Below are positions 1 through 64,000 of a DNA stretch of 64,000 bases, piece by piece. Positions within the stretch are counted from its first letter, which is position 1. Each line of letters starts with the position of its first letter. The stretch lies in NCBI GenBank assembly GCA_028715605.1, contig JAQURM010000003.1:1-64000 (forward strand), in the 5' to 3' direction. The position numbers and the translations under genes were made by a program. Below the pieces are notes generated by a model. It ran no database searches, had not been told where the DNA came from, and saw only the letters and a program-made list of their open reading frames with translations. Source of the stretch: Desulfovibrionales bacterium. Lineage in GTDB: Bacteria; Desulfobacterota; QYQD01.

Positions 1-10
1 TTTGGGTCAT
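1..10 (-). CDS. 5' end of a leftward gene cut by the window edge
   Basis: Only the start codon and two further codons (M-T-Q) of a minus-strand gene are visible. The call rests on an ATG at 8-10 (complement) preceded at about 6 nt by a strong Shine-Dalgarno AAGGAG (complement of 17-22) and then by an operator-like palindrome. Nothing can be said about the product. Confidence 0.45.
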
Positions 11-24
11 TTCGATCTCCTTCA

Positions 25-42
25 ATGAGTATTATTACTCAT
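25..42. promoter_or_regulatory. Palindromic operator-like site upstream of the left-edge gene
   Basis: A perfect inverted repeat, ATGAGTA-TTAT-TACTCAT, with 7-bp arms and a 4-bp centre. It lies just upstream of the Shine-Dalgarno of the leftward gene that leaves the window. Its size and place fit a dimeric repressor site, and the downstream region is A/T-rich as in promoters. The regulator cannot be named. Confidence 0.4.
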
Positions 43-140
43 CTTATTTAACCCAAAAAAACCCGCAAATCAAGAAAAATATTTGCAGGCAATCAAAAAA
101 ATGCTACAAAAACACTAAACTGTTACATGAAGAAGATGAA

Positions 141-330
141 GAAGAATGGGGACGCGGGTAAAAAAGTAAGTTGACAAAGTAAAGCGTAAAAGCGAAATAG
201 AACCCATGCCGAGATTAATCCGACTGGACGCACCCGGTGTTTTACATCACATTATGCTCAGGGAGGATAGAGCGTCGAAAGATATTCAGAAACGATAAGG
301 TTCGTGAAGATTTTTTAGATCAGGATCCCT
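141..330 (+). mobile_element. Decayed RAYT/IS200-like (Y1) transposase 5' remnant, copy 1
   Basis: The first part is a leader containing GGGGACGC and AAAAAAGTAAGTTGACA, also seen at 31.23 and 34.31 kb. An ATG at 206-208 then opens a frame MPRLIRLDAPGVLHHIMLR, the typical N-terminus of REP-associated/IS200-like HUH transposases with the HxH metal motif. The frame breaks here. In the +1 frame it continues as IERRKIF-RNDKVREDFL, another conserved stretch of the family, up to about 325. One frameshift and loss of the rest, including the catalytic Tyr, make it a pseudogene fragment. Confidence 0.7.
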
Positions 331-639
331 CACCCTTTTGAAAATGGTAATAAGTTAAATAGCCCTATATCCCCTAACATTGGAATCCTCCTTTCTGTCC
401 AGAAGCAGCCTGTCTTCGGTCCGTCACAGGTAGATATATCCGGCGACACTCCTTCTATGTTTATCTTGTGTAATAGTTTCTGCCTATAATTATCCGCATC
501 TATATCCGATTTATCGATTTGACATCCTACCTCCTGGATTATATATGCACATGAGATCGGCATGATGCCTGGATCGGCGCATATCATGCTGTGAGTTAAT
601 ATCGGCGCAAAGTTCGATGTTGTCTGGAGGTATTTCCTA
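331..639. other. Intergenic region before the selenium/sulfur module
   Basis: About 300 bases without a gene I can support. A 105-codon open frame exists on the minus strand but has no convincing ribosome binding site and no recognisable family. The last 20 bases carry the GGAGG ribosome binding site of the next gene. A promoter or leader for the yedE-like gene should lie here, but I see no clear sigma-70 boxes. Confidence 0.4.
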
Positions 640-1731
640 ATGAACAAAACGAAGAACTTTTTCGGAACGCGTACCGGGATCGTAGCTACGGGCGCTATTA
701 TCGGGATACTGGCCGCCTTACTTCAGAAGATGGGTAACCCGGGTAATATGGGTATATGCGTGGCCTGCTTTGAAAGGGATATTGCCGGCGCCCTGGGTCT
801 GCACCGCGCGGCCGTTGTTCAGTATATCCGGCCGGAGATAATCGGGTTTGTCTTCGGCGCTCTGATAGCCGCCTACGCCTTTAAAGAGTTCAGGCCGCGC
901 GCGGGATCTGCTCCTATTGTCCGTTTTTTTCTTGGTTTTTTTGCCATGACCGGGGCACTGGTCTTTCTCGGATGTCCATGGCGGGCCTTACTTAGACTAT
1001 CGGCCGGCGATGGGAATGCTATTGCCGGTTTAATCGGCCTTACAGCAGGCATAGCTATCGGGGTGGCCTTTCTGAAAAACGGTTACAATCTGGGCCGGAC
1101 ACAGAAGAGCTATGTTGCTATGGGGTGGATACTGCCGTTAGCCATGGGCGCACTTCTTATATTTCTTTTACTGGCTCCTCAGATGGGTGATAATGGCCAA
1201 ACCGGGCCGATTTTTTTCAGCGCCAAGGGGCCGGGGTCTCTGCACGCGCCTATAGCCGTGTCACTCCTGATCGGCCTGTTTATCGGGTTTATTGCGCAAC
1301 GGACCCGGTTCTGCACCATGGGGGCGGTCAGGGACATAATTTTAATGCGGGATTTTCACCTGGCGAGCGGCGTATTGGCGCTGATTGCCGGCGCATTCGT
1401 TACCAACCTGATCCTCGGTCAGTTTCAGGCCGGTTTTGAAAACCAGCCGATCGCCCATACCAATCAGTTGTGGAATTTTGGCGGCATGGCGCTGGCCGGA
1501 CTGTCCTTTGCCCTGGCCGGCGGATGTCCGGGGCGACAATTATTCCTGGCTGGCGAAGGCGATGGCGATGCCGGTGTATTGGTACTGGGTATGATTATCG
1601 GCGCTGGTTTTGCCCATAACTTTTCCCTGGCCAGTTCTCCCAAGGGGGTTGGCCTTTATGGGCCGCTGGCCGTCCTCATAGGGCTTGCCTTTTGTTTCTT
1701 TGTCGGTCTTACCATGCGCGAAAAGATCTAA
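640..1731 (+). CDS. yedE: YedE-family (DUF395) selenium/sulfur membrane protein
   Basis: Polytopic inner-membrane protein of 363 aa in the YeeE/YedE family, whose members import thiosulfate or related sulfur species. The subgroup starting with a MGNPGNMGICVACF-like segment and the IAGALGLHRAAVVQYIRPE stretch is the one I associate with selenium metabolism (YedE/FdhT). Conserved cysteine motifs are visible: ICVAC near residue 40, FLGCPWR near 108, RTRFCTMGAVRD near 230 and GGCPGRQLFLAGEGD near 295. GGAGG precedes the ATG by 8 nt. A TusA-like gene follows after 16 nt, the usual partner. Which of selenium or sulfur is handled is inferred, supported by the three Sec candidates in this window. Confidence 0.82.
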   Translation: MNKTKNFFGTRTGIVATGAIIGILAALLQKMGNPGNMGICVACFERDIAGALGLHRAAVVQYIRPEIIGFVFGALIAAYAFKEFRPRAGSAPIVRFFLGFFAMTGALVFLGCPWRALLRLSAGDGNAIAGLIGLTAGIAIGVAFLKNGYNLGRTQKSYVAMGWILPLAMGALLIFLLLAPQMGDNGQTGPIFFSAKGPGSLHAPIAVSLLIGLFIGFIAQRTRFCTMGAVRDIILMRDFHLASGVLALIAGAFVTNLILGQFQAGFENQPIAHTNQLWNFGGMALAGLSFALAGGCPGRQLFLAGEGDGDAGVLVLGMIIGAGFAHNFSLASSPKGVGLYGPLAVLIGLAFCFFVGLTMREKI

Positions 1732-1747
1732 AGGAGGAGGTTTGGAG

Positions 1748-1963
1748 ATGACGGATTCTGTAGATGCCCGTGGACTTTCCTGTCCTCAGCCGGTGATTCT
1801 GGCCCGTCAGAAGATGCAGTCAATGGGACGGGGCGCCTTTGAAGTGAAGGTGGACACAGATACCGCCAGGGAGAACATCACCCGGCTGGCTCAAAAAGAG
1901 GGATGGGAGGTAGAGAGCAAAGAAGCAGGCCGTGAATATGTACTGGTGTTGACAAAAGGGTAA
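1748..1963 (+). CDS. TusA/SirA-like sulfur-carrier protein (YedF N-domain-like)
   Basis: A 71-aa protein of the TusA family. The hallmark GLSCPQPV (CPxP) motif near residue 10 holds the Cys that carries persulfide or selenide. I start it at the ATG at 1748 because AAAGGAGGAGG lies directly upstream, although the frame is open further 5' inside the previous gene. It directly follows the YedE-like gene. In selenium operons the partner YedF is about 200 aa with an N-terminal TusA domain and a DsrE-like C-terminus; here only the TusA part is present. Likely role is to accept sulfur or selenium from the transporter in the cytoplasm. Confidence 0.85.
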   Translation: MTDSVDARGLSCPQPVILARQKMQSMGRGAFEVKVDTDTARENITRLAQKEGWEVESKEAGREYVLVLTKG

Positions 1964-2024
1964 TGATTTGTGTCAGATTGAAGCTCCCCGCCGCAAGCAG
2001 CGGGGAATGCGCTCGCTATGCATG

Positions 2025-2094
2025 TTCACCGCAAAGACGCAAAGAAAGATATATCTTTTTCTTTGCGCTCTCTATGTGCTCTGTGGTGAAAAAA
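2025..2094. repeat. Palindromic intergenic repeat, left copy flanking the porin gene
   Basis: An imperfect hairpin starting TTCACCGCAAAGACGCAAAG, with an AAGATATATCTT centre and a right arm ending in GTGGTGAA. The reverse complement of the element at 3588-3664 matches it except for about 9 missing bases, so the two copies are inverted relative to each other around the porin gene. Related GCAAAGACGC-type sequences occur at 7.27, 11.35 and 24.25 kb. Confidence 0.75.
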
Positions 2095-2120
2095 TAACGG
2101 ATAAAGGAGAAAGGAAAGAT

Positions 2121-3530
2121 ATGAAGAAAGGTTTAGTAATTATGGCCGCTGCCCTGTTTGTGGCTGCTATGGCACTCCCGGCCCTGGCCGTGGACATGAG
2201 CCTGAGCGGTTTCTACCGGGTGCGCGGCATCTATCAGAGCAATGCCAATCAGGGGCAGGTTACGCCCTGGGATGGTAACACCCCCTATACTACAAACGGC
2301 TATGGGAACCCGGATGCCTACTGGGATCACCTGCTCCGGTTGAATCCGGTCTTCAAGGTTGCTGATAACCTCAAACTGATCACCCGCGTCTCGGTATTCA
2401 ACAACCAGATGTGGGGGAGCAGCGAGACTTCAGGCGGAGTACCCACGACCGGTATCGGCCACAATAACTGGGCCAACTTTGGTGATACCGCCGACAACAT
2501 CATTTTAAACCAGGCCTATATCGAATGGACAGGCTCCTGGGGCAAGCTTCACGTCGGCCGCAAGCCCGGCATCTATACCTACTTTACGGAGTGGGCCAAT
2601 ACCGAGATGGACGTGGAGAAGATCCACTACTTCTCCCCGAGCTGGGGACCCTTCAGCTTCTTTGCCTTTCATGAAAAATGGGAGGAACAGAGTGTTACAT
2701 CAGGCAATAACATGGCCGATGAGGACCTCGACCGGTACTCACTCTGCCTGCAATATACCAAACCCTGTCTCTACCTGGGCTATGCCTTTGACTACTACCA
2801 TGTCCGGACAGGTTCAGAGAACCCGGCCACTACCGGCTGGAAGGCCAACCGTATCGGCAACTACTTCTGCGTACAGGCCAATGATGCGACGAACACCTAT
2901 TTTTTCAAGGGTGAACTGTCCCTCCTGAGCGGCGACTATAAGGATTACTACGCCGCCGGCACTACAGATGTGGATCGCGCCGGGTGGGGTTACTATGCCA
3001 AGGCCTGGACGAACAAAGGTCCTCTTACCGTAGGGATCGGCACGGCCTATACCTCCGGTGATGACAATGCCTCCGACGGCGATTATGACGTCGGGCCGGC
3101 CTCCGGCGGAGACTTCCAGCCGATGTACGTCTTGTACGGGCCGCAGAGCAACATCTTAAACACCACCCTGGTACACCCTTCTCAGAAACCTGGTTACTCC
3201 AATGCCGGCCAGTTTGGCAATCCGGGAGATACCGCTACTGGTTCTGTGGGATACTGGATCTATGCCGACTATACGGTCGATCCCCAGCTCGCCCTGCATG
3301 GCGCCCTGGGTATAGCATACGCGGACAAGATCAGCAGCACCTATTACCAGGATGATGAATTCGGCAAAGAGCTGGACCTGGGTCTGAAGTACCAGATCAT
3401 GAGCAACCTGGCTTACGATCTGCACCTTGGTTACCTGTGGACGGGCGACTTCTTTAAGGGTCCCGCTGGTACCGACTACACCACCGATGACGTCTATCAG
3501 ATCGACCACAGCCTGACGCTGAGTTTCTAA
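2121..3530 (+). CDS. Outer-membrane beta-barrel porin-like protein
   Basis: A 469-aa protein with a clean signal peptide (MKKGLVIMAAALFVAAMALPALA). It is rich in Tyr, Trp, Asp and Gly, has alternating hydrophobic strands, and ends in Phe (HSLTLSF), typical of outer-membrane barrels recognised by the Bam complex. I choose the ATG at 2121 because it starts the signal peptide and GGAGAAAGGA precedes it; the frame is open 51 codons further upstream without a plausible start. No exact subfamily is claimed; it resembles the porins/alginate-export-like barrels common in deltaproteobacteria. Substrate unknown; linkage to the YedE/TusA pair is by position only. Confidence 0.75.
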   Translation: MKKGLVIMAAALFVAAMALPALAVDMSLSGFYRVRGIYQSNANQGQVTPWDGNTPYTTNGYGNPDAYWDHLLRLNPVFKVADNLKLITRVSVFNNQMWGSSETSGGVPTTGIGHNNWANFGDTADNIILNQAYIEWTGSWGKLHVGRKPGIYTYFTEWANTEMDVEKIHYFSPSWGPFSFFAFHEKWEEQSVTSGNNMADEDLDRYSLCLQYTKPCLYLGYAFDYYHVRTGSENPATTGWKANRIGNYFCVQANDATNTYFFKGELSLLSGDYKDYYAAGTTDVDRAGWGYYAKAWTNKGPLTVGIGTAYTSGDDNASDGDYDVGPASGGDFQPMYVLYGPQSNILNTTLVHPSQKPGYSNAGQFGNPGDTATGSVGYWIYADYTVDPQLALHGALGIAYADKISSTYYQDDEFGKELDLGLKYQIMSNLAYDLHLGYLWTGDFFKGPAGTDYTTDDVYQIDHSLTLSF

Positions 3531-3531
3531 G

Positions 3532-3583
3532 TGATGAGTACTGAGTGACGAGTGACGAGTAATGAGTAATGAGTAATGAGTAG
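3532..3583 (+). repeat. Short degenerate tandem repeat (GAGTAATGA / GAGTGACGA type)
   Basis: Directly after the porin stop the sequence repeats variants of GAGTGATGAGT, GAGTGACGA and GAGTAATGA about six times. Similar short repeats (GTCAATAGTCAATAGTCA) occur after larC near 13742. No function is evident. Confidence 0.6.
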
Positions 3584-3587
3584 GAAT

Positions 3588-3664
3588 TTTCACCGCAGAG
3601 CACGCGGAGAGCGCAAAGAAAAAGATATATCTTTCTTTGCGCTCTTTGCGTCTTTGTGGTGAAA
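3588..3664. repeat. Palindromic intergenic repeat, right copy flanking the porin gene
   Basis: Hairpin with arms TTCACCGCAGAGCACGC and GCGTCTTTGTGGTGAA around an AAAGATATATCTTT centre. It is the inverted counterpart of 2025-2094. Copies in opposite orientation on both sides of one gene could support inversion of the porin gene or simply be two insertions of a dispersed repeat. A further self-complementary AGCTGATAGCTGACAGC-type stretch follows at about 3680-3755. Confidence 0.75.
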
Positions 3665-3793
3665 CAGATAAGACTGGCTGACTTTCAAGCGATCAGCCGT
3701 CAGTAATCGGCAGACAGCCAGAGACTGAAGGCTGAGCGCTGATAGCTGACAGCTAATTCAGAGGCCGGGCATCTGGCCTGGTTAGGTAAATAA

Positions 3794-3833
3794 GAGGCTG
3801 GCTCTGGAGTAATTCCAGGGCTGGCCTCTTTGA
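3794..3833 (+). terminator. Candidate terminator hairpin
   Basis: GAGGC at 3794-3798 pairs with GCCTC at 3824-3828, and the inner arms CTGGA and TCCAG pair around AGTAAT, followed by TTTG. It lies between the rightward porin gene and the leftward small gene ending at 3850, so it may serve either. The T-tract is short, so the call is moderate. Confidence 0.5.
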
Positions 3834-3849
3834 TTCCCCACAGGGCAAG

Positions 3850-4044
3850 CTAGTCTTTTTCAAGATATGATCTCAGAATTTCGTGCATCCCGGGAGGCCA
3901 TTTTTTAGGGTCCGGCTCTGTAAGAAATATCTTGGTCCATGGCTCCTTAACTCCGGCCGTTAATTTTTGCACTAAATCCTTGGGCATGTTTTTCAGGTCT
4001 TCTAACCTCTCCTGATAAACCCGGCTTGTTGTTTCTTTATCCAT
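3850..4044 (-). CDS. Small hypothetical protein, 64 aa
   Basis: No family recognised. The protein is charged and helical, with a Trp/Pro-rich middle (KEPWTKIFL, PKKWPPGMHEIL), and has no signal peptide or membrane segment. The start is supported by AGGGAG six bases upstream of the ATG. It stands alone between convergent and divergent neighbours, and base usage looks like its surroundings. Called because of the good ribosome binding site and ordinary protein-like composition. Confidence 0.6.
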   Translation of the reverse strand: MDKETTSRVYQERLEDLKNMPKDLVQKLTAGVKEPWTKIFLTEPDPKKWPPGMHEILRSYLEKD

Positions 4045-4294
4045 ACTTATCTCCCTTGTTCGAACCTCAGCTTATTTTCTATTCTATGGCGCGATTGTCC
4101 CAGGCACAAGGAAATTTAAAGAATTTATGAGGGTTGACTTTCCATGGGCCTTAATTTAATGTCTTTTTAAAAGCCTGAGAAGAATCTGCAGCGAGGATAC
4201 TATGCCAAGGCGAGGGCCTTTGACCTTTGTAAAGTTTTTAGGGAAATGATATTGACCTTAGCAGAAGAATTGGCGCGTTAGAGGAGGAATCAAT

Positions 4295-4762
4295 TTGGAA
4301 GGGCTGGAAGATATGATAGCCGTGCATGATGTCCAACTGGTAGAGCAACAGGATGGGTATCAGATTATCTTAAAAGAGAAGGCGGACAGTAAATATTATT
4401 TTACGATGCTCATCGGTCCGGCTGAATTCGCTGCCATTGCCAAGGAAAAAGGCACTTACAGGCCCCCCCGGCCGCTAACGCATGATCTTTATTTAGGGAT
4501 ATTGAAAAATCTGGGCATTAAATTCTTGCGTGTGGAGATATATGAGCAGCAAGATAATGCTTATATTGCCAATGTCTTTTATGAAAAAGGCGAGAACGAG
4601 GTCGGGGTTGATTCCAGGCCCAGTGATGCCCTGGCCCTGGCCTTGAATCAGCAAATTCCTATACTGGTCAGGCGGAAACTATTTAAGACCGAGGTATCCA
4701 AGGAAGAAAGGGAATTTTACAGGGATATAATTAAGGTAGTAAAATTTAAAGAAACAGAATAA
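4295..4762 (+). CDS. Bifunctional nuclease-fold (DUF151) protein
   Basis: A 155-aa protein of the BFN/DUF151 family, best known from Thermotoga crystal structures and plant homologues with nuclease activity. The diagnostic C-terminal stretch VDSRPSDALALALNQQIPI is present near residues 108-127, as is the YLGILKNLGIKFLRVEI-like middle. The start is a TTG at 4295 preceded by GAGGAGG at 7-nt spacing; no better ATG exists before residue 7. Cytoplasmic; substrate in bacteria unsettled. Confidence 0.8.
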   Translation: MEGLEDMIAVHDVQLVEQQDGYQIILKEKADSKYYFTMLIGPAEFAAIAKEKGTYRPPRPLTHDLYLGILKNLGIKFLRVEIYEQQDNAYIANVFYEKGENEVGVDSRPSDALALALNQQIPILVRRKLFKTEVSKEEREFYRDIIKVVKFKETE

Positions 4763-4773
4763 CCCGGTGCATG

Positions 4774-5805
4774 TCAAAAACTATTTACCCGCTCGATTAT
4801 AGCCTTAAGGCTGGCGAAAGATTTCTTATTGAAGGGGAACGTTAAACGCGGCAGTTCTAATAATTCGGGTTCGTCTTGTTCCTCCGGTAAGGCCTCCCGG
4901 GCCTCAAATTTTCCACCGGGCAGGAGATCCTCCGGGAATTCCTCGTTTAATGCCTGTATAGCATATTGTTCCGGGCGGGTTTTAAGGCGTAAGACCACCA
5001 TATCTCCTATGTAGCGCATGGAGTGATAACGGCGATAAAACGCTGTGATAATTTTTACCGCCTCTTTTTCATCGTTGAGGATGGTGAGTAAGCTTACGTC
5101 TTCCGGTGAGATATATTCGCCCTTAACCAGGCAGTCTTGCAGAAATTCCATCCATTTTCCCCAATATCCATTTCCCCCGGTTTCGAGAAACACGATAGGG
5201 ATGGGATTCTGTTTCCCGGTCTGGACGAGGGTCATGGCCTCCATAGCCTCGTCCATGGTTCCAAACCCGCCGGGGAACAGCGCCACAGCATGGGTTTCCT
5301 TAATAAAGGCCACCTTGCGGTTAAAAAAGTATTTGTACTGGATCATGCGTGGATTAGAGGCTATTATCTCATTAGTCACCTGTTCAAAAGGGAGTTTGAT
5401 AGTAACACCAAAGGAATTCTCGTGACCGGCCCCCTTGTTGGCTGCTTCCATGATCCCAGGACCGCCGCCGGTAATCACCATAAAGCCGTTTTCGACCAAC
5501 CCGCGGGCAAAGCGAAGGGCCATATCATAAAGCGGTGTGCCGGGAAGGGTTCTGGCTGAACCAAATACCGTTACTTTGAGCTGGTTCCGATAAGGCCCAA
5601 AGACCTTTGCAGTATAACGCATCTCTTTGAGGGTGGTATTCATCATCTTCAGGTCACCGCGATCCCTGGTGTCCTGACCACCCTTCAGGCTGGCAATAAT
5701 TAATTCGCGTATAATATCGCGATTGGCATCAATGCCTGCCAGGTCCATCAAGGACTCTATCCGGTCATCAATTTCGAGGTTAGGCTCATGAAAACGGAGT
5801 TCCAT
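4774..5805 (-). CDS. LOG-family nucleotide phosphoribohydrolase-like protein
   Basis: A 343-aa protein with the Rossmann-like LOG domain. Both signatures are present: GGGPGIMEAANKGA near residue 115 and PGGFGTMDEAMEAMTLVQTGK-type near 175. LOG proteins hydrolyse nucleoside monophosphates at the N-glycosidic bond; the older label lysine decarboxylase is misleading. At 343 aa it is longer than the roughly 190-aa cytokinin-activating type, with extra N-terminal (about 80 aa) and C-terminal (about 80 aa) segments. This recalls the long bacterial forms but is shorter than E. coli PpnN. It ends 12 nt from the convergent DUF151 gene. Confidence 0.82.
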   Translation of the reverse strand: MELRFHEPNLEIDDRIESLMDLAGIDANRDIIRELIIASLKGGQDTRDRGDLKMMNTTLKEMRYTAKVFGPYRNQLKVTVFGSARTLPGTPLYDMALRFARGLVENGFMVITGGGPGIMEAANKGAGHENSFGVTIKLPFEQVTNEIIASNPRMIQYKYFFNRKVAFIKETHAVALFPGGFGTMDEAMEAMTLVQTGKQNPIPIVFLETGGNGYWGKWMEFLQDCLVKGEYISPEDVSLLTILNDEKEAVKIITAFYRRYHSMRYIGDMVVLRLKTRPEQYAIQALNEEFPEDLLPGGKFEAREALPEEQDEPELLELPRLTFPFNKKSFASLKAIIERVNSF

Positions 5806-5828
5806 ACTTTGATTGGTTTCCCCCGGGC

Positions 5829-5920
5829 ACTTTTTACGAGTTCATCATATACTTTCAATCGAACATTTTACCCATATTCTTTAATTCTGTTAAGTTTTAA
5901 TTGACGGCCTCGTAAAAAGT
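5829..5920. repeat. MITE-like element with GTAAAAAGT inverted ends
   Basis: Arms ACTTTTTACGAGTTCATC (5829-5846) and GACGGCCTCGTAAAAAGT (5903-5920) are inverted repeats of each other around about 56 bases. The same end sequence recurs at 7246, 11327, 11490, 24228, 29457 and 31566. After it, 5938-6017 holds an AGCTATCAGC/GCTGAGAACTGA-type self-complementary repeat also seen near 3.7, 7.44, 19.87 and 21.18 kb. Confidence 0.65.
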
Positions 5921-6123
5921 CCATTTACTGCGAAATAGCGATCAGCCATCAGCTATCAGCGGTCAGTTAAGGAGCTATTCCACTTCCTGAAAGCTGAGAA
6001 CTGAATGCTGACTGCTATTTTTATTTGAGCGCACAAAAATCTTGTCTTAAGTGTTTAAACAGGCTAAAACGCAACGTGATCTCACTGGCTAAAATTTTAG
6101 AAACCACTTAAGAGACGGGAAAG

Positions 6124-6369
6124 ATGGAAGAGACGGTAACCAAAGAAGTTGAAATGCAGAGGGCCCATTTGGAAAAAAAGATTCAGGAGTTAGAAGCAGA
6201 AAAAAAGGCCGATGATCGAAAGATACTGGAACTCACGGAAAGGGAGCTTAAGCGCTGTGAGATTCATACTGAAGAAATTCATCTCCTGCGCAAGAGGAAT
6301 TTTGAGATATCTTTTGAGATACTTACGAGGCGTAACGAGATAAAAAGGCTAGGCAGAAGTTACGTATAA
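6124..6369 (+). CDS. Small coiled-coil protein, 81 aa
   Basis: Almost entirely alpha-helical, with heptad-like spacing of hydrophobic residues and many Lys/Glu pairs (HLEKKIQELEAEKKADDR). No known family recognised. The ATG at 6124 follows ACGGGAAAG. The YkgJ-like gene starts 68 nt downstream on the same strand, so they may be cotranscribed. Confidence 0.6.
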   Translation: MEETVTKEVEMQRAHLEKKIQELEAEKKADDRKILELTERELKRCEIHTEEIHLLRKRNFEISFEILTRRNEIKRLGRSYV

Positions 6370-6437
6370 CCGGTCTTTCGAATATTTTGCCCGGCTTGTA
6401 CAGTCCGGAAAATTTAACACAAAAGGAAATAAGATAC

Positions 6438-7247
6438 ATGACAGAACCGAACAAAGTTGTAACTGGAGAAGCAGGCGAGTTAGGAGAGCCCCGGCCGCTC
6501 ATGCCGGGCGAGAGGTTTCGCTTTGCCTGCCGTAAGGGATTAAGATGTTTTACCCATTGTTGCCGTGACCTTAATCTCTTCCTCTCGCCTTATGATATAC
6601 TGCGCCTGAAAAACAGACTGGGCATTTCATCCGGCGATTTTCTGCGGAAATATGCCTCTACCAATATCGGTATTGTCTCGGGATTCCCGGTGATGACTCT
6701 TCGTATGAACAAGGACCAGGAGCGGACCTGCCCTTTTGTTACGCCGGACGGGTGCACCGTCTATGCGGACCGGCCTGCCTCCTGCCGCACTTATCCTCTC
6801 GGTCGCCTGGTAGAAAAAAACAGAGATACCAACCGGAAAAAAGAGAACTATTTTATCTTCCAGGAAGACCATTGCCTGGGGTTTGCAGAGCCGAATGAAT
6901 GGTCTATAGAAGAGTGGCTGGATGATCAGGAGATAAAAATTTATAACGAGATGAATGACCTTTTTATGGAACTTATTGTGAGCAGGGATCGTGCCGGGAT
7001 TAAAAATCTGACCGATGAGCAGATGCGAAATTTTGCCCTGGCCTGCTACAACCCGGATAAATTCAAGGACATGGTTTTTACACCAGGGTTCCTGGAAGAA
7101 TTTGACCTTTCGGTCGAGTATGTTACCCGGCTTCGTTCAGATGAACTGGAACTGATGAAGTTCGGCATCAGGTGGGCCCAGTTTATGGTTTTTGGGGAAA
7201 AGACGCTCCTGCTTAAGTCGGGTCCGCCGCAGGAGGATCAAAGTTGA
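6438..7247 (+). CDS. YkgJ-family cysteine-cluster protein
   Basis: A 269-aa protein of the YkgJ (CxxxCxxCC zinc/iron-chelate) family. Clustered cysteines CRKGLRCFTHCCRD lie near residues 31-44, followed by CPFVTPDGCTVYADRPASCRTYP near 92-118, the usual second half of the site. The cluster is thought to bind a metal, but function is unknown. I start at the ATG at 6438 behind AAAAGGAAAT; the frame is open further upstream. The stop overlaps the left end of a repeat element. Confidence 0.8.
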   Translation: MTEPNKVVTGEAGELGEPRPLMPGERFRFACRKGLRCFTHCCRDLNLFLSPYDILRLKNRLGISSGDFLRKYASTNIGIVSGFPVMTLRMNKDQERTCPFVTPDGCTVYADRPASCRTYPLGRLVEKNRDTNRKKENYFIFQEDHCLGFAEPNEWSIEEWLDDQEIKIYNEMNDLFMELIVSRDRAGIKNLTDEQMRNFALACYNPDKFKDMVFTPGFLEEFDLSVEYVTRLRSDELELMKFGIRWAQFMVFGEKTLLLKSGPPQEDQS

Positions 7248-7425
7248 TGAACTCGTAAAAGGCCCAAAATATCACGCAAAGCCGCCAAGGACGCAAAAAG
7301 AATAAAATTTGGAACTCAGGAACTCATAAAGAAAAATACTATTCTATTCTTGATTTCCAGATTTTAATTTTTCCTTCGCGGTCTTTGCGCCTTTGCGTGA
7401 GAAATTGACCTGTTACGAAGCCGTC
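7246..7425. repeat. MITE-like element containing a 115-bp dispersed segment
   Basis: Left end GATGAACTCGTAAAA (7246-7260) and right end TTACGAAGCCGTC (7413-7425) are the inverted ends of the same family as 5829-5920. Inside, 7295-7409 is nearly identical, in inverted orientation, to 24241-24365 (shared stretches such as TTTGGAACTCAGGAACTCAT and CCTTCGCGGTCTTTGCGCC). An AGCTTTCAGC-rich repeat follows at 7436-7475. Confidence 0.75.
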
Positions 7426-7458
7426 AAAGTTGAGCTTTAAGTCTTCAGCCTTCAGCTT

Positions 7459-8607
7459 TCAGCTTTCAACTTCGACCTTTGAACTTGATTTGATCCGTCT
7501 TGTCTTCCGGGCAACCTTTTCCGGCTTTAATCCTTTGAGGATGTCCCCTTCCCAATTAAATACCAACCTTGGCCTGGCCGGCGCAGGATGTTTTTCCATC
7601 GCATAAGCGGCCAGCAGCGATAAGGAGACACTGGGTTCTACCCAGGCCATGGCAAAGTCTGCATCTTTTTTTATCTTCCCCCAGGACTGGGCTTCACCCA
7701 GGGTTGAACCGGAAAGACCGCCGTCATGTGAAACCGCTGTGGTGACCTGTATGGCATAGGAGTGTCCGCGTTCCAGACTGAATATATAACTCATAACTAT
7801 GGAGTCGTTGATGTAGTTTTTCGGTACGCCACCGGCCACGTAGATGGCCGCCGTCTTTTTTGACCTGACCACAATCTGTGTAAGCTCATAATTGTCCTGA
7901 ATAGAATCAATGGCAACTCCCGGCTTTGAGTCCGTTTTACACCTGTGCCGGTGTTCAGTAAGGCCGATGCCTATGGAAGAATCATTTATAGCCGGGGCAA
8001 AAATAGGTATGCCCATGCGGTGGCATTGGTAAACTATAGAGCGTTCGTCATCCAGATGAGAGCCGATAAAATCTATGTACTGCCGGCTGGAATAATTACC
8101 GGGCGGCAGTTCATCGGCAATCTTGCTGCACCACATATCGGTTTTCCAGAAGGCCTCCTCATCTACGTAAGTATCATAGATACGGTCTATGTAAAGGTCT
8201 CTGAGTATCCGGTCATCTGCCGCCGGAGTCCCCTTATAATGCTTATATCCTCTGGCCTGGTATATATCCTGATAGAGGATGGCCCCGGTTGACACCACTA
8301 CGTCTATATAACCTCCTACAATTAACTCACGTATGACATTCCTTAATCCGGCGGCGATCAGGGGGCCGGCCAGCCCCAGGAAAATCGTAGGCCGGTCAGG
8401 ATCTTCGAACATCCTGGACAGAACTCTCGCGCAATTGCCCAGATTTCGTGCCTGTATGGACATCCCGTTCATTTGTCCCAGCAGGTCACCCACGGTCATC
8501 CCCGGTGATATCTCCACGGGACGTATCGCCTCAGCTAAAATTTTACGTTTACGAAGTTTAGCCCCCTGAGACAGATGGCTATAACCGGAAGACGGCTTTG
8601 ATTTCAT
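7459..8607 (-). CDS. Deoxyhypusine-synthase-like NAD-dependent enzyme
   Basis: A 382-aa member of the deoxyhypusine synthase superfamily. The N-terminal MTVGDLLGQM, the NAD-fold LGLAGPLIAAGLRNVI, the VVSTGAILYQD segment and the AGGVPKNYI motif with the candidate catalytic Lys are all recognisable. Archaea and eukaryotes use DHS to modify eIF5A, which bacteria lack. Bacterial members are proposed to make homospermidine or other polyamines, so the likely role here is polyamine synthesis, not translation-factor modification. The start has AGGAGG upstream. The C-terminal 25 residues are basic. Confidence 0.8.
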   Translation of the reverse strand: MKSKPSSGYSHLSQGAKLRKRKILAEAIRPVEISPGMTVGDLLGQMNGMSIQARNLGNCARVLSRMFEDPDRPTIFLGLAGPLIAAGLRNVIRELIVGGYIDVVVSTGAILYQDIYQARGYKHYKGTPAADDRILRDLYIDRIYDTYVDEEAFWKTDMWCSKIADELPPGNYSSRQYIDFIGSHLDDERSIVYQCHRMGIPIFAPAINDSSIGIGLTEHRHRCKTDSKPGVAIDSIQDNYELTQIVVRSKKTAAIYVAGGVPKNYINDSIVMSYIFSLERGHSYAIQVTTAVSHDGGLSGSTLGEAQSWGKIKKDADFAMAWVEPSVSLSLLAAYAMEKHPAPARPRLVFNWEGDILKGLKPEKVARKTRRIKSSSKVEVES

Positions 8608-8718
8608 GATTCCTTATATTACCTCCTGAAAAATTATAGGCCCGTGGGAACGGCCTATTATTACGAAAAGATTGAACATATAAAAAATAAACAAAAAAAT
8701 CAAACAATCAATAACCCC

Positions 8719-9429
8719 TTAGTCTTCCATCCCGCGCAACTTGCGGAGCATCGAACGTTCCAGTCTGCGGATATAGTCGTTCATTATATTTTCTGTCTTA
8801 TTATCAATACCTGTGAATTCTAATCCGCACTGGATCACGTTGGTCTCCATATTATCCTGCAACCTTCTTACTATGGCTGACTTTACGTCAATCCCGTAAA
8901 CTTGTCCCTCCAGGAGGAGATTGACTCTGATCTCTTTTAGTTCATCACCGAGCTTTAGAAATTTTTCCTTACCCTTGTTTCGGGGGACGAGGATAGCTAA
9001 TCCGCTTACACTGATGTCTTTTATGGCGAAGGCCGAGGTTTCTCCTCCCGGGGACATCCTCACTTCACTGCCTGAGGGGACATCAATACGGAAGTGCCGC
9101 CGTCTTTGGATACGAACAATTTCTTTGGGGGAATAGACCCATATCTCCCTGTCCTCTGCCTTGTAGGGCCTGGTTGAAAAACGATACGGGATTTTTTGGC
9201 TGTCAATACATTCAAAGATAAGCTTGGGATCCGGATGAGAGAGAATAATATCCGCAAAATCTTCTATCCAGTCCATTGCCACATATTGTTGGTCACCGAT
9301 TACAGGGAGCTTGAGGATGATAGTTAAGCGAGTGTAATCAGCGCCAGGAATAAACAGGCTGAGTTGAGTTTTCCTCAACATGATCTCGCGCAAAAAACGC
9401 AGGGCATTTTTACCGACAAGGGTTTCCAT
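8719..9429 (-). CDS. PilZ-domain c-di-GMP receptor with YcgR-like N-domain
   Basis: A 236-aa protein. The C-terminal PilZ domain has both c-di-GMP-binding motifs: RRRHFRIDVP (RxxxR) near residue 105 and DISVSGLAI (D/NxSxxG) near 138. The N-terminal 100 residues match the YcgR-type flagellar-brake fold in layout. It stands alone. Probable role is to sense c-di-GMP and act on motility or surface structures, but the partner cannot be read from context. Confidence 0.85.
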   Translation of the reverse strand: METLVGKNALRFLREIMLRKTQLSLFIPGADYTRLTIILKLPVIGDQQYVAMDWIEDFADIILSHPDPKLIFECIDSQKIPYRFSTRPYKAEDREIWVYSPKEIVRIQRRRHFRIDVPSGSEVRMSPGGETSAFAIKDISVSGLAILVPRNKGKEKFLKLGDELKEIRVNLLLEGQVYGIDVKSAIVRRLQDNMETNVIQCGLEFTGIDNKTENIMNDYIRRLERSMLRKLRGMED

Positions 9430-9673
9430 GAATTAATCGATTTTTGTATCCTGGTTATACGGAACAGATTTTCGCCGGATGTCCCTAAGAATACATCGGT
9501 AAGTTAACCGTTAACTTCAAAAAAATGTCAACAAAAAAACAGATTACAACGGTCGGCAGTCAAGGAAGGTGAGAGGGGAGACGTAAGGGGAGGTACGAGA
9601 GACGCCTCACGTCTGGAGCTATACGCTACCCGCTGAAAGCTATGTGTTCTGTGGTTAATCTTTTGATAAAACG

Positions 9674-11314
9674 CTATTCGTCCTGACTGACGTTGAGTCT
9701 ATAGCTGATTATCGTGCTTTTGCCGGAAACAAGGGGTGCGACGCCGGTTCTCATTATGATACCGACAAAGAGTTCGTAATGGTCTTTTCCATCGGTATCT
9801 ACTAACTGATAATCACAGACTCCACCGGATATCTTACGTGTCTTCCAACTTTCTGCCAGGCCCAGCCCGTCCCAGCTGAGCAAATATATCTCGCTGCTGG
9901 TATATTCTTTGAAGTTTCGCAATAATCGGGATGCGGTAGAAAGGTTTCTGTTTACTATAAGGTCGGCAATACCATCTTTGTTTAGATCGGTCACAATGAT
10001 CCGTGAGGGCAGATATATCCTTTCTTCAGTGTCAGAGCGTGTGCGGTTGGGGTTGACCATAACAAAATTAATAGTTTCTCCATAGGGTTCGTCACCTTTC
10101 CAGCGCAGTTCACCGGAGGCAGCATAAACCTTGAGTTTATTGTGTTCATCAATCATGACAGTTTCTAGGGTCTTATCCCCGTCAATGTCCGCTATCGTGA
10201 AATTGAATACGTTAGCGCCTACAGGCAGGCGAAGTTGTTCTCCGGCCTGTAACTTTTTATTTACCCATAGCAGCTCGCAAACGGCCAACGTAAAGGGACT
10301 ATTAATATCTTTTTGCTGGCCGACTATGGTCAGGTTGCCACCTGCCAGCTTAGTTATCCTGAGATACCAGCGGAGATGTTCGGCGATGCGCACAAAATCT
10401 GAGCCGTTCCATTCCAGAACGAATGAATCCACGTTGCCGGAACTCAGGTTGGACACGTAAATTTCAGGGGTCCCGTTACCGTTTATATCCCCTACGTCCA
10501 CGGAAAGTTGATCATAGGTGGATTTGCCCTTGATATGTTTTACCTCGTCCAGTTTTTCACCTTTTTGCCGGTATATCCAGACATCTGTCTGGGTGATGAA
10601 AGCCATTTCTTTCTGTCCATCGCCGTCCAGGTCGGTTACCTGCATCCCGCGCATAACGGCTGGAAACTCCTGGCTCTTCCAAAAACCGGCCTTCTTTTGT
10701 TTGGCAGAAAGTTGAATAAAATCCGGATGTAGATTAGAAGATGGCTCTTCTTCCTGGCTGGACAATAAAATCCGCTGTGGATGGGCTGCAACCGTCGTTT
10801 GTTCCTTAGGCGGGGCGACGGCGGCACGGGTGATAACCGGAGTCCGGCCAAATATCTTGGCATTTATATCCCCGGCAAATTCATCTACTCTAGGAATGAC
10901 TTCATCCAGACTTTTTGTCTGAGTATAAACGGACATGGCCGGCTGGTTAAGATTTGTGGCTACTATTTTGGCGTCCAGGCTGCTTGAATTTCCGAGTACC
11001 GTAAGGCTGCCGAAAAGGATGTAATCGACCTTTAAATCCTGCCCCAGTTTTTTGGCCGATATTTCATTTAAATTGCCCGTATATTTCTGGCATATATCTT
11101 TAACCGCGTGTTTTTCCAGCACTACGACTTTCCCCTCCCAGGCAATACGGCTGGCGAGCATGTCGAAAATGCCGTCCTGTAGGTAGGACAGATCACCCGG
11201 CGCATGGACATCGAAGGGGATAATGGCAACTCTGGCCGGTTCTCCGGCCCAAAGCGATGGGCAGAAACTCAGAATTATAAATAGACTACTTATTGATATA
11301 ATAAACTTTTTCAT
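9674..11314 (-). CDS. Secreted FG-GAP/VCBS-repeat protein with TolB-N-like N-domain
   Basis: A 546-aa exported protein. Its signal peptide starts MKKFIISISSLFII at 11314. An N-terminal alpha/beta domain (VAIIPFDVHAPGDLSYLQDGI) resembles the TolB-N/CsgG-like fold of periplasmic lipoprotein complexes. It is followed by calcium-loop repeats of FG-GAP type: DLDGDGQKE, DINGNGTPE, DIDGDKTLE and DLNKDGIAD. The frame is open 33 codons upstream, but the signal peptide decides the start. Such proteins are common in deltaproteobacteria and their function is unknown. Confidence 0.78.
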   Translation of the reverse strand: MKKFIISISSLFIILSFCPSLWAGEPARVAIIPFDVHAPGDLSYLQDGIFDMLASRIAWEGKVVVLEKHAVKDICQKYTGNLNEISAKKLGQDLKVDYILFGSLTVLGNSSSLDAKIVATNLNQPAMSVYTQTKSLDEVIPRVDEFAGDINAKIFGRTPVITRAAVAPPKEQTTVAAHPQRILLSSQEEEPSSNLHPDFIQLSAKQKKAGFWKSQEFPAVMRGMQVTDLDGDGQKEMAFITQTDVWIYRQKGEKLDEVKHIKGKSTYDQLSVDVGDINGNGTPEIYVSNLSSGNVDSFVLEWNGSDFVRIAEHLRWYLRITKLAGGNLTIVGQQKDINSPFTLAVCELLWVNKKLQAGEQLRLPVGANVFNFTIADIDGDKTLETVMIDEHNKLKVYAASGELRWKGDEPYGETINFVMVNPNRTRSDTEERIYLPSRIIVTDLNKDGIADLIVNRNLSTASRLLRNFKEYTSSEIYLLSWDGLGLAESWKTRKISGGVCDYQLVDTDGKDHYELFVGIIMRTGVAPLVSGKSTIISYRLNVSQDE

Positions 11315-11326
11315 GGCACCAACCTT

Positions 11327-11509
11327 GATGAACTTGTAAAAAAGCCTTTTCACCGCTGAGCACGCAGAGTGCGCAGAGAAAAACTGTAAACCGTTTGGCT
11401 GGCTTACGGTCATGAGCCGGGTCGAACGACGGTTTAAACTGTTTAATATGTTATCTCAGCGTTCTCGGCGGCCTCTGCGGTAAATTTTACTTTTTACGAA
11501 GCCGTCGAT
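11327..11509. repeat. MITE-like element (GTAAAAAG ends) with GCAGAG-type interior
   Basis: Left end GATGAACTTGTAAAAAA at 11327 and right end TTTTTACGAAGCCGTCGATC at 11490-11509 are inverted ends of the family at 5829 and 7246. The interior carries CACCGCTGAGCACGCAGAGTGC and TCTGCGGTAAA, related to the palindromic repeats around the porin gene. Confidence 0.65.
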
Positions 11510-11813
11510 CTTACTTTTATGGATGGCCGTAAAGTAACATTTGGTGTCAGCGTAGTCAAGATTAAAGGCCGATCCTGATCCACCAGCAAGACATCATCTG
11601 CGGCGTTGTCTTCGATCGCTCCTCCTTGCGGCGTATTGCTCCATACGCCTCAGTCGTCGCTCCTCGACGCCTGCATCTAATATCTTGCCGGTGTCCAGGG
11701 ATACCCCATAACCTGCTGTTTTTAATCTTGATAGCTAAATTAGACGGTGGATTTGGGCCGACCCTATCCACACATGACTTGCCAAAAGTCTTAAAAATAA
11801 GTATAGAAAAACA
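11510..11813. other. Intergenic region with a GGCGTAT hairpin
   Basis: About 300 bases with no gene I can support. It contains a perfect 7-bp hairpin, GGCGTAT-TGCTCC-ATACGCC, at 11630-11649 inside a GC-rich stretch (CTCCTTGCGGCG, GTCGTCGCTCCTCGACGCC). It looks like another dispersed intergenic repeat. The promoter of the following gene is presumably near its right end, but no clear boxes are seen. Confidence 0.4.
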
Positions 11814-12542
11814 ATGGACAAGGGCAATCCCTACAGAAAGGTATTATTCTGGGGCATTATCTTTGTATGTCTCTCGTTATTCGGACTGGTATTGCTTTAT
11901 AACTCCTTATCAGTCATTGGGTTTGACAAATTTGGAGACCTGCTTTCTGACCGGGAAAAGGTCCGGGATTTTGTGGCCTCTTTCGGTCCGCTGGCGCCTC
12001 TGGCCTTTATCGGCCTCCAGATAATGCAGGTGGTAATCTCCCCGATTCCGGGCGAAGCCACTGGATTTATCGGCGGATACCTCTTTGGCGCGGTTAAAGG
12101 ATTAATATATTCGACTATTGGATTAACTCTGGGTTCATGGTTGGCCTTTAGTATCTCCAGACTGTTTGCGCCCTATGTCGCCCGCCGTTTAGGCCAGACG
12201 AAAATCTACGATAAGTTCAACTTCATAGTCGAGCACCAGGGTGTTATTATAGCCTTTATCCTTTTTTTATTGCCGGGGTTCCCAAAGGATTATCTATGTT
12301 ATCTCCTGGGGCTTAGCCTCATGCCCACCAGCGTCTTTCTCGTCATCGCTGCGGTTGGCCGCATACCCGGTACGTTGCTCCTTACCCTCCAGGGGAGCAA
12401 GATGTTCGATCAGGAGTATGTTACTTTTTGCGTTCTGCTCGGGGTATCCTTGGGTGCGGTTATTCTTTCATATATTTTCAGACAGAAAATTTACGGATTA
12501 ATCCAGAGACTACATGCGAAAAACGCTCGCGCAACAGACTAA
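11814..12542 (+). CDS. TVP38/TMEM64 (DedA-like, VTT-domain) membrane protein
   Basis: A 242-aa inner-membrane protein with about six hydrophobic segments. The VTT-domain signature is clear: a re-entrant-type segment with PGEATGFIGGYLFG near residue 85, and the second half with LLPGFPKDYLCYLLGLS near 160. Members are linked to membrane homeostasis and lipid scrambling/flipping. The ribosome binding site is weak. Its 3' end overlaps the start of larC by 29 nt, suggesting translational coupling. Confidence 0.82.
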   Translation: MDKGNPYRKVLFWGIIFVCLSLFGLVLLYNSLSVIGFDKFGDLLSDREKVRDFVASFGPLAPLAFIGLQIMQVVISPIPGEATGFIGGYLFGAVKGLIYSTIGLTLGSWLAFSISRLFAPYVARRLGQTKIYDKFNFIVEHQGVIIAFILFLLPGFPKDYLCYLLGLSLMPTSVFLVIAAVGRIPGTLLLTLQGSKMFDQEYVTFCVLLGVSLGAVILSYIFRQKIYGLIQRLHAKNARATD

Positions 12543-13737
12543 GACCTCAGGGCATCTCAGAGCTTCTTCTATTCTGTACTTCGACTGCCTTGGGGGCATA
12601 AGCGGCAATATGGTGGTGGGGGCGCTTCTGGACATGGGATTACCCCTGGAAAAACTGAGGGGCGAGCTAAAGAAGCTCTCCTTAAAAGGGTATCATTGCC
12701 GCGCCCATCGTTCTAGAAAATATCCCATCAGCAGCATATTTTTTGAGGTAGATGTAAGGGAAAAGACGCCCCCGGAGCGCCGGTTTGTTGATATCCGGGA
12801 GCTCATATCGGAAAGTCACCTTGATGCGCCGGTGAAAAAGATAAGCCTGAATATATTTAAACGTCTCGCCGGGGCCGAGGCCCATGTCCATAACACGCCG
12901 CTGGCCAGGGTCCACTTCCATGAGGTAGGCGGTGTTGATACCATAGTCGATATCGTAGGGGCGGCTATCGGTTTTAATTACTTTGGTATAAAAGAATTCT
13001 ATTGCTCGCCCCTTCCTATGTCCAGAGGCTGGATAACCTCCAGCCACGGCCGGTTGCCGCTACCCGCTCCGGCCACCCTGGCCCTCCTTAAGGGAGCGCC
13101 TACATATCCGGTGGATAGCCAGGTAGAGCTTGTAACCCCTACAGGAGCAGCTATTGTCACTACCCTGGCTAAAAATTTCGGGCAGATGCCGGCCATGCGC
13201 ATCGATAAAGCAGGCTATGGCGCAGGCGCGTCTGAACTGTCAGAAATACCAAACCTCCTGCGCCTGGTCTCCGGGCACCCTTTGACGATCCCCGAATCAA
13301 GGCCGGTCACGGTCATTGAGTCGCATATCGACGACATGAATCCGGAATTTTATGACCACCTGATGGACAAATTGTTTGAGGCCGGGGCGCTGGATGTCTC
13401 TCTATCTCCCATACAAATGAAGAAAAACCGGCCGGGGACGCTGTTGCGGGTAATAAGTCCTGAAGCGCTGAAAAACTTGCTTATGGAGATCATATTGCGT
13501 GAAACCACCACCTTGGGACTGCGCTATTATGAAGCCAGGCGTTTTGCTGTAGAACGCATTGCGGGCCAGGTCAGGACGGAATGGGGCCTGGTAACGGTAA
13601 AGATAGCCAGGGGAACGGATGGACGGCGGGTTGTTTATCCTGAATATGAAGAATGCCGAAAAATAGCCAACAAATACAATGTTCCTCTCAAATATGTATA
13701 TCAGAAGATCGCCCTGGCCGGTGCGGGAGAACTATAG
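12514..13737 (+). CDS. larC: LarC: nickel-insertion enzyme for the NPN cofactor
   Basis: A 407-aa protein of the LarC (formerly DUF111) family, which inserts Ni into the pyridinium-based nickel-pincer nucleotide used by lactate racemase and related LarA enzymes. Family motifs are seen: YFDCLGGISGNMVVGALLD near residue 22, HVHNTPLARVHFHEVGGVD near 125, PTGAAIVTTLA near 210, and the C-terminal half starting ESHIDDMNPEFYDH near 275. Length matches LarC1+LarC2. No larA, larB or larE is within the window, so its substrate enzyme lies elsewhere. Confidence 0.88.
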   Translation: MRKTLAQQTKTSGHLRASSILYFDCLGGISGNMVVGALLDMGLPLEKLRGELKKLSLKGYHCRAHRSRKYPISSIFFEVDVREKTPPERRFVDIRELISESHLDAPVKKISLNIFKRLAGAEAHVHNTPLARVHFHEVGGVDTIVDIVGAAIGFNYFGIKEFYCSPLPMSRGWITSSHGRLPLPAPATLALLKGAPTYPVDSQVELVTPTGAAIVTTLAKNFGQMPAMRIDKAGYGAGASELSEIPNLLRLVSGHPLTIPESRPVTVIESHIDDMNPEFYDHLMDKLFEAGALDVSLSPIQMKKNRPGTLLRVISPEALKNLLMEIILRETTTLGLRYYEARRFAVERIAGQVRTEWGLVTVKIARGTDGRRVVYPEYEECRKIANKYNVPLKYVYQKIALAGAGEL

Positions 13738-13837
13738 TGAATGTCAATAGTCAATAGTCACTAGTACTAGCAAGAGTGGACAATCTCTCCCACTTAACCG
13801 ATGACCGGTGATTAATGACCTGTAACGTTGCCTATAG

Positions 13838-14332
13838 TTGATTAACTTGACAAAAATATTCTCAAAAGGATATGTTTTGCGCAGTCTGATACTCTTTTTG
13901 GCGACAGGGGCCTATCTCGGACGGTTACCTCTGGCCCCGGGGACGTGGGGCAGCCTGTGGGGAGTATTATTTCATTATTTCCTATCACGCTATTCGTTGC
14001 TTTTTTATCTCCCCGGCCTTATCATACTAATTTTCCTGGCGGTTATAGTCGCTCATCAGGCAGAGATTATAACCGGACATAAAGACGATTCTTCCATAGT
14101 AATTGACGAAATCGCCGGGATGGCGGTAACTCTCGCGCAAATTCCTCCAACCGCCTGGGCGATTTTGGTTGGATTTTTGCTCTTTCGTTTTTTTGATATT
14201 ACCAAGATATTTCCTGCTAAAATGCTTGAGAGAATATTGCCCGGAGGTTACGGTATAGTGGCTGACGACATTGTCGCAGGCATATATGCCAACTTGATTT
14301 TACGCCTTGTCCTTTACCTGAACGCAGCCTAA
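13838..14332 (+). CDS. pgpA: Phosphatidylglycerophosphatase A
   Basis: A 164-aa membrane enzyme that removes phosphate from phosphatidylglycerol phosphate in phospholipid synthesis. Motifs GRLPLAPGTWGSLWG near residue 28 and DDSSIVIDEIAGM near 82 are diagnostic for PgpA, with four hydrophobic segments around them. The start codon is a TTG at 13838. The gene continues a + strand run from larC to alaS. The 100-base gap after larC contains short GTCAATAGTCA repeats. Confidence 0.88.
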   Translation: MINLTKIFSKGYVLRSLILFLATGAYLGRLPLAPGTWGSLWGVLFHYFLSRYSLLFYLPGLIILIFLAVIVAHQAEIITGHKDDSSIVIDEIAGMAVTLAQIPPTAWAILVGFLLFRFFDITKIFPAKMLERILPGGYGIVADDIVAGIYANLILRLVLYLNAA

Positions 14333-14371
14333 AGGTTGTGGTCATCGAAACCGGCATTGTAGGGATAATCC

Positions 14372-15628
14372 ATGAAAGGTGAGATTATAGCCATCGGCGA
14401 TGAATTACTGGCGGGGCGGGTCCCAAATACTACCAGCCTGTTCGCGGCCAGGCGGTTTTTTGAGGCGGGTTATGTTATAAGGAAGATGAGCATCGTGGGA
14501 GACCAGCCGGAATCTATAGAAGAGGGGCTTGTTCAGGCCATGCAGAAGGCCGACTTTGTGATAGTTACGGGCGGGCTGGGGCCTACCAGTGATGATCTGA
14601 CCACGGAAGTAACTTCCCACATCCTTGGCCGCAGACTTGTATTTCACAATGGGATCAAAGAGCGAATCGAAAAATACTTCCAGGCCAAAGGGGAGAAACC
14701 GTGTGAAGAATACCTTAAGCTGGCTTGGCTGCCTGAAGGGGCTACCCTGCTGGATGAAACAGGCAAGGCGGCCGGTTATTTTCTGGAGCACGAGGGGAAA
14801 TTTCTTTGTTTTCTGCCCGGGGTTCCTGAACAGATGCAAGACCTCCTGGACCGCAAGGTCTTGCCATACCTGGCAACCAAATGGAGGCTCTCTGTTTTCA
14901 CCCGGCAGGAAGTCATAAAGACCTTCGGACTGGTTGAGTCAGAGATAAATGCCCGCTGTGCGGATCTGGAAGAAATTTATCCCGGACTTAAAATTGGTTA
15001 TTACCCTGATGTTCCTGAAGTCCACGTGACCCTGACGTTCAGCGGTGAAACCATGAGCGAGACCGGGGCTGTCCTTTCCGGGGCCAAGGCAGAACTGGAA
15101 GCAAGATTGTATCCGCATGTCTTTGGCTATGGGGACGATACGCTGGAGAAAGTAGTGGGGGACCTTTTAAGGGTCCGGAAGCTCAGTCTCTCTGTGGCGG
15201 AATCCTGTACGGGCGGGCTGATTGGCCACCGTCTGACCAGGGTACCCGGAAGCTCGGACTATTTCGAGCGGGGGGTTATCACCTACAGTAACCTTTCAAA
15301 GGTGGAACTTCTCAATGTCTCTGAAGAGACGCTGGCTGCTTTTGGCGCAGTCAGCGCCGGGGTAGCCGAGCAGATGGCGCTCGGAGTTAAAGAGAAAAGT
15401 CGCACCGATATCGGTCTTTCGGTAACCGGCATTGCCGGCCCTACTGGTGGTACACCGGAAAAACCGGTGGGGACAGTCTATATCGGCCTGGCCGTCCCCG
15501 GAAATACGGTAGCTCATCATTTTTTGTTTCGGGGCACGCGTGAGATGATTCAAAAGGTAGCGGCAGAGACCGCCCTGGATGTATTAAGAAGGTATCTGGC
15601 GCATGATACGCTCATTTTTGGCAGTTGA
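14372..15628 (+). CDS. cinA: CinA-like protein (MogA-fold + nicotinamide-nucleotide amidase)
   Basis: A 418-aa two-domain protein. The N-terminal MoaB/MogA-like (COG1058) domain has IAIGDELLAGRVPNT and VTGGLGPTSDDLTTE. The C-terminal PncC domain starts near residue 260 with LSVAESCTGGLIGHRL and SVTGIAGPTGGTPEKPVGTV, and it deamidates NMN in pyridine-nucleotide recycling. The length is standard for full CinA. The gene overlaps thpR by 26 nt and lies just upstream of recA, a common arrangement (cinA-thpR-recA). Confidence 0.9.
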   Translation: MKGEIIAIGDELLAGRVPNTTSLFAARRFFEAGYVIRKMSIVGDQPESIEEGLVQAMQKADFVIVTGGLGPTSDDLTTEVTSHILGRRLVFHNGIKERIEKYFQAKGEKPCEEYLKLAWLPEGATLLDETGKAAGYFLEHEGKFLCFLPGVPEQMQDLLDRKVLPYLATKWRLSVFTRQEVIKTFGLVESEINARCADLEEIYPGLKIGYYPDVPEVHVTLTFSGETMSETGAVLSGAKAELEARLYPHVFGYGDDTLEKVVGDLLRVRKLSLSVAESCTGGLIGHRLTRVPGSSDYFERGVITYSNLSKVELLNVSEETLAAFGAVSAGVAEQMALGVKEKSRTDIGLSVTGIAGPTGGTPEKPVGTVYIGLAVPGNTVAHHFLFRGTREMIQKVAAETALDVLRRYLAHDTLIFGS

Positions 15629-16166
15629 CCCGCCGATGGATCTTCGTGAATCTATGGTTAGCGCTACCATAGGTCTACGCACCCCGGCTGCCGATATAAA
15701 ATGGGTCAGGCCGGAAGGCATCCATCTTACCTTGAAGTTTCTCGGCAATATTGAGGAAGGGCAGGTTGATCCCATCGTTAATGCGGTAAGCGGGGTTATA
15801 ACCGGCCAGAAGCCGCTGGTCTTGAAGGCCGAAGGTATAGGCGCCTTCCCGGATTTAAGGCGGCCGCGGGTCATCTGGATCGGGATGACCGGCGATATAG
15901 AGCGCTTGATGGTTATACAGAAAAGTATCGAACAGGCCCTTTCCGGCCTGGGTTTTCCGGCAGAAGACAGACCATTTACCCCGCATTTGACCCTGGGACG
16001 GGTACGTTCCTATAAGAGGGCCTCAGATTTGGCCCATAAAATTGAAGGGCTTAAAGATATAAACTTCACCCCTTTTACCGTCAATGAGCTAATATTCTAT
16101 AAAAGCGCCCTGCGCCCTGAAGGCGCCATCTATACACCCTTGCGGCGACTACCATTAATAGGTTAA
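15603..16166 (+). CDS. thpR: RNA 2',3'-cyclic phosphodiesterase (LigT-like)
   Basis: A 187-aa 2H-phosphoesterase. Both catalytic HxTx motifs are present: HLTLKFLG near residue 40 and HLTLGRV near 126, separated by the usual 85 or so residues. The start lies inside the end of cinA and the stop is 31 nt before recA, so the three genes are likely one transcript. The enzyme opens 2',3'-cyclic phosphates on RNA ends; its link to recA is positional. Confidence 0.88.
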
Positions 16167-16197
16167 TATCAGCCTTAATAAAAACTGGAGGGATAAC

Positions 16198-17232
16198 ATG
16201 GCAACACCAATGGATAAAAGCAAAGCCGTAGAACTGGCCGTCATCCAAATCGAAAAACAATTCGGAAAAGGCTCTATTATGCGCCTGGGGGCTAACGAAC
16301 GGGTAGTGGATGTCCCCGTTATTCCGACCGGATCCCTGGCTTTAGATATAGCCTCCGGCATAGGGGGTATCCCCCGCGGGAGAGTAACCGAGATCTTCGG
16401 GCCGGAGTCTTCCGGTAAGACGACCCTGGCCTTACATATTGTGGCGGAGGCCCAGAGAAGAGGGGGTACAGCAGCCTTCATTGACGCAGAGCATGCCCTG
16501 GATGTGGGTTATGCGCAAAAGCTGGGGGTTAAGACCGATGAGTTGCTGGTGTCTCAGCCGGATACCGGTGAACAGGCCCTGGAAATTGCCGAGGTGTTGG
16601 TGCGTAGCGGGGCGGTAGATGTCCTGGTCATTGACTCCGTGGCAGCACTCGTTCCGCGCGCCGAGATAGAAGGGGAGATGGGCGATTCCCATGTCGGACT
16701 CCAGGCCCGCCTCATGTCCCAGGCCCTGCGCAAGCTTACCGCCAGCATCAGCCGGTCGCTGACTTCAGTAATATTCATCAATCAGATACGCATGAAAATC
16801 GGTGTCTTCTATGGCAACCCGGAGACGACTACGGGCGGCACGGCCCTTAAGTTTTATGCCTCTATGCGTCTTGATATTCGCAAGATAGGCAATCTCAAGG
16901 AGGGGCAGGATATTGTAGGCAGCCGCACAAGGGTGAAGGTAGTCAAAAATAAGATGGCGCCGCCCTTCAAGGAGGCAGAATTTGATATTTTATACGGTTC
17001 GGGCATATCCAGGGAGATGGACGTCCTGGACCTGGCTACGGCCGTGAACATAATTGATAAGAGCGGCGCCTGGTATTCCTATGGCGGGGAAAGAATCGGC
17101 CAGGGGCGTGAAAATGCCCGGGTATTCCTAAGGGACAATCCTGCGGTAATGGCGGCCATTGAGGACAGAATTAAAGAAGCCTATGGGATTGCCAGGAGCG
17201 ATACAGAAAAGGCGGCAAAACAGGACAAATAA
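16198..17232 (+). CDS. recA: RecA recombinase
   Basis: A 344-aa strand-exchange protein, full length. Walker [10 protein letters not shown] is at residues 68-76, the [20 protein letters not shown] stretch surrounds Walker B, and the L2 region [20 protein letters not shown] is intact. GGAGGGATAAC precedes the ATG. I see no LexA-type palindrome in the short 31-nt gap, so any SOS promoter would sit further upstream. alaS starts immediately after the stop codon; recX is absent between them. Confidence 0.97.
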
Positions 17233-19866
17233 ATGACCGGACAGGAGATCAGAGAAAAATTTATAGAGTATTTTGTTACAAAAGGCCATACGGTAGTTAA
17301 AAGCTCGTCCCTGGTGCCGGCCGATGACCCCACCCTGCTTTTTACCAATGCCGGGATGGTCCAGTTTAAACAGGTATTTCTGGGAGGGGAAAGGCACGAT
17401 TATGTCCGGGCGGTTTCGGTACAAAAGTGTATGCGGGCCGGCGGCAAACACAACGATCTGGAAAATGTGGGCCGGACGGCGCGGCATCATACGTTTTTTG
17501 AGATGCTGGGTAATTTTTCCTTTGGAGACTATTTCAAGGAGGAAGCCATCGCCTTTGCCTGGGAGTTTTTGACCGGGCACCTAAAGCTGCCTCCAGAAAA
17601 GCTGTGGGTTTCCGTCTATGAACAGGACAGTGAGGCCTATGAAATTTGGCGTACAAAAGTAGGTCTGCCTGCGGAAAGAATAGTCAGGCTCGGAGAAAAG
17701 GATAACTTCTGGGCCATGGGGGATACCGGTCCGTGCGGTCCCTGTTCTGAAATCCTCATTGATCAGGGCGAAGAAATCGGCTGCCGTAGGCCGGATTGCC
17801 GGGTGGGTTGTGATTGCGATCGTTACCTGGAACTGTGGAATCTGGTTTTTATGCAGTACTACCGGAATGAAAAAGGAGAGCTGCATCCGCTGCCCCGTCC
17901 CAGCATTGATACGGGTATGGGATTGGAACGTATTGCCGCGGTCCTGCAGGGCAAAAAAAGCAACTATGAATCCGACCTGTTTCAGGGAATCATCGCGGCC
18001 ATAGCCGGCCTGGCCGGGACCTCTTATGGTCAGGGTGAGCCCCGCGATATGGCCATGCGGGTAATTGCCGATCACAGCCGGGCAGCCGCCTTTCTCATCG
18101 CCGACGGGGTGTTGCCCTCCAACGAAGGCCGCGGCTATGTGCTCAGGAGGATACTGCGCCGCGCCGTCCGTTATGGCCGGGTGCTTGGCCTTGCCAAACC
18201 CTTTCTGGGCGAGATAACCGGCGCGGTGGCCGCCATTATGGGAAACACCTACCCGGAATTAATGGAATCTGCCGTTCTTGCGGGAAAGGTCCTTTTAAAT
18301 GAAGAGGAGCGATTTGCGGAGACCCTGGACTTCGGTCTCCGTCTCCTTCAGGAGGAAATAGCCGCTCTGAAAGCCGGGGGGGGGCATATTATATCCGGGG
18401 ATACCGTCTTTAAACTCTACGATACCTACGGGTTTCCCATAGACATTATTCAGGATATAGGGCAGGAAAACGGCCTTGAAATCGATGATGCCGGTTTCCA
18501 GAGGTGCATGGTCAGGCAGCGCGAGCTCTCCAGGAAGGCCTGGAAGGGTGAGACGGTAGAAATATCTCCTGTATTTCGTGACCTGCTGGATAAAGGGCAA
18601 AAGACGGAGTTTGTCGGCTATGAGGTCTGCTCGACCCGCTCCCGGTTGTGGCTGTTGGTCAAGAATGGCGAGGCAGTGACGGAGGCGGGAAAAGGCGAGG
18701 CGGTGGAGGTCATAGCGGAAAAGACGCCTTTTTATGCGGAAGCCGGGGGGCAGGTAGGGGATCAGGGGACCATCAGAGGGCAGGCAGGCACGGTGGTTAT
18801 CGAAGAAACTATCAGTATAGCGGGCAGGCTTTATGTACATCACGGCCGGGTAATAGATGGGAAAATAAAGGCCGGCGAAGAGGTAGAACTGGCCATATCC
18901 CCGGAGCGGCGGCAGTCCGTGGCCCTGAACCATACCGCCACCCATCTCCTCCATGCCGCGCTGCGAACCGTCCTGGGTGAGCATGTCCGGCAGTCCGGCT
19001 CTCTGGTGGCCCCGGATAGACTGCGTTTTGATTTCACGCATTTTTCGCCGGTAGAGGCGGCTGACCTGGAGAGAATCGAGGCCATAGTCAACGGGAAGAT
19101 CCGGGAGAATATTCCCCTGGAGACGGATATACAGGCCCTGGAACAGGCCATACAAAACGGGGCGACCGCCCTCTTTGGGGAAAAGTATGGAGACCGGGTG
19201 CGGGTGGTATCTATCGGCCCTTTCAGCAAGGAACTTTGCGGGGGTACGCATGCGTCCCGGACCGGTGATATAGGTCTGTTCAAGATCGTGGGTGAAGGCG
19301 GGGTAGCCGCCGGCATCCGCCGTATAGAGGCCGTAACCGGCAGTGTGGCCCTGAGACTGGCGCAGGAACAGGATCTAAGGTTAAAGCGACTGGGCCATCT
19401 TTTGAAGGCGGGCACGGAAGAATTAGAAAACAAGATAGAGAAATTAACAGCCAGACAGAAGGAACTGGAAAAGGAGGTCGCTGATTTAACGTCTAAACTT
19501 ACCATCCAGGGATTGGACGGCATCCTGCAAGGCGCCAGAAAAATGGATGGGTTCCATGTCCTTTCTACGATAGTCCCTATAGATAGTCCCAGGACCCTGC
19601 GGGAGCTTGCCGACAGGTTCCGTGACAAGATTGGGTCGGGTATAGTCGTTCTCGGAGGTATCCATGACGACAAAGTCCTTCTGGTGGCCGTGGTTACCAA
19701 AGACCTGACCAAGAGATTTCATGCCGGAGACATCGTTAAAAAAGTGGCCCAACTGGTAGGCGGCCGTGGCGGTGGACGGCCGGATATGGCCCAGGCCGGC
19801 GGCACTAAGGTCGATAAGCTTTCTGAGGCGCTGGATATGGTTTATAAGGTTGTGGCTGAGGGCTGA
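17233..19866 (+). CDS. alaS: Alanyl-tRNA synthetase
   Basis: An 877-aa class II synthetase of standard length. Motif 1/2 region SSLVPADDPTLLFTNAGMVQ, the class II catalytic core, the editing-domain zinc motif HTATHLLHAAL near residue 570 with CGGTHA near 672, a coiled linker, and the C-Ala domain ending GGRGGGRPDMAQAGG are all seen in order. The ATG follows the recA stop without a gap, so translation is probably coupled. Confidence 0.97.
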   Translation: MTGQEIREKFIEYFVTKGHTVVKSSSLVPADDPTLLFTNAGMVQFKQVFLGGERHDYVRAVSVQKCMRAGGKHNDLENVGRTARHHTFFEMLGNFSFGDYFKEEAIAFAWEFLTGHLKLPPEKLWVSVYEQDSEAYEIWRTKVGLPAERIVRLGEKDNFWAMGDTGPCGPCSEILIDQGEEIGCRRPDCRVGCDCDRYLELWNLVFMQYYRNEKGELHPLPRPSIDTGMGLERIAAVLQGKKSNYESDLFQGIIAAIAGLAGTSYGQGEPRDMAMRVIADHSRAAAFLIADGVLPSNEGRGYVLRRILRRAVRYGRVLGLAKPFLGEITGAVAAIMGNTYPELMESAVLAGKVLLNEEERFAETLDFGLRLLQEEIAALKAGGGHIISGDTVFKLYDTYGFPIDIIQDIGQENGLEIDDAGFQRCMVRQRELSRKAWKGETVEISPVFRDLLDKGQKTEFVGYEVCSTRSRLWLLVKNGEAVTEAGKGEAVEVIAEKTPFYAEAGGQVGDQGTIRGQAGTVVIEETISIAGRLYVHHGRVIDGKIKAGEEVELAISPERRQSVALNHTATHLLHAALRTVLGEHVRQSGSLVAPDRLRFDFTHFSPVEAADLERIEAIVNGKIRENIPLETDIQALEQAIQNGATALFGEKYGDRVRVVSIGPFSKELCGGTHASRTGDIGLFKIVGEGGVAAGIRRIEAVTGSVALRLAQEQDLRLKRLGHLLKAGTEELENKIEKLTARQKELEKEVADLTSKLTIQGLDGILQGARKMDGFHVLSTIVPIDSPRTLRELADRFRDKIGSGIVVLGGIHDDKVLLVAVVTKDLTKRFHAGDIVKKVAQLVGGRGGGRPDMAQAGGTKVDKLSEALDMVYKVVAEG

Positions 19867-19915
19867 AGGCTACATTAAGTGGCTGAAAGCTGACCGCTGG
19901 CAGCTGAATGCTATA

Positions 19916-20626
19916 TTATGAGACGTCCGCGGCAAGCTTTCCCTCGCACTGTTTGATAAGGGCCAGGGCTTTTTCTTTAGCCGAGGTCTCCGGATAGTCA
20001 CTTACCAGTCGTCTCAGGCGGTTTAAAGCCGCCTGATATTGTTCGGTCCTTAGATAGAACCTGCCCACATATAACTCGTGTTCGGCTAATTTTTCCCGGC
20101 ACTGCCTGATCTTTTCTTTTGCCTCAATAACGTATGGACTGTCCGGGTACGTGTTCAGTAAGCGGTGAAATTCATTCAAGGCATTCCTGATAGCGGCCTG
20201 GTCACGGTCAACACCAAGCATCTGCCTGAAATAAGACATGCCGATCTGATAGGTTACGTATGGCAAGGCCTCATTGGTCGGGTGAAGCTTCTCAAACTCC
20301 TGGTAGGCGCTGACGGCCTCTTCATATTCTTTGCGATGATAATGAATATCGGCTAGTTTCAGGGCAGCTAGGAGACTATATTGGCTGAAAGGATGACGGT
20401 CCTTTATCTGCTGGAAGGCCTCTGCGGACTTATAATAGTCTCCGCCACGCAGATAAGCCATACCCGATGTTGCCAATTCTTCGGCGGTTTTTTCACTCGG
20501 TGGTTTAGGAAAGACTAAAGAAGTAATTGTAGCGCAGCCGGTAAAAAATAACAGGAAAAACAGTACAAAAGAAAAGGTGGCGATCCTTTGCATATCGCCG
20601 CCTCTAATCCGTTTAACTTTATTCAT
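19916..20626 (-). CDS. bamD: BamD-like outer-membrane assembly lipoprotein
   Basis: A 236-aa TPR lipoprotein. The lipobox LLFFTGC follows a short hydrophobic signal, so the mature protein is anchored via Cys. Helical TPR repeats (YLRGGDYYKSAEAFQQIKD and others) and the segment GVDRDQAAIRNALNEF are typical of BamD, the essential partner of BamA in beta-barrel insertion. Either the ATG at 20626 or that at 20593 may start it; both lack a strong ribosome binding site and the signal works with either. It begins 5 nt after trxA and is probably cotranscribed. Confidence 0.82.
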   Translation of the reverse strand: MNKVKRIRGGDMQRIATFSFVLFFLLFFTGCATITSLVFPKPPSEKTAEELATSGMAYLRGGDYYKSAEAFQQIKDRHPFSQYSLLAALKLADIHYHRKEYEEAVSAYQEFEKLHPTNEALPYVTYQIGMSYFRQMLGVDRDQAAIRNALNEFHRLLNTYPDSPYVIEAKEKIRQCREKLAEHELYVGRFYLRTEQYQAALNRLRRLVSDYPETSAKEKALALIKQCEGKLAADVS

Positions 20627-20631
20627 ATTAT

Positions 20632-20967
20632 TTATGTCTCAAGGATCTTTTTAATGCCGCTTTCAATGATGTTCTTGGAGACTGCGCCGGTAATCTGGTC
20701 AGCCAATTTACCGTCTTTAAAAAAAAGCAGCGTAGGAATGGCCCTGATGCCATATTTACTAGGCGTGGCCGGATTTTCGTCCACGTTCATTTTTGCGATC
20801 CTCATGCGGTCTGCATATTCCTCGGCCAGTTCTTTAACCACCGGGGCAATCGCCCGGCACGGGCCACACCACGCCGCCCAGAAATCTACCAGCGCCGGCT
20901 TATCACTTTTGAGGATATCTGTCTCAAAACTGCTGTCGCTAACCTCCAGGACATTACCTTCTGCCAT
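20632..20967 (-). CDS. trxA: Thioredoxin
   Basis: A classical 111-aa thioredoxin with the active site WCGPC near residue 31, the cis-Pro loop IRAIPTLLFF near 75, and the normal C-terminal helix. I take the ATG at 20967 because AGGAGGGG precedes it at good spacing; the upstream open extension of 15 codons is unlikely to be translated. Cytoplasmic disulfide reductant, followed closely by bamD. Confidence 0.93.
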   Translation of the reverse strand: MAEGNVLEVSDSSFETDILKSDKPALVDFWAAWCGPCRAIAPVVKELAEEYADRMRIAKMNVDENPATPSKYGIRAIPTLLFFKDGKLADQITGAVSKNIIESGIKKILET

Positions 20968-21330
20968 GACAACCCCTCCTGAGTGGTGTTTTTGATTGCT
21001 ATCCTTTACCACGGGAGGTATAGAGATTACAAGAATTTTTTTGTTTAGTTACCTGTAGCTATGAGTTAAAATCTCCTTTTCAAAAATACCATCTCCAAAA
21101 AAATTGACATGCCGGATAAAACGTCATAAAAAGGGCCTAATTAGTGTTCATCCGAAATCCCGGTTTTCTGGATGAAGAGGTCAGCAGTCAGCTCTCAGCA
21201 TGAAGCCGGTTCACCGTTTACCGAAAGAAAATATTGGACAACGGTTAACGGATAACAAACATGCTGATTGCTGAGGGCTTTCATTTGGAAACGGTGGTTT
21301 CCGGATGGAAACTAATTAGTTGGAGGATAA
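20968..21330. other. Intergenic region with dispersed AGC-type repeats
   Basis: About 360 bases between divergent genes. It holds self-complementary stretches of the family seen near 3.7 and 5.95 kb (GTCAGCAGTCAGCTCTCAGC; GCTGATTGCTGAGGGCTTTC) and ACCGTTTACCG/CGGTTAACGG pieces. Promoters for trxA (leftward) and the epimerase gene (rightward) should be here but no clear boxes are seen. A related repeat lies at 19868-19915 after alaS. Confidence 0.4.
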
Positions 21331-22290
21331 ATGGCGGTACTGGTAACTGGCGGTGCGGGATTCATCGGCTCCCATCTGGTCGAAAAACTGCTTAGTACTG
21401 AAGAGGTGGTGTGTGTCGATGACTTCAATGACTTTTACGACCCGGCCATCAAGCATCGCAACCTGGAACCGGCCCTGCAGGGCCGGAACTTTCATCTGCG
21501 GCAGGGAGATATTCGCGACCTCTCCTTTATGGAGGGTGTGTTTCGCGAGTTTCCATTAACCGAGGTCATCCACCTGGCGGCACGGGCCGGAGTACGTCCG
21601 TCTTTAAAGGACCCCCTGCTTTACGAGGACGTAAATGGACGCGGGACCTTAAATATCCTTGAGCTTTGCCGTAAATATGACGTAAAGAGGTTTATCTATG
21701 GCGGGTCGTCTTCAGTGTATGGCATAAACAATAAGATCCCGTTTTCAGAAGATGATGAGATATCAAGGCCCGTATCCCCTTACGCGGCCACCAAACGGGC
21801 CAATGAACTCATGTGTTATACCTATCATCACCTCTATGACGTCCATGTCACCGTGCTGCGCTTTTTTACGGTCTATGGCCCGCGTCAGCGGCCGGAGATG
21901 GCTATTCACAAGTTTACGCGCCTTATCGACGAGGGCCTGGAGGTGCCGCTCTACGGAGACGGTTCGTCCCGGCGGGATTATACTTACATTGATGACATCA
22001 TTCAGGGTGTAATGGCGGCCCGGGCATCCACTGCAATAGGGCCTTATGATATCTTCAACCTGGGCGAATCCCGCACCACAGAGCTAAGAAAACTGGTGGC
22101 CTTGATAGAAGATGCCCTGGGGAAAAAGGCGCGCATAAAATGGCTGCCTGACCAGCCGGGCGATGTCCCCGTCACCTATGCGGACATATCAAAGTCTAAG
22201 GGACTGCTCGGTTATAATCCTCAGGTGACGGTGGAAGAGGGCATCCCATTATTTGTAAAATGGTATCAGGAAATGAAGGGTAAGAGGTAG
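21331..22290 (+). CDS. NAD-dependent nucleotide-sugar epimerase (UDP-glucuronate 4-epimerase-like)
   Basis: A 319-aa short-chain dehydrogenase/reductase of the extended type. The Rossmann motif TGGAGFIGSH is at the N-terminus, SSSVYG near residue 130, and the catalytic YAATK near 150. The stretches ARAGVRPSL and FFTVYGPRQRPEMA resemble UDP-glucuronate 4-epimerases. The next gene, 4 nt downstream, makes UDP-glucuronate, fitting a UDP-GlcA to UDP-GalA route for surface polysaccharide. Substrate specificity remains inferred. Confidence 0.85.
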   Translation: MAVLVTGGAGFIGSHLVEKLLSTEEVVCVDDFNDFYDPAIKHRNLEPALQGRNFHLRQGDIRDLSFMEGVFREFPLTEVIHLAARAGVRPSLKDPLLYEDVNGRGTLNILELCRKYDVKRFIYGGSSSVYGINNKIPFSEDDEISRPVSPYAATKRANELMCYTYHHLYDVHVTVLRFFTVYGPRQRPEMAIHKFTRLIDEGLEVPLYGDGSSRRDYTYIDDIIQGVMAARASTAIGPYDIFNLGESRTTELRKLVALIEDALGKKARIKWLPDQPGDVPVTYADISKSKGLLGYNPQVTVEEGIPLFVKWYQEMKGKR

Positions 22291-22294
22291 GCTT

Positions 22295-23608
22295 ATGCAC
22301 ATTACCGTGATTGGCACCGGCTATGTAGGACTGGTTTCCGGCGCAGGTTTGGCTGACTTCGGGTTGCAGGTTATCTGTGTCGATCAGGACAAGGACAAGA
22401 TTAAAAGGCTCAAAAAGGGAGAGATACCTTTTTACGAACCGGGGCTGGAAGAGTTAGTCTCCAAGAATGTAAAAAATGGCCGCCTTTCTTTTACCACGGA
22501 TATGAAGACCTCAGTAAGGCAGTCTCTGGTTATCTTTATTGCCGTGGGCACGCCGGATGACGGGCAGGGACAACCGGATCTCTCACAGGTAGAAGCGGTG
22601 GCCAGAGAACTGGCAGAGACAATCGACGACTATAAGGTAATCGTTATCAAAAGTACGGTACCTGTAGGGACTAACCGTTGGATTAAAGAGGTTATCTCTG
22701 CCGCAGGCGGGAAAAAAGGCATTAAAGTGGACGTGGTGTCTAATCCGGAATTCCTGCGCGAGGGAGCGGCCATTGAAGATTTCATGCGGCCCAACCGGGT
22801 GGTTCTTGGGTCTGACAGCGCCGAGGCCCTGGCCGTTGTAAAGGATATTTACCGGCCCCTCTATCTGATCGAGACCCCCTTTGTTATAACCGGCCTGGAG
22901 ACCGCCGAGTTGATTAAATACGCTTCAAACGCCTTTCTGGCGACAAAAATATCGTTTATTAATGAAGTGGCGAATCTTTGTGAAAAGGTCGGAGCGGATG
23001 TGCATCACGTGGCCAGGGCCATGGGACTGGACGGCCGGATAGGGCCGAAATTTTTGCATGCGGGACCGGGCTATGGAGGCTCTTGTTTTCCCAAGGATAC
23101 ACTGGCCCTTGCCCACCTGGGAAGAAAGCAGGGTAGCCCTCTTAATATCGTCGAGGCTGTGATTGAAGTAAACCGGAGACAGCGGGCCCGGATGGTCAAT
23201 AAGATTGAGACAGCGCTGGGCTCCTTGAAGGGTAAAACAGTCGGTGTACTGGGTCTTACTTTTAAACCTAACACCAGCGATGTACGGGAATCCCCGGCTA
23301 TTGACATAGTCAGAATATTGCTGGAAAAGGGGGCAAGGGTAAAGGCCTATGATCCGGCCGGCGTGGATGAATTTAAGAAGGCGGTGACCGGCAGAAACCT
23401 TTCCTTTTGCCAGGACGCCTACCAGGCGGCAAAAGGGGCGGACGCCCTTGTGTTTCTTACGGAATGGAACGAGTTAAGGAACCTGGATCTGAAAAAGCTC
23501 CGGAAGATGATAGCCCAGCCCCTGATCCTGGATTTAAGAAATATCTATGACTCGGGGAAAATGCGCGAACTTGGCTACACTTATATCGGTGTTGGCCGGG
23601 GTATATAG
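22295..23608 (+). CDS. ugd: UDP-glucose 6-dehydrogenase
   Basis: A 437-aa enzyme oxidising UDP-glucose to UDP-glucuronate with 2 NAD. The N-terminal GTGYVGLVSGAGLADFG binds NAD, the catalytic Cys lies in GPGYGGSCFPKDT near residue 260, and the C-terminal domain contains LGLTFKPNTSDVRESPA. Length is normal. It is coupled to the epimerase upstream and followed by a small lipoprotein gene. Confidence 0.93.
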   Translation: MHITVIGTGYVGLVSGAGLADFGLQVICVDQDKDKIKRLKKGEIPFYEPGLEELVSKNVKNGRLSFTTDMKTSVRQSLVIFIAVGTPDDGQGQPDLSQVEAVARELAETIDDYKVIVIKSTVPVGTNRWIKEVISAAGGKKGIKVDVVSNPEFLREGAAIEDFMRPNRVVLGSDSAEALAVVKDIYRPLYLIETPFVITGLETAELIKYASNAFLATKISFINEVANLCEKVGADVHHVARAMGLDGRIGPKFLHAGPGYGGSCFPKDTLALAHLGRKQGSPLNIVEAVIEVNRRQRARMVNKIETALGSLKGKTVGVLGLTFKPNTSDVRESPAIDIVRILLEKGARVKAYDPAGVDEFKKAVTGRNLSFCQDAYQAAKGADALVFLTEWNELRNLDLKKLRKMIAQPLILDLRNIYDSGKMRELGYTYIGVGRGI

Positions 23609-23646
23609 TGAATGTTATTAGTCATTGGTTAAGGATGGTTAAGATA

Positions 23647-24207
23647 ATGTTCCCAGAGAAAAAATACTTAGTTGGAGGAGTCGCCTGCCTCTTGTTCTGT
23701 ATTTTATCTTCTTTGTCTTGCAGCCCGCGGTTAACCCTGGCCGAGGCCGAACTAAAGTACGGCCCGCACCCACCGGTAGTAGAGCGCTTTTATTGCCCGG
23801 CCATCATCAGAAGCGGTGACACGCTGAAGTTCTATATCTCCGCTAAAGATGAGGACGGGGATCTGGCCTACATCCACGTTAATGTACGTCAGAGGGGCGC
23901 GGGTGAAGAATCGGTGCCCTACATGAAGGTGCACAAGGATAACCGGGCGCAAGTGGCCGGGTATCTTTACATGCTTACGCCGCCGGCTGTCCTTTTTGGA
24001 GAGGCTATAAATGTTGCCGTGGCCGTCATAGATCAGGCCGGCCACCGTAGCGGAGACGTATCGCAGGATATATATTTCGGCAACGAATCCCTACCGGACT
24101 GTCCGCCCGGCTGGGAAAAGGAATGCAATGTTCCGTTGGGGTTCATACCTGTTTTTTTACGTCCCTTCCAGGAGAGAAGCACGTTAATAAGCCCCAGGAC
24201 AATGTAG
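23647..24207 (+). CDS. Putative lipoprotein of unknown function
   Basis: About 186 aa from the ATG at 23647, which gives an ideal lipoprotein signal (charged MFPEKK, hydrophobic core, lipobox LSSLSC). An alternative GTG at 23608 overlapping the ugd stop, or an ATG at 23635, is possible. The mature part is a single beta-rich domain (DTLKFYISAKDEDGDLAYIHV) that looks Ig-like/cadherin-like, with two Cys near the C-terminus (DCPPGWEKECN). Probably cotranscribed with ugd. Confidence 0.65.
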   Translation: MFPEKKYLVGGVACLLFCILSSLSCSPRLTLAEAELKYGPHPPVVERFYCPAIIRSGDTLKFYISAKDEDGDLAYIHVNVRQRGAGEESVPYMKVHKDNRAQVAGYLYMLTPPAVLFGEAINVAVAVIDQAGHRSGDVSQDIYFGNESLPDCPPGWEKECNVPLGFIPVFLRPFQERSTLISPRTM

Positions 24208-24224
24208 GTTTTTAAATTTAATGA

Positions 24225-24365
24225 TGATGATCTCGTAGAAAGTCAATTTTTCACGCAGAGGCGCAAAGACCGCGAAGGAAAAATGAAAATCTGGAAATCA
24301 AGAAATCAGGAATAGAATAGTATTCCCCTTCATGAGTTCCTGAGTTCCAAATTTTATTCTTTTAA
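24225..24365. repeat. Dispersed repeat, inverted copy of 7295-7409
   Basis: Starts GATGATCTCGTAGAAAGTC, a variant of the GTAAAAAGT end, and continues TTTTTCACGCAGAGGCGCAAAG. Its reverse complement matches the element at 7.3 kb over about 115 bases with few differences. It lies just upstream of the ribosome binding site of the Rho-N-like gene, so that gene's promoter may lie in or before it. Confidence 0.75.
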
Positions 24366-24377
24366 AAAGGAGAGCTT

Positions 24378-24704
24378 ATGGGAAAGAAAGAAAAAGAAAA
24401 AAAGGAAAAAACGCTTGAGTCCATGACCGTTAAGGAACTCCGGGAGATCGCCTTGCAGATTCCTGATATTGTCGGCGTTCACGGAATGAATAAGGACGAG
24501 GTTATCGCGGCTATCAAAAAGGCGCGCGGCATTACGGATGAGCCCAAGAAAAAGCCTGCCGCCACTATGCGCGAGGTAAAGGCCAAGGCGAAGGAGTTGC
24601 GGGCCAAGCTTGTAGCCGCCCATGAAAGCGGAGATAAGAAAAAGGCCTGTATTAATCGTCGCCGCATAAGCCGTCTCAAGAAAAAGACCCGCCGCGCGGG
24701 CTGA
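24378..24704 (+). CDS. Small Rho-N/HeH-domain-like basic protein
   Basis: A 108-aa, very Lys-rich protein. Residues 15-50 (MTVKELREIALQIPDIVGV, followed by GMNKDEVIAAIKKAR) fit the small helix-extended-helix fold found at the N-terminus of transcription terminator Rho. The rest is a basic helical tail ending RRRISRLKKKTRRAG. It may bind nucleic acid, possibly RNA. AAAAAGGAGAG precedes the ATG. purC follows after 12 nt. Confidence 0.7.
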   Translation: MGKKEKEKKEKTLESMTVKELREIALQIPDIVGVHGMNKDEVIAAIKKARGITDEPKKKPAATMREVKAKAKELRAKLVAAHESGDKKKACINRRRISRLKKKTRRAG

Positions 24705-24716
24705 TGGTGAGGTAAG

Positions 24717-25613
24717 ATGGCTGCCAGCGCTGTTTTCGAGACACATATTGAAGGGCTGCCCCTCTTCAACCGGGGCAAGGTGCGCGACGTCTATGATGCC
24801 GGCGAACACCTGCTCATCGTGGCTACGGACCGGCTTTCGGCCTTTGATGTAGTGATGCCCAACCCCATACCGGACAAGGGCCGCATCTTAACCCGGATAT
24901 CGCTTTATTGGTTCCGGGAACTTGCTGGCATAGTGCCCAATCACCTGATCTCAGGCGAGGTAAAAGATTTCCCGTCCGCTTGTCATAAATATGCCGAAAT
25001 CCTTGCCGGCCGTACCATGCTGGTCAAGAAGGCCAAGCCCCTCCCCGTAGAGTGCATTGTGCGTGGTTACCTGTCGGGCTCGGGGTGGAAAGAGTACCGG
25101 AAGACGGGAGCGGTATGCGGTATAACCCTGCCCAAGGGGCTTACGGAATCGGCCAAGCTGCCGGAGCCGATTTTTACCCCTTCGACCAAGGCCGAGGCCG
25201 GTGCGCATGACCAGAATATCTCTTTACCCGAAGTCGAGAACCTGATCGGAAAAGAGACGGCCGTGAAAATTGCGCAACTTAGCCTGCGGCTATATAAAAA
25301 GGCGTCTTCCCTGGCCGAGAAGAAAGGGATTATCATAGCCGATACCAAATTTGAATTTGGGTTGACAGGTGAAAACGTGATGCTGATTGACGAGGTCCTG
25401 ACGCCCGATTCCTCACGTTTCTGGCCGCAGGATCAATATCAACCCGGCCAGGGTCAACCCAGTTTTGACAAACAATTCGTCCGTGATTATCTGTTATCTC
25501 TCCATTGGGACCAGAAACCACCGGCCCCTGAGCTGCCTCCGGAAATAATAGCAAAGACCAGGTCCAAGTATATTGAGGCCTTCGAGCGACTTACCGGCAA
25601 AAAATTTGTTTAA
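24717..25613 (+). CDS. purC: SAICAR synthetase (phosphoribosylaminoimidazole-succinocarboxamide synthase)
   Basis: A 298-aa enzyme of de novo purine synthesis that joins CAIR and aspartate with ATP. Recognisable are [13 protein letters not shown] at the start, [21 protein letters not shown] near residue 37, [17 protein letters not shown] near 105 and [15 protein letters not shown] near 225. Length is typical of the long bacterial/yeast-like form. It is between the Rho-N-like gene and the nuclease gene on the same strand. Confidence 0.95.
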
Positions 25614-25628
25614 AGGCCGCCATCTACT

Positions 25629-26270
25629 ATGAGAGATAAACGCAAAAAAGTCTGTTTCGTTGTCTGTCTCCTTGTCCTTTGGGCCCATCTTTTCAGCGCT
25701 CCTGTCCTGGCCGATATGGTGGCCACGGTGGTCTGGGTGTTCGATGGAGATACTATAAAGCTTTCAAACGGCACCAAGGTGCGCTACGCAGGCGTAAACA
25801 CCCCGGAAGTGGCCCATGATGGGCAGCCGGCACAGCCATTAGCCGATGAGGCCTACCTTTTGAACAGGCGTCTGACGCGGGGCGGGCAGGTACGGATCCA
25901 GATTGACAAGGAGAAGTATGACCAGTACGGGCGATTGCTGGCTTATGTCTTTTTGCCGGACGGGACCTTTGTTAATGGCGCTTTGGTGGAAAAGGGGCTG
26001 GCCATGGTATATACAACCCCGCCCAATGTGAGATATGACCAGGACCTGTTAACCCTGCAGCGCCGGGCCATGCGTGAAAGGGTGGGTCTTTGGGCCTCGG
26101 CCGACCCCGGCAAGGAGCCCTTTTACATCGGCAATACGCGGTCGCGTCGCTTCCATAGCCCGTCCTGTCATCTTGGCCGAAAGACGGGGCGGCGCAACAA
26201 GGTCATCTACCGGAACCGTCTGGAGGCATTCTATGATGGGTTAAGTCCGTGTAAAAAGTGCAGCCCCTGA
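25629..26270 (+). CDS. Exported thermonuclease-family (SNase) protein with C-terminal Cys motif
   Basis: A 213-aa protein with an N-terminal signal peptide and an SNase domain. Catalytic-type residues lie in VFDGDTIKL, VRYAGVNTPE and KEKYDQYGRLLAYVF. After residue 165 a separate piece follows, YIGNTRSRRFHSPSCHLG...LSPCKKCSP, a small Cys/His metal-binding motif like that of the Ada N-terminus, which some exported nucleases carry. Likely a periplasmic or secreted Ca-dependent nuclease. Confidence 0.85.
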   Translation: MRDKRKKVCFVVCLLVLWAHLFSAPVLADMVATVVWVFDGDTIKLSNGTKVRYAGVNTPEVAHDGQPAQPLADEAYLLNRRLTRGGQVRIQIDKEKYDQYGRLLAYVFLPDGTFVNGALVEKGLAMVYTTPPNVRYDQDLLTLQRRAMRERVGLWASADPGKEPFYIGNTRSRRFHSPSCHLGRKTGRRNKVIYRNRLEAFYDGLSPCKKCSP

Positions 26271-26395
26271 CATAAAATCTGCAAACGAATGGAGATTCAT
26301 TTTTAGACTTTATCTATTTTTTATTTTGGTGTATAAGCAAACCAATAAGAAGGGCCACTACTTCCGATGGTTTGAGAAATAACGGGGGGAGAAAT

Positions 26396-26572
26396 ATGAA
26401 TGAAAAAACAGTACATTCCTTGGCGGTAATTATTGTCCTTTGCCTGGTCGTAGTCGTTTCTTCCGGGCTGTTCTGGCATCTCTGGCATGCCTGGGGCAGC
26501 CTTATCGTAGGGGAAATCGTGATGATCAGCATTATGGGTTTCCTGGTTCGTAAGGTGATCAGGTTCGGATGA
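26396..26572 (+). CDS. Small two-helix membrane protein, 58 aa
   Basis: Two predicted membrane segments (SLAVIIVLCLVVVVSSGLFW and GSLIVGEIVMISIMGFLV) joined by a short WHAWG turn. GGGGGGAGAAAT precedes the ATG at 26396, better than the upstream start. No family recognised. It lies alone between snase and the convergent mtaB gene. Confidence 0.6.
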   Translation: MNEKTVHSLAVIIVLCLVVVVSSGLFWHLWHAWGSLIVGEIVMISIMGFLVRKVIRFG

Positions 26573-26586
26573 GCTGTAAGCACTAA

Positions 26587-27918
26587 CTAGTTCCTGTTGG
26601 ATGACAAAAGAACACCGATAACCTGATCGCCCAGGATGCGTTCGATTTTTACGTCTATCATCCCGCTGATAGATACACCTTTTGTGTCTATCAAAACCGG
26701 GATGTAATTGGGCGTAAGTCCTTTATAAAGTTTGGAATGCCTGTCCCGGCCCTCGATGAGAACGCTGGTTTTTTGTCCCAGGTTTCGAAAATAGAATGTC
26801 TTCTTTTTGAGAAGCCCCATCTCCTTAAGCTGCCCGGCCCTCAGGGTGGCTGCCTTTGTGTTTACGCTTTCCGGAAAGGCACAGGCGGCGGTTCCCGGTC
26901 GGGCGGAATAGCGGAATACGTGCAGATAGGTTATGGGCAGTTCGGATAAGAGATCGTAAGTTTCTCTAAACTCCTTTTCCCCCTCCCCCGGAAAACCGAC
27001 CATTACATCAGTGCCTATGGCTGCCGTAGGCATGGCATCATGGATCATGCCGGTCATATTCCTATAAAATTCCGGGGAGTAATGGCGGTTCATCCTTTTT
27101 AACGTCTCTGCGCTTCCACTCTGGAGGGGGATGTGGAAGTGTGGACAGATGACATCCGATCCGGCCATGAATGTCACCAGTTCTTTTGTTATTTCCAAGG
27201 GTTCGATCGAGCTGATGCGGATTCTGCGAAGCCCTTTCACCTTTTCCAACGACGCCAGAAGTTCATAGAGCGAGGTCGGTGGGGTGAGATCCCGGCCGTA
27301 CTGTCCCAGGTTGATGCCGGTAAAGACTATCTCCTGATAGCCGGACTCCACAAGCCGCTCCGTCTGTTTAAGCGCCTCACCCGGCGGCAGGCTGCGGCTG
27401 CGCCCCCGGGCATAGGGGACGATACAATAGGAGCAAAAGGCATTGCAGCCGTCCTGTATCCGGAGAAAAGCCCTGGTGCGCCGTGAGAAATGTTCGACGG
27501 TGAAGGGGCAGATATTTTTTACCTCTTCTATAGCCCCTACGTAGATTTCAAAGGAGTTATCCGGGTTATGCGGGCTGAGGTAGTTTGCCAGGTTAAACTT
27601 TCGATCATTCCCAACCAGACAGACATTGCCGGCCTGGCAGAATTCCAACAGTTCCCGGCTGGCCGTCTGGACATAACAGCCGGTGGCGATAATCCTGGCG
27701 GCGGGATTGGTGCGCATGGCCCGGCGGATGAGCTGCCTGGACTGAAAGTCCGCTTTGGCCGTGACCGTGCACGTGTTTATGATGTATGCGTCGGCCGGCT
27801 GTGAAAACGGGACTATAGTATGGCCTTGGGCCCTGAGCTGTTCTTCTATGGCTGCCGATTCAAATTGATTGACCTTACAGCCCAGGGTCTCTATGGCGAT
27901 CTTCTGTATTTCAGACAA
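26587..27918 (-). CDS. mtaB: tRNA t6A37 C2-methylthiotransferase MtaB
   Basis: A 443-aa radical-SAM methylthiotransferase. Domain order is an N-terminal UPF0004 domain (ETLGCKVNQFES, with the auxiliary-cluster Cys residues 13, 49 and 83 or so), a radical-SAM core with CNAFCSYC near 155, and a C-terminal TRAM domain. The LGCKVNQ start separates it from MiaB and RimO. It converts t6A to ms2t6A in tRNAs reading ANN codons. It overlaps mnmA by 8 nt, so two tRNA sulfuration enzymes are made together. Confidence 0.93.
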   Translation of the reverse strand: MSEIQKIAIETLGCKVNQFESAAIEEQLRAQGHTIVPFSQPADAYIINTCTVTAKADFQSRQLIRRAMRTNPAARIIATGCYVQTASRELLEFCQAGNVCLVGNDRKFNLANYLSPHNPDNSFEIYVGAIEEVKNICPFTVEHFSRRTRAFLRIQDGCNAFCSYCIVPYARGRSRSLPPGEALKQTERLVESGYQEIVFTGINLGQYGRDLTPPTSLYELLASLEKVKGLRRIRISSIEPLEITKELVTFMAGSDVICPHFHIPLQSGSAETLKRMNRHYSPEFYRNMTGMIHDAMPTAAIGTDVMVGFPGEGEKEFRETYDLLSELPITYLHVFRYSARPGTAACAFPESVNTKAATLRAGQLKEMGLLKKKTFYFRNLGQKTSVLIEGRDRHSKLYKGLTPNYIPVLIDTKGVSISGMIDVKIERILGDQVIGVLLSSNRN

Positions 27919-28969
27919 TGAATCCGCCTCCTACCACCACATCCCCTTTATAGAAAACGGCTGCCTGTCCCGGCGTAATGGCCTTTTGCGGCTCCTTAAA
28001 ACGGACGCGGACGGTGGCGGCATCTACAGGGGTCAGCATTGCAGGGGCCTCCCTGTGTCTATAGCGAATACGCATTTTGACCTCCAATGCCTGCGTGATT
28101 TCCCGGACAGAGACCCAATTTACCTTTTCTACCATGCAGTCCTGGCGATAGAGGTCTTCTTTCTTGCCGATAATAACCTGTTTTTTCTCAATATTAAACC
28201 CCAGGACGTAAAAAGGAGTCGCATCCGGCAGGCCAAGCCCCCGGCGCTGCCCGATGGTGAAATTAAAAATTCCCCGGTGTTTCCCCAGGATACGGCCTTC
28301 GGTATCCACGATATCGCCGGAATCATCCAGACCTGGCGGCATTCGTTCCCGCAGAAATTCTTTATAATCTCCATGGGGGATAAAACATACCTCCTGGCTT
28401 TCACGTCCGGATAAGTCTTTGAGACTTATCCGGGAGGCATAATTTCTGACTTCGGGTTTAGACATCTCACCCAGCGGAAGAAGGATTCGGGCCAGTTGTT
28501 CCTGCCTGAGCGTGCAGAGAAAATAGGACTGATCCTTGGCGCGGTCGGAACCCTTGCGCAGGATGAACCGGCCGGACTCTTCATTATATGCCACACGGGC
28601 GTAATGGCCGGTAGCTATCTTTCCCGCGCCGAGAGATAAGGCCCTCTCCAGCAGGACGCCCAGTTTGATCTGCTTATTGCAGACCACACACGGGTTGGGA
28701 GTCCGGCCCTGCAGGTATTCATCAATAAAATAATGGATGACCTCTTCGGTGAACGGCTTTTCCACATCAACGGCGTAAAAAGGGATATCGAGACGGCGAG
28801 CTACGGCCCCGGCTTTTTCGGCGCATACGGCCATGTCGTCCGTGGGGATCAGCATGTGCAGGGCAAAGATGTCGCACCCTTCCTCTTTAAGCAGGGCGGC
28901 GGCCACGGCGCTGTCTATGCCCCCGCTTAAGGCTACGGCAATCCTTTTTTGTGGGGGATAATTACTCAT
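27911..28969 (-). CDS. mnmA: tRNA-specific 2-thiouridylase MnmA
   Basis: About 352 aa. The PP-loop ALSGGIDSAVAAALL binds ATP near residue 14. The catalytic cysteines lie in TPNPCVVCNKQIK near 90 and SQEVCFIPHGDY near 190. It thiolates U34 of Lys, Glu and Gln tRNAs, taking sulfur from a relay that can include TusA-like carriers. I start at the ATG at 28969; an upstream TTG at 28990 is possible. Neither has a strong ribosome binding site. It is followed by mtaB and preceded by a ferredoxin-type gene. Confidence 0.92.
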   Translation of the reverse strand: MSNYPPQKRIAVALSGGIDSAVAAALLKEEGCDIFALHMLIPTDDMAVCAEKAGAVARRLDIPFYAVDVEKPFTEEVIHYFIDEYLQGRTPNPCVVCNKQIKLGVLLERALSLGAGKIATGHYARVAYNEESGRFILRKGSDRAKDQSYFLCTLRQEQLARILLPLGEMSKPEVRNYASRISLKDLSGRESQEVCFIPHGDYKEFLRERMPPGLDDSGDIVDTEGRILGKHRGIFNFTIGQRRGLGLPDATPFYVLGFNIEKKQVIIGKKEDLYRQDCMVEKVNWVSVREITQALEVKMRIRYRHREAPAMLTPVDAATVRVRFKEPQKAITPGQAAVFYKGDVVVGGGFIV

Positions 28970-29002
28970 AGAGAAGGGGATGGGGCGCAAAGAGAGCGGC
29001 TT

Positions 29003-29428
29003 CTAAAAACCTGATGCATTACGCAGATGAACTTCCATGGCCCTTACCGGGCAGGTCGCCACACAGAGTTCGCAACCGCTGCATTTTTCGGGTTCAAAAC
29101 ATACCTCCATCTCCGGACGGCGGATATAGAGGGCCCCGGTGGGGCAGACGGCGGTACAGGCCCCGCATTGAAGACACTTGTCCATATTGCGGTTGATATC
29201 CTGACCGATGGTCTTTATTTTTACCCCGCATTCTTCCAGATACTTTATCCCCCGATTAAAATTCTTGCGATGCCCGCTCAGTTCCATGATCATAAGACCA
29301 TCCTGCCCCGGCAGGATGGTGGCCTTGAGGATGTTGAAAGAGAGGTCAAATTCCCTGACTAGGTTGCAGACGATCGGCCTATCTACGACATCCTGTGGAA
29401 AGCGAAGCACCAGCATGCGTGAATACAT
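29003..29428 (-). CDS. NIL-domain plus 2[4Fe-4S] ferredoxin protein
   Basis: A 141-aa protein. Residues 1-75 form a NIL domain (as found at the C-terminus of MetN), with VCNLVREFDLSFNILKA. Residues 85-130 carry two clusters, CLQCGACTAVCPTGAL and CSGCELCVATCPVRAM. Such fusions sit in methionine/homocysteine or sulfur-assimilation contexts in anaerobes; placement next to mnmA suggests sulfur-related redox chemistry here. The first 48 codons and upstream region are duplicated at 31.4-31.6 kb. Confidence 0.88.
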   Translation of the reverse strand: MYSRMLVLRFPQDVVDRPIVCNLVREFDLSFNILKATILPGQDGLMIMELSGHRKNFNRGIKYLEECGVKIKTIGQDINRNMDKCLQCGACTAVCPTGALYIRRPEMEVCFEPEKCSGCELCVATCPVRAMEVHLRNASGF

Positions 29429-29525
29429 GGTATCACCTCATGTAATTGGGACGACGGTCTCGTAAAAAGTCTGTTTACTGTATCTTATTTATGCTTTTTT
29501 GCGGCTTATGTCAAATTTTCAATGT
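29285..29525. repeat. 240-bp direct repeat, copy 1 (original ferredoxin 5' region)
   Basis: Covers the first third of the NIL-ferredoxin gene, its start codon and about 97 bases upstream. The same sequence with a few percent differences lies at 31396-31634, at a constant offset of 2111 bases. The gene is complete on this side, so this copy is the functional one. The restriction-modification genes lie between the two copies. Confidence 0.9.
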
Positions 29526-29647
29526 TGTAATTCTCTTAGAAATAGTTGACAAACGACCCTATTCTCACATAATGTCCTTATATGTCGTACAACAATATAA
29601 AAGTAATGTTTGGCATGAAATGAAAAAGGCTTAAGATGGGGTTTTCA

Positions 29648-29779
29648 ATGAATGTTCCTGTCAAACGAGAAGATTTAGAACTTTTAATTCAACAGCAGGT
29701 GCAAGAGAGGCTTCATTTAGATTACAATAGCATAATTCGAACCGATAGATTGGAAGATGTGAGATGTTTGAGCAGATAA
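29648..29779 (+). pseudogene. Truncated AlbA_2 (Schlafen-like) protein N-terminus
   Basis: A 43-codon frame starting at the ATG at 29648. Its N-terminus MNVPVKREDLELLIQQQVQE with RLHLDY closely resembles the start of AlbA_2/Schlafen ATP-binding-type proteins. The similarity stops after HLDY, where the family continues with a conserved lysine-containing strand, and the frame ends at 29779 inside the start of the restriction gene. I read it as a remnant or a short leader reusing the old start. Confidence 0.45.
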
Positions 29780-30492
29780 AGAACAAAGGATTTCAAGTCC
29801 TAACGCTGCATCACGCAGAAGCCATTTTGACACACGATATGGCAGATGCCTTAGCCGAGTTGGAAAAGGTTCTACTGGATGTTGAGATACCCGCCGAGGA
29901 GCTGGTTCGGGGCGGCGGCGGTGAGGGCGAACTTACGCAGCGCCTGCGGCGTGCGTTATCGGTCGATCATGGTTGGAAAAAACACAATTTCGAGATCAAA
30001 AAGATAGTTGATGGAGAAGAGAAGGAATCCATCTCCCACGAAATTGATCATGTCAAGCGTTTCTCAACAGGCACATTTGCTCTGGAAATCGAATGGAACA
30101 ACAAAGACCCGTTTTTCGATCGAGACCTGGAAAACTTTAAACGGTTACACGCGGACGGTGTTATTTCAATTGGAGCGATCATAACTAGAGGTTTTACGCT
30201 CCAGGATTCGCTCCGGGATATTGTCGCGCAATTTGCGCGAAAGAATCTGATTAACAGCCTGGCCGCAGTCCGGCAGTACTATTCACCGACGAATCGTCAA
30301 AGCGAAATAATAGAACGAGCGGCAGTAACAAAAAGTTCCTTTGAGGAAGGATGGGCGCATGCATTTGTTTCTGACAAGTTCGGTGAAGCAACGACCCACT
30401 GGAGAAAGCTTGAAGATCGCGTACGACGCGGAGTCGGTAATCCATGTCCACTACTGTTGATAGGGATTCCCAAAGAGGTTGTAGTAATTTAG
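29764..30492 (+). CDS. BglII/BstYI-family type II restriction endonuclease
   Basis: A 242-aa protein of the BglII/BstYI restriction endonuclease family (R.BglII is similar in size). The segment HEIDHVKRFSTGTFALEIEWNN with KDPFFDRDLENF near residues 85-120 matches the catalytic region of the family. BglII cuts AGATCT and BstYI RGATCY; the exact site here cannot be read. A methyltransferase gene follows 17 nt downstream, giving a complete R-M pair. The pair lies between long direct repeats, a sign of acquisition. Confidence 0.85.
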   Translation: MFEQIKNKGFQVLTLHHAEAILTHDMADALAELEKVLLDVEIPAEELVRGGGGEGELTQRLRRALSVDHGWKKHNFEIKKIVDGEEKESISHEIDHVKRFSTGTFALEIEWNNKDPFFDRDLENFKRLHADGVISIGAIITRGFTLQDSLRDIVAQFARKNLINSLAAVRQYYSPTNRQSEIIERAAVTKSSFEEGWAHAFVSDKFGEATTHWRKLEDRVRRGVGNPCPLLLIGIPKEVVVI

Positions 30493-30509
30493 AAAATATG
30501 GAGGAAGCC

Positions 30510-31199
30510 ATGACGGCAAAGGTGTACAACATCGCGGAACCAAATCCATCGGAAGATCTTCTAGTAAAAATGTATGGGCAGTATTCGACAATACTGGCTG
30601 ATCCTCCGTGGCAATTTCAGAACCGAACCGGGAAGATGGCACCAGAGCATCGCCGGTTGCTCCGATACCCTACTATGGAATTAAAGGAAATTCTGGAGCT
30701 TCCTGTATCTAAACTCGCCGCTGCTAAATCACATCTTTATCTGTGGGTACCGAACGCTCTTCTTCAGGAAGGGTTGAAGGTGATGGAAGCCTGGGGGTTC
30801 ACTTACAAGACCAACTTGGTTTGGTACAAGATCCGAAAGGATGGCGGACCGGATGGACGTGGCGTGGGCTTTTACTTTCGGAATGTCACGGAGTTGGTAC
30901 TATTTGGCGTCCGCGGTAGCATGCGCACTCTTCTCCCAGGTCGGACGCAGGTTAACCTCTTTGCCACACGAAAGCGGGAACACTCCCGCAAACCTGACGA
31001 AATCTATGACTTGATCGAGTCGTGTTCCTCCGGCCCCTATTTAGAGCTTTTCGCACGCTTCCGCCGTCCAGATTGGAGTCAGTGGGGCAATGAAGATGTC
31101 GAGGAGAACACCTACTACGGTGTGGCCAGACGCAAAGGACATGTTAACCCTCAAATGCGCCTGCTTGAAACACCACGAGGGTACGGCACAAAGAGGTGA
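30510..31199 (+). CDS. MT-A70 family adenine-N6 DNA methyltransferase
   Basis: A 229-aa enzyme with the catalytic DPPW motif (ILADPPWQFQNRTG near residue 32), the MT-A70 body LYLWVPNALLQEGLKVMEAWGF, and the SAM-site-like segment EHSRKPDEIYDLIE near 175. I choose the ATG at 30510 because GGAGGAAGCC lies directly upstream, rather than the open extension 5'. It presumably protects the host from the adjacent BglII-like endonuclease by methylating an adenine. The classical M.BglII is an N4-cytosine enzyme, so the pairing is unusual. Confidence 0.85.
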   Translation: MTAKVYNIAEPNPSEDLLVKMYGQYSTILADPPWQFQNRTGKMAPEHRRLLRYPTMELKEILELPVSKLAAAKSHLYLWVPNALLQEGLKVMEAWGFTYKTNLVWYKIRKDGGPDGRGVGFYFRNVTELVLFGVRGSMRTLLPGRTQVNLFATRKREHSRKPDEIYDLIESCSSGPYLELFARFRRPDWSQWGNEDVEENTYYGVARRKGHVNPQMRLLETPRGYGTKR

Positions 31200-31224
31200 C
31201 GCCCGGTCAGGTAACCATAGAAGA

Positions 31225-31392
31225 ATGGAAGAATGTGGACGCTGGTAAGAAAGTAAGTTGACAAAGGAAGAAGGCGTAACTACGAAATAGAACTCATGCC
31301 GAGACAAGCCCGCCTTGACGCATCCGGTGTCCTGCGTCACATCTAATCGAATAAGGTTTTGTTACTTTTTTATCGGCGTCCCCACATCCCCA
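31225..31392 (+). mobile_element. RAYT remnant, copy 2, with inverted terminal repeats
   Basis: A 168-bp unit. The left part, AAGAATGTGGACGCTGGTAAGAAAGTAAGTTGAC, matches the leaders at 141 and 34.31 kb. An ATG at 31296 begins MPRQARLDASGVLRHI and then stops. The right end (31361-31391), read on the other strand, is GGGGACGCCGATAAAAAAGTAAC, an inverted copy of the left leader. So a transposase-derived fragment lies between inverted ends, like a REP/MITE made by a RAYT. Confidence 0.65.
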
Positions 31393-31395
31393 CTA

Positions 31396-31634
31396 CATAA
31401 TCAAAAGACCATCCTGCCCCGGCAGGATGGTGGCCTTGAGGATGTTGAAAGAGAGGTCAAATTCCCTGACCAGGTTGCAGACGATCGGTCTATCTACGAC
31501 ATCCTGTGGAAAGCGAAGCACCAGCATGCGTGAATACATGGCATCACCTCATGGTAATTGGGACGGCTTCGTAAAAAGTCCGTTTGCTCTGTATTATTTA
31601 TGCTTTTTTACGGCTTATGTCAATTTTTCAATGT
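31396..31634. repeat. 240-bp direct repeat, copy 2, with truncated ferredoxin 5' end
   Basis: A second copy of 29285-29525. It includes a minus-strand start at 31539 and about 48 codons of the NIL domain (MYSRMLVLRFPQDVVD...), then breaks off at 31396, against the RAYT element. It is a non-functional gene fragment. Upstream of it (31635-31889) no further gene or clear repeat is seen, although a promoter for the nuclease genes at 31890 should be there. Confidence 0.9.
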
Positions 31635-31889
31635 CGGTATCATACACGCCTCAGCGCCAGGCGCCCAGATCCTTCACGGACTCCGCATCCCAAGTATATT
31701 TTTCGTGGCTACAATGATTCTTATTTTTATGCAGCGACTGCATAATATTGTTATAGGCAATATAAGACAGCTACTTTACCCCCAAGACCCCACAAAAACC
31801 CCCTTTTTGCTTGACGCCACTACCTTTTTTCTCTATGACTATGAAAAAGACAGTCGACAGCTAAAATATAATGTTCGCTGAAAAGATGA

Positions 31890-32342
31890 ATGATGGACAA
31901 GCCATTCCAACGCAAGGGTGCTGACAGCAACACTCAAGTCGGGCGCGATTTTGAGACCAAGGCTGAAGCGTTCTTCGCAGCTCAAGGGATCAAACTCACA
32001 CGCGGGGTTTCGATAGAGATTGGCGTCAACGGGAAGAAGCCCCACAACTTCGACCTCGGGGACGAGCACGCCAAGGTCCTTGTGGAGTGCAAGGCCCACA
32101 CATGGACAGAGGGCGGAAACGTGCCTAGTGCAAAGATGACAACATGGAATCAGGCCATGTTCTTCTTTCATGCGGCTCCAAGCGGCTTCCGCAAAATCCT
32201 CTTTGTTCTCAAAGACTTCAGTGAGAAAAGAAAAGAGACTCTGGGGCAATACTACATTCGCACAAACCCACACCTCATCCCGAAGGATGTAGAAGTCTGG
32301 GAGTTCGACGAAGCTGGCAACACAGCAACAAGAATCAAATGA
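31890..32342 (+). CDS. Putative PD-(D/E)XK nuclease-like protein
   Basis: A 150-aa protein, family not recognised by name. Features fit a restriction-endonuclease-like fold: an early GRDFETKAEAFFAAQGI helix, then FDLGDEHAKVLVECKAH (D...ExK pattern) around residues 58-74, and MTTWNQAMFFFHAAP. It lies 50 nt before a large Mrr-type nuclease gene. Probably a DNA-targeting enzyme or defence component; a role of this pair as one system is inferred. Confidence 0.6.
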   Translation: MMDKPFQRKGADSNTQVGRDFETKAEAFFAAQGIKLTRGVSIEIGVNGKKPHNFDLGDEHAKVLVECKAHTWTEGGNVPSAKMTTWNQAMFFFHAAPSGFRKILFVLKDFSEKRKETLGQYYIRTNPHLIPKDVEVWEFDEAGNTATRIK

Positions 32343-32392
32343 AGCAGCCAACCGTGACGTTATAGTGCTTGATTAATTAGAGGAGATTAAGA

Positions 32393-34189
32393 ATGAATAA
32401 TGATCAAATTCAAATCGGGCGGGGAGACGCATGGATAGGCAGCGACATAACTGCCACGGCTACCAAAAACCATGATCAAATTCAGGTTGGACAGGCTCAA
32501 GCCTATGAGAATGTCTCTGGCACGCGGATATTGAAATATACCGTTGAAATGTTTCATCGGGGTTTGAATGAACACAAAATAGTATCTGCTCCTGAAATTG
32601 ATATGTTGGAAAACAAAGCAAATTTGCAGGCCCAGAAGTGGACTGAAAAGTGGGAACTACTCGAATCGAAACGAAGAATTTCCGAAGAAAAAGAGGCGAA
32701 CATTGAAGAAGCAAATTCTAGGACAGAAGAAGTGCTTGCCGCTTTAAAATCAGTTGAAAATCTGCTTCTTCATACTCTCTCGATTAATGATACCGTCGAT
32801 TGGGAAACGTTGAAGAAAAAGGAAGGTTATCCAAAGAAAATGCCTTCGAAGCCAACCAAGGCAAGTTACAAGGAATACCCTTCAGAACCCTCTAAAAAAT
32901 CACCACAGTTTACTTTCTTTGAAAAGTTGTTTAGATCGAAGAAGGAAAGCAAATTGAAGGAGTTGGAGACTAAGTATCTATCGGCTATTGCCGACTGGGA
33001 AGAGCAAAAGAAATCCATTGACAAATACAATTATCAATTGGATGCAGATTTTGAAAAGGCTCTAAGGCAGTGGGAGCATGAAGTGTCAGAGTGGGAGAAG
33101 CAGAAGCAAAATTTCATACAACAACAGGCCGACTTCAATTCAAAAATCGATAAAATGAAAGATTCATATTTAACCCAAGATGTTGATTCAATTGTTGAAT
33201 ATTGTGACATGGTCTTGAATAACTCAGACTATCCCAAGTCCTTCCCCAAAAGCTTTGAATTGGAATATAACCCTGACAATAGAATTTTGATCGTAGAATA
33301 TGAACTGCCTTCAATTGATTGTTTTCCAAAGATAAAAGAAGTTAAATATATCGCAGCAAGGAAAGAATTGAAAGAAAGTTACATTGCAGAATCTCAAATA
33401 AATAAAATGTTTGACGAGGCGATATACAAAATTACGTTACGATCAATTCACGAATTGTTTGAAGCGGATGCAGCTAATGCTATCGACGCTATTTCCTTCA
33501 ATGGCTGGGTGAAAGCAATAAACAAAGCTACCGGCAAAGAAGAAAATAATTGCATTCTTAGTATTCAAGTGAAAAAAAGCGAATTTATGGGTATCGATCT
33601 TCGCAATGTCGAGCCCAAAACGTGTTTTAAGAATCTGAAAGGCGTGGCAAGCAGTAAATTGAGCAGCTTAACCCCCGTTCAGCCGATTCTTCAAATTAGT
33701 AGAATGGACAAAAGATTTGTACAAAGCTATGATGTCGCCAGCCAGCTTGATACTACCACTAACATTGCTGCAATGGATTGGGAGGATTTTGAACATTTGA
33801 TCCGGGAATTATTTGAAAAGGAATTTCAAACTAATGGCGGCGAATGTAAAGTAACCCGGGCCAGCAGAGACGGCGGCGTTGATGCCATTGCGTTTGATCC
33901 AGATCCAATTCGGGGCGGCAAAATAGTAATCCAAGCCAAGCGATATACGAATACCGTCGGTGTTTCCGCTGTGCGTGATTTATACGGGACTGTTGTTAAT
34001 GAAGGGGCAACAAAAGGAATCTTGGTTTCAACTGCCGATTACGGGCCAGATGCATATGAGTTTGCAAAAGGCAAGCCACTGACCCTATTAAATGGCTCAA
34101 ACCTTTTACATCTATTAGAAAAACACGGGCATCACGCAAAGATAGATTTAAGAGAAGCAAAGAAAATCATAGCAGAAAAAGAAAAATAA
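32393..34189 (+). CDS. Mrr-type restriction endonuclease-like protein with coiled-coil region
   Basis: A 598-aa protein. Residues 1-45 contain two related repeats (NNDQIQIGRGDAW, NHDQIQVGQAQAY). Residues 70-260 form a long charged coiled-coil with a Pro/Ser stretch near 145-165. Residues 455-570 form an Mrr_cat domain: WEDFEHLIRELFEKEFQ, RASRDGGVDAIAF and KIVIQAKRYTNTVGVSAVRDL carry the D...QxK nuclease core. Mrr-type domains cut modified or foreign DNA. AGGAGATTAAGA precedes the ATG. An attC-like hairpin begins right after the stop. Codon usage is more A/T-rich than the housekeeping genes, suggesting transfer. Confidence 0.8.
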   Translation: MNNDQIQIGRGDAWIGSDITATATKNHDQIQVGQAQAYENVSGTRILKYTVEMFHRGLNEHKIVSAPEIDMLENKANLQAQKWTEKWELLESKRRISEEKEANIEEANSRTEEVLAALKSVENLLLHTLSINDTVDWETLKKKEGYPKKMPSKPTKASYKEYPSEPSKKSPQFTFFEKLFRSKKESKLKELETKYLSAIADWEEQKKSIDKYNYQLDADFEKALRQWEHEVSEWEKQKQNFIQQQADFNSKIDKMKDSYLTQDVDSIVEYCDMVLNNSDYPKSFPKSFELEYNPDNRILIVEYELPSIDCFPKIKEVKYIAARKELKESYIAESQINKMFDEAIYKITLRSIHELFEADAANAIDAISFNGWVKAINKATGKEENNCILSIQVKKSEFMGIDLRNVEPKTCFKNLKGVASSKLSSLTPVQPILQISRMDKRFVQSYDVASQLDTTTNIAAMDWEDFEHLIRELFEKEFQTNGGECKVTRASRDGGVDAIAFDPDPIRGGKIVIQAKRYTNTVGVSAVRDLYGTVVNEGATKGILVSTADYGPDAYEFAKGKPLTLLNGSNLLHLLEKHGHHAKIDLREAKKIIAEKEK

Positions 34190-34275
34190 CTATAACAACC
34201 GCATCCAGCCGACCGCGAATAAGCGTGGGGCGTTTTTCATTCTTTCCTTTGCAGCACGGTCGGCTGATGCATCTC
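34190..34275 (+). other. attC-like (integron recombination site) hairpin
   Basis: Directly after the nuclease stop: TATAACAACC, then the arm GCATCCAGCCGACC (34201-34214), a loop containing GCGTGGGGCGTTTTTC, and the arm GGTCGGCTGATGC (34258-34270). The arms pair over 13 bp with one unpaired C, the kind of extrahelical base found in attC sites, and TAACAA is attC R''-like. The expected GTTRRRY at the right end is missing; a group II intron-like 5' end starts at 34276 instead. Confidence 0.45.
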
Positions 34276-34468
34276 GTGTGTGCCGGGCATGGCATAGGAC
34301 TATCGGGCAGAAGAATGGGGACGCTGATAAAAAAGTAAGTTGACAAGGGAAAGCGTAACTACGAAATAAATCCCATGCTAAGACAAGCCCGCCTTGACGC
34401 ATCCGGTGTCCTGCATCACATCATGATCCGTGGAGGGAAGTCGAGAGGCTCCTCCTTATCCCGATTAT
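34276..34468 (+). mobile_element. Composite remnant: group II intron ends interrupted by RAYT copy 3
   Basis: GTGTGTGCCGGGCATGGCAT (34276-34295) plus AGGACTATCGGG resembles the 5' end of a group II intron (GUGYG start, domain I). At about 34309 it switches to the RAYT leader AGAAGAATGGGGACGCTGAT. An ATG at 34375 then gives MLRQARLDASGVLHHIMIRG, and from 34433 GGGAAGTCGAGAGGCTCC-TCCTTATCCCGATTAT, the same 3' end as in the element at 35524. No intron-encoded protein or complete transposase remains. Confidence 0.55.
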
Positions 34469-34512
34469 GCCAATAATAAATTACCGATTAATCCCTTCTT
34501 TTACTTGTTTAC

Positions 34513-34541
34513 TTGACATACTAAAAGTACTTTAGTATAAT
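34513..34541 (+). promoter_or_regulatory. Near-consensus sigma-70 promoter with inverted-repeat spacer
   Basis: TTGACA (34513-34518), a 17-bp spacer and TATAAT (34536-34541) form a perfect consensus promoter 33 bases before the SeqA-N-like gene. The spacer contains CTAAA-AGTAC-TTTAG (34521-34535), an inverted repeat placed where a repressor would block polymerase. This suggests autoregulation of the following hicBA operon. Confidence 0.75.
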
Positions 34542-34573
34542 AGTGCGAAAAGCAATAAAAGGAGGAGATCCTC

Positions 34574-35059
34574 ATGCAAACCTATAAGATTGAAATTGAC
34601 GAAAGGGTCTGGAATTACCTGAAGAGCAAGGCCGAGCCGTTTGAGGACACCCCAAATTCGGTATTAAACAGAATCCTCCTTGGAGGACAGCTGTCTGGCC
34701 TGCAAGAGGTAAATAGAAAGTCCACAATTAGTACTCCGCCAATTTTTCCCGATGGTGCTCCTAAGGCATTGGCACAGATACTTGAAGTCATTTACGAGGT
34801 GAAAAAATCGGGGCGGAATAGAAGGGAAGCGACTAACCTTGTCGCTCAAAGAAGAAATACAGCTCCTCAAACGGTCATTGACAAGTATTGCAGGCAACTT
34901 GGCAAGAGGGCTTATGAAATTGACCGGCTCTTAGAGGATCAGAAATTAGGGGAATTGAGGGCATTACTTGAAAAGAAATTTGTCAACCATCGGGAGGTAA
35001 TAAACTCCTTTTTCGCCTCTTTAAACGGCAGGAAAAACATGGAGGAGCATCATGCATAA
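34574..35059 (+). CDS. Small DNA-binding-like protein (SeqA-N/RHH-like) leading a hicBA operon
   Basis: A 161-aa protein. The N-terminal 40 residues (MQTYKIEIDERVWNYLKSKA, ETPNSVLNRIL-like) resemble the ribbon-helix-helix/SeqA N-terminal oligomerisation fold. The rest is helical and basic, with no family recognised. AAAGGAGGAG precedes the ATG. Its last 8 bases overlap the start of hicB, so the three genes are translationally coupled. The HicB here is too short to carry its own DNA-binding domain, so this protein may be the operon repressor. Confidence 0.6.
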   Translation: MQTYKIEIDERVWNYLKSKAEPFEDTPNSVLNRILLGGQLSGLQEVNRKSTISTPPIFPDGAPKALAQILEVIYEVKKSGRNRREATNLVAQRRNTAPQTVIDKYCRQLGKRAYEIDRLLEDQKLGELRALLEKKFVNHREVINSFFASLNGRKNMEEHHA

Positions 35060-35264
35060 TGAGTTTACAGCAATTATTGAAAAAGACGGAGATTGGTATA
35101 TTGCTTACTGCCCTGAGGTTCCTGGGGCAAATGGGCAAGGCAAAACAATTGAGGAATGCAAAGCAAGTTTGGCGGCGGCTATCTCACTCATACTGGAAGA
35201 TCGGCGTGAGGACGCCATGCGCGGATTACCAGAAGATGCAATTCGCGAGGTCGTCGCAGTCTGA
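35052..35264 (+). CDS. hicB: HicB-family antitoxin
   Basis: A 70-aa protein with the HicB partial RNase-H-like fold: FTAIIEKDGDWYIAYCPEVPG, then QGKTIEECKASLAAAISLIL. It neutralises HicA. It lacks the C-terminal ribbon-helix-helix or HTH extension of longer HicB proteins. The stop overlaps the hicA start (ATGA), the usual coupling for antitoxin-first modules. Confidence 0.88.
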   Translation: MHNEFTAIIEKDGDWYIAYCPEVPGANGQGKTIEECKASLAAAISLILEDRREDAMRGLPEDAIREVVAV

Positions 35265-35461
35265 TGAAGAGACAAGCCCTCCTACGGCATTTGCGTCGGT
35301 ATGGTTGCTTCCTCAAGAGAGAAGGGGGATCTCATTCGCTTTGGATGAACCCAGCGAATGGTTCTGTGGAGACGGTGCCGCGACACACTGAAATCTCCGA
35401 CAAGCTTGCCAGAAAAATATGCAAAGGACTCGGAATCGCTGATCTCCATAAAGAAGAGTAA
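35264..35461 (+). CDS. hicA: HicA-family mRNA interferase toxin
   Basis: A 65-aa dsRBD-like toxin. The catalytic His lies in REGGSHSLW near residue 23, the usual G-S-H motif, and the strand after it (NPANGSVETVPRHTEISDKLARKI) fits HicA. It cleaves mRNA when free. An attC-like hairpin starts 13 nt after the stop. The module appears intact. Confidence 0.88.
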   Translation: MKRQALLRHLRRYGCFLKREGGSHSLWMNPANGSVETVPRHTEISDKLARKICKGLGIADLHKEE

Positions 35462-35473
35462 CAAAAACCATGG

Positions 35474-35523
35474 CATAACAATAGGCTTCAGCGGATGGCT
35501 GATAGCCACCGCTGAGCCGTAGC
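35474..35523 (+). other. attC-like hairpin after hicA
   Basis: GGCATAACAATA leads into a long, nearly perfect hairpin. GGCTTCAGCGG (35484-35494) pairs with CCGCTGAGCC (35509-35518), leaving one T unpaired; after an unpaired A, TGGCT-GAT-AGCCA closes the loop. The layout (xTAAC, stem with extrahelical bases, short loop) is that of a short attC. The right GTTRRRY box is absent; a group II intron-like 5' end starts at 35524. Confidence 0.45.
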
Positions 35524-35716
35524 GTGTGTGCCGGGCATGGCACAGGACTATCGGGGTGAGAGTCCCCGATCCAGGTTTTAGCGGAGCCGAAGGCTAGGAA
35601 AAGGACAAGAGCCTGCCCCGGACATGATCCGGGAAACAGGAACCAGATTTGATCCGCCTGCGGCAAATGTTGTGGGATGGTGGGGAAGTCGTGAGGCTCC
35701 TCCCTATTCCGATTAT
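35524..35716 (+). mobile_element. Internally deleted group II intron-like element
   Basis: Starts GTGTGTGCCGGGCATGGCAC, then AGGACTATCGGGGTGAGAGT and CCCCGATCC, matching the conserved 5' region of bacterial group II introns. It ends GGGGAAGTCGTGAGGCTCCT, then CCCTATTCCGATTAT, like domain VI with its unpaired A and the 3' end. Only about 190 bases remain; the catalytic middle and any reverse transcriptase are gone, and I cannot identify domain V. About 70 bases of unannotated DNA follow before the next gene. Confidence 0.55.
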
Positions 35717-35784
35717 GCTCTTATTAATCATTATTGTCTTGCCTTGTGATGTATGTTTAAATAGTTCAGTGAAGGAGGCACACT

Positions 35785-36018
35785 ATGGCGACAACAAATG
35801 ACAGAGTTATTGAAGAAGCCCTATCCCTTCCGGCAAACGTCCGTCTAAGCTTGGTTGAGAAGCTTCTGACGAGCCTCAACCTTCCAATCGATGAGGAAAT
35901 AGATCGCCTTTGGGCAGAAGAAGCGGAACGTCGCGTGTCACAAATTGAGGAAGGCAAGGCTAAACTGGTCCCCGGTGAGGAAGTCTTCTCCAAGATTCGA
36001 GCGAAGCACGGAAAATGA
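35785..36018 (+). CDS. Addiction-module antitoxin (Unstab_antitox family), no toxin adjacent
   Basis: A 77-aa protein of the putative addiction-module component family (TIGR02574-like). ALSLPANVRLSLVEKLLTSL, then DEEIDRLWAEEAERR, is the diagnostic layout. AAGGAGG precedes the ATG. The usual partner, a RelE/ParE toxin just downstream, is missing; the next gene is another antitoxin-like protein. It may act as a solitary anti-addiction factor. Confidence 0.78.
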   Translation: MATTNDRVIEEALSLPANVRLSLVEKLLTSLNLPIDEEIDRLWAEEAERRVSQIEEGKAKLVPGEEVFSKIRAKHGK

Positions 36019-36049
36019 GATTCTATTTCCACTGAGGAGGAACATTTGT

Positions 36050-36250
36050 ATGAGCAAGGTCGAGAACATAGAAAGTGAGATCCGAAAACTATCTTCATCT
36101 GAACTTGCAAGGTTTCGCAAATGGTTTGTGCAATTCGATGCTGAGGCTTGGGACCGGCAAATTGAAGAAGATGCAAAGGCTGGGAAGCTGGATGCTCTTG
36201 CCGATAAGGCACTGAAGGCTTTCGAGTCAGGCGAGTGTACCGAAGTTTGA
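36050..36250 (+). CDS. Antitoxin-like small protein, 66 aa
   Basis: The sequence IESEIRKLSSSELARFRKWF, then FDAEAWDRQIEEDAKAGKLD, is typical of small proteins that pair with RelE/ParE-family toxins. GAGGAGGAACATTT precedes the ATG at 36050, which I prefer over the longer open frame overlapping the previous gene. No toxin follows; mazE starts 71 nt downstream behind its own promoter. Likely the second orphan antitoxin of the island. Confidence 0.72.
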   Translation: MSKVENIESEIRKLSSSELARFRKWFVQFDAEAWDRQIEEDAKAGKLDALADKALKAFESGECTEV

Positions 36251-36263
36251 GGCACTTTTTAAA

Positions 36264-36299
36264 TTGACATTCTCCCATCGCAGATATACATTGTATATC
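36264..36299 (+). promoter_or_regulatory. mazEF promoter with palindromic operator
   Basis: TTGACA at 36264-36269 and TACATT at 36287-36292 (17-bp spacer) form a promoter. The perfect palindrome GATATAC-ATT-GTATATC (36283-36299) covers the -10 region. MazE-type antitoxins repress their own operons through such palindromes, so this is probably the autoregulatory site. Confidence 0.75.
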
Positions 36300-36321
36300 A
36301 TATATGTAAGGGGATATAACT

Positions 36322-36573
36322 ATGCAAGATAATATGGAGTTACAAATTGGGAAATGGGGTAATTCGCTTGGCATTCGACTTCCAAAACATGTATTAGAAT
36401 CACTCCATCTGGGTGTAAAGGATCGGGTAAGTTGCTCATTAGAGGATGGAAAATTGATTTTAAAGCCACTGTCTCACCAAAAGAAATACACATTAGAAGA
36501 GTTGCTCGCCCAGGTACAAGAACCCGGCAAGGAAGTTTCATGGGGCAAACCTGAAGGAGAGGAAGTTTGGTAG
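36322..36573 (+). CDS. mazE: MazE-like antitoxin (AbrB/SpoVT fold)
   Basis: An 83-aa protein with the swapped-hairpin AbrB domain at the N-terminus: LQIGKWGNSLGIRLPKHVLE near residue 7. Its acidic C-terminal tail (EEVW at the end) is the part that binds and blocks the toxin. Its stop overlaps the start of mazF. Regulation is through the palindromic operator just upstream. Confidence 0.88.
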   Translation: MQDNMELQIGKWGNSLGIRLPKHVLESLHLGVKDRVSCSLEDGKLILKPLSHQKKYTLEELLAQVQEPGKEVSWGKPEGEEVW

Positions 36574-36902
36574 GCTATATCCCAAAACGCGGAGATTTTA
36601 TTCGCCTTAATTTTGACCCACAAGCCGGACATGAACAGAAGGGAAGCAGGCCGGCTTTAGTCGTAAGTCATAGCGCTTTTAATAAAAAGATGGGGTTCAT
36701 TTTTGTTTGTCCCATCAGCAACACAGAACGTAAAAATCCATTTTATGTAGCCATACCCGAAGGTAAAAAAATTACAGGGGTGATCATGGCAGATCAGTTG
36801 CGTTCGCTTAATTACGGGGCCAGAAATGCGGCCTACATTGGCAAATGCCCGGAAGAACTACTCCAGGAAGTATTAATGCGTATAGACCCTATAATGTTCT
36901 AA
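36567..36902 (+). CDS. mazF: MazF-like endoribonuclease toxin
   Basis: A 111-aa protein of the MazF/PemK fold: YIPKRGDFIRLNFDPQAGHE, then KGSRPALVVS near residue 26 with the catalytic-type Arg, and FVCPISNT near 47 with the conserved Thr. It cuts mRNA at short motifs when free. The start codon appears to be a TTG at 36567 overlapping the mazE stop, keeping the toxin weakly translated. Complete and probably active. Confidence 0.88.
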   Translation: MVGYIPKRGDFIRLNFDPQAGHEQKGSRPALVVSHSAFNKKMGFIFVCPISNTERKNPFYVAIPEGKKITGVIMADQLRSLNYGARNAAYIGKCPEELLQEVLMRIDPIMF

Positions 36903-36919
36903 TCTCCCTCACGTAATCC

Positions 36920-38503
36920 TCATAGAGATAACGCGCGGCGTATATCTTCCGGGCAGGACTGGAGGATATGGGCCGTGGCCTTAGCCACGGTCTGGCTTGT
37001 ATCTACTCGAAGAAGGCGGCCGGACGGTATCTCCTCCGGTCGATCAAAGGTCTCCACCTGTTTCAGGTATATCTCCCAGCGGCCGTCTGAGACGGCCTTC
37101 TTGTTTTTTCTGCGTCTTTCCAGCCGGGCCTTAGTTTCTTCCTCCGGGCAGTGGCAATAGACAAAGCAGTAGGGGACATCCAGTTCTTCAGCCATCCAGA
37201 TCAGGGCCGTCCTTTCGTCCCGGTCCTTGTATGAGGCGTCGAGGATGACGGATTCCCCCATCTCCAGCCGGGCCGCCGCCTCTTCGCGCAATCTGGCATA
37301 GGTCGAGCGGGAAAAGTCCGGGCTGTAAATGCCCTGTCCGAAGGGCTCCGGCCTTCTTTCTGTGGGCGCGAGGCCGGCCATTTTTTTCCTGATCTCATCA
37401 GAATTAAGGGGCGCGATGGCTAGCTTTTCACCAATAACCCTGGCCTGGGTGCTCTTCCCGCCGGCAATAAGGCCAAAGAATACCAGGAGAACCGGCTTCC
37501 TTTTTCCGCCGGCATAGCGGTAGGCAAGGCCAAAGTATTTTCGGGCCGTGGACAGAGAGCGGCTCCGGTCTTCTTCGCTGATTTCCTTGCTGTCCGCCGA
37601 GAAGGAGTGGATTTTGCCGCGCACATAGGCCCGGTAACATTTGTAGAAATCCAGTAGGTCTATAAGCGAGCGATCGCCGGAGAGTTCCACAAAGCGATCG
37701 ATAAGATATCCGGAGAGGGCGCCCAACCGGTGAAAATCCAGGTCCATGGCCAGGAAGGCTATATCACAGGCCACGTCTCCATAGCGGAAACGCTCGTTGA
37801 ACTCTATGCAGTCGTAAATATAGACATCATCAGCTATACAGATGTTGGCCGAATAGAGATCCCCGTGCCCGTCCCGGATTTTTCCTGATTTTATACGTTC
37901 CTGAAAGAGATCAGCCTTTTTTTCAAAGAAGGAGAGGCTATATGCCTTAATGGTTTCAAAACGCTTCCTGGTGAGGGCGCGGCCGATGTAGCCTTCGGTC
38001 TGGGCAAAGTTTTCCTCGATATTGAAACGTACCTGCGGGATTTCGCCATAGAAGTCTATCTCCGGGCCGGTGGCGGCCTGTGCGTAGAAGGGGACGAGTT
38101 TTTGCACGATGCGGTCGATGACCCCTTGATCTACTTTGTCATCCTTTATCAGGACGTCCATCATCCGGTCCTGGGGCATCTGCCGCATCTTTACCGCGTA
38201 TTCAATGACTTCTCCCGGACCGTTTATAAAAAAGCCTTTTCCGTCTGTAGTCACCGGTTCCACCCCGAGATATATCTCCGGCGAGAGCCTTTTATTGAGG
38301 ACTACCTCCCGCTCACAAAAGTGTTTGCGTTTTTCGAGGGTGGTAAAATCGAGAAAACCGAAGTTAACAGGTTTTTTTATCTTATAAACAAAGTCACCGG
38401 TAATAAATACGTAGGAGATATGGGTCTGGACAAGTTTTATCTCGGCTACCGGGTGGGGATATGCCCCTGGCCCTAACAGGCCCTTTACAAAGTCAGGCAA
38501 CAT
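36920..38503 (-). CDS. Aminoglycoside-phosphotransferase-like / P-loop kinase fusion protein
   Basis: A 527-aa two-domain protein. The N-terminal 330 residues are APH/kinase-like: FVYKIKKPVNFGFLDF, and a catalytic loop HGDLYSANIC with DCIEFNERFRYGDVACDIA. The C-terminal part has a P-loop, LIAGGKSTQARVIGEKL near residue 350, and an adenylate/gluconate-kinase-like body. This fusion is widespread and has no settled substrate; it is annotated as AAA/ATP-binding protein in many genomes. It marks the right border of the accessory island. Confidence 0.82.
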   Translation of the reverse strand: MLPDFVKGLLGPGAYPHPVAEIKLVQTHISYVFITGDFVYKIKKPVNFGFLDFTTLEKRKHFCEREVVLNKRLSPEIYLGVEPVTTDGKGFFINGPGEVIEYAVKMRQMPQDRMMDVLIKDDKVDQGVIDRIVQKLVPFYAQAATGPEIDFYGEIPQVRFNIEENFAQTEGYIGRALTRKRFETIKAYSLSFFEKKADLFQERIKSGKIRDGHGDLYSANICIADDVYIYDCIEFNERFRYGDVACDIAFLAMDLDFHRLGALSGYLIDRFVELSGDRSLIDLLDFYKCYRAYVRGKIHSFSADSKEISEEDRSRSLSTARKYFGLAYRYAGGKRKPVLLVFFGLIAGGKSTQARVIGEKLAIAPLNSDEIRKKMAGLAPTERRPEPFGQGIYSPDFSRSTYARLREEAAARLEMGESVILDASYKDRDERTALIWMAEELDVPYCFVYCHCPEEETKARLERRRKNKKAVSDGRWEIYLKQVETFDRPEEIPSGRLLRVDTSQTVAKATAHILQSCPEDIRRALSL

Positions 38504-38656
38504 GCGGAACCTCTGATAGCAGATAAGATGACTCTTGTTATCAGCTTATGGACGAGGTGTCAAGGTATCGGTGTTTATTTTTGATAATACTGGACATCTG
38601 ATAAGGAGTTTTGATATGCTCTCTCAGGTAGGTAATAATCCTTTGTAGGTATTGAG

Positions 38657-40015
38657 ATGAGCAGGCGCTTAGCATATCTTTTTTTGTTGGTTATAGTGTT
38701 CTTAGCCTTTTTTGCCTCATCCGGCGCGGAAGAAGGGACAAGGATAACCCTGCTCTTAACCGGACAGACCCGTGGGGCATTGGAGCCTTGCGGCTGAGGC
38801 GAAAACCGGGCTGGCGGTCTGGCCAGAAGGGCTACAATAATCAAGGACGTTCTTAAGGAGAATCCTCAGGCCCTGTTAATCGAGGGGAGCGGCGCTTTTC
38901 ATGGCGCAGGCCCGACGGATCTGGTAAGGACTGAGGTTTATCTAAAGACCCTGGAGAAGATGGGCTATCACGCCATTGCCCTGGGCGGCGACGCCTTCAA
39001 CTTCGGGACTGACTTTATCCGGAAGCAGATTAAGAGCTTAAACATTCCTTTCCTTTCGGCCAACGTCCATAGGGGTGAGGCTAAAGAGCTTCTGGGGAGG
39101 CCATATCTAATCAAGGAACTGGGCCCGGTCAAACTTGGAATCCTGGCCCTGACCGCGCCGCCGCTCAACCGCGATCAAATTCAGGCTGAGGGGTTCGGGC
39201 TTGAAGTATCTGATCCTTTAGCCGGTATCAAAAAATATCTGCCTGCCGTCAAAAGGGAGACTAACCTGGTTGTGGTCTTAAGCGATCTTCCGGAAGAAGA
39301 AAACAGATCACTCGCCGCTGAATTTGGCGACGTCCAGGTTATCCTGGCGGCCAGAGGCAATATCCCTGTAGAAAATGTCAACCATGCCGTCATCGTCTCT
39401 CCCGGCCAGAAGTATCTGGCCAGACTGGATTTATGGGTGGACCATTATGGACGGCTTCTAAGGCATGACTTTAAGTGGATATACCTTTCGATGGATATTC
39501 TCCCTGACCCGGAAGTAGAGCAATTTATTTCACAGGCTTATGGCGCAGCGTTTAAGGATCGGGCAGCGCAGGCCGGGGCAAGGCGGAAGTTTTCTGACCA
39601 GGCGCTGGAGCAGGACAGGGATAACGGCTACGTGGGGGCGGAGGGCTGCCGAAGTTGCCATGCGACTGAATACCGGGCCTGGAAAGGCACCAGGCATTCC
39701 CGGTCCTTCGATACCTTGAGAGATGTCCGGAGGCATTTTTATCCTGATTGTGTTTCGTGTCATACCACGGGTTTTGGTTATCCTACCGGCTTTCAGATGG
39801 GTCAAACTACGGGTGGCCGACTGGCCGGTGTGGAGTGCGAGGTATGCCACGGCCCGGGCCGGAAACATACCTTCTATCCTGAAACATCTCGGTTGAGACG
39901 TACTGTCCCTGCTTCCATCTGTCTCGCATGCCATGACAAGGAGAGAAATCCGGACTTCGAGGGGCAAAAGGAAGTATTGTTTAACCGGATAAGCCATAAG
40001 GCATTAACTCGGTAA
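38657..40015 (+). CDS. Tetrahaem cytochrome c / metallophosphatase-like selenoprotein candidate
   Basis: A single 453-codon frame with one in-frame UGA at codon 47 (38795-38797). A signal peptide (MSRRLAYLFLLVIVF) is followed by a 5'-nucleotidase-like domain that begins TGQTRGALEPCG-UGA-GENRAGGLARRA. In the homologues I recall this segment reads EPCGC, so UGA replaces a conserved Cys. The same frame runs on to four CxxCH haem sites: CRSCH (residue 331), CVSCH (365), CEVCH (394) and CLACH (422). The UGA is followed by a SECIS-like hairpin. Without Sec, the visible frame would begin at 38960 without a signal peptide. Probably periplasmic, electron transfer. Confidence 0.82.
38798..38826 (+). 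promoter_or_regulatory. Putative bacterial SECIS element
   Basis: After the UGA there are 13 bases, then CTGGC-GGTCTG-GCCAG (38811-38826): a 5-bp stem with a GGUCUG loop. The GGUCU begins 18 nt after the UGA, the same distance and loop sequence as in the E. coli fdhF SECIS, where GGUCU in the apical loop is bound by SelB. Seen directly in the sequence; function inferred. Confidence 0.75.
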
Positions 40016-40055
40016 GGACAGATTTTGCATCTTCTTCGCTTGCTTGGTAGCGGCC

Positions 40056-41159
40056 TTATTGAGATTGGCCAGCCGGCGAAGAGGAAAAACAGCGTTTAAA
40101 TGATATGGCCAGGATGGCTGTAAAGGCCAGGACGAAAAGGCCATTGGCCATAAAGGAAAAACTGTACCCCCACCTGTTGTTTAGAAGACCGGCTACTACT
40201 GCTCCGGAAAACATGGCGGCCGTCCGCACCACATAGAGCAGTCCTGAATTTCCCCCGAGGCGCGCCCCCGGGAAGTAGAGCGCAGTCAGGACCCCTATGC
40301 CTAAAATGGCTATGGCGTCACCCGTGGTGTGGAATATCCTGGTTATAAGAAGACCCCCGAACGACCGCGCATTCCCGGTCAGGAATTGAAAGGCGCCGGA
40401 CATTACAAGGCCGGCAAAGAGGAAATGGATAATCCTCTGCTTACGATCCATAAAGTATCCGATCCATGGGGCCAAAAAGGCCATCCAGAGGCCGATACCG
40501 GCAAACATATAGCCGATGTTTCTGGGCGCAAATCCCAGTTTCCCTTTCATTAAAAGTGTAAAGGAAGTTTGCTCTACGCCAAAGTGGGTGGCCAGGACAA
40601 ATATCCCCAGTATCAAGAGGAGTCTTCCCGGTTTTTTCAGGTCAGCCCGGTATTCCTCAAAGCTAAACCTGATCGGGGCAGAATCCCTGAGAAATAAAGT
40701 AAGCGCGATAAGCGCCAGGGAGCATGCCCAAGCCGTAGCAATTAAAGACTTTGGTGGATAGTAAGAAGTGATCAATCCTCCTATAAGCGGTCCAAAGGCA
40801 TATCCCAGGTAACCGCCCACGTGGTAGAGGGCCACCTGCCGGCTTAAACTATTGCGCGTGATGACCTTGAGATAAAGAGACGAAAGTACAATAAAGAGGG
40901 CGGAGGCGCCGGCGCCTCCGATAGCGACAGAGAGCAGGAGCCAATAAAAGTTCCGGGAGAGGAGGAGGAAGAAGAAGTACAGACTCAGGCAACACGTACC
41001 GGCAATGACGGTTTTTTGGGGAGAAAAGTAATCGGAAAAGACTCCCATGGGGAGCATAAGCAGCATGGAGGCCATGGAGAATGTGCCGATTATTATGCCG
41101 ATACGGCCATCGGTCAGGCCGTATTCTTTCAGGAGAAGGGGCAGAAATGCGAAAACCAT
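40056..41159 (-). CDS. MFS transporter, start codon uncertain
   Basis: At least 367 aa with about 11-12 membrane segments. The motif-A-like loop GVFSDYFSPQK follows the second segment, and family style resembles sugar/nucleoside-type MFS permeases (FLPLLLKEYGLTDGRIG). The reading frame stays open upstream through FFAANTLFYFCHW, which looks like the true first helix, back to 41228. There an ATC follows AAGGAG at good spacing, but no ATG, GTG or TTG exists. So either the ATG at 41159 gives a shortened first helix or a rare AUC start is used. The gene follows the SAM hydrolase-type gene. Confidence 0.75.
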   Translation of the reverse strand: MVFAFLPLLLKEYGLTDGRIGIIIGTFSMASMLLMLPMGVFSDYFSPQKTVIAGTCCLSLYFFFLLLSRNFYWLLLSVAIGGAGASALFIVLSSLYLKVITRNSLSRQVALYHVGGYLGYAFGPLIGGLITSYYPPKSLIATAWACSLALIALTLFLRDSAPIRFSFEEYRADLKKPGRLLLILGIFVLATHFGVEQTSFTLLMKGKLGFAPRNIGYMFAGIGLWMAFLAPWIGYFMDRKQRIIHFLFAGLVMSGAFQFLTGNARSFGGLLITRIFHTTGDAIAILGIGVLTALYFPGARLGGNSGLLYVVRTAAMFSGAVVAGLLNNRWGYSFSFMANGLFVLAFTAILAISFKRCFSSSPAGQSQ

Positions 41160-41217
41160 CCAGTGACAAAAATAAAATAGGGTGTTGGCCGCAAAGAAGA
41201 CACTGGTGGTTTTTCTA

Positions 41218-42066
41218 TCAAGAGCGATTTTCTGTTGTCTCCTTAAGATTCTTTTCTATGGTTACGGTTACCGCGGCCCCTGTGCCCATTTTCAGCCTCC
41301 CGGCTGCGCTGCCGGAGACCTCGGCAATTTCCAGAAGGCCGCTGCTTCCGAACAAGGCTATTATACCATGCTCTGCGGCCCCGGCATACGTCTTCTGGAG
41401 GAATTTTAAAGAAATGCCGCCGGCCTTAATCACAAAGGGTCTTCCCTGGATGTGTTTCTTAAATTCTTTTTCTGATATGTTGGTAATAAGGTTTCCAAAG
41501 CGGTCTATCCAGACCACTTCTCCGTAGAGCGTCCTCCCATCGAATTCAGGCCTTGTGGCGCTAAAGATAACCGGGTCTGTAATGCGTTCACCCAACTCCT
41601 CAGGCGGCGTGCCGCAGGCCAGGTGTCCGGCTACCGGCGCGAAGATATCGCGACCGTGAAACGTGGCGGAGATTTTGTCTAAAAAGTATTTTTTCTGATT
41701 TAATACATATACATCAAAAGGCTTCCCTGATTGGTATAGCAGGCTGAAGAGCCCGTTGTCCGGGCCGATAAAGAAACGGCCGGCGCAGGCGACCAGGATA
41801 GGCCGGCGGGTAGCGCCCACCCCTGGATCAACTACGGCCACGTGGATGCTCCCTTTCGGGAAGTAATTATAGGAAGCGGATATCTGCCACGCTGCCGCCT
41901 TTATATCCTGCGGGGGAATTTCATGCGTCAGGTCGATGAGCCGGACATCCGGGCAGATGGAGAGAATAACCCCCTTCATGACGCCGGCATAGATGTCCCG
42001 GGTGCCGAAGTCGGTAAGGAGCGTAATGATTCTGGTTGCACGCATGGATTTCAGGCTGTTTATCAA
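41218..42066 (-). CDS. SAM hydroxide adenosyltransferase (DUF62 family)
   Basis: A 282-aa enzyme that splits S-adenosylmethionine into adenosine and methionine using water-derived hydroxide. Diagnostic pieces are ITLLTDFGTRDIYAGVMKG near residue 14, DLTHEIPPQDI near 45, VAVVDPGVG near 77 and FIGPDNGLFS near 98. The start is a TTG at 42066 overlapping the regulator stop, or the ATG at 42045. It may form an operon with the upstream regulator and downstream MFS gene. Confidence 0.88.
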   Translation of the reverse strand: MINSLKSMRATRIITLLTDFGTRDIYAGVMKGVILSICPDVRLIDLTHEIPPQDIKAAAWQISASYNYFPKGSIHVAVVDPGVGATRRPILVACAGRFFIGPDNGLFSLLYQSGKPFDVYVLNQKKYFLDKISATFHGRDIFAPVAGHLACGTPPEELGERITDPVIFSATRPEFDGRTLYGEVVWIDRFGNLITNISEKEFKKHIQGRPFVIKAGGISLKFLQKTYAGAAEHGIIALFGSSGLLEIAEVSGSAAGRLKMGTGAAVTVTIEKNLKETTENRS

Positions 42067-42713
42067 CGGGGTATGAAGAAAGGGGTTTTGATTACTTGCT
42101 TGATGAGCGGGACACGGAAGGTCTCCGTCTTTTTGCTTTCAGGGGTGAAGGCATCCAGAAACAGACTGCCCTGCTCGAAGTAAAGCCGTTCCGGATCGGC
42201 TGTATAGCGGCGCAGCACCTTTTCGTTTTCTTTCCGGCAGTCTATGACAATACGATTTCTATCCTGGAGCGCCCCCTGTAGTTTATCCAGGATGTCCTTA
42301 TGACAGCCGAATCCATCCCGTACAATCAGGTTATCCACCATATTTATCAATTCTTTTCGGGTCTTCGAGGGGAGTGCGTCTACGATATGGCACAAAGCGG
42401 CGTAGGCGCCGTAAGCAAGAGCAAAATCATTTCGTGCCGTTAGAACCTGCTGCCGGACCGCGAGCATAAGGGCCACAGTATCTCCCAGGGCAAGGTCGGG
42501 TATGGTAAATGCGGGTTCCTTTTTTATCAAAAATGCCTTTTCGTGGTTGGAATATTTAATTGACAGACCCAGCTCGTTTAACGACTGGAGATCATAATAG
42601 AATTGCGACTTGCCGATGCTAAGAGAGGCTAAACATTGCTGACGGGTTTGGTGCGGCTGGGTCTTGATCTTAAGAACCGTTTCAACCAGTCTAACTAAGC
42701 GGTTGGATTGCAT
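42063..42713 (-). CDS. HTH/WYL-type transcriptional regulator
   Basis: About 216 aa. An N-terminal helix-turn-helix of the DeoR/WYL type (TRQQCLASLSIGKSQFYYDLQSLNELGL) is followed by an AFLIKKEP segment and a C-terminal WYL-like domain (IDCRKENEKVLRRYTADPERLYFEQGSLFLDAF). WYL proteins sense nucleic-acid-type or small ligands. I start at the ATG at 42713 behind AAAGG; a GTG at 42728 is also open. It may regulate the SAM-hydrolase and MFS genes, whose reading frames it overlaps in a chain. Confidence 0.72.
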   Translation of the reverse strand: MQSNRLVRLVETVLKIKTQPHQTRQQCLASLSIGKSQFYYDLQSLNELGLSIKYSNHEKAFLIKKEPAFTIPDLALGDTVALMLAVRQQVLTARNDFALAYGAYAALCHIVDALPSKTRKELINMVDNLIVRDGFGCHKDILDKLQGALQDRNRIVIDCRKENEKVLRRYTADPERLYFEQGSLFLDAFTPESKKTETFRVPLIKQVIKTPFFIPR

Positions 42714-42840
42714 ATAGCGGCCTTTCACATAAAGGCACTATATTAAATTTTTCCTTTCAAAGTCAAGAAGTACTTTTCTCTTCCCAATTTCTGCTTGACC
42801 CACGAATGCCTTTTTTTTACACTATCAGGGAGGAACTATC

Positions 42841-43329
42841 ATGCCCATCTATGAATTCTACTGTGCTGATTGCAATACTATCTTCAACTTTTTTTCCAGC
42901 CGGGTAAATACGGAAAAACGGCCTATGTGCCCGAAATGCGGCAGCGGACCATTGGATCGTCTCATGTCCAGGTTCGCCGTTCTAAGGGGCGAAAAGGGAG
43001 AGAATGACATGGGAATGCCGGACCTGGATGAATCGAAGCTGGAAAAGGCCATGGCCGTTCTGGAACGCGAGGCGGAAAATCTCAATGAAGATGACCCCAG
43101 ACAGGGCGCGAAGCTCATGCGAAAACTGTGTGATATGACCGGCCTTGATCTTGGCTCCGGCATGGAGGAGGCCCTAAAACGGATGGAGGCCGGGGAGGAC
43201 CCGGAGCAAATAGAAAAGGAGATGGGAGATATTTTGGACGGAGAAGATTTTTTAAATATATCCTCAAAGGCCACGCTGTCAGCGAAGAAACGACCTCCTG
43301 TCCATGACGAAAACTTTTATTATTTATAA
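42841..43329 (+). CDS. FmdB-type zinc-ribbon protein with C-terminal extension
   Basis: A 162-aa protein starting MPIYEFYCADCNTIFNFF. Cys 8/11 and 30/33 (CPKCGSG) form the zinc ribbon of the FmdB regulatory-protein family. The remaining 120 residues are acidic and helical, longer than the usual 60-110 aa FmdB. Role is probably regulatory or metal-related. AGGGAGGAACTATC precedes the ATG. Confidence 0.85.
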   Translation: MPIYEFYCADCNTIFNFFSSRVNTEKRPMCPKCGSGPLDRLMSRFAVLRGEKGENDMGMPDLDESKLEKAMAVLEREAENLNEDDPRQGAKLMRKLCDMTGLDLGSGMEEALKRMEAGEDPEQIEKEMGDILDGEDFLNISSKATLSAKKRPPVHDENFYYL

Positions 43330-43360
43330 GGAGAAATAGACCTGCCTGTTATTCACATCT

Positions 43361-43732
43361 TCAGGTAGATGGAGGGCGTCCATCAAGGATGTTTTGTGAG
43401 ATTTTTTGTAACTCTAAGATATTAAATGGTTTTTTTATACAGGCTAAAGCTCCGCTTTTCAGGAGTTCGCATTCGGGTCCATCGCTGGTGACTACGAGAA
43501 CAGGAATAGTGGGATTCAGCATTTTTATTCTTTGTATCAATTCAAGGCCGTCCATCTCTGGCATCATGTAATCCGTAATAATCAGATCATAAGTTTTAGA
43601 GGCAATCCGCTTGACGGCCTCTATCCCATTTTCTACAGTGTCTATCTCGTAGCCAAAAAACTTAAAGGCCTTAAACAGTAATGTTCTGATTATTTCTTCA
43701 TCATCTACGACAAGGATTCTTTTTTTTTCCAT
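43361..43732 (-). CDS. Single-domain response regulator (CheY-like)
   Basis: A 123-aa receiver domain. The acidic pair VVDDEE, the phosphorylation site DLIITDYMMPEMDGLEL near residue 51, the Thr/Ser of VVTSDG and the Lys of CIKKPF are all in place. There is no output domain. I start at the ATG at 43732 since GGGGAG lies upstream at correct spacing; a further ATG at 43747 is open. No kinase gene is adjacent. Confidence 0.9.
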   Translation of the reverse strand: MEKKRILVVDDEEIIRTLLFKAFKFFGYEIDTVENGIEAVKRIASKTYDLIITDYMMPEMDGLELIQRIKMLNPTIPVLVVTSDGPECELLKSGALACIKKPFNILELQKISQNILDGRPPST

Positions 43733-44012
43733 TTGTTCACTCCCCATTGTTAAGCAATTTTCAACTCTAATCAGGTGGATTCTAACAGCTCTTGCCCGGA
43801 GATCCTCTCCCCTATAGAAGACAAAGTTGGAGAAAACAGGGGTTAAAAATATAAGCGAATATCATTATTACAACTAATAAGAGAATAAAATCAAGTAAAA
43901 AATACAACTGTAAGGCGATAGACTTTTTTACTTTTCTTTACGATACTTGAAAGAAAGTTGTCATAGCTATAAATTCCGGTACTATAAAAAAACGAGACGG
44001 GTTGTGTGAAAA

Positions 44013-44414
44013 TTGACGTGGATCGACAAAAAGATTGGAATGCAAATTAAACAACTAAGGAAGAGCCGGGGGCTGTCTCAGATTGAATTAGCCGAAAGGG
44101 TCGGCATATCTTTTCAGCAAATTCAAAAATATGAAAAAGGGGTTGCAAATATAACGGTCTCTCGCCTTCAGCAGCTTTCTGAGGCCTTAGGTATTCACAT
44201 TACCAGCTTCTTTGAAGAGGGAAATTTTGTTCCTAAGGTTTCAGGCCCTGTTTTAGAATATACTCCCGGAGAAATCCCTCTTGAACATTTTCAGCTCCTC
44301 GATAAGGAAGAAATTATTATCTTGAAATTCTTTCGCAAGATTAGGAATAAAAAATTAAGAGAGGGTCTCTTGAAGCATATGCGGGGGATTATCGAATTGG
44401 AAAAGAAGAAATAG
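44013..44414 (+). CDS. XRE-family transcriptional regulator
   Basis: A 133-aa protein. The helix-turn-helix GLSQIELAERVGISFQQIQKYE lies at residues 20-41, followed by NITVSRLQQLSEALGI. The C-terminal half is helical and charged, of a type common in alphaproteobacterial and deltaproteobacterial XRE proteins. The start is taken as the TTG at 44013, since no ATG precedes the domain, and the ribosome binding site is weak. radC follows 61 nt downstream. Confidence 0.82.
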   Translation: MTWIDKKIGMQIKQLRKSRGLSQIELAERVGISFQQIQKYEKGVANITVSRLQQLSEALGIHITSFFEEGNFVPKVSGPVLEYTPGEIPLEHFQLLDKEEIIILKFFRKIRNKKLREGLLKHMRGIIELEKKK

Positions 44415-44475
44415 GAACACATCTTCCGTTAAGACAGTAACGGGGTTAAAAAAAATACAATAACCTGAAGTAATC

Positions 44476-45135
44476 ATGAGAAATATTAAAGACCTCCCCA
44501 ATTTTGACAGGCCGCGTGAAAAACTGGCGGCCCAGGGGCCGGAGGCGCTATCGGATATTGAGCTTCTCGCCATACTTCTTGGAAGTGGGGTAAAGGGCAA
44601 AAACGTCTTTCAGGTAGCCCAGAGTATTCTGCGAAGGCTTGATAAAGATAAGGGAAAAGTAGATCTAAAAAGTCTTATATTGATTGAAGGCGTTGGTCTT
44701 GCCAAGGCCTGCCAGATTGTGGCTGCCCTTGAATTTGCAAGGCGGAGGTTTTTCAAGAACTTTTTAGTTGTTCAAAAGACGAAAGATATTTTACCCCTTA
44801 TTTTACATATTGCGGACAAAAAACAGGAACATTTCCTGTGCATATCTCTGAATGGCGCCAATGAGGTTATCGGGAACAGGGTGGTCACTGTCGGCCTTCT
44901 TAATTCAAGTCAGGTTCATCCTCGGGAGGTGTTTGCCGATGTCATATCCGACCGGGCCGCATCCGTTATTCTTGCCCACAACCATCCGTCAGGTGTACTG
45001 AAACCAAGCCCTGATGATATAGCCATAACGGAACAGATGGTTGAGGCAGGTAGAATCCTCGGAATATCTGTATTAGATCATATAATCATCACAAAAAAGG
45101 GATACCTGTCTTTTAAGGAAAAAGGGCTGATGTGA
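44476..45135 (+). CDS. radC: RadC-family JAMM-domain protein
   Basis: A 219-aa protein: an N-terminal helix-hairpin-helix part (IEGVGLAKACQIVAALEFARR near residue 75) and the JAMM metalloprotease-like domain, with LNGANEVIGNRVVTVGLLNSS near 128 and the metal motif LAHNHPSGVLKPSPDD near 170. The RadC name is historical; a role in DNA repair is doubtful. Length is normal. Confidence 0.9.
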   Translation: MRNIKDLPNFDRPREKLAAQGPEALSDIELLAILLGSGVKGKNVFQVAQSILRRLDKDKGKVDLKSLILIEGVGLAKACQIVAALEFARRRFFKNFLVVQKTKDILPLILHIADKKQEHFLCISLNGANEVIGNRVVTVGLLNSSQVHPREVFADVISDRAASVILAHNHPSGVLKPSPDDIAITEQMVEAGRILGISVLDHIIITKKGYLSFKEKGLM

Positions 45136-45181
45136 CTCCCGTTTAGGGAATTTGCAGACCTGGTGTCAAGAATAAGGACTG

Positions 45182-45595
45182 TCAGGTGATGTATTTTTCA
45201 TCTTTTCGTAAGAATCCCCCGTAATGTTCTTTAATGCATTCGGGGCATAAACTATGGGAAAATTCCGCTTCAGAATGATCCTTTATATACTGTTCAATGG
45301 GAATCCAATCTTTATCCACTCGTATCTTTTTGCAAAATGAGCAGACCGGTAAAAAACCCTCCAGGTATTTAATCTGCTGAAAAAAACGTTGCGACAAAAA
45401 GATAATAAAGGCACCCAAGGCAATGACAAGGACGGTTTCTAGAATACTTTCAGCCCAGTTAATAGGCGTGGCCGCGGCCCCAAATAAATTATGCGGAACA
45501 TCAAATACTTCGTCTAGCCATAATGCAAGGATTACCGTTAAAAATCCAATCGATTCATATAAGAGAATTTTTTTTGTCAGTGTGCTTTTGGCCAT
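45182..45595 (-). CDS. Two-helix membrane protein with zinc-binding Cys tail
   Basis: About 137 aa from the ATG at 45595. Two hydrophobic segments (YESIGFLTVILALWL and ILETVLVIALGAFIIFL) precede a short cytoplasmic tail with LPVCSFCKKIRVDKDWIPIEQYI and SLCPECIKEHYGGF. That tail is also found at the end of many sensor kinases and probably binds zinc. The frame is open 27 codons upstream, but the shorter start gives a normal membrane topology. Function unknown. Confidence 0.7.
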   Translation of the reverse strand: MAKSTLTKKILLYESIGFLTVILALWLDEVFDVPHNLFGAAATPINWAESILETVLVIALGAFIIFLSQRFFQQIKYLEGFLPVCSFCKKIRVDKDWIPIEQYIKDHSEAEFSHSLCPECIKEHYGGFLRKDEKYIT

Positions 45596-45710
45596 TACAG
45601 ATTTCCTGAATGAAAATGCTGTGTGTAGTCTTCTGCGCGCCTTGCGGCGGAACAAAACAGGCATTTTCAAAGCCATCTTGTTAACTAATTCGGCTTAATC
45701 CAATAAAAAC

Positions 45711-46283
45711 TTAACTTATAATAATATCATCCAGACGCCGCTTTGGCACATGGTGTACGCCTTCGGCATCCCGCCAGTATTTGATGTCCCCACCAGGCCC
45801 GACTGTCTCGATTGTTACCTTTTCCCTGGGCTTACCCAAGGCCACAACAAGGAGTATCTCGTAGCGTGATGGTATTCTTAGAGCCTTGCGGAGCTCCCCC
45901 CGCTGTACTGACCCGACAATGCAGCCGCCCAAGCCCTTTTCTGCCGCACCCAGGAGGATGCTCTGGATGGCTATCCCGGAGTCATAGCCGACAAAAGACT
46001 GGTTGATCTCTTTATCCCCAAGCACCACGATGTACGCCGATGGCCTTTCTCCTTCCGCCGGGCCGGGCCAGTCTTTGAGGTAAGCAGCCCAGGCCAGATG
46101 CGAGAATATCAAGGCGTTTTTTTGAGGATCGCAGGAAAGGATGTATTTCAGGGGTTGGAGGTTACCGGCGGACGCCGAGAGTCTGGCCAGGTCAACGAGT
46201 TCCCTCAGTGTCTCGTGCCCAATCGCCACTTCCTGATAAAAACGCCGATAGCTCCTGTTCTTTAGTATCAAATCTCTTATCAT
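45711..46283 (-). CDS. Nitroreductase-family flavoprotein
   Basis: A 190-aa FMN-type oxidoreductase: the N-terminal RSYRRFYQEV, the LARLSASAGNLQPLKYI segment (FMN contact) near residue 35, and the AAEKGLGGCIVGSV segment near 110 are family features. It lies 19 nt after ccdA and may be the last gene of the arsR-headed run. Substrate unknown. Confidence 0.85.
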   Translation of the reverse strand: MIRDLILKNRSYRRFYQEVAIGHETLRELVDLARLSASAGNLQPLKYILSCDPQKNALIFSHLAWAAYLKDWPGPAEGERPSAYIVVLGDKEINQSFVGYDSGIAIQSILLGAAEKGLGGCIVGSVQRGELRKALRIPSRYEILLVVALGKPREKVTIETVGPGGDIKYWRDAEGVHHVPKRRLDDIIIS

Positions 46284-46302
46284 CTTATGTCCTTTTCAAT
46301 TT

Positions 46303-46998
46303 TCAACTACTGTAAATCAGATAAACGCCGCCCAGAAAGACCATGCCCCCGCAAGTCCTTTTTAATATGACAGCGCCACGGGAGTTTTCATTCCAGTTCA
46401 TATACTGCTGGACCAATTCGGCGGAGGTTCCGGCTGCTACAATGACCGAACAGTGGCCGAGGCCGTACATGAGGAGCAGGAGAACCCCGTAGGAGATGTT
46501 TGTGGCGGCAATTTGAAAGGTGACGCCAATAATGGGCGCCATGTAAGCAAATGTGCAAGGGCCCACGGCCACACCAAAGATCAAGCCGAGGACCATGGCC
46601 ATCCACAAACCCTTTCGTTTCATGCCTATCTGCCCTGGGCCGGACCAGGGGGCCGGGATTACGTCCATCAGGTAAAGACCTACCAGGAAGAAGACCCCGG
46701 CAACCAGGTAGTTACCGTAAGGGCCAATATCCCCCAGCATGCGGCCGGCTGCTGCGGTTACCAGGCCAATGGTAGCAATGGTTATCAGAATTCCACAGGC
46801 AAAAAGAAAGGATATAAAAAAGGCTCGTCCGGTAGACATACGCCCCTGACCGTCGATGAATCCAATAATCAGGGGGATAGAGGCCAGGTGGCATGGGCTG
46901 AGAAGGATGCTAAGGATCCCCCAGATAAACGATGCTCCCAGGGCCATACTAGAGCTGTTCGCTATGGCTCGGGTCAGCACACTAAAAAGTTGATCCAT
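46303..46998 (-). CDS. ccdA: CcdA/DsbD-like transmembrane thiol-electron carrier
   Basis: A 231-aa inner-membrane protein with six hydrophobic segments of the CcdA (DsbD transmembrane) family. The two conserved Cys sit in LLSPCHLASIPLIIGF near residue 35 and VGPCTFAYMAP near 148. It moves reducing power from cytoplasmic thioredoxin to periplasmic thioredoxin-like proteins, needed for c-type haem attachment. Its neighbours, an exported thioredoxin and a multihaem cytochrome, fit exactly this use. Confidence 0.88.
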   Translation of the reverse strand: MDQLFSVLTRAIANSSSMALGASFIWGILSILLSPCHLASIPLIIGFIDGQGRMSTGRAFFISFLFACGILITIATIGLVTAAAGRMLGDIGPYGNYLVAGVFFLVGLYLMDVIPAPWSGPGQIGMKRKGLWMAMVLGLIFGVAVGPCTFAYMAPIIGVTFQIAATNISYGVLLLLMYGLGHCSVIVAAGTSAELVQQYMNWNENSRGAVILKRTCGGMVFLGGVYLIYSS

Positions 46999-47013
46999 GG
47001 CTAATCCAAGTAG

Positions 47014-47385
47014 CTATTTGATGAATCTGAGTTCCTTAAGTTTGGCTACCAGATCGTCTTTCGGATAAAATCCCAGATGTCGATAAACCTCTTGACCATT
47101 CGTATCTAAAAATACTTGTGTGGGAATAACCATGATCCGGTACTGCCGGGTTATTTCTGGTTCTTTATCGATTTCCACTACCTGTACCTTAAGCTGTCCT
47201 TCGTACTCCCTGGCCAGGGACTCCAGAATAGGCTTCATTTGTCGGCAAGGGATACATATTCCCCTTCCAAACTCCATTAGGATGGGAAGCTTTGGCTTTG
47301 CCGCCGGTTCAGCCCGGAGAGGGGTAATTGACAGGAAACCTATAAAAAACACCAGCACCAATGCGATAAAAGCCGTCTTTTTCAT
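47014..47385 (-). CDS. Exported thioredoxin-like protein
   Basis: A 123-aa protein with a signal peptide (MKKTAFIALVLVFFIGFLSI) and a thioredoxin fold with active site GICIPCRQMKP (CIPC) and cis-Pro in IMVIPTQVFLD. The start at 47385 is set by GGGAGGGAAAGACCC and the signal peptide. It is 15 nt upstream of ccdA, which presumably keeps it reduced. Likely a periplasmic reductant for apocytochrome or other thiols of this operon. Confidence 0.88.
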   Translation of the reverse strand: MKKTAFIALVLVFFIGFLSITPLRAEPAAKPKLPILMEFGRGICIPCRQMKPILESLAREYEGQLKVQVVEIDKEPEITRQYRIMVIPTQVFLDTNGQEVYRHLGFYPKDDLVAKLKELRFIK

Positions 47386-47426
47386 GGGTCTTTCCCTCCC
47401 GAATTTATTGTAATCTGTGGATGTTC

Positions 47427-47624
47427 TCATTTCTTAGTAAATCGATCCTTCTGCCTTTGCTTGTAAGAGGCCTCAAAGACCGGTACACAATGCGGTCCCA
47501 TTTTTTGTTTTATCTTCTTCTCCAGGCATTCCTTTACAAAATTCAGCGCTTCTTCCTTGTCCGCGTCCGGGACGATGCGCATGATACGCTGAATTTGTTC
47601 GGCGCTGAACTCAGGTATCGTCAT
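47427..47624 (-). CDS. Small hypothetical protein, 65 aa
   Basis: Family unknown. It is helical and charged with one Cys (KMGPHCVPVF) and ends in a basic tail. It lies between the cytochrome and thioredoxin genes on the same strand with gaps of 87 and 41 nt, and may be part of the operon. No signal peptide. Confidence 0.5.
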   Translation of the reverse strand: MTIPEFSAEQIQRIMRIVPDADKEEALNFVKECLEKKIKQKMGPHCVPVFEASYKQRQKDRFTKK

Positions 47625-47711
47625 TGACTGGATATGTGACCTCCCAGTTTCATCCCGCCGCGTCCGTGAAGTCTCGGTGACAGACTCAAGGGAATTAGCC
47701 CCTTACCGGGG

Positions 47712-50345
47712 TTATGGTTTCCACTGTGGATGATGTTTTTCCACCCATTCTTTAGAAACCTTTCCTTCAAAGATACTTCTCAAAGTGCCGGGGTTGGCGA
47801 TGGTTCCGAGATAAACGTGCACCATAACCATGGCCAGGAACAGAAAGGCACACATACCATGAATGGCAATGGCTATTTGTCTCAAATTGGTTGCATCGGA
47901 CCAGATCAGGATCAATCCGGTCACAGCCAGGGCCGTTGCCATTAATAAAGCCGACCAGAAGAAGAGCTTCTGTCCGGCATTGAAACGGGAGGCCGGGACC
48001 TCTCCTTTATAGCCGAAGTAGCCCCCTAGTCTCTTTAGCCACTCTGAATCACAGCGCTCGAACCAAGCGTCCCTGAACCAGGTCAGGAGAATCAAGAGCA
48101 CGGTCAAAAGAAAACCATATCCGAAGTAGTGATGCCAGGCATAAACGGACCCTATAATGTCCGAGGAGAACCGGGCGCCTGATAGGGTCAGGTAACCGGT
48201 TACAGCAAGCGCCAGGAAAGTGACGAGCGAACTGTAATGAATAACCCTTTCCAGGACGCTGAATCGCTGAATTTCTTGAAAAGAAGATCTCTCCTGTATC
48301 CGCCTGGGACCAAAAATAATGTAATGGAGCAAAAGGATTACGAGGACTATAAGCAGTCCCCAGTAACTGAGTGGTCTTAAGGTTTCCTGCTGAAAAATAC
48401 CCATATTGACCGCTGATGGGGCGAACCCCAGAAAGACAAAATTCGGCTGGGTAACTCTTTGGCCGATTCCATCAAAGGGGTTGACCAGAACCGGCTTGAA
48501 GAAGAAGCCTGAACCTGAACTGTGGCAGTCTTTGCATCCTCCGGAACCGATGGCAGCGCGGGCCGGGCTGACATCGTGGCTGAATTTGAAGACCGAGCCG
48601 TAGGGACTGTACTCGTGAGGCTCTCTCGGCAGGGTCCGCCAGTTTATGCCGTCTGGAGTCGCCTGATCTCCCTTTACAAAGACCACCCTTTTGCCGTCCA
48701 GAGATTCGCCTTCGGCCCGAAGGTGTTTTGTAACGGCGGAGAGTAGAGCCTGGATTTCGTCTGCCCGGTTGACCTCCGGGAAGCCGTCTCCATTATCGTC
48801 GTGGATCGATTCCAACTCCGGGTAGTTCCTTTCCGGTTCGGCCCGGTGCATGGACCACATCTTGAACATATCCTTCATATAGGGCTGGCCGAGACCTTTT
48901 TTACCCTCTTCTTCGATCCCGACCCAGATACTATATAGACGGGTCAGGGGATAAATCTTTCCCTTGTACCAGCCAACCACAGGTGCGTAGGTAAAGACCG
49001 GCTGGTAATTGGCGGTGGACGCATCCACCTCGCCGTAATAGTTCCAGGGCTTGGCATCCGGCCCGTAGAATGACCAGATGCGCTTGGGCGGCGGCTCAAT
49101 ACGCGGGGTGCCGTTAAAAACCGTGCTGTCCTGAATGAGAGCGGCCTTCACCTGTCTGGCCGGAATATGGCAGGTCTGGCAGGCGATTTTTTCCAGGTGG
49201 CGCGGCGGAAGCCCCCGGTGTTTCATGACCGGCGCGTTAAGGAGACCCTTGCTATGGCAATCCGCGCAGGTGCGCATGGTGTTGTCCAGATCGTTCCGCA
49301 CCAAACCGCCCGGATCATCGCCTTTTCCGATCTGATGGACCTCTTTGCCCTGAATTCGCTTATCCGTTGCCCGGCTCCCGGTCAAATGGCAATCGATGCA
49401 ACGAAGTCCGGCCCGGATATGCACATCGGTACGGGTATTGTATGATGCGCCCTTTTTCTTCCAGTCTGTTTCCTGATGGCAGAACAGGCATTTTGAGGAA
49501 GGGATATCGCGTACGATATTCAAGGCAACCTTCCCGTCTTCTTTGAAGAGCTTGGGGTCATAGACGACATGGGGCTTTTCTCCTTTGGCCGTCTCGCCCT
49601 TTATCTCACCAAACCCGGCCCCGGCAGTGGCTGCCCACCGAAAGTTTAGCGTCTTGATCTGTCCCGTACGTTTTTGATTGTTATAGGCCGGGAGATGGCA
49701 AAGGAGGCAGTCGGCCTCGATCACCCCGGTCTCGGTCCACTTGGCCTTGAAGTAGTCCCCGTCAAACCTGTTATCTTCACCTGACTTAACACCATTTGCG
49801 GGATCACCGGCCACCTGATCGTACCTCTTCCCGTTTCGGTCGTATTCCAGAGGACCGCCGCCCGGGTGGCAACCGCCGCAACCGGCGGTAACAAAGTCAA
49901 AAGACGTCATATCGATCTCACGGCCTGAGGTATTGTTCTTCTTCGCCAACTGGCGAAAGACAGGGGCCGGAGTTCACCACCGCCCCCCGTACTGGCCGGG
50001 CGAGGTGCACCAAGGGTAAAGTTTCGTAAAGGCCGCGGTCATCGGCTCGCCTTTCCCCTGCTGAAAGTGGTAACTTTGGGTGATCTTGTTGTAGTCGTGG
50101 CACCGGCCGCAGGTCTTTTTGGGGCTGTAAGGCCTGTCGGCATTCAGACCCTTGCCCGGATCGATGACATTTCCGTACTCGTCCAACAGGTTAAACGGCG
50201 GGCAGACTCCCATGGCCGCCCGCTTGGCGTCGGATGCTGCGGACTGACCGGGAAGGGGGATCAAATCCTGCCCTTTAAGGAGAGAACGGCCTCCGAAGAG
50301 GACAAGACACACCGCCATAAGACCTAACCACCAGCTTTTCTTCAT
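47712..50345 (-). CDS. Octahaem cytochrome c / cytochrome b fusion with in-frame UGA (Sec candidate)
   Basis: One 878-codon frame interrupted only by a UGA at codon 124 (49974-49976). The first part has a signal peptide (MKKSWWLGLMAVCLVLFGG) and CGRCH. After the UGA follow CGGCH, CLLCH, CLFCH, CIDCH, CADCH, CQTCH and CKDCH, so eight haem sites in all. Residues 640-870 are a membrane cytochrome b domain (four helices with His, as in formate dehydrogenase gamma/cyt b561). Neither half makes sense alone, since the second lacks an export signal. The UGA context is YGGRW-UGA-TPAPVFRQLA. A hairpin follows the UGA. Probable quinone-linked periplasmic electron transfer. Confidence 0.72.
49941..49973 (-). 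promoter_or_regulatory. Putative SECIS-like hairpin after the cytochrome UGA
   Basis: On the minus strand, 14 bases after the UGA, CTTTCGCC-AGTT-GGCGAAG (49959 down to 49941) forms a seven-pair stem with one bulged U in the 5' arm and an AGUU loop. A bulged U and a G-U in the loop are features of bacterial SECIS elements. The loop is smaller than in fdhF, so this one is less certain than the other two. Confidence 0.5.
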
Positions 50346-50433
50346 AATCCCATCCCCTATTTGTCAATTGTTCGCCGTTTACAATTGACCGTTCACCGAA
50401 AAGGCATCCCGCGCGCTTTTCAGGTCCTTACGG

Positions 50434-50937
50434 TCAACGGTGAACGGCTATCTCCTTCAGCCACTTGATTAGCTGGTCTTTGGACGGCAAATGGCCGGAG
50501 GACTTGATCTTACCGTTTATGACCAGAGCCGGGGTGGCCACCATCCCATAGCTGGCGATTTTTCGCACGTCACGCACATGCTCTACCTCCGCTCCTATAT
50601 TCTCTTCTGTAAGAATAGACATAACCATCTGCTCCAGTTGGTCGCAGCTCGGGCACCCTGGTCCCAGGATGGCGATACGCAGGGCAGAAGATTCTTCTTC
50701 AGTGACCGGTTCTCCAATGAATTTCTTGAACTCCCGCAAAAAAGCCGCTTTATATTCTGCCTCTACCGAAGAGGGTATGTAATTTCTGCTTCTTAGCTTC
50801 ACGAGCATCAGGTCGGCAATTTCCTCATCTTTCCGGCCCTTCCAGGCGGACAATTCCTCCAGCGCCTCCCTCAGACCCAGAATACCCACCCGAATGCCCT
50901 TTATTGCTATATAAGAGGGTTCTTTCTCCGACATCAT
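50434..50937 (-). CDS. Redox-active thioredoxin-like protein with N-terminal extension
   Basis: A 167-aa protein. Residues 85-165 form a small thioredoxin-like domain of the redox-active disulfide protein 2 type: IAILGPGCPSCDQLEQMV (CPSC), then GMVATPALVINGKIKSSG. The N-terminal 80 residues (IKGIRVGILGLREALEELSAW) are a helical domain seen alone or fused elsewhere. Such proteins accompany arsenite/organoarsenical permeases. It is 28 nt after acr3. Confidence 0.8.
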   Translation of the reverse strand: MMSEKEPSYIAIKGIRVGILGLREALEELSAWKGRKDEEIADLMLVKLRSRNYIPSSVEAEYKAAFLREFKKFIGEPVTEEESSALRIAILGPGCPSCDQLEQMVMSILTEENIGAEVEHVRDVRKIASYGMVATPALVINGKIKSSGHLPSKDQLIKWLKEIAVHR

Positions 50938-50965
50938 AATGTATCCTTATTAATCCTCTTGTTAC

Positions 50966-52039
50966 CTAAGGCACCCCGATCCGCTGGACCATGGTGGTTC
51001 TGAAGTAGCGCCTCTTAAACCAGAGGGCCACATTCACAAGGCTGATCAAAACCGGCACTTCCACCAGGGGACCGATTACAGCAGCGAAGGCCTGACCCGA
51101 GTCAATCCCGAAAACAGCCACGGCCACGGCAATGGCCAGTTCAAAGTTGTTGGATGCTGCGGTAAAGCTCAGGGTCGTTGACTGCTCGTAGGTGGCCCCT
51201 ACCTTCATGGAAAGGAAGAAAGAGACAAAGAACATGCTCACGAAATAGATGCACAGGGGTATGGCCACCCGGACTACGTCCAGAGGAAGTTGGACGATGT
51301 ATTCCCCCTTGAGGGAAAACATGACCAGGATGGTGAAGAGCAAGGCGATAAGGGTTATGGGGCTGATCTTAGGAATAAATCTCTCTTCATACCACTGGCG
51401 TCCCCTGACCTTGAGCCCGATTAGTCGGGTCAACATACCTCCTAAAAAGGGAATACCCAGGTAGATAAAAACGCTTTCGGCTATCTGGCCGATGGAAACA
51501 TCCACCACCGCGCCTTTAAGCCCCAGCCATTGAGGAATAACGGTAATGAATATGTAGGCATAGAGGGAAAAGAAGAGGACCTGAAAAATAGAGTTGAAGG
51601 CCACAAGTCCCGCACAGTATTCCGTGTCTCCGGCGGCCAGTTCGTTCCAGACAATGACCATGGCAATGCAACGGGCCAGACCGATCAGGATAAGACCCAC
51701 CATGTATTCGTGGTGACCGGAAAGAAAGGTAATGGCCAGGAGAAACATCAGGATGGGTCCGATGACCCAGTTTTGAACGAGGGAGAGGCCCAGAACTTTA
51801 ACGTTATGAAAAACCTGCCCTAACTGTTCATATTTCACCTTGGCCAGTGGCGGGTACATCATCAGGATCAACCCGATGGCAATGGGGATATTGGTGGTAC
51901 CGATCTGAAAATAATTGATCACGTTCCGTACGCCGGGGAAAAGATACCCCCCGAACACCCCCGCAAACATAGCCAGGAAGATCCATAAGGTTAGAAATCT
52001 ATCCAGAAATGAAAGTTTCTTAACAATTTGTTCAGACAT
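50966..52039 (-). CDS. acr3: Arsenite efflux transporter, ACR3 family
   Basis: About 357 aa, ten membrane segments. The conserved Cys of ACR3 lies in [17 protein letters not shown] near residue 133, and [10 protein letters not shown] after the second helix is also typical. It extrudes As(III). The start is chosen as the ATG at 52039 ([20 protein letters not shown]), which matches the family N-terminus; the frame is open 20 codons upstream. Some databases call this type arsB. Confidence 0.92.
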
Positions 52040-52070
52040 ATCCAGGCCGCTTCCTGTTTTTTTGACTCTT

Positions 52071-52301
52071 CTATGCCAGCATCTTCTTGATTTCTTCAAC
52101 GCCCGGCACCTTGCCGGCCACCTTGACTACGCCATCCACGACCAGGGCCGGAGTAATCATCACCCCGTAGGACATAATCTCTCTGATATCCGCCACCTTC
52201 TCCACGGTAGCGTCGATACCGAGGTCTTTTACCGCCTGCTTCGTGGCCTCGGCGAGTTTAATACATTTGGGACAACCTGGTCCCAGTATTTGAATTTTCA
52301 T
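52071..52301 (-). CDS. Small thioredoxin/glutaredoxin-like redox protein
   Basis: A 76-aa protein: [20 protein letters not shown] with a CPKC active site, and [19 protein letters not shown] with the cis-Pro. It belongs to the small TM0996/MTH895-like family. GGAAAGGAGGTGCAACC before the ATG at 52301 decides the start. Position between the permease and acr3 suggests it supplies thiols for metalloid handling. Confidence 0.87.
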
Positions 52302-52320
52302 GGTTGCACCTCCTTTCCAA

Positions 52321-53631
52321 TTATCCCCAGAACGTGCCAAAAACCTTGCCGGCAACCGTGGCCATAACACAGACCAGGGTAATAAAGAGTATAGTTTTTT
52401 TTGTGCCCATAACCTGGCGGATGACCAGCATGCTGGGCAGGCTTAGGGCCGGTCCGGCCAGGAGTAACGCCAGGGCCGGGCCTTTCCCCATTCCGGCGCC
52501 GAGTAAGCCTTGTAAAATTGGTACTTCAGTCAGGGTGGCAAAATACATAAAGGCCCCGGCTACACTGGCAAAGGCATTCGAGAACCAGGAGTTCCCGCCC
52601 ACACTGGTTGCTATCCACTTTTCCGGGATAAGGGCTGTATGTCCCGGGCGTCCGAGTAGAAACCCCGCAGCCAGTACGCCCAGGAAAAGAAGCGGCAGGA
52701 TCATCCCGGCATAATTCCAGGTGGACGCTCCCCACTCCCTCAGTTCCGCCGGTTTGAACCAGAGGGACAGTACCCCGACGAGTCCAAGAAGCAGGACCCC
52801 TGCGATATAAAAGCGAGCCTTATAGATGCTGGTATAAAACGAGGGGGCATAGTCCAGGGAAGAGATGTTATCCTTTGGAATAACCTGGATTGCGTCGCCG
52901 TCAATTTTCTTGAAGTGGTATTCGGTCAGCGTTTCACCAGAGAGAGCTCCCTCCAGGACAGTTCCATTATTTAAAGTAATTTTAACATCACCCGGCTTGC
53001 CCCAGTTGGCAAAGACCAAAATCCCGACCATTAGGGCAAAGTAGATAATCATTTTCCAGAGCGGCTTGCTGTCTTCTTCCTCCGGCAGCAATATGGCCGC
53101 GGTCTCCTTGGCCTTTTCCCGTTCTTCTTTCAGAAAGGCCAGGTGCATCAAAAGACCAATGATGATACTGAAACCAACGGCGCTAACAGCGCGGGCCACA
53201 CCAAGTTCTATGCCCAGCACTCGTGCGGTGAGGATGATGGCCAGCACATTAATAGCCGGCCCGGCATAGAGGAAGGCCGTGGCCGGGCCAATGCCGGCCC
53301 CGCGCGCGTAGATACCGGCAAAGAGAGGCAGTATCGTACAGGAGCAGACGGCCAGGATACCGCCGGATACCGAGGCTACGGAATAAGCCAACCACTTTTT
53401 GGCCTGGCCCCCAAAGTATTTTATAACACTGGCCTGGCTGACAAAGACAGCGATGGCCCCGGCAATGAAGAAGGCCGGAACCAGACAGAGAAGCACATGC
53501 TCCCGGGCATATTCCTGGAGCATCATAAAGGCCTCCAGGCCGGACTGCCGCACGACAGGGTGGGCAAAGGGGATGAAATATGCCGCAAGAAAAATGCCGA
53601 CCATAAGGCCGATGGCTTGCCACTGTTTCAA
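52321..53631 (-). CDS. DUF318/ArsP-type permease
   Basis: A 436-aa membrane permease. Two four-helix halves are recognisable: GGILAVCSCTILPLFAGIYA near residue 90 with the CSC motif, and VAGAFMYFATLTEVPILQGL near 360. Between them a soluble insert of about 60 residues (DVKITLNNGTVLEGALSGET) looks like a small beta domain. Members export trivalent organoarsenicals or other metals. It follows arsR and precedes two thioredoxin-like genes and acr3. Confidence 0.82.
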   Translation of the reverse strand: MKQWQAIGLMVGIFLAAYFIPFAHPVVRQSGLEAFMMLQEYAREHVLLCLVPAFFIAGAIAVFVSQASVIKYFGGQAKKWLAYSVASVSGGILAVCSCTILPLFAGIYARGAGIGPATAFLYAGPAINVLAIILTARVLGIELGVARAVSAVGFSIIIGLLMHLAFLKEEREKAKETAAILLPEEEDSKPLWKMIIYFALMVGILVFANWGKPGDVKITLNNGTVLEGALSGETLTEYHFKKIDGDAIQVIPKDNISSLDYAPSFYTSIYKARFYIAGVLLLGLVGVLSLWFKPAELREWGASTWNYAGMILPLLFLGVLAAGFLLGRPGHTALIPEKWIATSVGGNSWFSNAFASVAGAFMYFATLTEVPILQGLLGAGMGKGPALALLLAGPALSLPSMLVIRQVMGTKKTILFITLVCVMATVAGKVFGTFWG

Positions 53632-53685
53632 TTCAGGGTACCTCGCTTGATTAAGCTAATGCGGTAGATTGCTTTTTAAAAGTCT

Positions 53686-54042
53686 TTAGGAGCGCTTGGT
53701 CTTTAGCAGCTTCATATGGGCCTGGGCATTAGCTACTAATACGGACTCGATACAGTCAAAAAATTTAAGGATGCAGGGTATCCGGAGTATATAGTAAATT
53801 TGAGTTCCGTGCTTATTGTCCTGAACTATACCGGCAGTCTTCAGCACAGAGAGATGCCTGGAGACCGTCGAGACATCGACGCCGATCATTTCCGTGAGTT
53901 CATTCACGCATCGAGCTCCCCTGGATAGTTCTTCGACGATGAACAAGCGGCTGGGATGAGCCAGGGCCTTGATAATTTTCGCACGGGCTTCTAATCGGGC
54001 CTGCGTCCGTGCGCTGATTTCTCTCTTCTTTGTCGTTGACAT
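53686..54042 (-). CDS. arsR: ArsR/SmtB-family metalloregulator
   Basis: A 118-aa winged-helix repressor: AKIIKALAHPSRLFIVEEL, CVNELTEMIGVDVSTVSRHLSVLK near residues 44-68, and a C-terminal helix with two further Cys (IPCILKFFDCIESV). The recognition helix carries a Cys just before it (ARCVNEL), the place of the classic ArsR CxC-type site, so thiol-binding metalloids are likely inducers. It heads a leftward operon through acr3 and probably to the cytochrome genes. Confidence 0.9.
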   Translation of the reverse strand: MSTTKKREISARTQARLEARAKIIKALAHPSRLFIVEELSRGARCVNELTEMIGVDVSTVSRHLSVLKTAGIVQDNKHGTQIYYILRIPCILKFFDCIESVLVANAQAHMKLLKTKRS

Positions 54043-54079
54043 GGGGCTATCCTCCGAAGGCGGCTACTCTTAACATTGA

Positions 54080-54116
54080 CTATTTGGTAATATAGCCAAA
54101 TAGCCAATTATGTCAA
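54080..54116 (-). promoter_or_regulatory. arsR promoter with overlapping palindromic operator
   Basis: Read leftward: TTGACA (complement of 54111-54116), a 16-bp spacer, and TATATT (complement of 54089-54094). The inverted repeat CTATTTGG-8 nt-CCAAATAG (54080-54103) covers the -10 box. This is the layout expected for autorepression by ArsR, relieved by metalloid. Confidence 0.75.
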
Positions 54117-54213
54117 GAAAATTTTTTACTAATCTGCTGACTTTTCTGATATGATGATGCGCATTACAAGATAAATCCAGATGCGATGCCTATAGCGAAA
54201 GGAGGGATAGGGG

Positions 54214-54525
54214 ATGAAAATTCTATTTATCATTACTGCGGACGATGGAGAGACAATATATAATGCCATGAGATTGGCCAATGTGGGGGTCAAAAAGGGT
54301 GACGATGTTAGTGTGTTTATGCTCGGGAAAGGGGTACTTTTTGAAAAAAGCGGCACCGAAGAATTCAATGTCATGGAGCAAGTTAACCAGTTCCATGGAG
54401 ATTTTTACGTCTGAGGGGTTTGTATGAAATCCCACGGTCTGGAGGGATCAAGTACCTGCCCCATTGCCTGGATGGACGATCTGTACGAATTGGTTAGGGA
54501 CGCCGACAAGGTTATCACGTTTTGA
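54214..54525 (+). CDS. DsrE-like protein, selenoprotein candidate
   Basis: A 104-codon frame with an in-frame UGA at codon 67 (54412-54414). The first part, MKILFIITADDGETIYNAMR, and the second, GVCMKSHGLEGSSTCPIAWM then DDLYELVRDADKVITF, together make one complete DsrE/YchN-like protein. The family has Cys at the UGA position (as in CGTC), so this would be a U-x-x-C redox site. Stopping at the UGA would remove the conserved C-terminal third. AAAGGAGGGATAGGGG precedes the ATG. Likely role is sulfur/selenium transfer in the cytoplasm. Confidence 0.82.
54415..54448 (+). promoter_or_regulatory. Putative SECIS element after the DsrE UGA
   Basis: After the UGA, ATCCC (54429-54433) pairs with GGGAT (54444-54448), an inner C-G pair closes a GGTCT loop (54436-54440), and A and GA bulges lie between. 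The GGUCU begins 21 nt after the UGA. The loop sequence equals that of the E. coli fdhF SECIS and of the element at 38811. Confidence 0.7.
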
Positions 54526-54567
54526 GCAGATCATTATCCGAAATCACATGAATGGCATGGGGAAATT

Positions 54568-55050
54568 ATGAAAGAGATAATACTTAGGCCGATAGGTATA
54601 ATCCGTTCTCCCTTTAAAGATATCAAGGGAATGCCCATACAACCAACTGCCGCCAGAGGCACCCCCGGGACTATAAAGATGGAACCAGAGTACGTCGATG
54701 GTCTTAAAGACATAGAAGGATTTTCCCACATTATTTTAGTTTATTGTTTTCATCTCTCGGAAGGTTATTCGCTAGAGGTTAAGCCATTTATGGATGATCA
54801 TCTGCGTGGTGTATTTGCGACAAGGGCGCCCAAGCGCCCAAATCCTATAGGAATATCTGTGGTCAGACTGGTAAAAGTGGAAGGGCGGACGCTTCAAGTC
54901 GAAGATGTGGATGTTGTGGACGGCACACCACTTCTGGACATAAAACCTTATATACCAGAATTAGATGCCCAAAAAGCCGAGCGAATAGGTTGGCTTTCTG
55001 GAAAAGTGGATAAGATACACAAGATAAAGGCAGATGAAAGGTTTAGATGA
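54568..55050 (+). CDS. trmO: TrmO-like tRNA methyltransferase (TsaA/UPF0066)
   Basis: A 160-aa protein of the SAM-dependent TrmO family that N6-methylates t6A37 in tRNA-Thr. Typical are PIGIIRSPFKDIKGMPIQP, VYCFHLSEGYSLEVKPF-like and FATRAPKRPNPIGISVVRLV near residue 92, and LDIKPYIPELD near 130. In archaea and many anaerobes short forms of this length occur. AAGGTTATC...GGGGAAATT precedes the ATG. Confidence 0.82.
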   Translation: MKEIILRPIGIIRSPFKDIKGMPIQPTAARGTPGTIKMEPEYVDGLKDIEGFSHIILVYCFHLSEGYSLEVKPFMDDHLRGVFATRAPKRPNPIGISVVRLVKVEGRTLQVEDVDVVDGTPLLDIKPYIPELDAQKAERIGWLSGKVDKIHKIKADERFR

Positions 55051-55109
55051 ATATTGGCATAAATACCCACCCGGCTGATCCATGGCGATATTTTTTTAAT
55101 CTTATACTG

Positions 55110-56030
55110 TTATTGTCCAAAAATCAGCGCAATCGTTTGCTTTGCCAGGCCATACTTAGGAATAAACGCACTACCTAAAAAGTCGAAGAATTTAAATGCC
55201 CGGGTATGGTGGAATGGTACCCGACTCATTTCAGCCGCCAAACGGGACATCGACTCCAAAGAATCTCTGCGTCTGGGATCGACTTCAAGCAGTGCGGGTT
55301 CACTCGATTCGATCCCATTTTGAACAAAGCGTGACTTAACCAAATCGTAAAGATATGCTTTCTCACTTAATTCCGAAATTCCATCCTGCCTTCGTTGTAA
55401 AGAGGATAGGCTTTTTTTCTCATTTTCAATGGCCTGATCGATTGCCTGTAATCCTCTTGTGTAACAGATACTCGAAGGTTTTTCGATAATGATGGCGGAG
55501 TCCATGTCTTCCGCTTTAATAACATCTAACGACTGGCGTAACAGATCGTACTGTAGGTGAACAAAGAAGGCTACGTCTGCAATAAGCCCAAGGCGGTTGG
55601 CATAGGCGCCCTTTTTGAGCCACCCCACTCTTGACAACGCGCTGTCCAGGTTTCGCATTACATCTTTGTAAGGGTACCACAGCACCGTTTGATTGTTCTT
55701 GCGTTCCAGCGGCTGCGGTAACTCAGGTAAATTGCACGCATAGGCTTCAGCAATGAGTAAATGCGAAAGAGCGCTATAATAAGGGTCAGAAATATTTCGG
55801 GTAACGTAGCTTTCTGCTTCCTGTAGCTTCTTTTTAGTCGCACGACTGTGGGCCATGTAATCATCGAAGGTTCTGAAATGGCTGACATCCGTACCCATAA
55901 GGGTTTTTCCCTGATCGACAAGTTGGGTTATGTGATTAAGAGATTTGTTTAGTTCATGGCGGGAAGGGTTTTGGGCAATAGCTAAGGCCGGAATGGTCAG
56001 AATCAAGAGAATCAAGGCTACTCGCTTCAT
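55110..56030 (-). CDS. Exported hypothetical protein, 306 aa
   Basis: No family recognised. A short signal peptide (MKRVALILLILTIPALAIAQ) is followed by a largely helical soluble domain, possibly TPR-like (YSALSHLLIAEAYACNLPEL). The C-terminus ends with a hydrophobic stretch (FFDFLGSAFIPKYGLAKQTIALIFGQ region). It stands alone; CAGGAGATATGTGAG precedes the ATG. Two Cys are present in the mature part. Confidence 0.65.
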   Translation of the reverse strand: MKRVALILLILTIPALAIAQNPSRHELNKSLNHITQLVDQGKTLMGTDVSHFRTFDDYMAHSRATKKKLQEAESYVTRNISDPYYSALSHLLIAEAYACNLPELPQPLERKNNQTVLWYPYKDVMRNLDSALSRVGWLKKGAYANRLGLIADVAFFVHLQYDLLRQSLDVIKAEDMDSAIIIEKPSSICYTRGLQAIDQAIENEKKSLSSLQRRQDGISELSEKAYLYDLVKSRFVQNGIESSEPALLEVDPRRRDSLESMSRLAAEMSRVPFHHTRAFKFFDFLGSAFIPKYGLAKQTIALIFGQ

Positions 56031-56661
56031 CTCACATATCTCCTGTTCTCACGTTTTGATTTTTTTCTAACGGGGATCTCATGAGCTGCCGTCGCTGCGG
56101 TTCAAGTAGCGAAGCGTAGCACTAGAGCTTATCGCTGGCTTCGTGCAGGATCGGGTTAGCGGTGTTTGTCTTCGGCCTTCATTTTTTGCATTTTCAGCCG
56201 CCATTTTTCCAATGGAGCTGCATCTACTCAAAATCATATAAAAATTTGCCAAATAACACAATAAGATAAAATCTATTTAGTTTTCATCCGGAAACCCTAT
56301 ATTCCTCTCCCCTTCATCTCTTCCCGCTCCGCCACGGCGGACCGTAGGCCAGAGGGGAAGTCTTCGGATGAAAGCCGGTCTAACTCTTGTCACCGATGGA
56401 TTCGGGTATCTGACGCGTCCCGGCGTATCCCACAAAAAGACTTGCACTAATTAATAGTATTCAAATAGAATATTAAAAAGGGGGTTGGAATACTCTTGTA
56501 TCCTGTTAAACTACCACGCCTCTGGCGCATCTATGACTGAAAAGTCTTTAAGGCCAACCGAGCTGTTAACCTGGGATATACTCTCTCTTGAGATACGCCG
56601 GGGCGCGCCGGTGCCCACCTCATTCTTTCTATGCCCGAATTTAATTTAGAAGGAGATAACC
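56031..56661. other. Long intergenic region with a possible attC-like element
   Basis: About 630 bases without a supported gene. 56065-56162 runs from TTCTAACGGGGATC to GGATCGGGTTAGCGG: CTAAC/GTTAG and GATC pair, with partial matches further in. The outer boxes look like attC, but the inner stem is weak. A 38-codon frame at 56533 (MTEKSLRPTELLTW) is too short to trust. A very strong ribosome binding site AGAAGGAGATAACC ends the region. No cobalamin riboswitch boxes are recognised before cobO. Confidence 0.35.
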
Positions 56662-57192
56662 ATGGCTCTTAAACAGGGCTACATACATGTTTACACCGGT
56701 AACGGCAAGGGCAAGACAACCGCCGCCTTAGGGCTTGCCCTTCGGGCCGCCGGTCAAGGGCTGTCTGTGACTATGATTCAGTTTTTAAAAGGAGAAACTG
56801 ATATTGGCGAGATAAAGGCTGCATCTGCATTCCTGCCGAAGTTTGTTATAAGGCCAACCGGACAGAAGGGCTTTATTTTCCAGCGCGAGACTTCTACAGA
56901 AGATAAGGAACGGGCGGCAGGGGGCATGGAACTGGCCAGCAAGATTGTCCATGAGGGATCAACCGATGTATTGATATTGGATGAGGTAAATGTGGCGGTA
57001 ACCCTCGGCCTTGTGCCCGAGGAGTGGCTTATTTCAGTAATGGAGAACAAGCCCTCGGACATGGAGCTTGTGTTGACCGGCCGGAACGCCTCCCCTCGCA
57101 TTATTGCGTGCGCAGATCTGGTTACAGAGATGCGGGAGATAAAACACTATTTTAAAAAGGGGGTTAAGGCGCGGGAAGGCATTGAAAAATGA
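56662..57192 (+). CDS. cobO: Cob(I)alamin adenosyltransferase (CobO/BtuR type)
   Basis: A 176-aa P-loop enzyme that attaches the 5'-deoxyadenosyl group to cobalamin. The N-terminal GYIHVYTGNGKGKTTAALGLA is the diagnostic ATP site, with VLILDEVNVAVTLGL near residue 108. Length is standard for CobO. It is the only corrinoid gene in the window. Confidence 0.92.
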   Translation: MALKQGYIHVYTGNGKGKTTAALGLALRAAGQGLSVTMIQFLKGETDIGEIKAASAFLPKFVIRPTGQKGFIFQRETSTEDKERAAGGMELASKIVHEGSTDVLILDEVNVAVTLGLVPEEWLISVMENKPSDMELVLTGRNASPRIIACADLVTEMREIKHYFKKGVKAREGIEK

Positions 57193-57249
57193 TGCCGTCC
57201 CATAGGATCGCGACCTTGGGAGCCTTGGATTCGCGGGCGAAGCGCCTGG

Positions 57250-58680
57250 CTATCCTTTAACACAGGCCAACGGTTTAACCATAGCTACCTTTTTTGCCAA
57301 TCCGGCCTGGTGAGCGGCGTTCACGACCTCCACTACATCCTTATAAGCGCCCGGCGCTTCTTCTGCCACGCCTCGATAGGAACGGGTCCGGATTATGATT
57401 CCTTTAGCAGATAAATCCTTTATAATTTTGTCACCACGCCAGGTCTTGGTAGCTCGCTTGCGGCTCATGCTACGACCTGCACCGTGGCAGGCCGACCCAA
57501 AGGCCTGCTCTGTGCCGAATTCTGTGCCTACCAGAATGAAGGAGCAGGTGCCCATGGTCCCGCCAATAAAGACCGGCTGACCAATTGATCGGAAGCGCGC
57601 CGGTATTTCCGGTCTTCCCGGACCAAAGGCCCGGGTTGATCCCTTGCGGTGGACATAAAGCCGGCGTTTTTTGCCATCCACAACATGCTCTTCGACCTTG
57701 CAGGTGTTATGACTGACGTCAAATAACATTTTTAAGTTAGCCTGAGGGATAATTTCGGCTACGGCCTCGCGGGTCAGATGACTTATAACCTGGCGGTTGG
57801 CCAGGGCGCAGTTTATTCCCGCGCCAACTGCCCCGAAATAGCGTTTGCCTTCCGGCGAGTTGATCGGCGCGCAGACCAGTTCTCTTTCACGGATGGGAAT
57901 ATTATATTTTTTAGATGCCTGGGCCAAACTAACCAGATAATCCGTGCCTATCTGATGCCCCAAGGCCCTGGAGCCGCAATGGATAGCGATAACAATATCA
58001 TCCTTTTTAATGCCCAGGGCTTCGGCGGCTTTAGCATCATAGATCTCGAATACATGTTGTATTTCCAGATAGTGGTTCCCTGACCCCAGGGTTCCCACTT
58101 CTCTGAATTGTCTTTTTTTGGCCAGGTCAGAGACCTGGGCCGGATCCGCCCAGGCAACATAACCGCCTTCTTCTATGCATTTCAGGTCTTCCGGGAGTCC
58201 GTAACCCCTATCTAACGCCCACTTTGCTCCGCCGGCCAGGACGTCATCGATTTGGGCCGGGGTGAGCCTTATCTTACCCTCTGAGCCAACGCCGGCGGGA
58301 ACTACCTGAAAGATTTTATCGATCAACCTTTCCAGAGAGGGCATGATCTCATCTTTGATAAGGCCGGTGGTTAACGTGCGCACTCCACAGGAGATATCAA
58401 AGCCCACGCCGCCGGCCGAAATAATGCCGCCTTCTTCCGGATCAAAGGCGGCCACTCCGCCTATGGGAAAGCCATAACCCCAATGCGCATCAGGCATGGC
58501 AATGGAGGCGTGGACAATACCGGGCAAACAAGCTACGTTCGTAACTTGCTCGCGGACCTTTTCATCCATTTCTTCAACTAATGCTTGGCTGGCGAAGATG
58601 AGCCCGCGGACGCGCATCTCACCCAGTGGCGGGAGTTCCCAGAGAAAGTCATTAATTTTCTTTAATGATTTGATCTCCAT
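57250..58680 (-). CDS. rtcB: RtcB RNA ligase
   Basis: About 476 aa, the Mn/GTP-dependent ligase joining 2',3'-cyclic phosphate or 3'-phosphate ends to 5'-OH. Metal-site pieces are seen: GVGFDISCGVRTL near residue 90, GSGNHYLEIQ near 200 and AIHCGSRALGHQIG near 235; the guanylylation-site region is SACHGAGRSMSR near 400. The ATG at 58680 lies 10 nt after the archease stop, with GAGGTAAGGGAC upstream. Confidence 0.93.
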   Translation of the reverse strand: MEIKSLKKINDFLWELPPLGEMRVRGLIFASQALVEEMDEKVREQVTNVACLPGIVHASIAMPDAHWGYGFPIGGVAAFDPEEGGIISAGGVGFDISCGVRTLTTGLIKDEIMPSLERLIDKIFQVVPAGVGSEGKIRLTPAQIDDVLAGGAKWALDRGYGLPEDLKCIEEGGYVAWADPAQVSDLAKKRQFREVGTLGSGNHYLEIQHVFEIYDAKAAEALGIKKDDIVIAIHCGSRALGHQIGTDYLVSLAQASKKYNIPIRERELVCAPINSPEGKRYFGAVGAGINCALANRQVISHLTREAVAEIIPQANLKMLFDVSHNTCKVEEHVVDGKKRRLYVHRKGSTRAFGPGRPEIPARFRSIGQPVFIGGTMGTCSFILVGTEFGTEQAFGSACHGAGRSMSRKRATKTWRGDKIIKDLSAKGIIIRTRSYRGVAEEAPGAYKDVVEVVNAAHQAGLAKKVAMVKPLACVKG

Positions 58681-58690
58681 GTCCCTTACC

Positions 58691-59107
58691 TCATACATCA
58701 ACTACGCATTGGGCCACAAAGTGGCCGGCTTCTTGAAATACCCTGAGCATAGTAAATGTGGCTCCTTTAACCTCTACGCCTAAGTCGTGTTTCTGGGGGC
58801 TTATAGATTCGCCGCGGGCGGTGGCGGTTAAATTCTTGTCCTTTATTGTGACGCTAAATTCACAAAGGACCATTTTTTCTATATCTGCCAGGGCTATTAA
58901 TTGATTTAACCAGACCATAAAGAGGGTTTCTATATCCGGCGCCGTGCACTCCACCCGGATTTCTTTCTGCGGTTCAATTGTGGACAGGTCGGCCATCAGC
59001 GCAAAAAGGGCTTTTGCCCCGTTGGCAAAGGCCTCTTCCAGCGTCCGGCCTTTCCCACGAATGCCAACATCTGCTCCATGCTCAAATGTTTCATAGCAGG
59101 GCTTCAT
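58691..59107 (-). CDS. Archease (RtcB cofactor)
   Basis: A 138-aa protein of the archease family, which helps RtcB turn over with GTP. Typical are EHGADVGIRGKGRTLEEAFANGA near residue 8 and DLGVEVKGATFTM near 108. Directly upstream of rtcB, a common operon. The metal-binding Asp and the C-terminal Val-Asp-Val end are present. Confidence 0.88.
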   Translation of the reverse strand: MKPCYETFEHGADVGIRGKGRTLEEAFANGAKALFALMADLSTIEPQKEIRVECTAPDIETLFMVWLNQLIALADIEKMVLCEFSVTIKDKNLTATARGESISPQKHDLGVEVKGATFTMLRVFQEAGHFVAQCVVDV

Positions 59108-59465
59108 ATTTATATCTTATTTGTTATCCCGGTCGTTGTCAAAAGAATCTCACGGCCATATTAAATGGCTGAATCTATCGCAAAGGTTTCACGCTTACGG
59201 CGCATCTTCGAGACGCGACGTCCTGTCTGGACTACCGGATCGCAGGGGTGCGCGCCGGGTTGCCGGTTTCGCAAAAACTTCTTGCCCCTCTTTTAAAAAA
59301 AGTGTATGTGATACAATTTTCCGCCTTTGTAAAAAGTATCCTTTCAAAACAGGCCCCAAATACAGGGTTGCACGCCAGGGGGAAAGCGCTTATAACCGTT
59401 TCTTTCTTCGCCTGTTGGTTGTGCTACCGCCTTAAGTTCGGGATTTCCAAAACAGGAGAATAACT
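59108..59465. other. Intergenic region before rdgC
   Basis: About 360 bases between divergent genes. I see no gene, no clear repeat of the other families and no convincing -35/-10 pair. ACAGGAGAATAACT just before 59466 is the ribosome binding site of the next gene. Confidence 0.4.
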
Positions 59466-60635
59466 ATGGGTATTCTTTCCAATACGGTGAGCTTTTGTCA
59501 GTATCAGGTCTCAGGTGAGTTCCCTGACAAAGACCTTTACGAATGGGCCGCCGACCGCCTGGCCCAGAATGCTTTTCGTGCCATCGACCAGACAGCCGAA
59601 GAACTTTCCTTCGGCTGGGTTCACTTCGATGATTTCTCAAACAGCAGTTTCACCACGCCGCACGCCTTTTGGCGGGATCATTATCTGGCCTTTACGCTTC
59701 GCCGGGACCAACGCCGCGTGCCAGCCGTTTTGCTGAAGGCCTATCAGGAAAAGGCCGAAAATGATTATCTCGCCTCTAATCCTGGTCTGAAATGGGTTCC
59801 GAAGGATAAGCGGCATGACCTGCGCAATGCGGTGCGTAGCGCTCTGCTCAACAAGACTCTGCCGCTACCCGCCATGTATGACGCGGTCTGGGATACCAGG
59901 ACCGGAGTGGTGACGTTCAGCAGCCTGACTCCTAAAATCCAGGAACTGTTCGAGCACCTTTTCGAGAGGACCTTCCAGATGGGCCTGGTAGCAATTCACC
60001 CGTTTGCACGTGCGGAAAGGGTGTCGGATAAGAGCCTCCGACCAGCCCTGCAAAAGGCCAATTGTGCCCATACAGACGCAGTAGCGGACCTCATCAAGGG
60101 CAACCGGTGGCTGGGCCTGGATTTCTTGCTATGGCTGATTTACCAGACAACGAATGGTTCCTCGGAGTACACGGTAAGCCGGTCCGGTCTAGCTCCCCAG
60201 GGCGCGCCGTTCGTTGCCTACCTCAATGACCGCTTCGTCCTCCTTGGAGGAGGCGACAAAGGGGCACAGAAAATCACTGTGGCCGGGTGCCAGGATAATT
60301 TCAAGGAGACCCTCACCGCCTTGCAAAATGGCAAAGAGATTACAGAAGCGACCCTTTACCTGGAAAAGGAGGAACATGTATGGAGGATGACCCTGAAAGG
60401 GGAGACGTTCCACTTCGCCTCGTTCAAGTGCCCTTCGGTAAAACTGGAAAGGGACGAACTTACCGACGAATCAAGCGAGCGGGAAGCGGTTTTCTATGAA
60501 CGAATGCACGTTCTAGAGGGAGGATTGCAGCTTTTTGACAGTCTCTACAACGATTTTCTCAACAAACGGCTGAGTCAAGAATGGGAGGAGAGAACCATGG
60601 CCATCCGGGAATGGTTATTCTCAGGAGCAACTTAA
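59466..60635 (+). CDS. rdgC: RdgC-like recombination-associated protein
   Basis: A 389-aa protein with the layout of the RdgC family of ring-shaped DNA-binding proteins that limit RecA action. It begins MGILSNTVSFCQYQVSGEFP, with SFGWVHFDDFSNSSFTTP near residue 48 and VPKDKRHDLRNAVRSALL near 117. It is somewhat longer than E. coli RdgC (about 300 aa). A strong terminator follows. Confidence 0.75.
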   Translation: MGILSNTVSFCQYQVSGEFPDKDLYEWAADRLAQNAFRAIDQTAEELSFGWVHFDDFSNSSFTTPHAFWRDHYLAFTLRRDQRRVPAVLLKAYQEKAENDYLASNPGLKWVPKDKRHDLRNAVRSALLNKTLPLPAMYDAVWDTRTGVVTFSSLTPKIQELFEHLFERTFQMGLVAIHPFARAERVSDKSLRPALQKANCAHTDAVADLIKGNRWLGLDFLLWLIYQTTNGSSEYTVSRSGLAPQGAPFVAYLNDRFVLLGGGDKGAQKITVAGCQDNFKETLTALQNGKEITEATLYLEKEEHVWRMTLKGETFHFASFKCPSVKLERDELTDESSEREAVFYERMHVLEGGLQLFDSLYNDFLNKRLSQEWEERTMAIREWLFSGAT

Positions 60636-60673
60636 ATACTGCCTGGACAGATAGCCGAAAATAAGAGGATTAA

Positions 60674-60717
60674 AAATAAAGACCCCCGGGCATGTTCCAC
60701 GACCGGGGGTCTTTATT
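60674..60717. terminator. Strong bidirectional terminator
   Basis: AAAGACCCCCGG (60678-60689) and CCGGGGGTCTTT (60703-60714) form a perfect 12-bp stem with a 13-base loop, flanked by A-rich left and T-containing right sides. It lies between the convergent rdgC and actin-like genes and can stop both. Confidence 0.9.
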
Positions 60718-60743
60718 CAGAAAAAGATATAACGAATATCTAA

Positions 60744-61742
60744 TTAATCCATCCAGTATTCTTCCGGCATGTCCATGGCCAGCTTAAGGGCCCCTTTGGC
60801 TCCGGCAAACAGGGGATCATCAATACATTCTACCTTGGCGCCGCCTAAATCTGCCAGCCCGGCCGCTACCATATCCGCCAACCCTTCTATCTGGCTGCCA
60901 CCGCCGGCCAGGTAGATATTTTCTCTCAGTATTTCCTGAAATTCAGGGTCATAAGTGGCAATTAATTTTTTTACTGCCTCTACAATTTCAGGGACGATGC
61001 TTTCACATGCGGATTTTAACTCATTGGTTACGTCAAACACCTCCGGCTTGCCGTTGACCGGGAAGACGGTTGAAACGGAGCGGGTGACATTATATACAAA
61101 GGAATGACGTTCCTTTATCTCTCTGGCCATGTTCAGGGTAAAGTTGGCCGTAGAGTATGTAGATCTAAGGGTGTCATAAAAGACTTTATCAATATAATCT
61201 CCCCCTTTGTACAGCGTAATCTGATCTTCTTCCTCCGGGACAGTTCCATGCATACGGCAAATATCCACAGTTCCCGCGCCAATGTCGATTATCATAGCGT
61301 TGTCTAACCTGCCGGCATAATAGGCTACGGCAAAGGGTTCGGAAATTACCGCTGCATAATCCATTACTGACTTGGCAATATCGGCCACAACTTGTTTATT
61401 TTGTACGCTGGCCTTGGCCGGTACGCCGATAATTCCATAAACCTTGGCCCCGGAGGGCGCTTCCACGGCACTGATGAGGTGCTTGATAAGTTCCTGGGCC
61501 ATAGTTTTTTCCTGCTCGTCTTCTTTGATAACACCTTTTTCCAGAGGATATACGACGTTGAGGGATAAACGGTGCTTAAGGGCATCCCGTCCAAACAACA
61601 GGTTTTGTTTTAACATTTGCCTGGCGATCAGATCTTTTGGCCAGCCCACTACGCTTAGCGTTACCTTTTCTACGCCGTTATTAGAGACCAGCGCACTCCT
61701 CGACGTTCCGAGGTCAATTCCCATATATATTTTTTCACTCAT
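60744..61742 (-). CDS. MamK-like bacterial actin
   Basis: A 332-aa actin-fold ATPase. Phosphate-1 motif MGIDLGTSRSA, phosphate-2 motif MIIDIGAGTVDICRM near residue 150, and the adenosine motif YLAGGGSQIEGLADMV near 280 are in place. The segments IGVPAKASVQNKQVV, GTVPEEEDQITLYKGGDY and the end MPEEYWMD follow magnetosome MamK closely. MamK polymerises into filaments that position magnetosomes; MamK-like genes also occur without magnetosomes. It overlaps the upstream coiled-coil gene by 4 nt. Confidence 0.85.
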   Translation of the reverse strand: MSEKIYMGIDLGTSRSALVSNNGVEKVTLSVVGWPKDLIARQMLKQNLLFGRDALKHRLSLNVVYPLEKGVIKEDEQEKTMAQELIKHLISAVEAPSGAKVYGIIGVPAKASVQNKQVVADIAKSVMDYAAVISEPFAVAYYAGRLDNAMIIDIGAGTVDICRMHGTVPEEEDQITLYKGGDYIDKVFYDTLRSTYSTANFTLNMAREIKERHSFVYNVTRSVSTVFPVNGKPEVFDVTNELKSACESIVPEIVEAVKKLIATYDPEFQEILRENIYLAGGGSQIEGLADMVAAGLADLGGAKVECIDDPLFAGAKGALKLAMDMPEEYWMD

Positions 61743-62092
61743 CCACTTTCCTCCTCTGTATTAGGTTTCAACAGATCCGGTAGAATAACTTTCCAGCGGT
61801 GACAAATCTCCATTTCCAGGTTCGTCTCTTCCATCTCCAGATATCTGGCTTTCAGTGCCAGCCCAAGATGCAACTGACCGGCCTCCTGGATCTTCTTTTC
61901 AATTAATTCCAGTATGGCCTCGTGTTCTTTCTGAATGCGGTTGATAATATGCTTATAATATTGTTCTTCTTTATCCTGTAATCTTTTGGCAAAGCCGGCT
62001 ATCTGGTCTTCTTCTGTCTTTTCTTCCTGTTTTCTGACTTCTGCTGAGATAACTTTATTGACTAATTCCTTCTTTTTGTCGATCACATTCAA
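61739..62092 (-). CDS. Small coiled-coil protein in the actin-like operon
   Basis: A 117-aa helical protein, family unknown. It has long charged heptads (KEEQYYKHIINRIQKEHEAI, LELIEKKIQEAG) and ends in a Glu-rich tail. It starts 3 nt after the large coiled-coil gene and overlaps the actin-like gene start, so the three are one transcript. It could be a filament adaptor. Confidence 0.75.
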   Translation of the reverse strand: MNVIDKKKELVNKVISAEVRKQEEKTEEDQIAGFAKRLQDKEEQYYKHIINRIQKEHEAILELIEKKIQEAGQLHLGLALKARYLEMEETNLEMEICHRWKVILPDLLKPNTEEESG

Positions 62093-62095
62093 GGA

Positions 62096-64000
62096 TTAAT
62101 GGGTCCAGCTTATCTTTGCATTGTGGCTGTAATTTTTAAGGATAGCCGCCTGGTCATCGATGACATTAATCTGGTCTTTGAGGACAGATTCCAGGTATTG
62201 TATTTGTCTATCCAATAGACCGATTTGTTTTCTTTGTTTTTGGCCCAAATTAAAAAGCGGGTTGGCTTGGTCTGAGATGTTTACCTTTTGTCTATATAGA
62301 AAAAAGTCCACCTTGGTTTCTTCCAACTCCGCCCTGAGTTTGACGACTTCTTCCTCTTTTTTGGTAAGGGATTTTTGTTTTGTCGTCAGGGCCTTGTTTA
62401 AGGTGTCTATTTTTTTCTTTTGCCATCTGATATTTTTATTAAGGGTAGTGATCTTTGACGCCTGTTGTTTAATAACTTCATCGTTTTGATCGATCGTTTC
62501 GTTGAGCGACTCGATCTTTTCTATCTTGGAGTGGATAATGTGGGTTTTCTGTTCCAACGTCGAGGAGAGATCGCTTAATTCCTGTATTAGCTGGTTGTTG
62601 GAGCGATACATATATAATGAGCTGAAGCTAACGACCAGCAATAGCGCGCATAAAAAGGCGATGAGCCGATCCTTGCCGGCCCTTTTTTTGTTTATAGCGT
62701 CAATTTTATCCGTGGCGCCCTGGAGTTCGGCCTGTAATGTTGAAGCCATCTGTCTATAATCAAGAACCCTGGACTCTAAGGCAGTTTTGTCCCGTTGGAT
62801 CCCCTGGAGATCGTATAGCATCTTCTCGCGTTCTGAGGCGTGTTGGACCTCCAGCGCCGATGTCTTCTCCTTTAATTCCAGGATGGTCTTTATTTGTTCT
62901 TGAATCAGCCGGTTTTTGTCTGTTAAATTCGACTTAAGGGCGTCCAGTTCGGTTTGTAGAGGTTGAGATTGTGTTTTTAGCTCCCGGCCTTCCGCTTCTT
63001 TTTGGGCAACTTCATTTTGTAACCTGGAAATTTTCTCTCGTTGTTTTGTGTTGTCTTCTTGTTGTTGTTCCAACGTTTCTTTAATATTCTGAAATTTAGT
63101 CAGTTCTGACTGGAGTGCGCTTAGGTTAGCTTGCAGAATTTGGGTCTGCTCTTGGGAAATTCTTGTCTCTTCCTCTTTAGCCGTTGCCTGGCTCTGGAGG
63201 GCGGAGAACTCCTCTTCACGACGTTTGATCTCTTCCTGTTTCTTGATTAACTCTGCTTCGACAGCCTGCAAACCGGAAACCCTTGTCTTAAAAATATCCA
63301 GCTCGCTTTTCAGTGCCTGGGCTTCTTTCTTGTGGCGGCTTAATTCTAGCTCTTTTTCGGGGATGGTATTTTGCAGGCTGGTGACCTCTTCTTTATGTTG
63401 TCGTTGTATCTCTTCTTGTTGCCGGATGAGGTCAGCCCTGACTGTTCTTAGGTTTTCCAGTTCCTGGTTCTGGAATTCCTCGGTTTCCTGTTGTTTGTGA
63501 AGGGTTTCCCTGAAGAGCTCCATATCGGATTCAAGTCGTTGAAGGCCGGCTCTTAACCGTTCTTCTTCAGACTCTTTTTGCTGAAGGTTATACTTTAGAT
63601 CGATTAAGTCCTTATCTTTTCGGCGATTTTCTTCTATATAATATTCATTTTCCCTTCTTAAAACGGCGATCTCTTTGCTCTGTAATTCTATGCCGTCTGC
63701 CTGCTCTTGAATAATATTAGCTTGAGAAGCAAGGGTAGACTTTATTGCCTCTAATTCTTTTTGCAGGACAGAATAATTTTCCTGTAGCTGCGAAATTTCC
63801 GCTGTTTTGGGGGCGGCTTCATCCTGCCGGTAATCAATTTTCCCCTGTTGCTGTCGTTCTTCTTCTCTTAAGGGTTGAGCTTCTTGCTTTTCAGCAACAG
63901 TCTTTCCCACAGGGACATTATGGCTGTTTGGGAGATAGTATATCTGGCTGGATTTTCTTTTTATTACTTTTGAAAAGTCTATACGTTCATCAGTTTCAGA
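62096..64000 (-). CDS. Large membrane-anchored coiled-coil protein (5' end outside the window)
   Basis: At least 634 codons, open to the window edge. Although a GTG at 63910 could start it, the frame continues upstream as protein-like sequence (ERIDFSKVIKRKSSQIYYLP), so the true start is probably at or just beyond 64000. Most of it is coiled coil with many Gln/Glu heptads. One membrane segment, RLIAFLCALLLVVSFSSLYMYRS, lies about 420 codons after 63910, followed by a further coiled coil of about 170 residues. No family name recognised. Likely partner linking the MamK-like filament to a membrane. Confidence 0.85.
   Translation of the reverse strand, partial: SETDERIDFSKVIKRKSSQIYYLPNSHNVPVGKTVAEKQEAQPLREEERQQQGKIDYRQDEAAPKTAEISQLQENYSVLQKELEAIKSTLASQANIIQEQADGIELQSKEIAVLRRENEYYIEENRRKDKDLIDLKYNLQQKESEEERLRAGLQRLESDMELFRETLHKQQETEEFQNQELENLRTVRADLIRQQEEIQRQHKEEVTSLQNTIPEKELELSRHKKEAQALKSELDIFKTRVSGLQAVEAELIKKQEEIKRREEEFSALQSQATAKEEETRISQEQTQILQANLSALQSELTKFQNIKETLEQQQEDNTKQREKISRLQNEVAQKEAEGRELKTQSQPLQTELDALKSNLTDKNRLIQEQIKTILELKEKTSALEVQHASEREKMLYDLQGIQRDKTALESRVLDYRQMASTLQAELQGATDKIDAINKKRAGKDRLIAFLCALLLVVSFSSLYMYRSNNQLIQELSDLSSTLEQKTHIIHSKIEKIESLNETIDQNDEVIKQQASKITTLNKNIRWQKKKIDTLNKALTTKQKSLTKKEEEVVKLRAELEETKVDFFLYRQKVNISDQANPLFNLGQKQRKQIGLLDRQIQYLESVLKDQINVIDDQAAILKNYSHNAKISWTH

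Follow-up and report, generated by a model that had tools for sequence, protein, structure and literature searches.

A BglII-type restriction-modification pair between long direct repeats of a ferredoxin gene start in a Desulfovibrionales bacterium

Organization of the locus

The window is a stretch of 64,000 nucleotides (positions 1 to 64,000 of contig JAQURM010000003.1) from a Desulfovibrionales genome, G000, that comprises 2,555,435 bases in 25 contigs. Four other genomes of the same genus are designated G001 to G004. The features discussed here are, from left to right:

26587-27918, minus strand: mtaB (NCBIfam equivalog, above cut-off)
27911-28990, minus strand: mnmA (NCBIfam equivalog, above cut-off)
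29003-29428, minus strand: NIL-domain 4Fe-4S ferredoxin gene, intact (Pfam NIL, 6.9e-16, and 4Fe-4S)
29285-29525: copy 1 of the repeat, the ferredoxin 5' end and 97 bp upstream; its right-hand continuation is common to G004
29530-29612, plus strand: dispersed leader P1, about 85 bp, promoter-like, ending at GTT
29608-29763, plus strand: putative 5' end of a gene cassette, matching G004:C21 and shortened by the restriction-modification (R-M) pair
29764-30492, plus strand: BglII-family restriction endonuclease (Pfam PF09195 Endonuc-BglII, 3e-25, 162/163 profile positions)
30444-31199, plus strand: MT-A70-type DNA methyltransferase, Type II (Pfam PF05063, 4.9e-31; PADLOC MTase_II, 6.7e-96)
31226-31391, plus strand: RAYT element, internally deleted (5' end to 31343, 3' end from 31344)
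31396-31634: copy 2 of the repeat; its right-hand continuation is common to G001 and G003
31635-31688: sequence to the right of the single copy in G001 and G003
31716-31877, plus strand: dispersed leader P2, with many copies in the genus
31890-32342, plus strand: 150-aa protein after P2, with no Pfam, NCBIfam or PADLOC match
32393-34189, plus strand: Mrr-type restriction protein (Mrr_cat; PADLOC mREase_IV), a neighbouring defence gene

The ferredoxin gene is the first of a run on one strand, with mnmA and mtaB next. Its start is contained in a direct repeat of about 240 bp, in which 29285-29525 recurs at 31396-31634 with 93% identity overall (E 1.4e-97 in a search of the own genome). The repeat consists of two blocks, 158 nt at 97% identity and spacing 2111, then 73 nt at 88% and spacing 2109, and exact tracts of 66 and 52 bp are common to the two copies. 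It includes ferredoxin codons 1-48 and 97 bp upstream of the gene. The gene and these 97 bp survive on the copy 1 side, and copy 2 is a defunct 5' fragment. A preliminary description of the locus had given the recurrence, with an offset of 2111, and had taken the duplicated stretch to be of host origin and too long for a transposon target duplication; both statements are borne out. No third full copy is present in the own genome, where the remaining matches span just 18-42 bp, and a mobile 240-bp element is thereby ruled out.

A 27-bp motif within the repeat tail (31562-31588) is dispersed in many copies through all five genus genomes. In copy 2, a 10-bp hairpin and then CTTTTGATTA form a terminator-like site on the minus strand (31408-31431). 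This predicted terminator faces any transcription going from copy 2 into the R-M genes. A candidate ferredoxin promoter within the repeat, noted by eye as TTGACA and then TAAATA, was set aside; the promoter scan made no call there.

The sequence between the copies (29526-31395) is a mosaic of, from left to right, the P1 leader, the putative cassette 5' end, the endonuclease and methyltransferase genes, and a RAYT element reduced to its ends. P1 has a promoter-like site, TTGACA-16-CATAAT, at 29546-29573 that scores 11/12; promoter-like sites in the region number 4, versus 3.6 in shuffles. The stretch at 29636-29779 had been described as an AlbA_2 fragment, which the profile searches leave unconfirmed (the sole Pfam match is DUF2025, E 0.079). 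The evidence points instead to the 5' end of an integron cassette.

The RAYT label depends on our reading of the reading frame. The remnant noted earlier between the copies is indeed present, as an element that has lost its interior and kept both ends rather than as a mere gene fragment; compared with the full copy in G003:C251 it lacks about 950 bp. At the right end, copies of the element are conserved to 31390-31391, and ferredoxin homology starts at 31393-31396, so that the element ends within 5 bp of copy 2. This proximity could be taken to indicate that RAYT transposition mobilized the R-M pair and left the right end of the element within the ferredoxin gene. We consider such an event unlikely, as the element is internally deleted and the left end of the insert is not a RAYT end; nor is RAYT-type transposition known to produce 240-bp duplications. 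The structure does not match a transposon insertion: the insert ends are the P1 leader and the RAYT right end, and the duplication is 240 bp long. No short target-site duplication with matching terminal repeats was found around the insert. A search for literature on RAYT together with restriction-modification found nothing on point among the papers listed. Further RAYT 5' ends lie in the window at 34310-34422 and 141-252. The one at 34310 stops after about 110 bp and is followed by another gene pair.

The restriction-modification pair

Pfam profiles confirm the restriction enzyme and its methyltransferase, both reported earlier from between the copies. Conserved columns were compared using 38 loci taken from the 80 obtained in a search of the genome collection. 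The endonuclease retains 90/90 columns conserved in 37 relatives, and the methyltransferase 126/128 columns conserved in 35 relatives; the departures are S196 (P in 34/35 relatives) and D210 (G in 35/35). By this comparison both enzymes are apparently intact. A sequence search for a solved structure found none.

The endonuclease belongs to the Pfam family of the BglII/BstYI-type systems, and plasmid relatives are annotated as BglII/BstYI. The predicted R-M system here differs in that its methyltransferase is of the MT-A70 type. The family is widespread. It has at least 566 confirmed stretches in the genome collection, 9 plasmid records and 5 phage records, and it occurs in 17/395 genomes of the phylum, the own genome included. 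The methyltransferase gene is directly downstream of the endonuclease gene on the same strand in 39/80 relatives. The possibility that the R-M pair itself resides on a known plasmid or phage was discarded; the relatives there are only 25-58% identical.

The 80 BglII-type loci, many of which end early at contig ends and are counted all the same, were also surveyed for flanking repeats. Direct repeats of at least 40 bp that span the R-M pair were flagged in four (L135, L139, L146 and L162). Flanking repeats were rejected as a family-wide trait of BglII-type R-M pairs, because long near-identical spanning repeats occur in L135 only. In L135, a Spirochaetes contig, the R-M pair is inside an array of direct repeats of about 300 bp, most of which are 91-96% alike.

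The site in related genomes

When 148 genomes were searched at the DNA level with 29003-29650, 51 gave a match. Among the four of the same genus, the locus is present in G001, G003 and G004; G002, which is 81% complete, gave no match. In G001 and G003 a single copy runs straight into the right flank of copy 2 (31393-31686 and 31393-31688, respectively), and the homology of copy 2 to the ferredoxin genes of the relatives begins already at 31393. In G004 the single copy is joined to the same 85 bp that follow copy 1 (to 29610), after which a different reading frame begins; the contig ends 414 bp past the shared stretch. The left junction is thus firmly common to G000 and G004. No second copy of the repeat is present in G001, G003 or G004, copy 2 with its right flank was not found in G004, and the endonuclease is absent from G001 to G004.

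The preliminary description had proposed a search for relatives with an empty, single-copy site, and such a site is present in two of the three same-genus genomes with the locus. Relatives with both copies and no R-M genes between them, which it had named as contrary evidence, number 0/3.

The insertion site is variable, since G001 carries other genes between the repeat and the next conserved gene, including an IS91-like transposase and an integrase as judged by frame reading. It appears to be a place of defence-gene turnover beside a run of tRNA-modification genes.

These comparisons bear on two explanations of the repeat. The assembly comprises 25 contigs and there are dispersed elements in the insert, circumstances in which the copies could have been wrongly put together by assembly; this is scarcely credible, as the copies differ at many sites and the left junction recurs in the independent assembly of G004. 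A simple tandem duplication of the ferredoxin 5' end, followed by insertion of the other pieces between the copies, would give the same final structure, and nothing in the sequence contradicts it. Such a two-step origin is nevertheless very unlikely, given that tandem copies are present in 0/3 same-genus genomes with the locus and that the edges of the insert coincide with the edges of both copies.

Origin of the repeats

The coding parts of copies 1 and 2 differ at 4/144 sites and share three changes (29389, 29393 and 29396) that are absent from G001, G003 and G004. The upstream tails differ at 14/95 aligned sites, more than in any pair of relatives, and the copy 1 tail carries many changes of its own. 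Six upstream sites separate G003 from G004 (29429, 29480, 29484, 29503, 29515 and 29529). Copy 2 follows G003 at 6/6 of them, while copy 1 follows G004 at 4/6 and G003 at 2/6. These site counts are small, and the assignment of the copies to haplotypes is treated as a lead.

The copies continue into the right flanks of different relatives, which favours recombination between two haplotypes over duplication; a local duplication of one target does not by itself predict that each copy borders the sequence of a different relative. The earlier reading, an insertion by recombination or duplication, therefore stands as to the insertion and is narrowed towards recombination between two haplotypes.

Our preferred reading, to which we give about an even chance, is that one homologous crossover, in which the chromosome recombined with a DNA bearing a truncated ferredoxin start, left the repeat as its scar. 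The R-M pair would have arrived on a molecule that already carried this truncated 5' end. The loaded haplotype would have consisted of ferredoxin start, tail, P1 leader, cassette remnant, R-M pair and RAYT deletion derivative, and the empty haplotype of ferredoxin start, tail and right flank. A single crossover within the ferredoxin 5' region would have joined the loaded haplotype head to tail to the empty one. The other end, where the RAYT right end is next to ferredoxin codon 48 (31391|31393), would have been closed by an illegitimate join, either before integration, in a circularised molecule, or during integration, by homology-facilitated illegitimate recombination. We infer the crossover itself, the donor, whether circular or linear, and the sequence of steps. 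Neither a donor molecule nor an excised circle was found.

The crossover is suggested by the RAYT right end adjoining copy 2, by the upstream sites and by the coding changes common to the copies. Against it, the two-haplotype signal in the tail comes from few sites, two of six of which oppose the assignment of copy 1. The left flank (about 2,690 bp) also poses a difficulty. G003 and G004 are 96.2% identical there and G000 is furthest out, at 92.5-93.7%. The site pairing of G000 with G004 versus G001 with G003 occurs 4 times, that of G000 with G001 47 times and that of G000 with G003 15 times. Because the left flank pairs G003 with G004, the loaded left junction of G000 and G004 requires that transfer or loss be assumed. 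The leader after copy 1 has diverged by about 5.5% between G000 and G004. This value is close to the 7.5% of the flank, and the loaded junction may therefore date back to the species split.

Such an age suits the main rival as well, namely an ancient insertion with a 240-bp target duplication in the ancestor of the genus, which we hold to be possible but doubtful. G001 and G003 would later have lost the insert by recombination of the copies, which restored a perfect empty site, and G004 would have kept the left side with changed contents. The left junction of G000 and G004, about as diverged as the flanks, agrees with this account, as does the divergence of the copy tails above that of any pair of relatives. 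The exact tracts of 66 and 52 bp would permit the excision. Two separate precise losses are required, however, and gene conversion must be added for coding parts that differ at so few sites and have three private changes in common. The lack of a match to copy 2 and its right flank in G004 also stands against an ancient insertion.

The preliminary description had further held that the repeats could still excise the R-M pair cleanly. The crossover and the ancient insertion both allow excision through the repeats because of the exact tracts. With the whole ferredoxin gene on the copy 1 side, clean excision may in principle occur, but no excised form was seen.

Comparison with known insertions

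An R-M insertion with long target duplication was reportedly described by Nobusato, Uchiyama, Ohashi and Kobayashi in 2000 for Helicobacter pylori 26695/J99. By its structural features the locus described here is a good example of the known kind termed insertion with long target duplication. A long direct duplication of host sequence is present at both edges of the insert, and G001 and G003 are single-copy relatives without the insert. As to a possible origin of the duplication from one target at the time of insertion, the copies border flanks of different relatives, and the site counts are small. Insertions of this kind are reported for R-M genes in H. pylori; they are known from genome comparison and, in the accounts cited, are interpreted as pointing to a mechanism by which genes move (PMC1643837, PMC3031569). 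As outlined in those accounts, in the H. pylori system, too, long direct duplicates of host DNA enclose the R-M genes, and a relative without the genes has one copy. That system differs from the present case in that the copies here border flanks from different relatives, the host is of another genus, and the insert contains a cassette start and a RAYT derivative.

A precedent for the proposed crossover comes from E. coli conjugation. In the experiments summarized there, 56/60 Lac- clones gave a PCR product diagnostic of duplication, and the 14 clones sequenced had duplications of 109-950 bp (PMC3240628). The authors' inference was a single crossover with a circular molecule that lacked part of its homology (PMC3240628). 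The resemblance of that single crossover, or homology-facilitated illegitimate recombination, to the present locus is the duplication of a homologous stretch at the edge of the insert (PMC3240628). As far as that source goes, the E. coli case is a laboratory one that involves a plasmid, whereas the case made here is drawn from sequence.

The relatives preserve an empty site and a loaded left side and so provide unusually good material for working out the origin. With both sides available, the copies can be assigned to haplotypes and the crossover model can be tested with more strains.

Leaders and integron-like sequences

The 72 bp at 29608-29679 are 94% identical to G004:C21:2424-2495 and start at GTT. 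In G004:C21 this GTT closes an attC-like site, and the boundary at 29608 is sharp relative to that sequence. The site scores 16, inside the range of shuffled-window maxima (9-22), and its neighbour scores 20; the spacing of the pair around one ORF fits an array. In Markov-resampled controls, attC-like sites scoring at least 16 occurred 5 times across three sets of 142,916 bases, so two sites scoring 20 and 16 around one ORF are unlikely by chance. No attC-like site in the window scores 18 or more. For an attC at the 3' end of the cassette, the best score in 29201-36500 is 15, versus shuffle maxima of 9-22. The locus thus resembles integron cassettes in that the putative cassette start directly follows GTT, and in G004:C21 this start lies directly after an attC-like site. 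It differs from them in that no attC-like site in 29201-36500 exceeds the shuffle level and the integron integrase is encoded on a different contig.

One integron integrase of the own genome is above the family cut-off (contig C4, 376.8 bits). Next to it are two attC-like sites with scores of 24 and 32, and a third, noted by eye, with a score of 11. In the surrounding locus (L225, G000:C4:182000-196510) the attC-like sites are within 3 kb of the integrase, and the first cassette reads like a nucleotidyltransferase.

P1 and P2 are two dispersed promoter-leader families in which similarity among copies breaks off at GTT, with different genes beyond it. P1 has 4 further copies in the genus, each ending at GTT before differing sequences; GTT is at the boundary in 5/5 P1 copies and in 12/15 of the P2 copies inspected. 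Neither leader was found outside the genus in 395 genomes, and no convincing match to P1 or P2 was found near the integron integrase of the own genome. The attI-like label for the leaders is kept as a conjecture because no attC-like sites were found near the P2 copies. A literature search for dispersed attI-like sites found none, which is no proof of absence. A speculative and rather improbable reading is that P1 and P2 are dispersed attI-like acceptor modules (promoter and leader to GTT) on which a distant integron integrase acts in trans. The R-M pair would then occupy a P1 acceptor just upstream of ferredoxin-mnmA-mtaB, and the joining of haplotypes would have left repeats that let the defence locus switch between loaded and empty.

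In G001 (L199), a 25-aa remnant of an integron integrase (intI), 68% identical, is 41 bp from a P2 copy, which bears on P2 as a candidate classical attI. The intI remnant points away from the P2 copy (1494-1568 and 1609-1761 of L199). In another region of the own genome (L198, G000:C7:86500-97500), positions of about 2700-9500 hold a run of paired small genes resembling toxin-antitoxin modules. Several of these pairs follow P2 fragments, and a repeated 3' sequence (GGGGACAGCCATGAAATAATGCAATTCT...) is present after three pairs.

Follow-up and report, generated by a model that had tools for sequence, protein, structure and literature searches.

A probable selenoprotein that joins an UshA-like domain without metal ligands to a tetrahaem cytochrome domain in a Desulfovibrionales bacterium

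Does the in-frame UGA near the start of a haem protein gene from a Desulfovibrionales bacterium encode selenocysteine, and if so, to which family does the protein belong and what might it do? The gene lies at 38657-40015 on the forward strand of a stretch of 64,000 nucleotides (contig JAQURM010000003.1, assembly GCA_028715605.1), the whole of which is called the window here. An earlier sequence-only reading had described one continuous frame with a single UGA at codon 47 and four CxxCH motifs, and this description has been confirmed: the product comprises 452 residues plus the stop, and its only in-frame TGA (38795-38797) stands in the context ALEPCG-U-GENRAGGLARR. As a selenoprotein gene of the NF041198 family in the wider sense, the frame is backed by profile matches, by orthologues in four genomes of the same genus and by pN/pS ratios. 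The protein begins with a hydrophobic helix (38657..38731, MSRRLAYLFLLVIVFLAFFASSGAE; helix 2-20 in the structure model) that may be a signal peptide or a membrane anchor. It continues with a 5'-nucleotidase/UshA-like domain devoid of metal ligands (38732..39520), as judged from Foldseek, phmmer and the ligand columns, in which the CxU motif Cys45-Gly46-Sec47 is found (38789..38797), the CG[U/C] being invariant in 19 and in 41 aligned homologues. The C-terminal part is a tetrahaem cytochrome c554-like domain (39617..39946), delimited by PF13435, by NF041198 positions 354-517 and by invariant columns; it carries the four CxxCH sites CRSCH (331-335), CVSCH (365-369), CEVCH (394-398) and CLACH (422-426) together with the invariant His347 and His404.

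Such genes are easily mis-annotated. Standard ORF calling places the start at 38960, whereby the first 101 residues are lost from the annotation, and these residues hold the one invariant motif that lies outside the haem sites. Its neighbours are a divergent gene for an AAA-domain protein (36920-38503, reverse strand) and a convergent gene for an MFS transporter (40056-41159, reverse strand); the gene stands alone between them, and the context therefore gives no hint of a substrate. An upstream ORF with a good ribosome-binding site (38616-38648) was considered as a leader peptide and rejected, its sequence not being kept in the same-genus orthologues.

By far the best NCBIfam match of the protein is NF041198 (UshA_like_PCGU), with 264.6 bits and an E-value of 1.5e-78, which falls just below the curated cut-off of 275 bits. 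Membership in the wider family is argued from the architecture and the motif, and the equivalog label of NF041198 is not claimed. The protein shares with this family the PCG[U/C]...GGLARR motif, with EPCGU at residues 43-47, as well as the UshA-like N-domain, the C-terminal cytochrome segment and the occurrence of selenocysteine and cysteine forms; it differs in being 67 residues shorter than the profile, in scoring below the cut-off and in forming a long branch of its own. As the C-terminal 198 residues match NF041198 positions 354-517 with 133.3 bits, and thus inside the profile, the tetrahaem domain belongs to the known family and is not an addition to it. The same domain is recognised by Pfam PF13435 (Cytochrome_C554) with 53.5 bits, compared with a gathering score of 20.8 (E 4.9e-14), and like cytochrome c554 of Nitrosomonas (1BVB) it has a C-terminal haem pattern that includes CxxCHxxGFG and CExCHGPG, whereas cytochrome c554 is a free-standing cytochrome without an UshA-like domain or selenocysteine.

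It had been proposed from the sequence that selenium might be undescribed in this kind of haem protein, and this has to be given up: NF041198 covers the exact architecture, and an UshA-like CxU selenoprotein was already present in the GOS survey of 2008 (PMC2398784). That COG0737 protein likewise is UshA-like with a CxU motif and has known cysteine homologues, but the word "cytochrome" is absent from the main text of the GOS paper (PMC2398784). UshA-like CxU selenoproteins also appear in a review of 2022 (PMC9312934), and a review of 2026 names NF041198 among the selenoproteins and further lists an UshA-like family 2 with a CxxU motif as well as selenocysteine in the multihaem cytochrome ExtKL (PMC13188914). 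The UshA-like (seleno)protein family 2, NF049981, has a related N-domain with selenocysteine and a relative in the genome of the window (L002, see below), but it is distinguished by the CxxU motif and by a model of 262 positions, to which the protein of the window aligns with only 49.1 bits at a cut-off of 140. The gene is a somewhat divergent new representative of a catalogued selenoprotein family, and in this respect it confirms known biology without extending it.

That the UGA occupies the position of a conserved cysteine, as the sequence-only reading had expected, is borne out by the homologues. Among 126 distinct homologue rows with a readable motif, the codon at this position is TGA in 81, TGT in 27 and TGC in 18, and TAA or TAG in none, the motif pattern having admitted only cysteine or any stop; five further loci had no readable motif. 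The TGA could be a true stop or an error of sequencing, which would make the gene a pseudogene or a gene with an ordinary cysteine codon, and the assembly is indeed a draft of 25 contigs. Against this stands that the TGA is kept in the orthologues of the four same-genus genomes and is shared by the 81 homologues, which are spread over several phyla. Furthermore, pN/pS values among the same-genus orthologues are 0.12-0.27 before the TGA and 0.11-0.28 after it, which indicates purifying selection on both sides, most substitutions being synonymous, and a stop or an error is thus very improbable. The in-frame TGA could also be explained by a variant genetic code in which UGA stands for another amino acid throughout the genome, which is even less probable, as among the 38 longest non-overlapping ORFs in the window 14 end with TGA, the homologues have cysteine at the site, and the genome holds the genes for selenocysteine insertion: selA (648.8 bits), selB (374.6 bits), selD (383 bits) and a tRNA-Sec with the anticodon TCA that was confirmed by ARAGORN. 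The search for this machinery had been called for by the sequence-only reading. The selD gene of the genome (G000:C3:234208-235134) has one in-frame TGA itself and is probably a selenoprotein gene as well. In the window there are nine frames with a single TGA, and the other eight look like chance.

Downstream of the TGA, the RNA of the forward strand can form the hairpin CTGGC-GGTCTG-GCCAG (38811..38826), which is supported as SECIS-like by its form and spacing, by the family pattern and by the constraints of the bacterial SECIS model. This model allows loops of 3-9 nt, stems of 4-16 bp, a G in the first two loop positions, spacings of 16-37 nt and free energies of at most -7.5 kcal/mol (PMC13188914). 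With its 5-bp stem, its 6-nt loop that begins with GG, its 18-nt spacing and a free energy between -9.2 kcal/mol (hairpin alone) and -12.1 kcal/mol, the hairpin passes all four bSECIS constraints. The resemblance to the SECIS of E. coli fdhF that had been pointed out before is real, since the GGTCT loop starts exactly 18 nt after the TGA in both genes, as was checked in a complete E. coli genome; the two differ in stem sequence, and here the loop codons are those of the protein's own GGL motif. An Rfam search of the window at gathering thresholds gave no match. The hairpin taken alone is ordinary in this one gene: its energy has a z of -0.3 against dinucleotide shuffles, and against synonymous-codon shuffles the energy gives p 0.35 and the stem pairs, 5 compared with 3.6 expected, p 0.08. 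It is unremarkable in these comparisons, since a stretch that encodes the protein motif GGLAR is inclined to form such a hairpin anyway.

A different picture arises from the family. The codon after GGL has C as its third base in 76 of the 81 selenocysteine genes, but only in 8 of the 45 cysteine genes. Stem pairs number 3.89 in the selenocysteine genes where 3.07 are expected from synonymous codons (an excess of 0.82), compared with 2.64 observed and 2.61 expected in the cysteine genes (an excess of 0.03); both kinds of counts were made with a stricter motif, and the looser codon count misplaced the GG in a few rows. The contrast in stem-pair excess has a P of 2e-7 if the rows, which share ancestry, are treated as independent, and in the 7 branch-disjoint pairs on supported branches, which are too few for significance, the median p is 0.5-1. 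Form, spacing and the pattern across the family thus speak well for the hairpin, short of proof by a phylogeny-corrected test. What is beyond chance is the family pattern and not the hairpin of a single gene. SelB-dependent reading of UGA47 as selenocysteine would be the expected outcome, because a cysteine-equivalent site, a bSECIS-type hairpin, selA, selB, selD and tRNA-Sec are all present. On these comparative grounds it appears very likely that the protein is a member of the UshA-like family in which UGA47 is decoded as selenocysteine.

Matches related to NF041198 are found in 323 of 395 genomes of the phylum, and almost all of the strongest ones have exactly one TGA. On a quick tree the distribution of selenocysteine and cysteine forms requires 10 changes, and at least 7 of these changes are forced by supported branches. 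The lineage of the window is a long branch on this tree that groups with the cysteine forms of Latescibacterota and Poribacteria, a placement behind which long-branch effects are possible. Two close relatives in family f33, L077 and L080 (in G207 and G251), have TGT in one case and TGA in the other at the motif; this is a recent switch between the two amino acids and useful for testing. In Latescibacterota and Gemmatimonadota (L085-L095), the cysteine form stands at the start of much longer frames of roughly 915-990 codons by the reference coordinates, and further domains may be fused to it in these records. In one of the same-genus orthologues (L058, G091:C35), from an assembly of 260 contigs, the reading frame is interrupted within the haem domain, owing perhaps to decay or to an error of assembly.

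The structure model of the protein (pLDDT 87.4, pTM 0.84) matches UshA in Foldseek with an E-value of 2.3e-19, and further matches are CD73, the Thermus 5'-nucleotidase and SoxB; phmmer finds 2z1a with an E-value of 1.3e-12. Residues of about 28-310 have the fold of E. coli UshA, the CD73 5'-nucleotidases and SoxB, but these proteins carry no haems, and their two-metal site is missing from the protein of the window. The metal ligands of UshA, which are D41, H43, D84, N116, H217, H252 and H254 in UshA numbering, correspond in an alignment to the Thermus 5'-nucleotidase to Q37, R39, G79, G111, D210, R233 and N235, and the catalytic His-Asp pair of UshA is replaced as well. Both domains that the sequence-only reading had named, a metallophosphatase-like one and a tetrahaem one, are there, but "metallophosphatase" applies to nothing beyond the fold, since every UshA metal ligand has been lost. 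Within the family the ligand columns vary, and a single column may be retained in as many as about half of the rows. What is invariant in the aligned homologues are C45, G46, Sec/Cys47, G53, G54, the four CxxCH, H347 and H404.

One could imagine that selenocysteine is decoded and the protein still is a metal-dependent nucleotidase or a SoxB-like thiosulfohydrolase in which the haems have a separate role. The fold and the profile matches to UshA, CD73 and SoxB would agree with this, as would the parts of the ligand set that are kept in some homologues, but here every one of the seven metal ligands has been replaced, as have the two catalytic residues, and it is the CG[U/C] and the haem sites that are invariant, so that this alternative is unlikely. 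Hydrolase activity seems to have been lost in the lineage of the window, to judge from the aligned residues; the loss is not claimed for the whole family, because the ligand set is partly retained in some of its members. With the two-metal site lost, the N-domain would be a 5'-nucleotidase fold from which phosphate ester hydrolysis is not to be expected.

A redox function is favoured over hydrolysis. The protein would be exported and its haems attached outside the cytoplasm, and Cys45-Gly-Sec47 would be a redox site, either of the selenenylsulfide/dithiol type or with a selenolate that binds a substrate or a metal. Electrons would travel in one or the other direction between this site and the four haems on its own polypeptide, and the overall role might be that of an extracytoplasmic sulfur-, selenium- or thiol-oxidoreductase. 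That a CxU pair and an invariant tetrahaem partner occur on a single polypeptide points to an exchange of electrons between the two, and such a mechanism is put forward tentatively, as a possibility to which we give somewhat less than even weight. The same reserve applies to the wider idea that a phosphatase fold without its metal site may have been turned into a selenocysteine-dependent redox enzyme that is electronically coupled to the tetrahaem domain it carries, with selenocysteine and cysteine exchanged several times. No characterised example of a selenocysteine-dependent redox enzyme on a phosphatase fold with its own tetrahaem domain was found, nor a described function for the UshA-like PCG[U/C] family, and experiments on a Sec/Cys pair in fusion with a tetrahaem domain would address an unusual kind of site.

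Several other selenoprotein and haem genes were noticed. A second UshA-like selenoprotein gene of the genome (L002, G000:C4:154239-155126, forward strand) has the CxxU motif KPCPG-U, followed after the TGA by GGTCTGGCCCGG; it encodes about 300 residues without haems and scores 165.7 bits with NF041198 and 84.6 bits with NF049981, both below the cut-off. A free-standing tetrahaem protein of 147 residues (L003:1399-1842, G000:C1:474530-474865) matches the C-terminal half of NF041198 and is perhaps a split-off or a donor form of the haem domain. In the window itself, the reverse strand encodes a fused multihaem cytochrome c/cytochrome b561 protein (47712-49949) and, next to it, a thioredoxin-like protein (47014-47430) and a DsbD/CcdA-like membrane protein (46303-46998).
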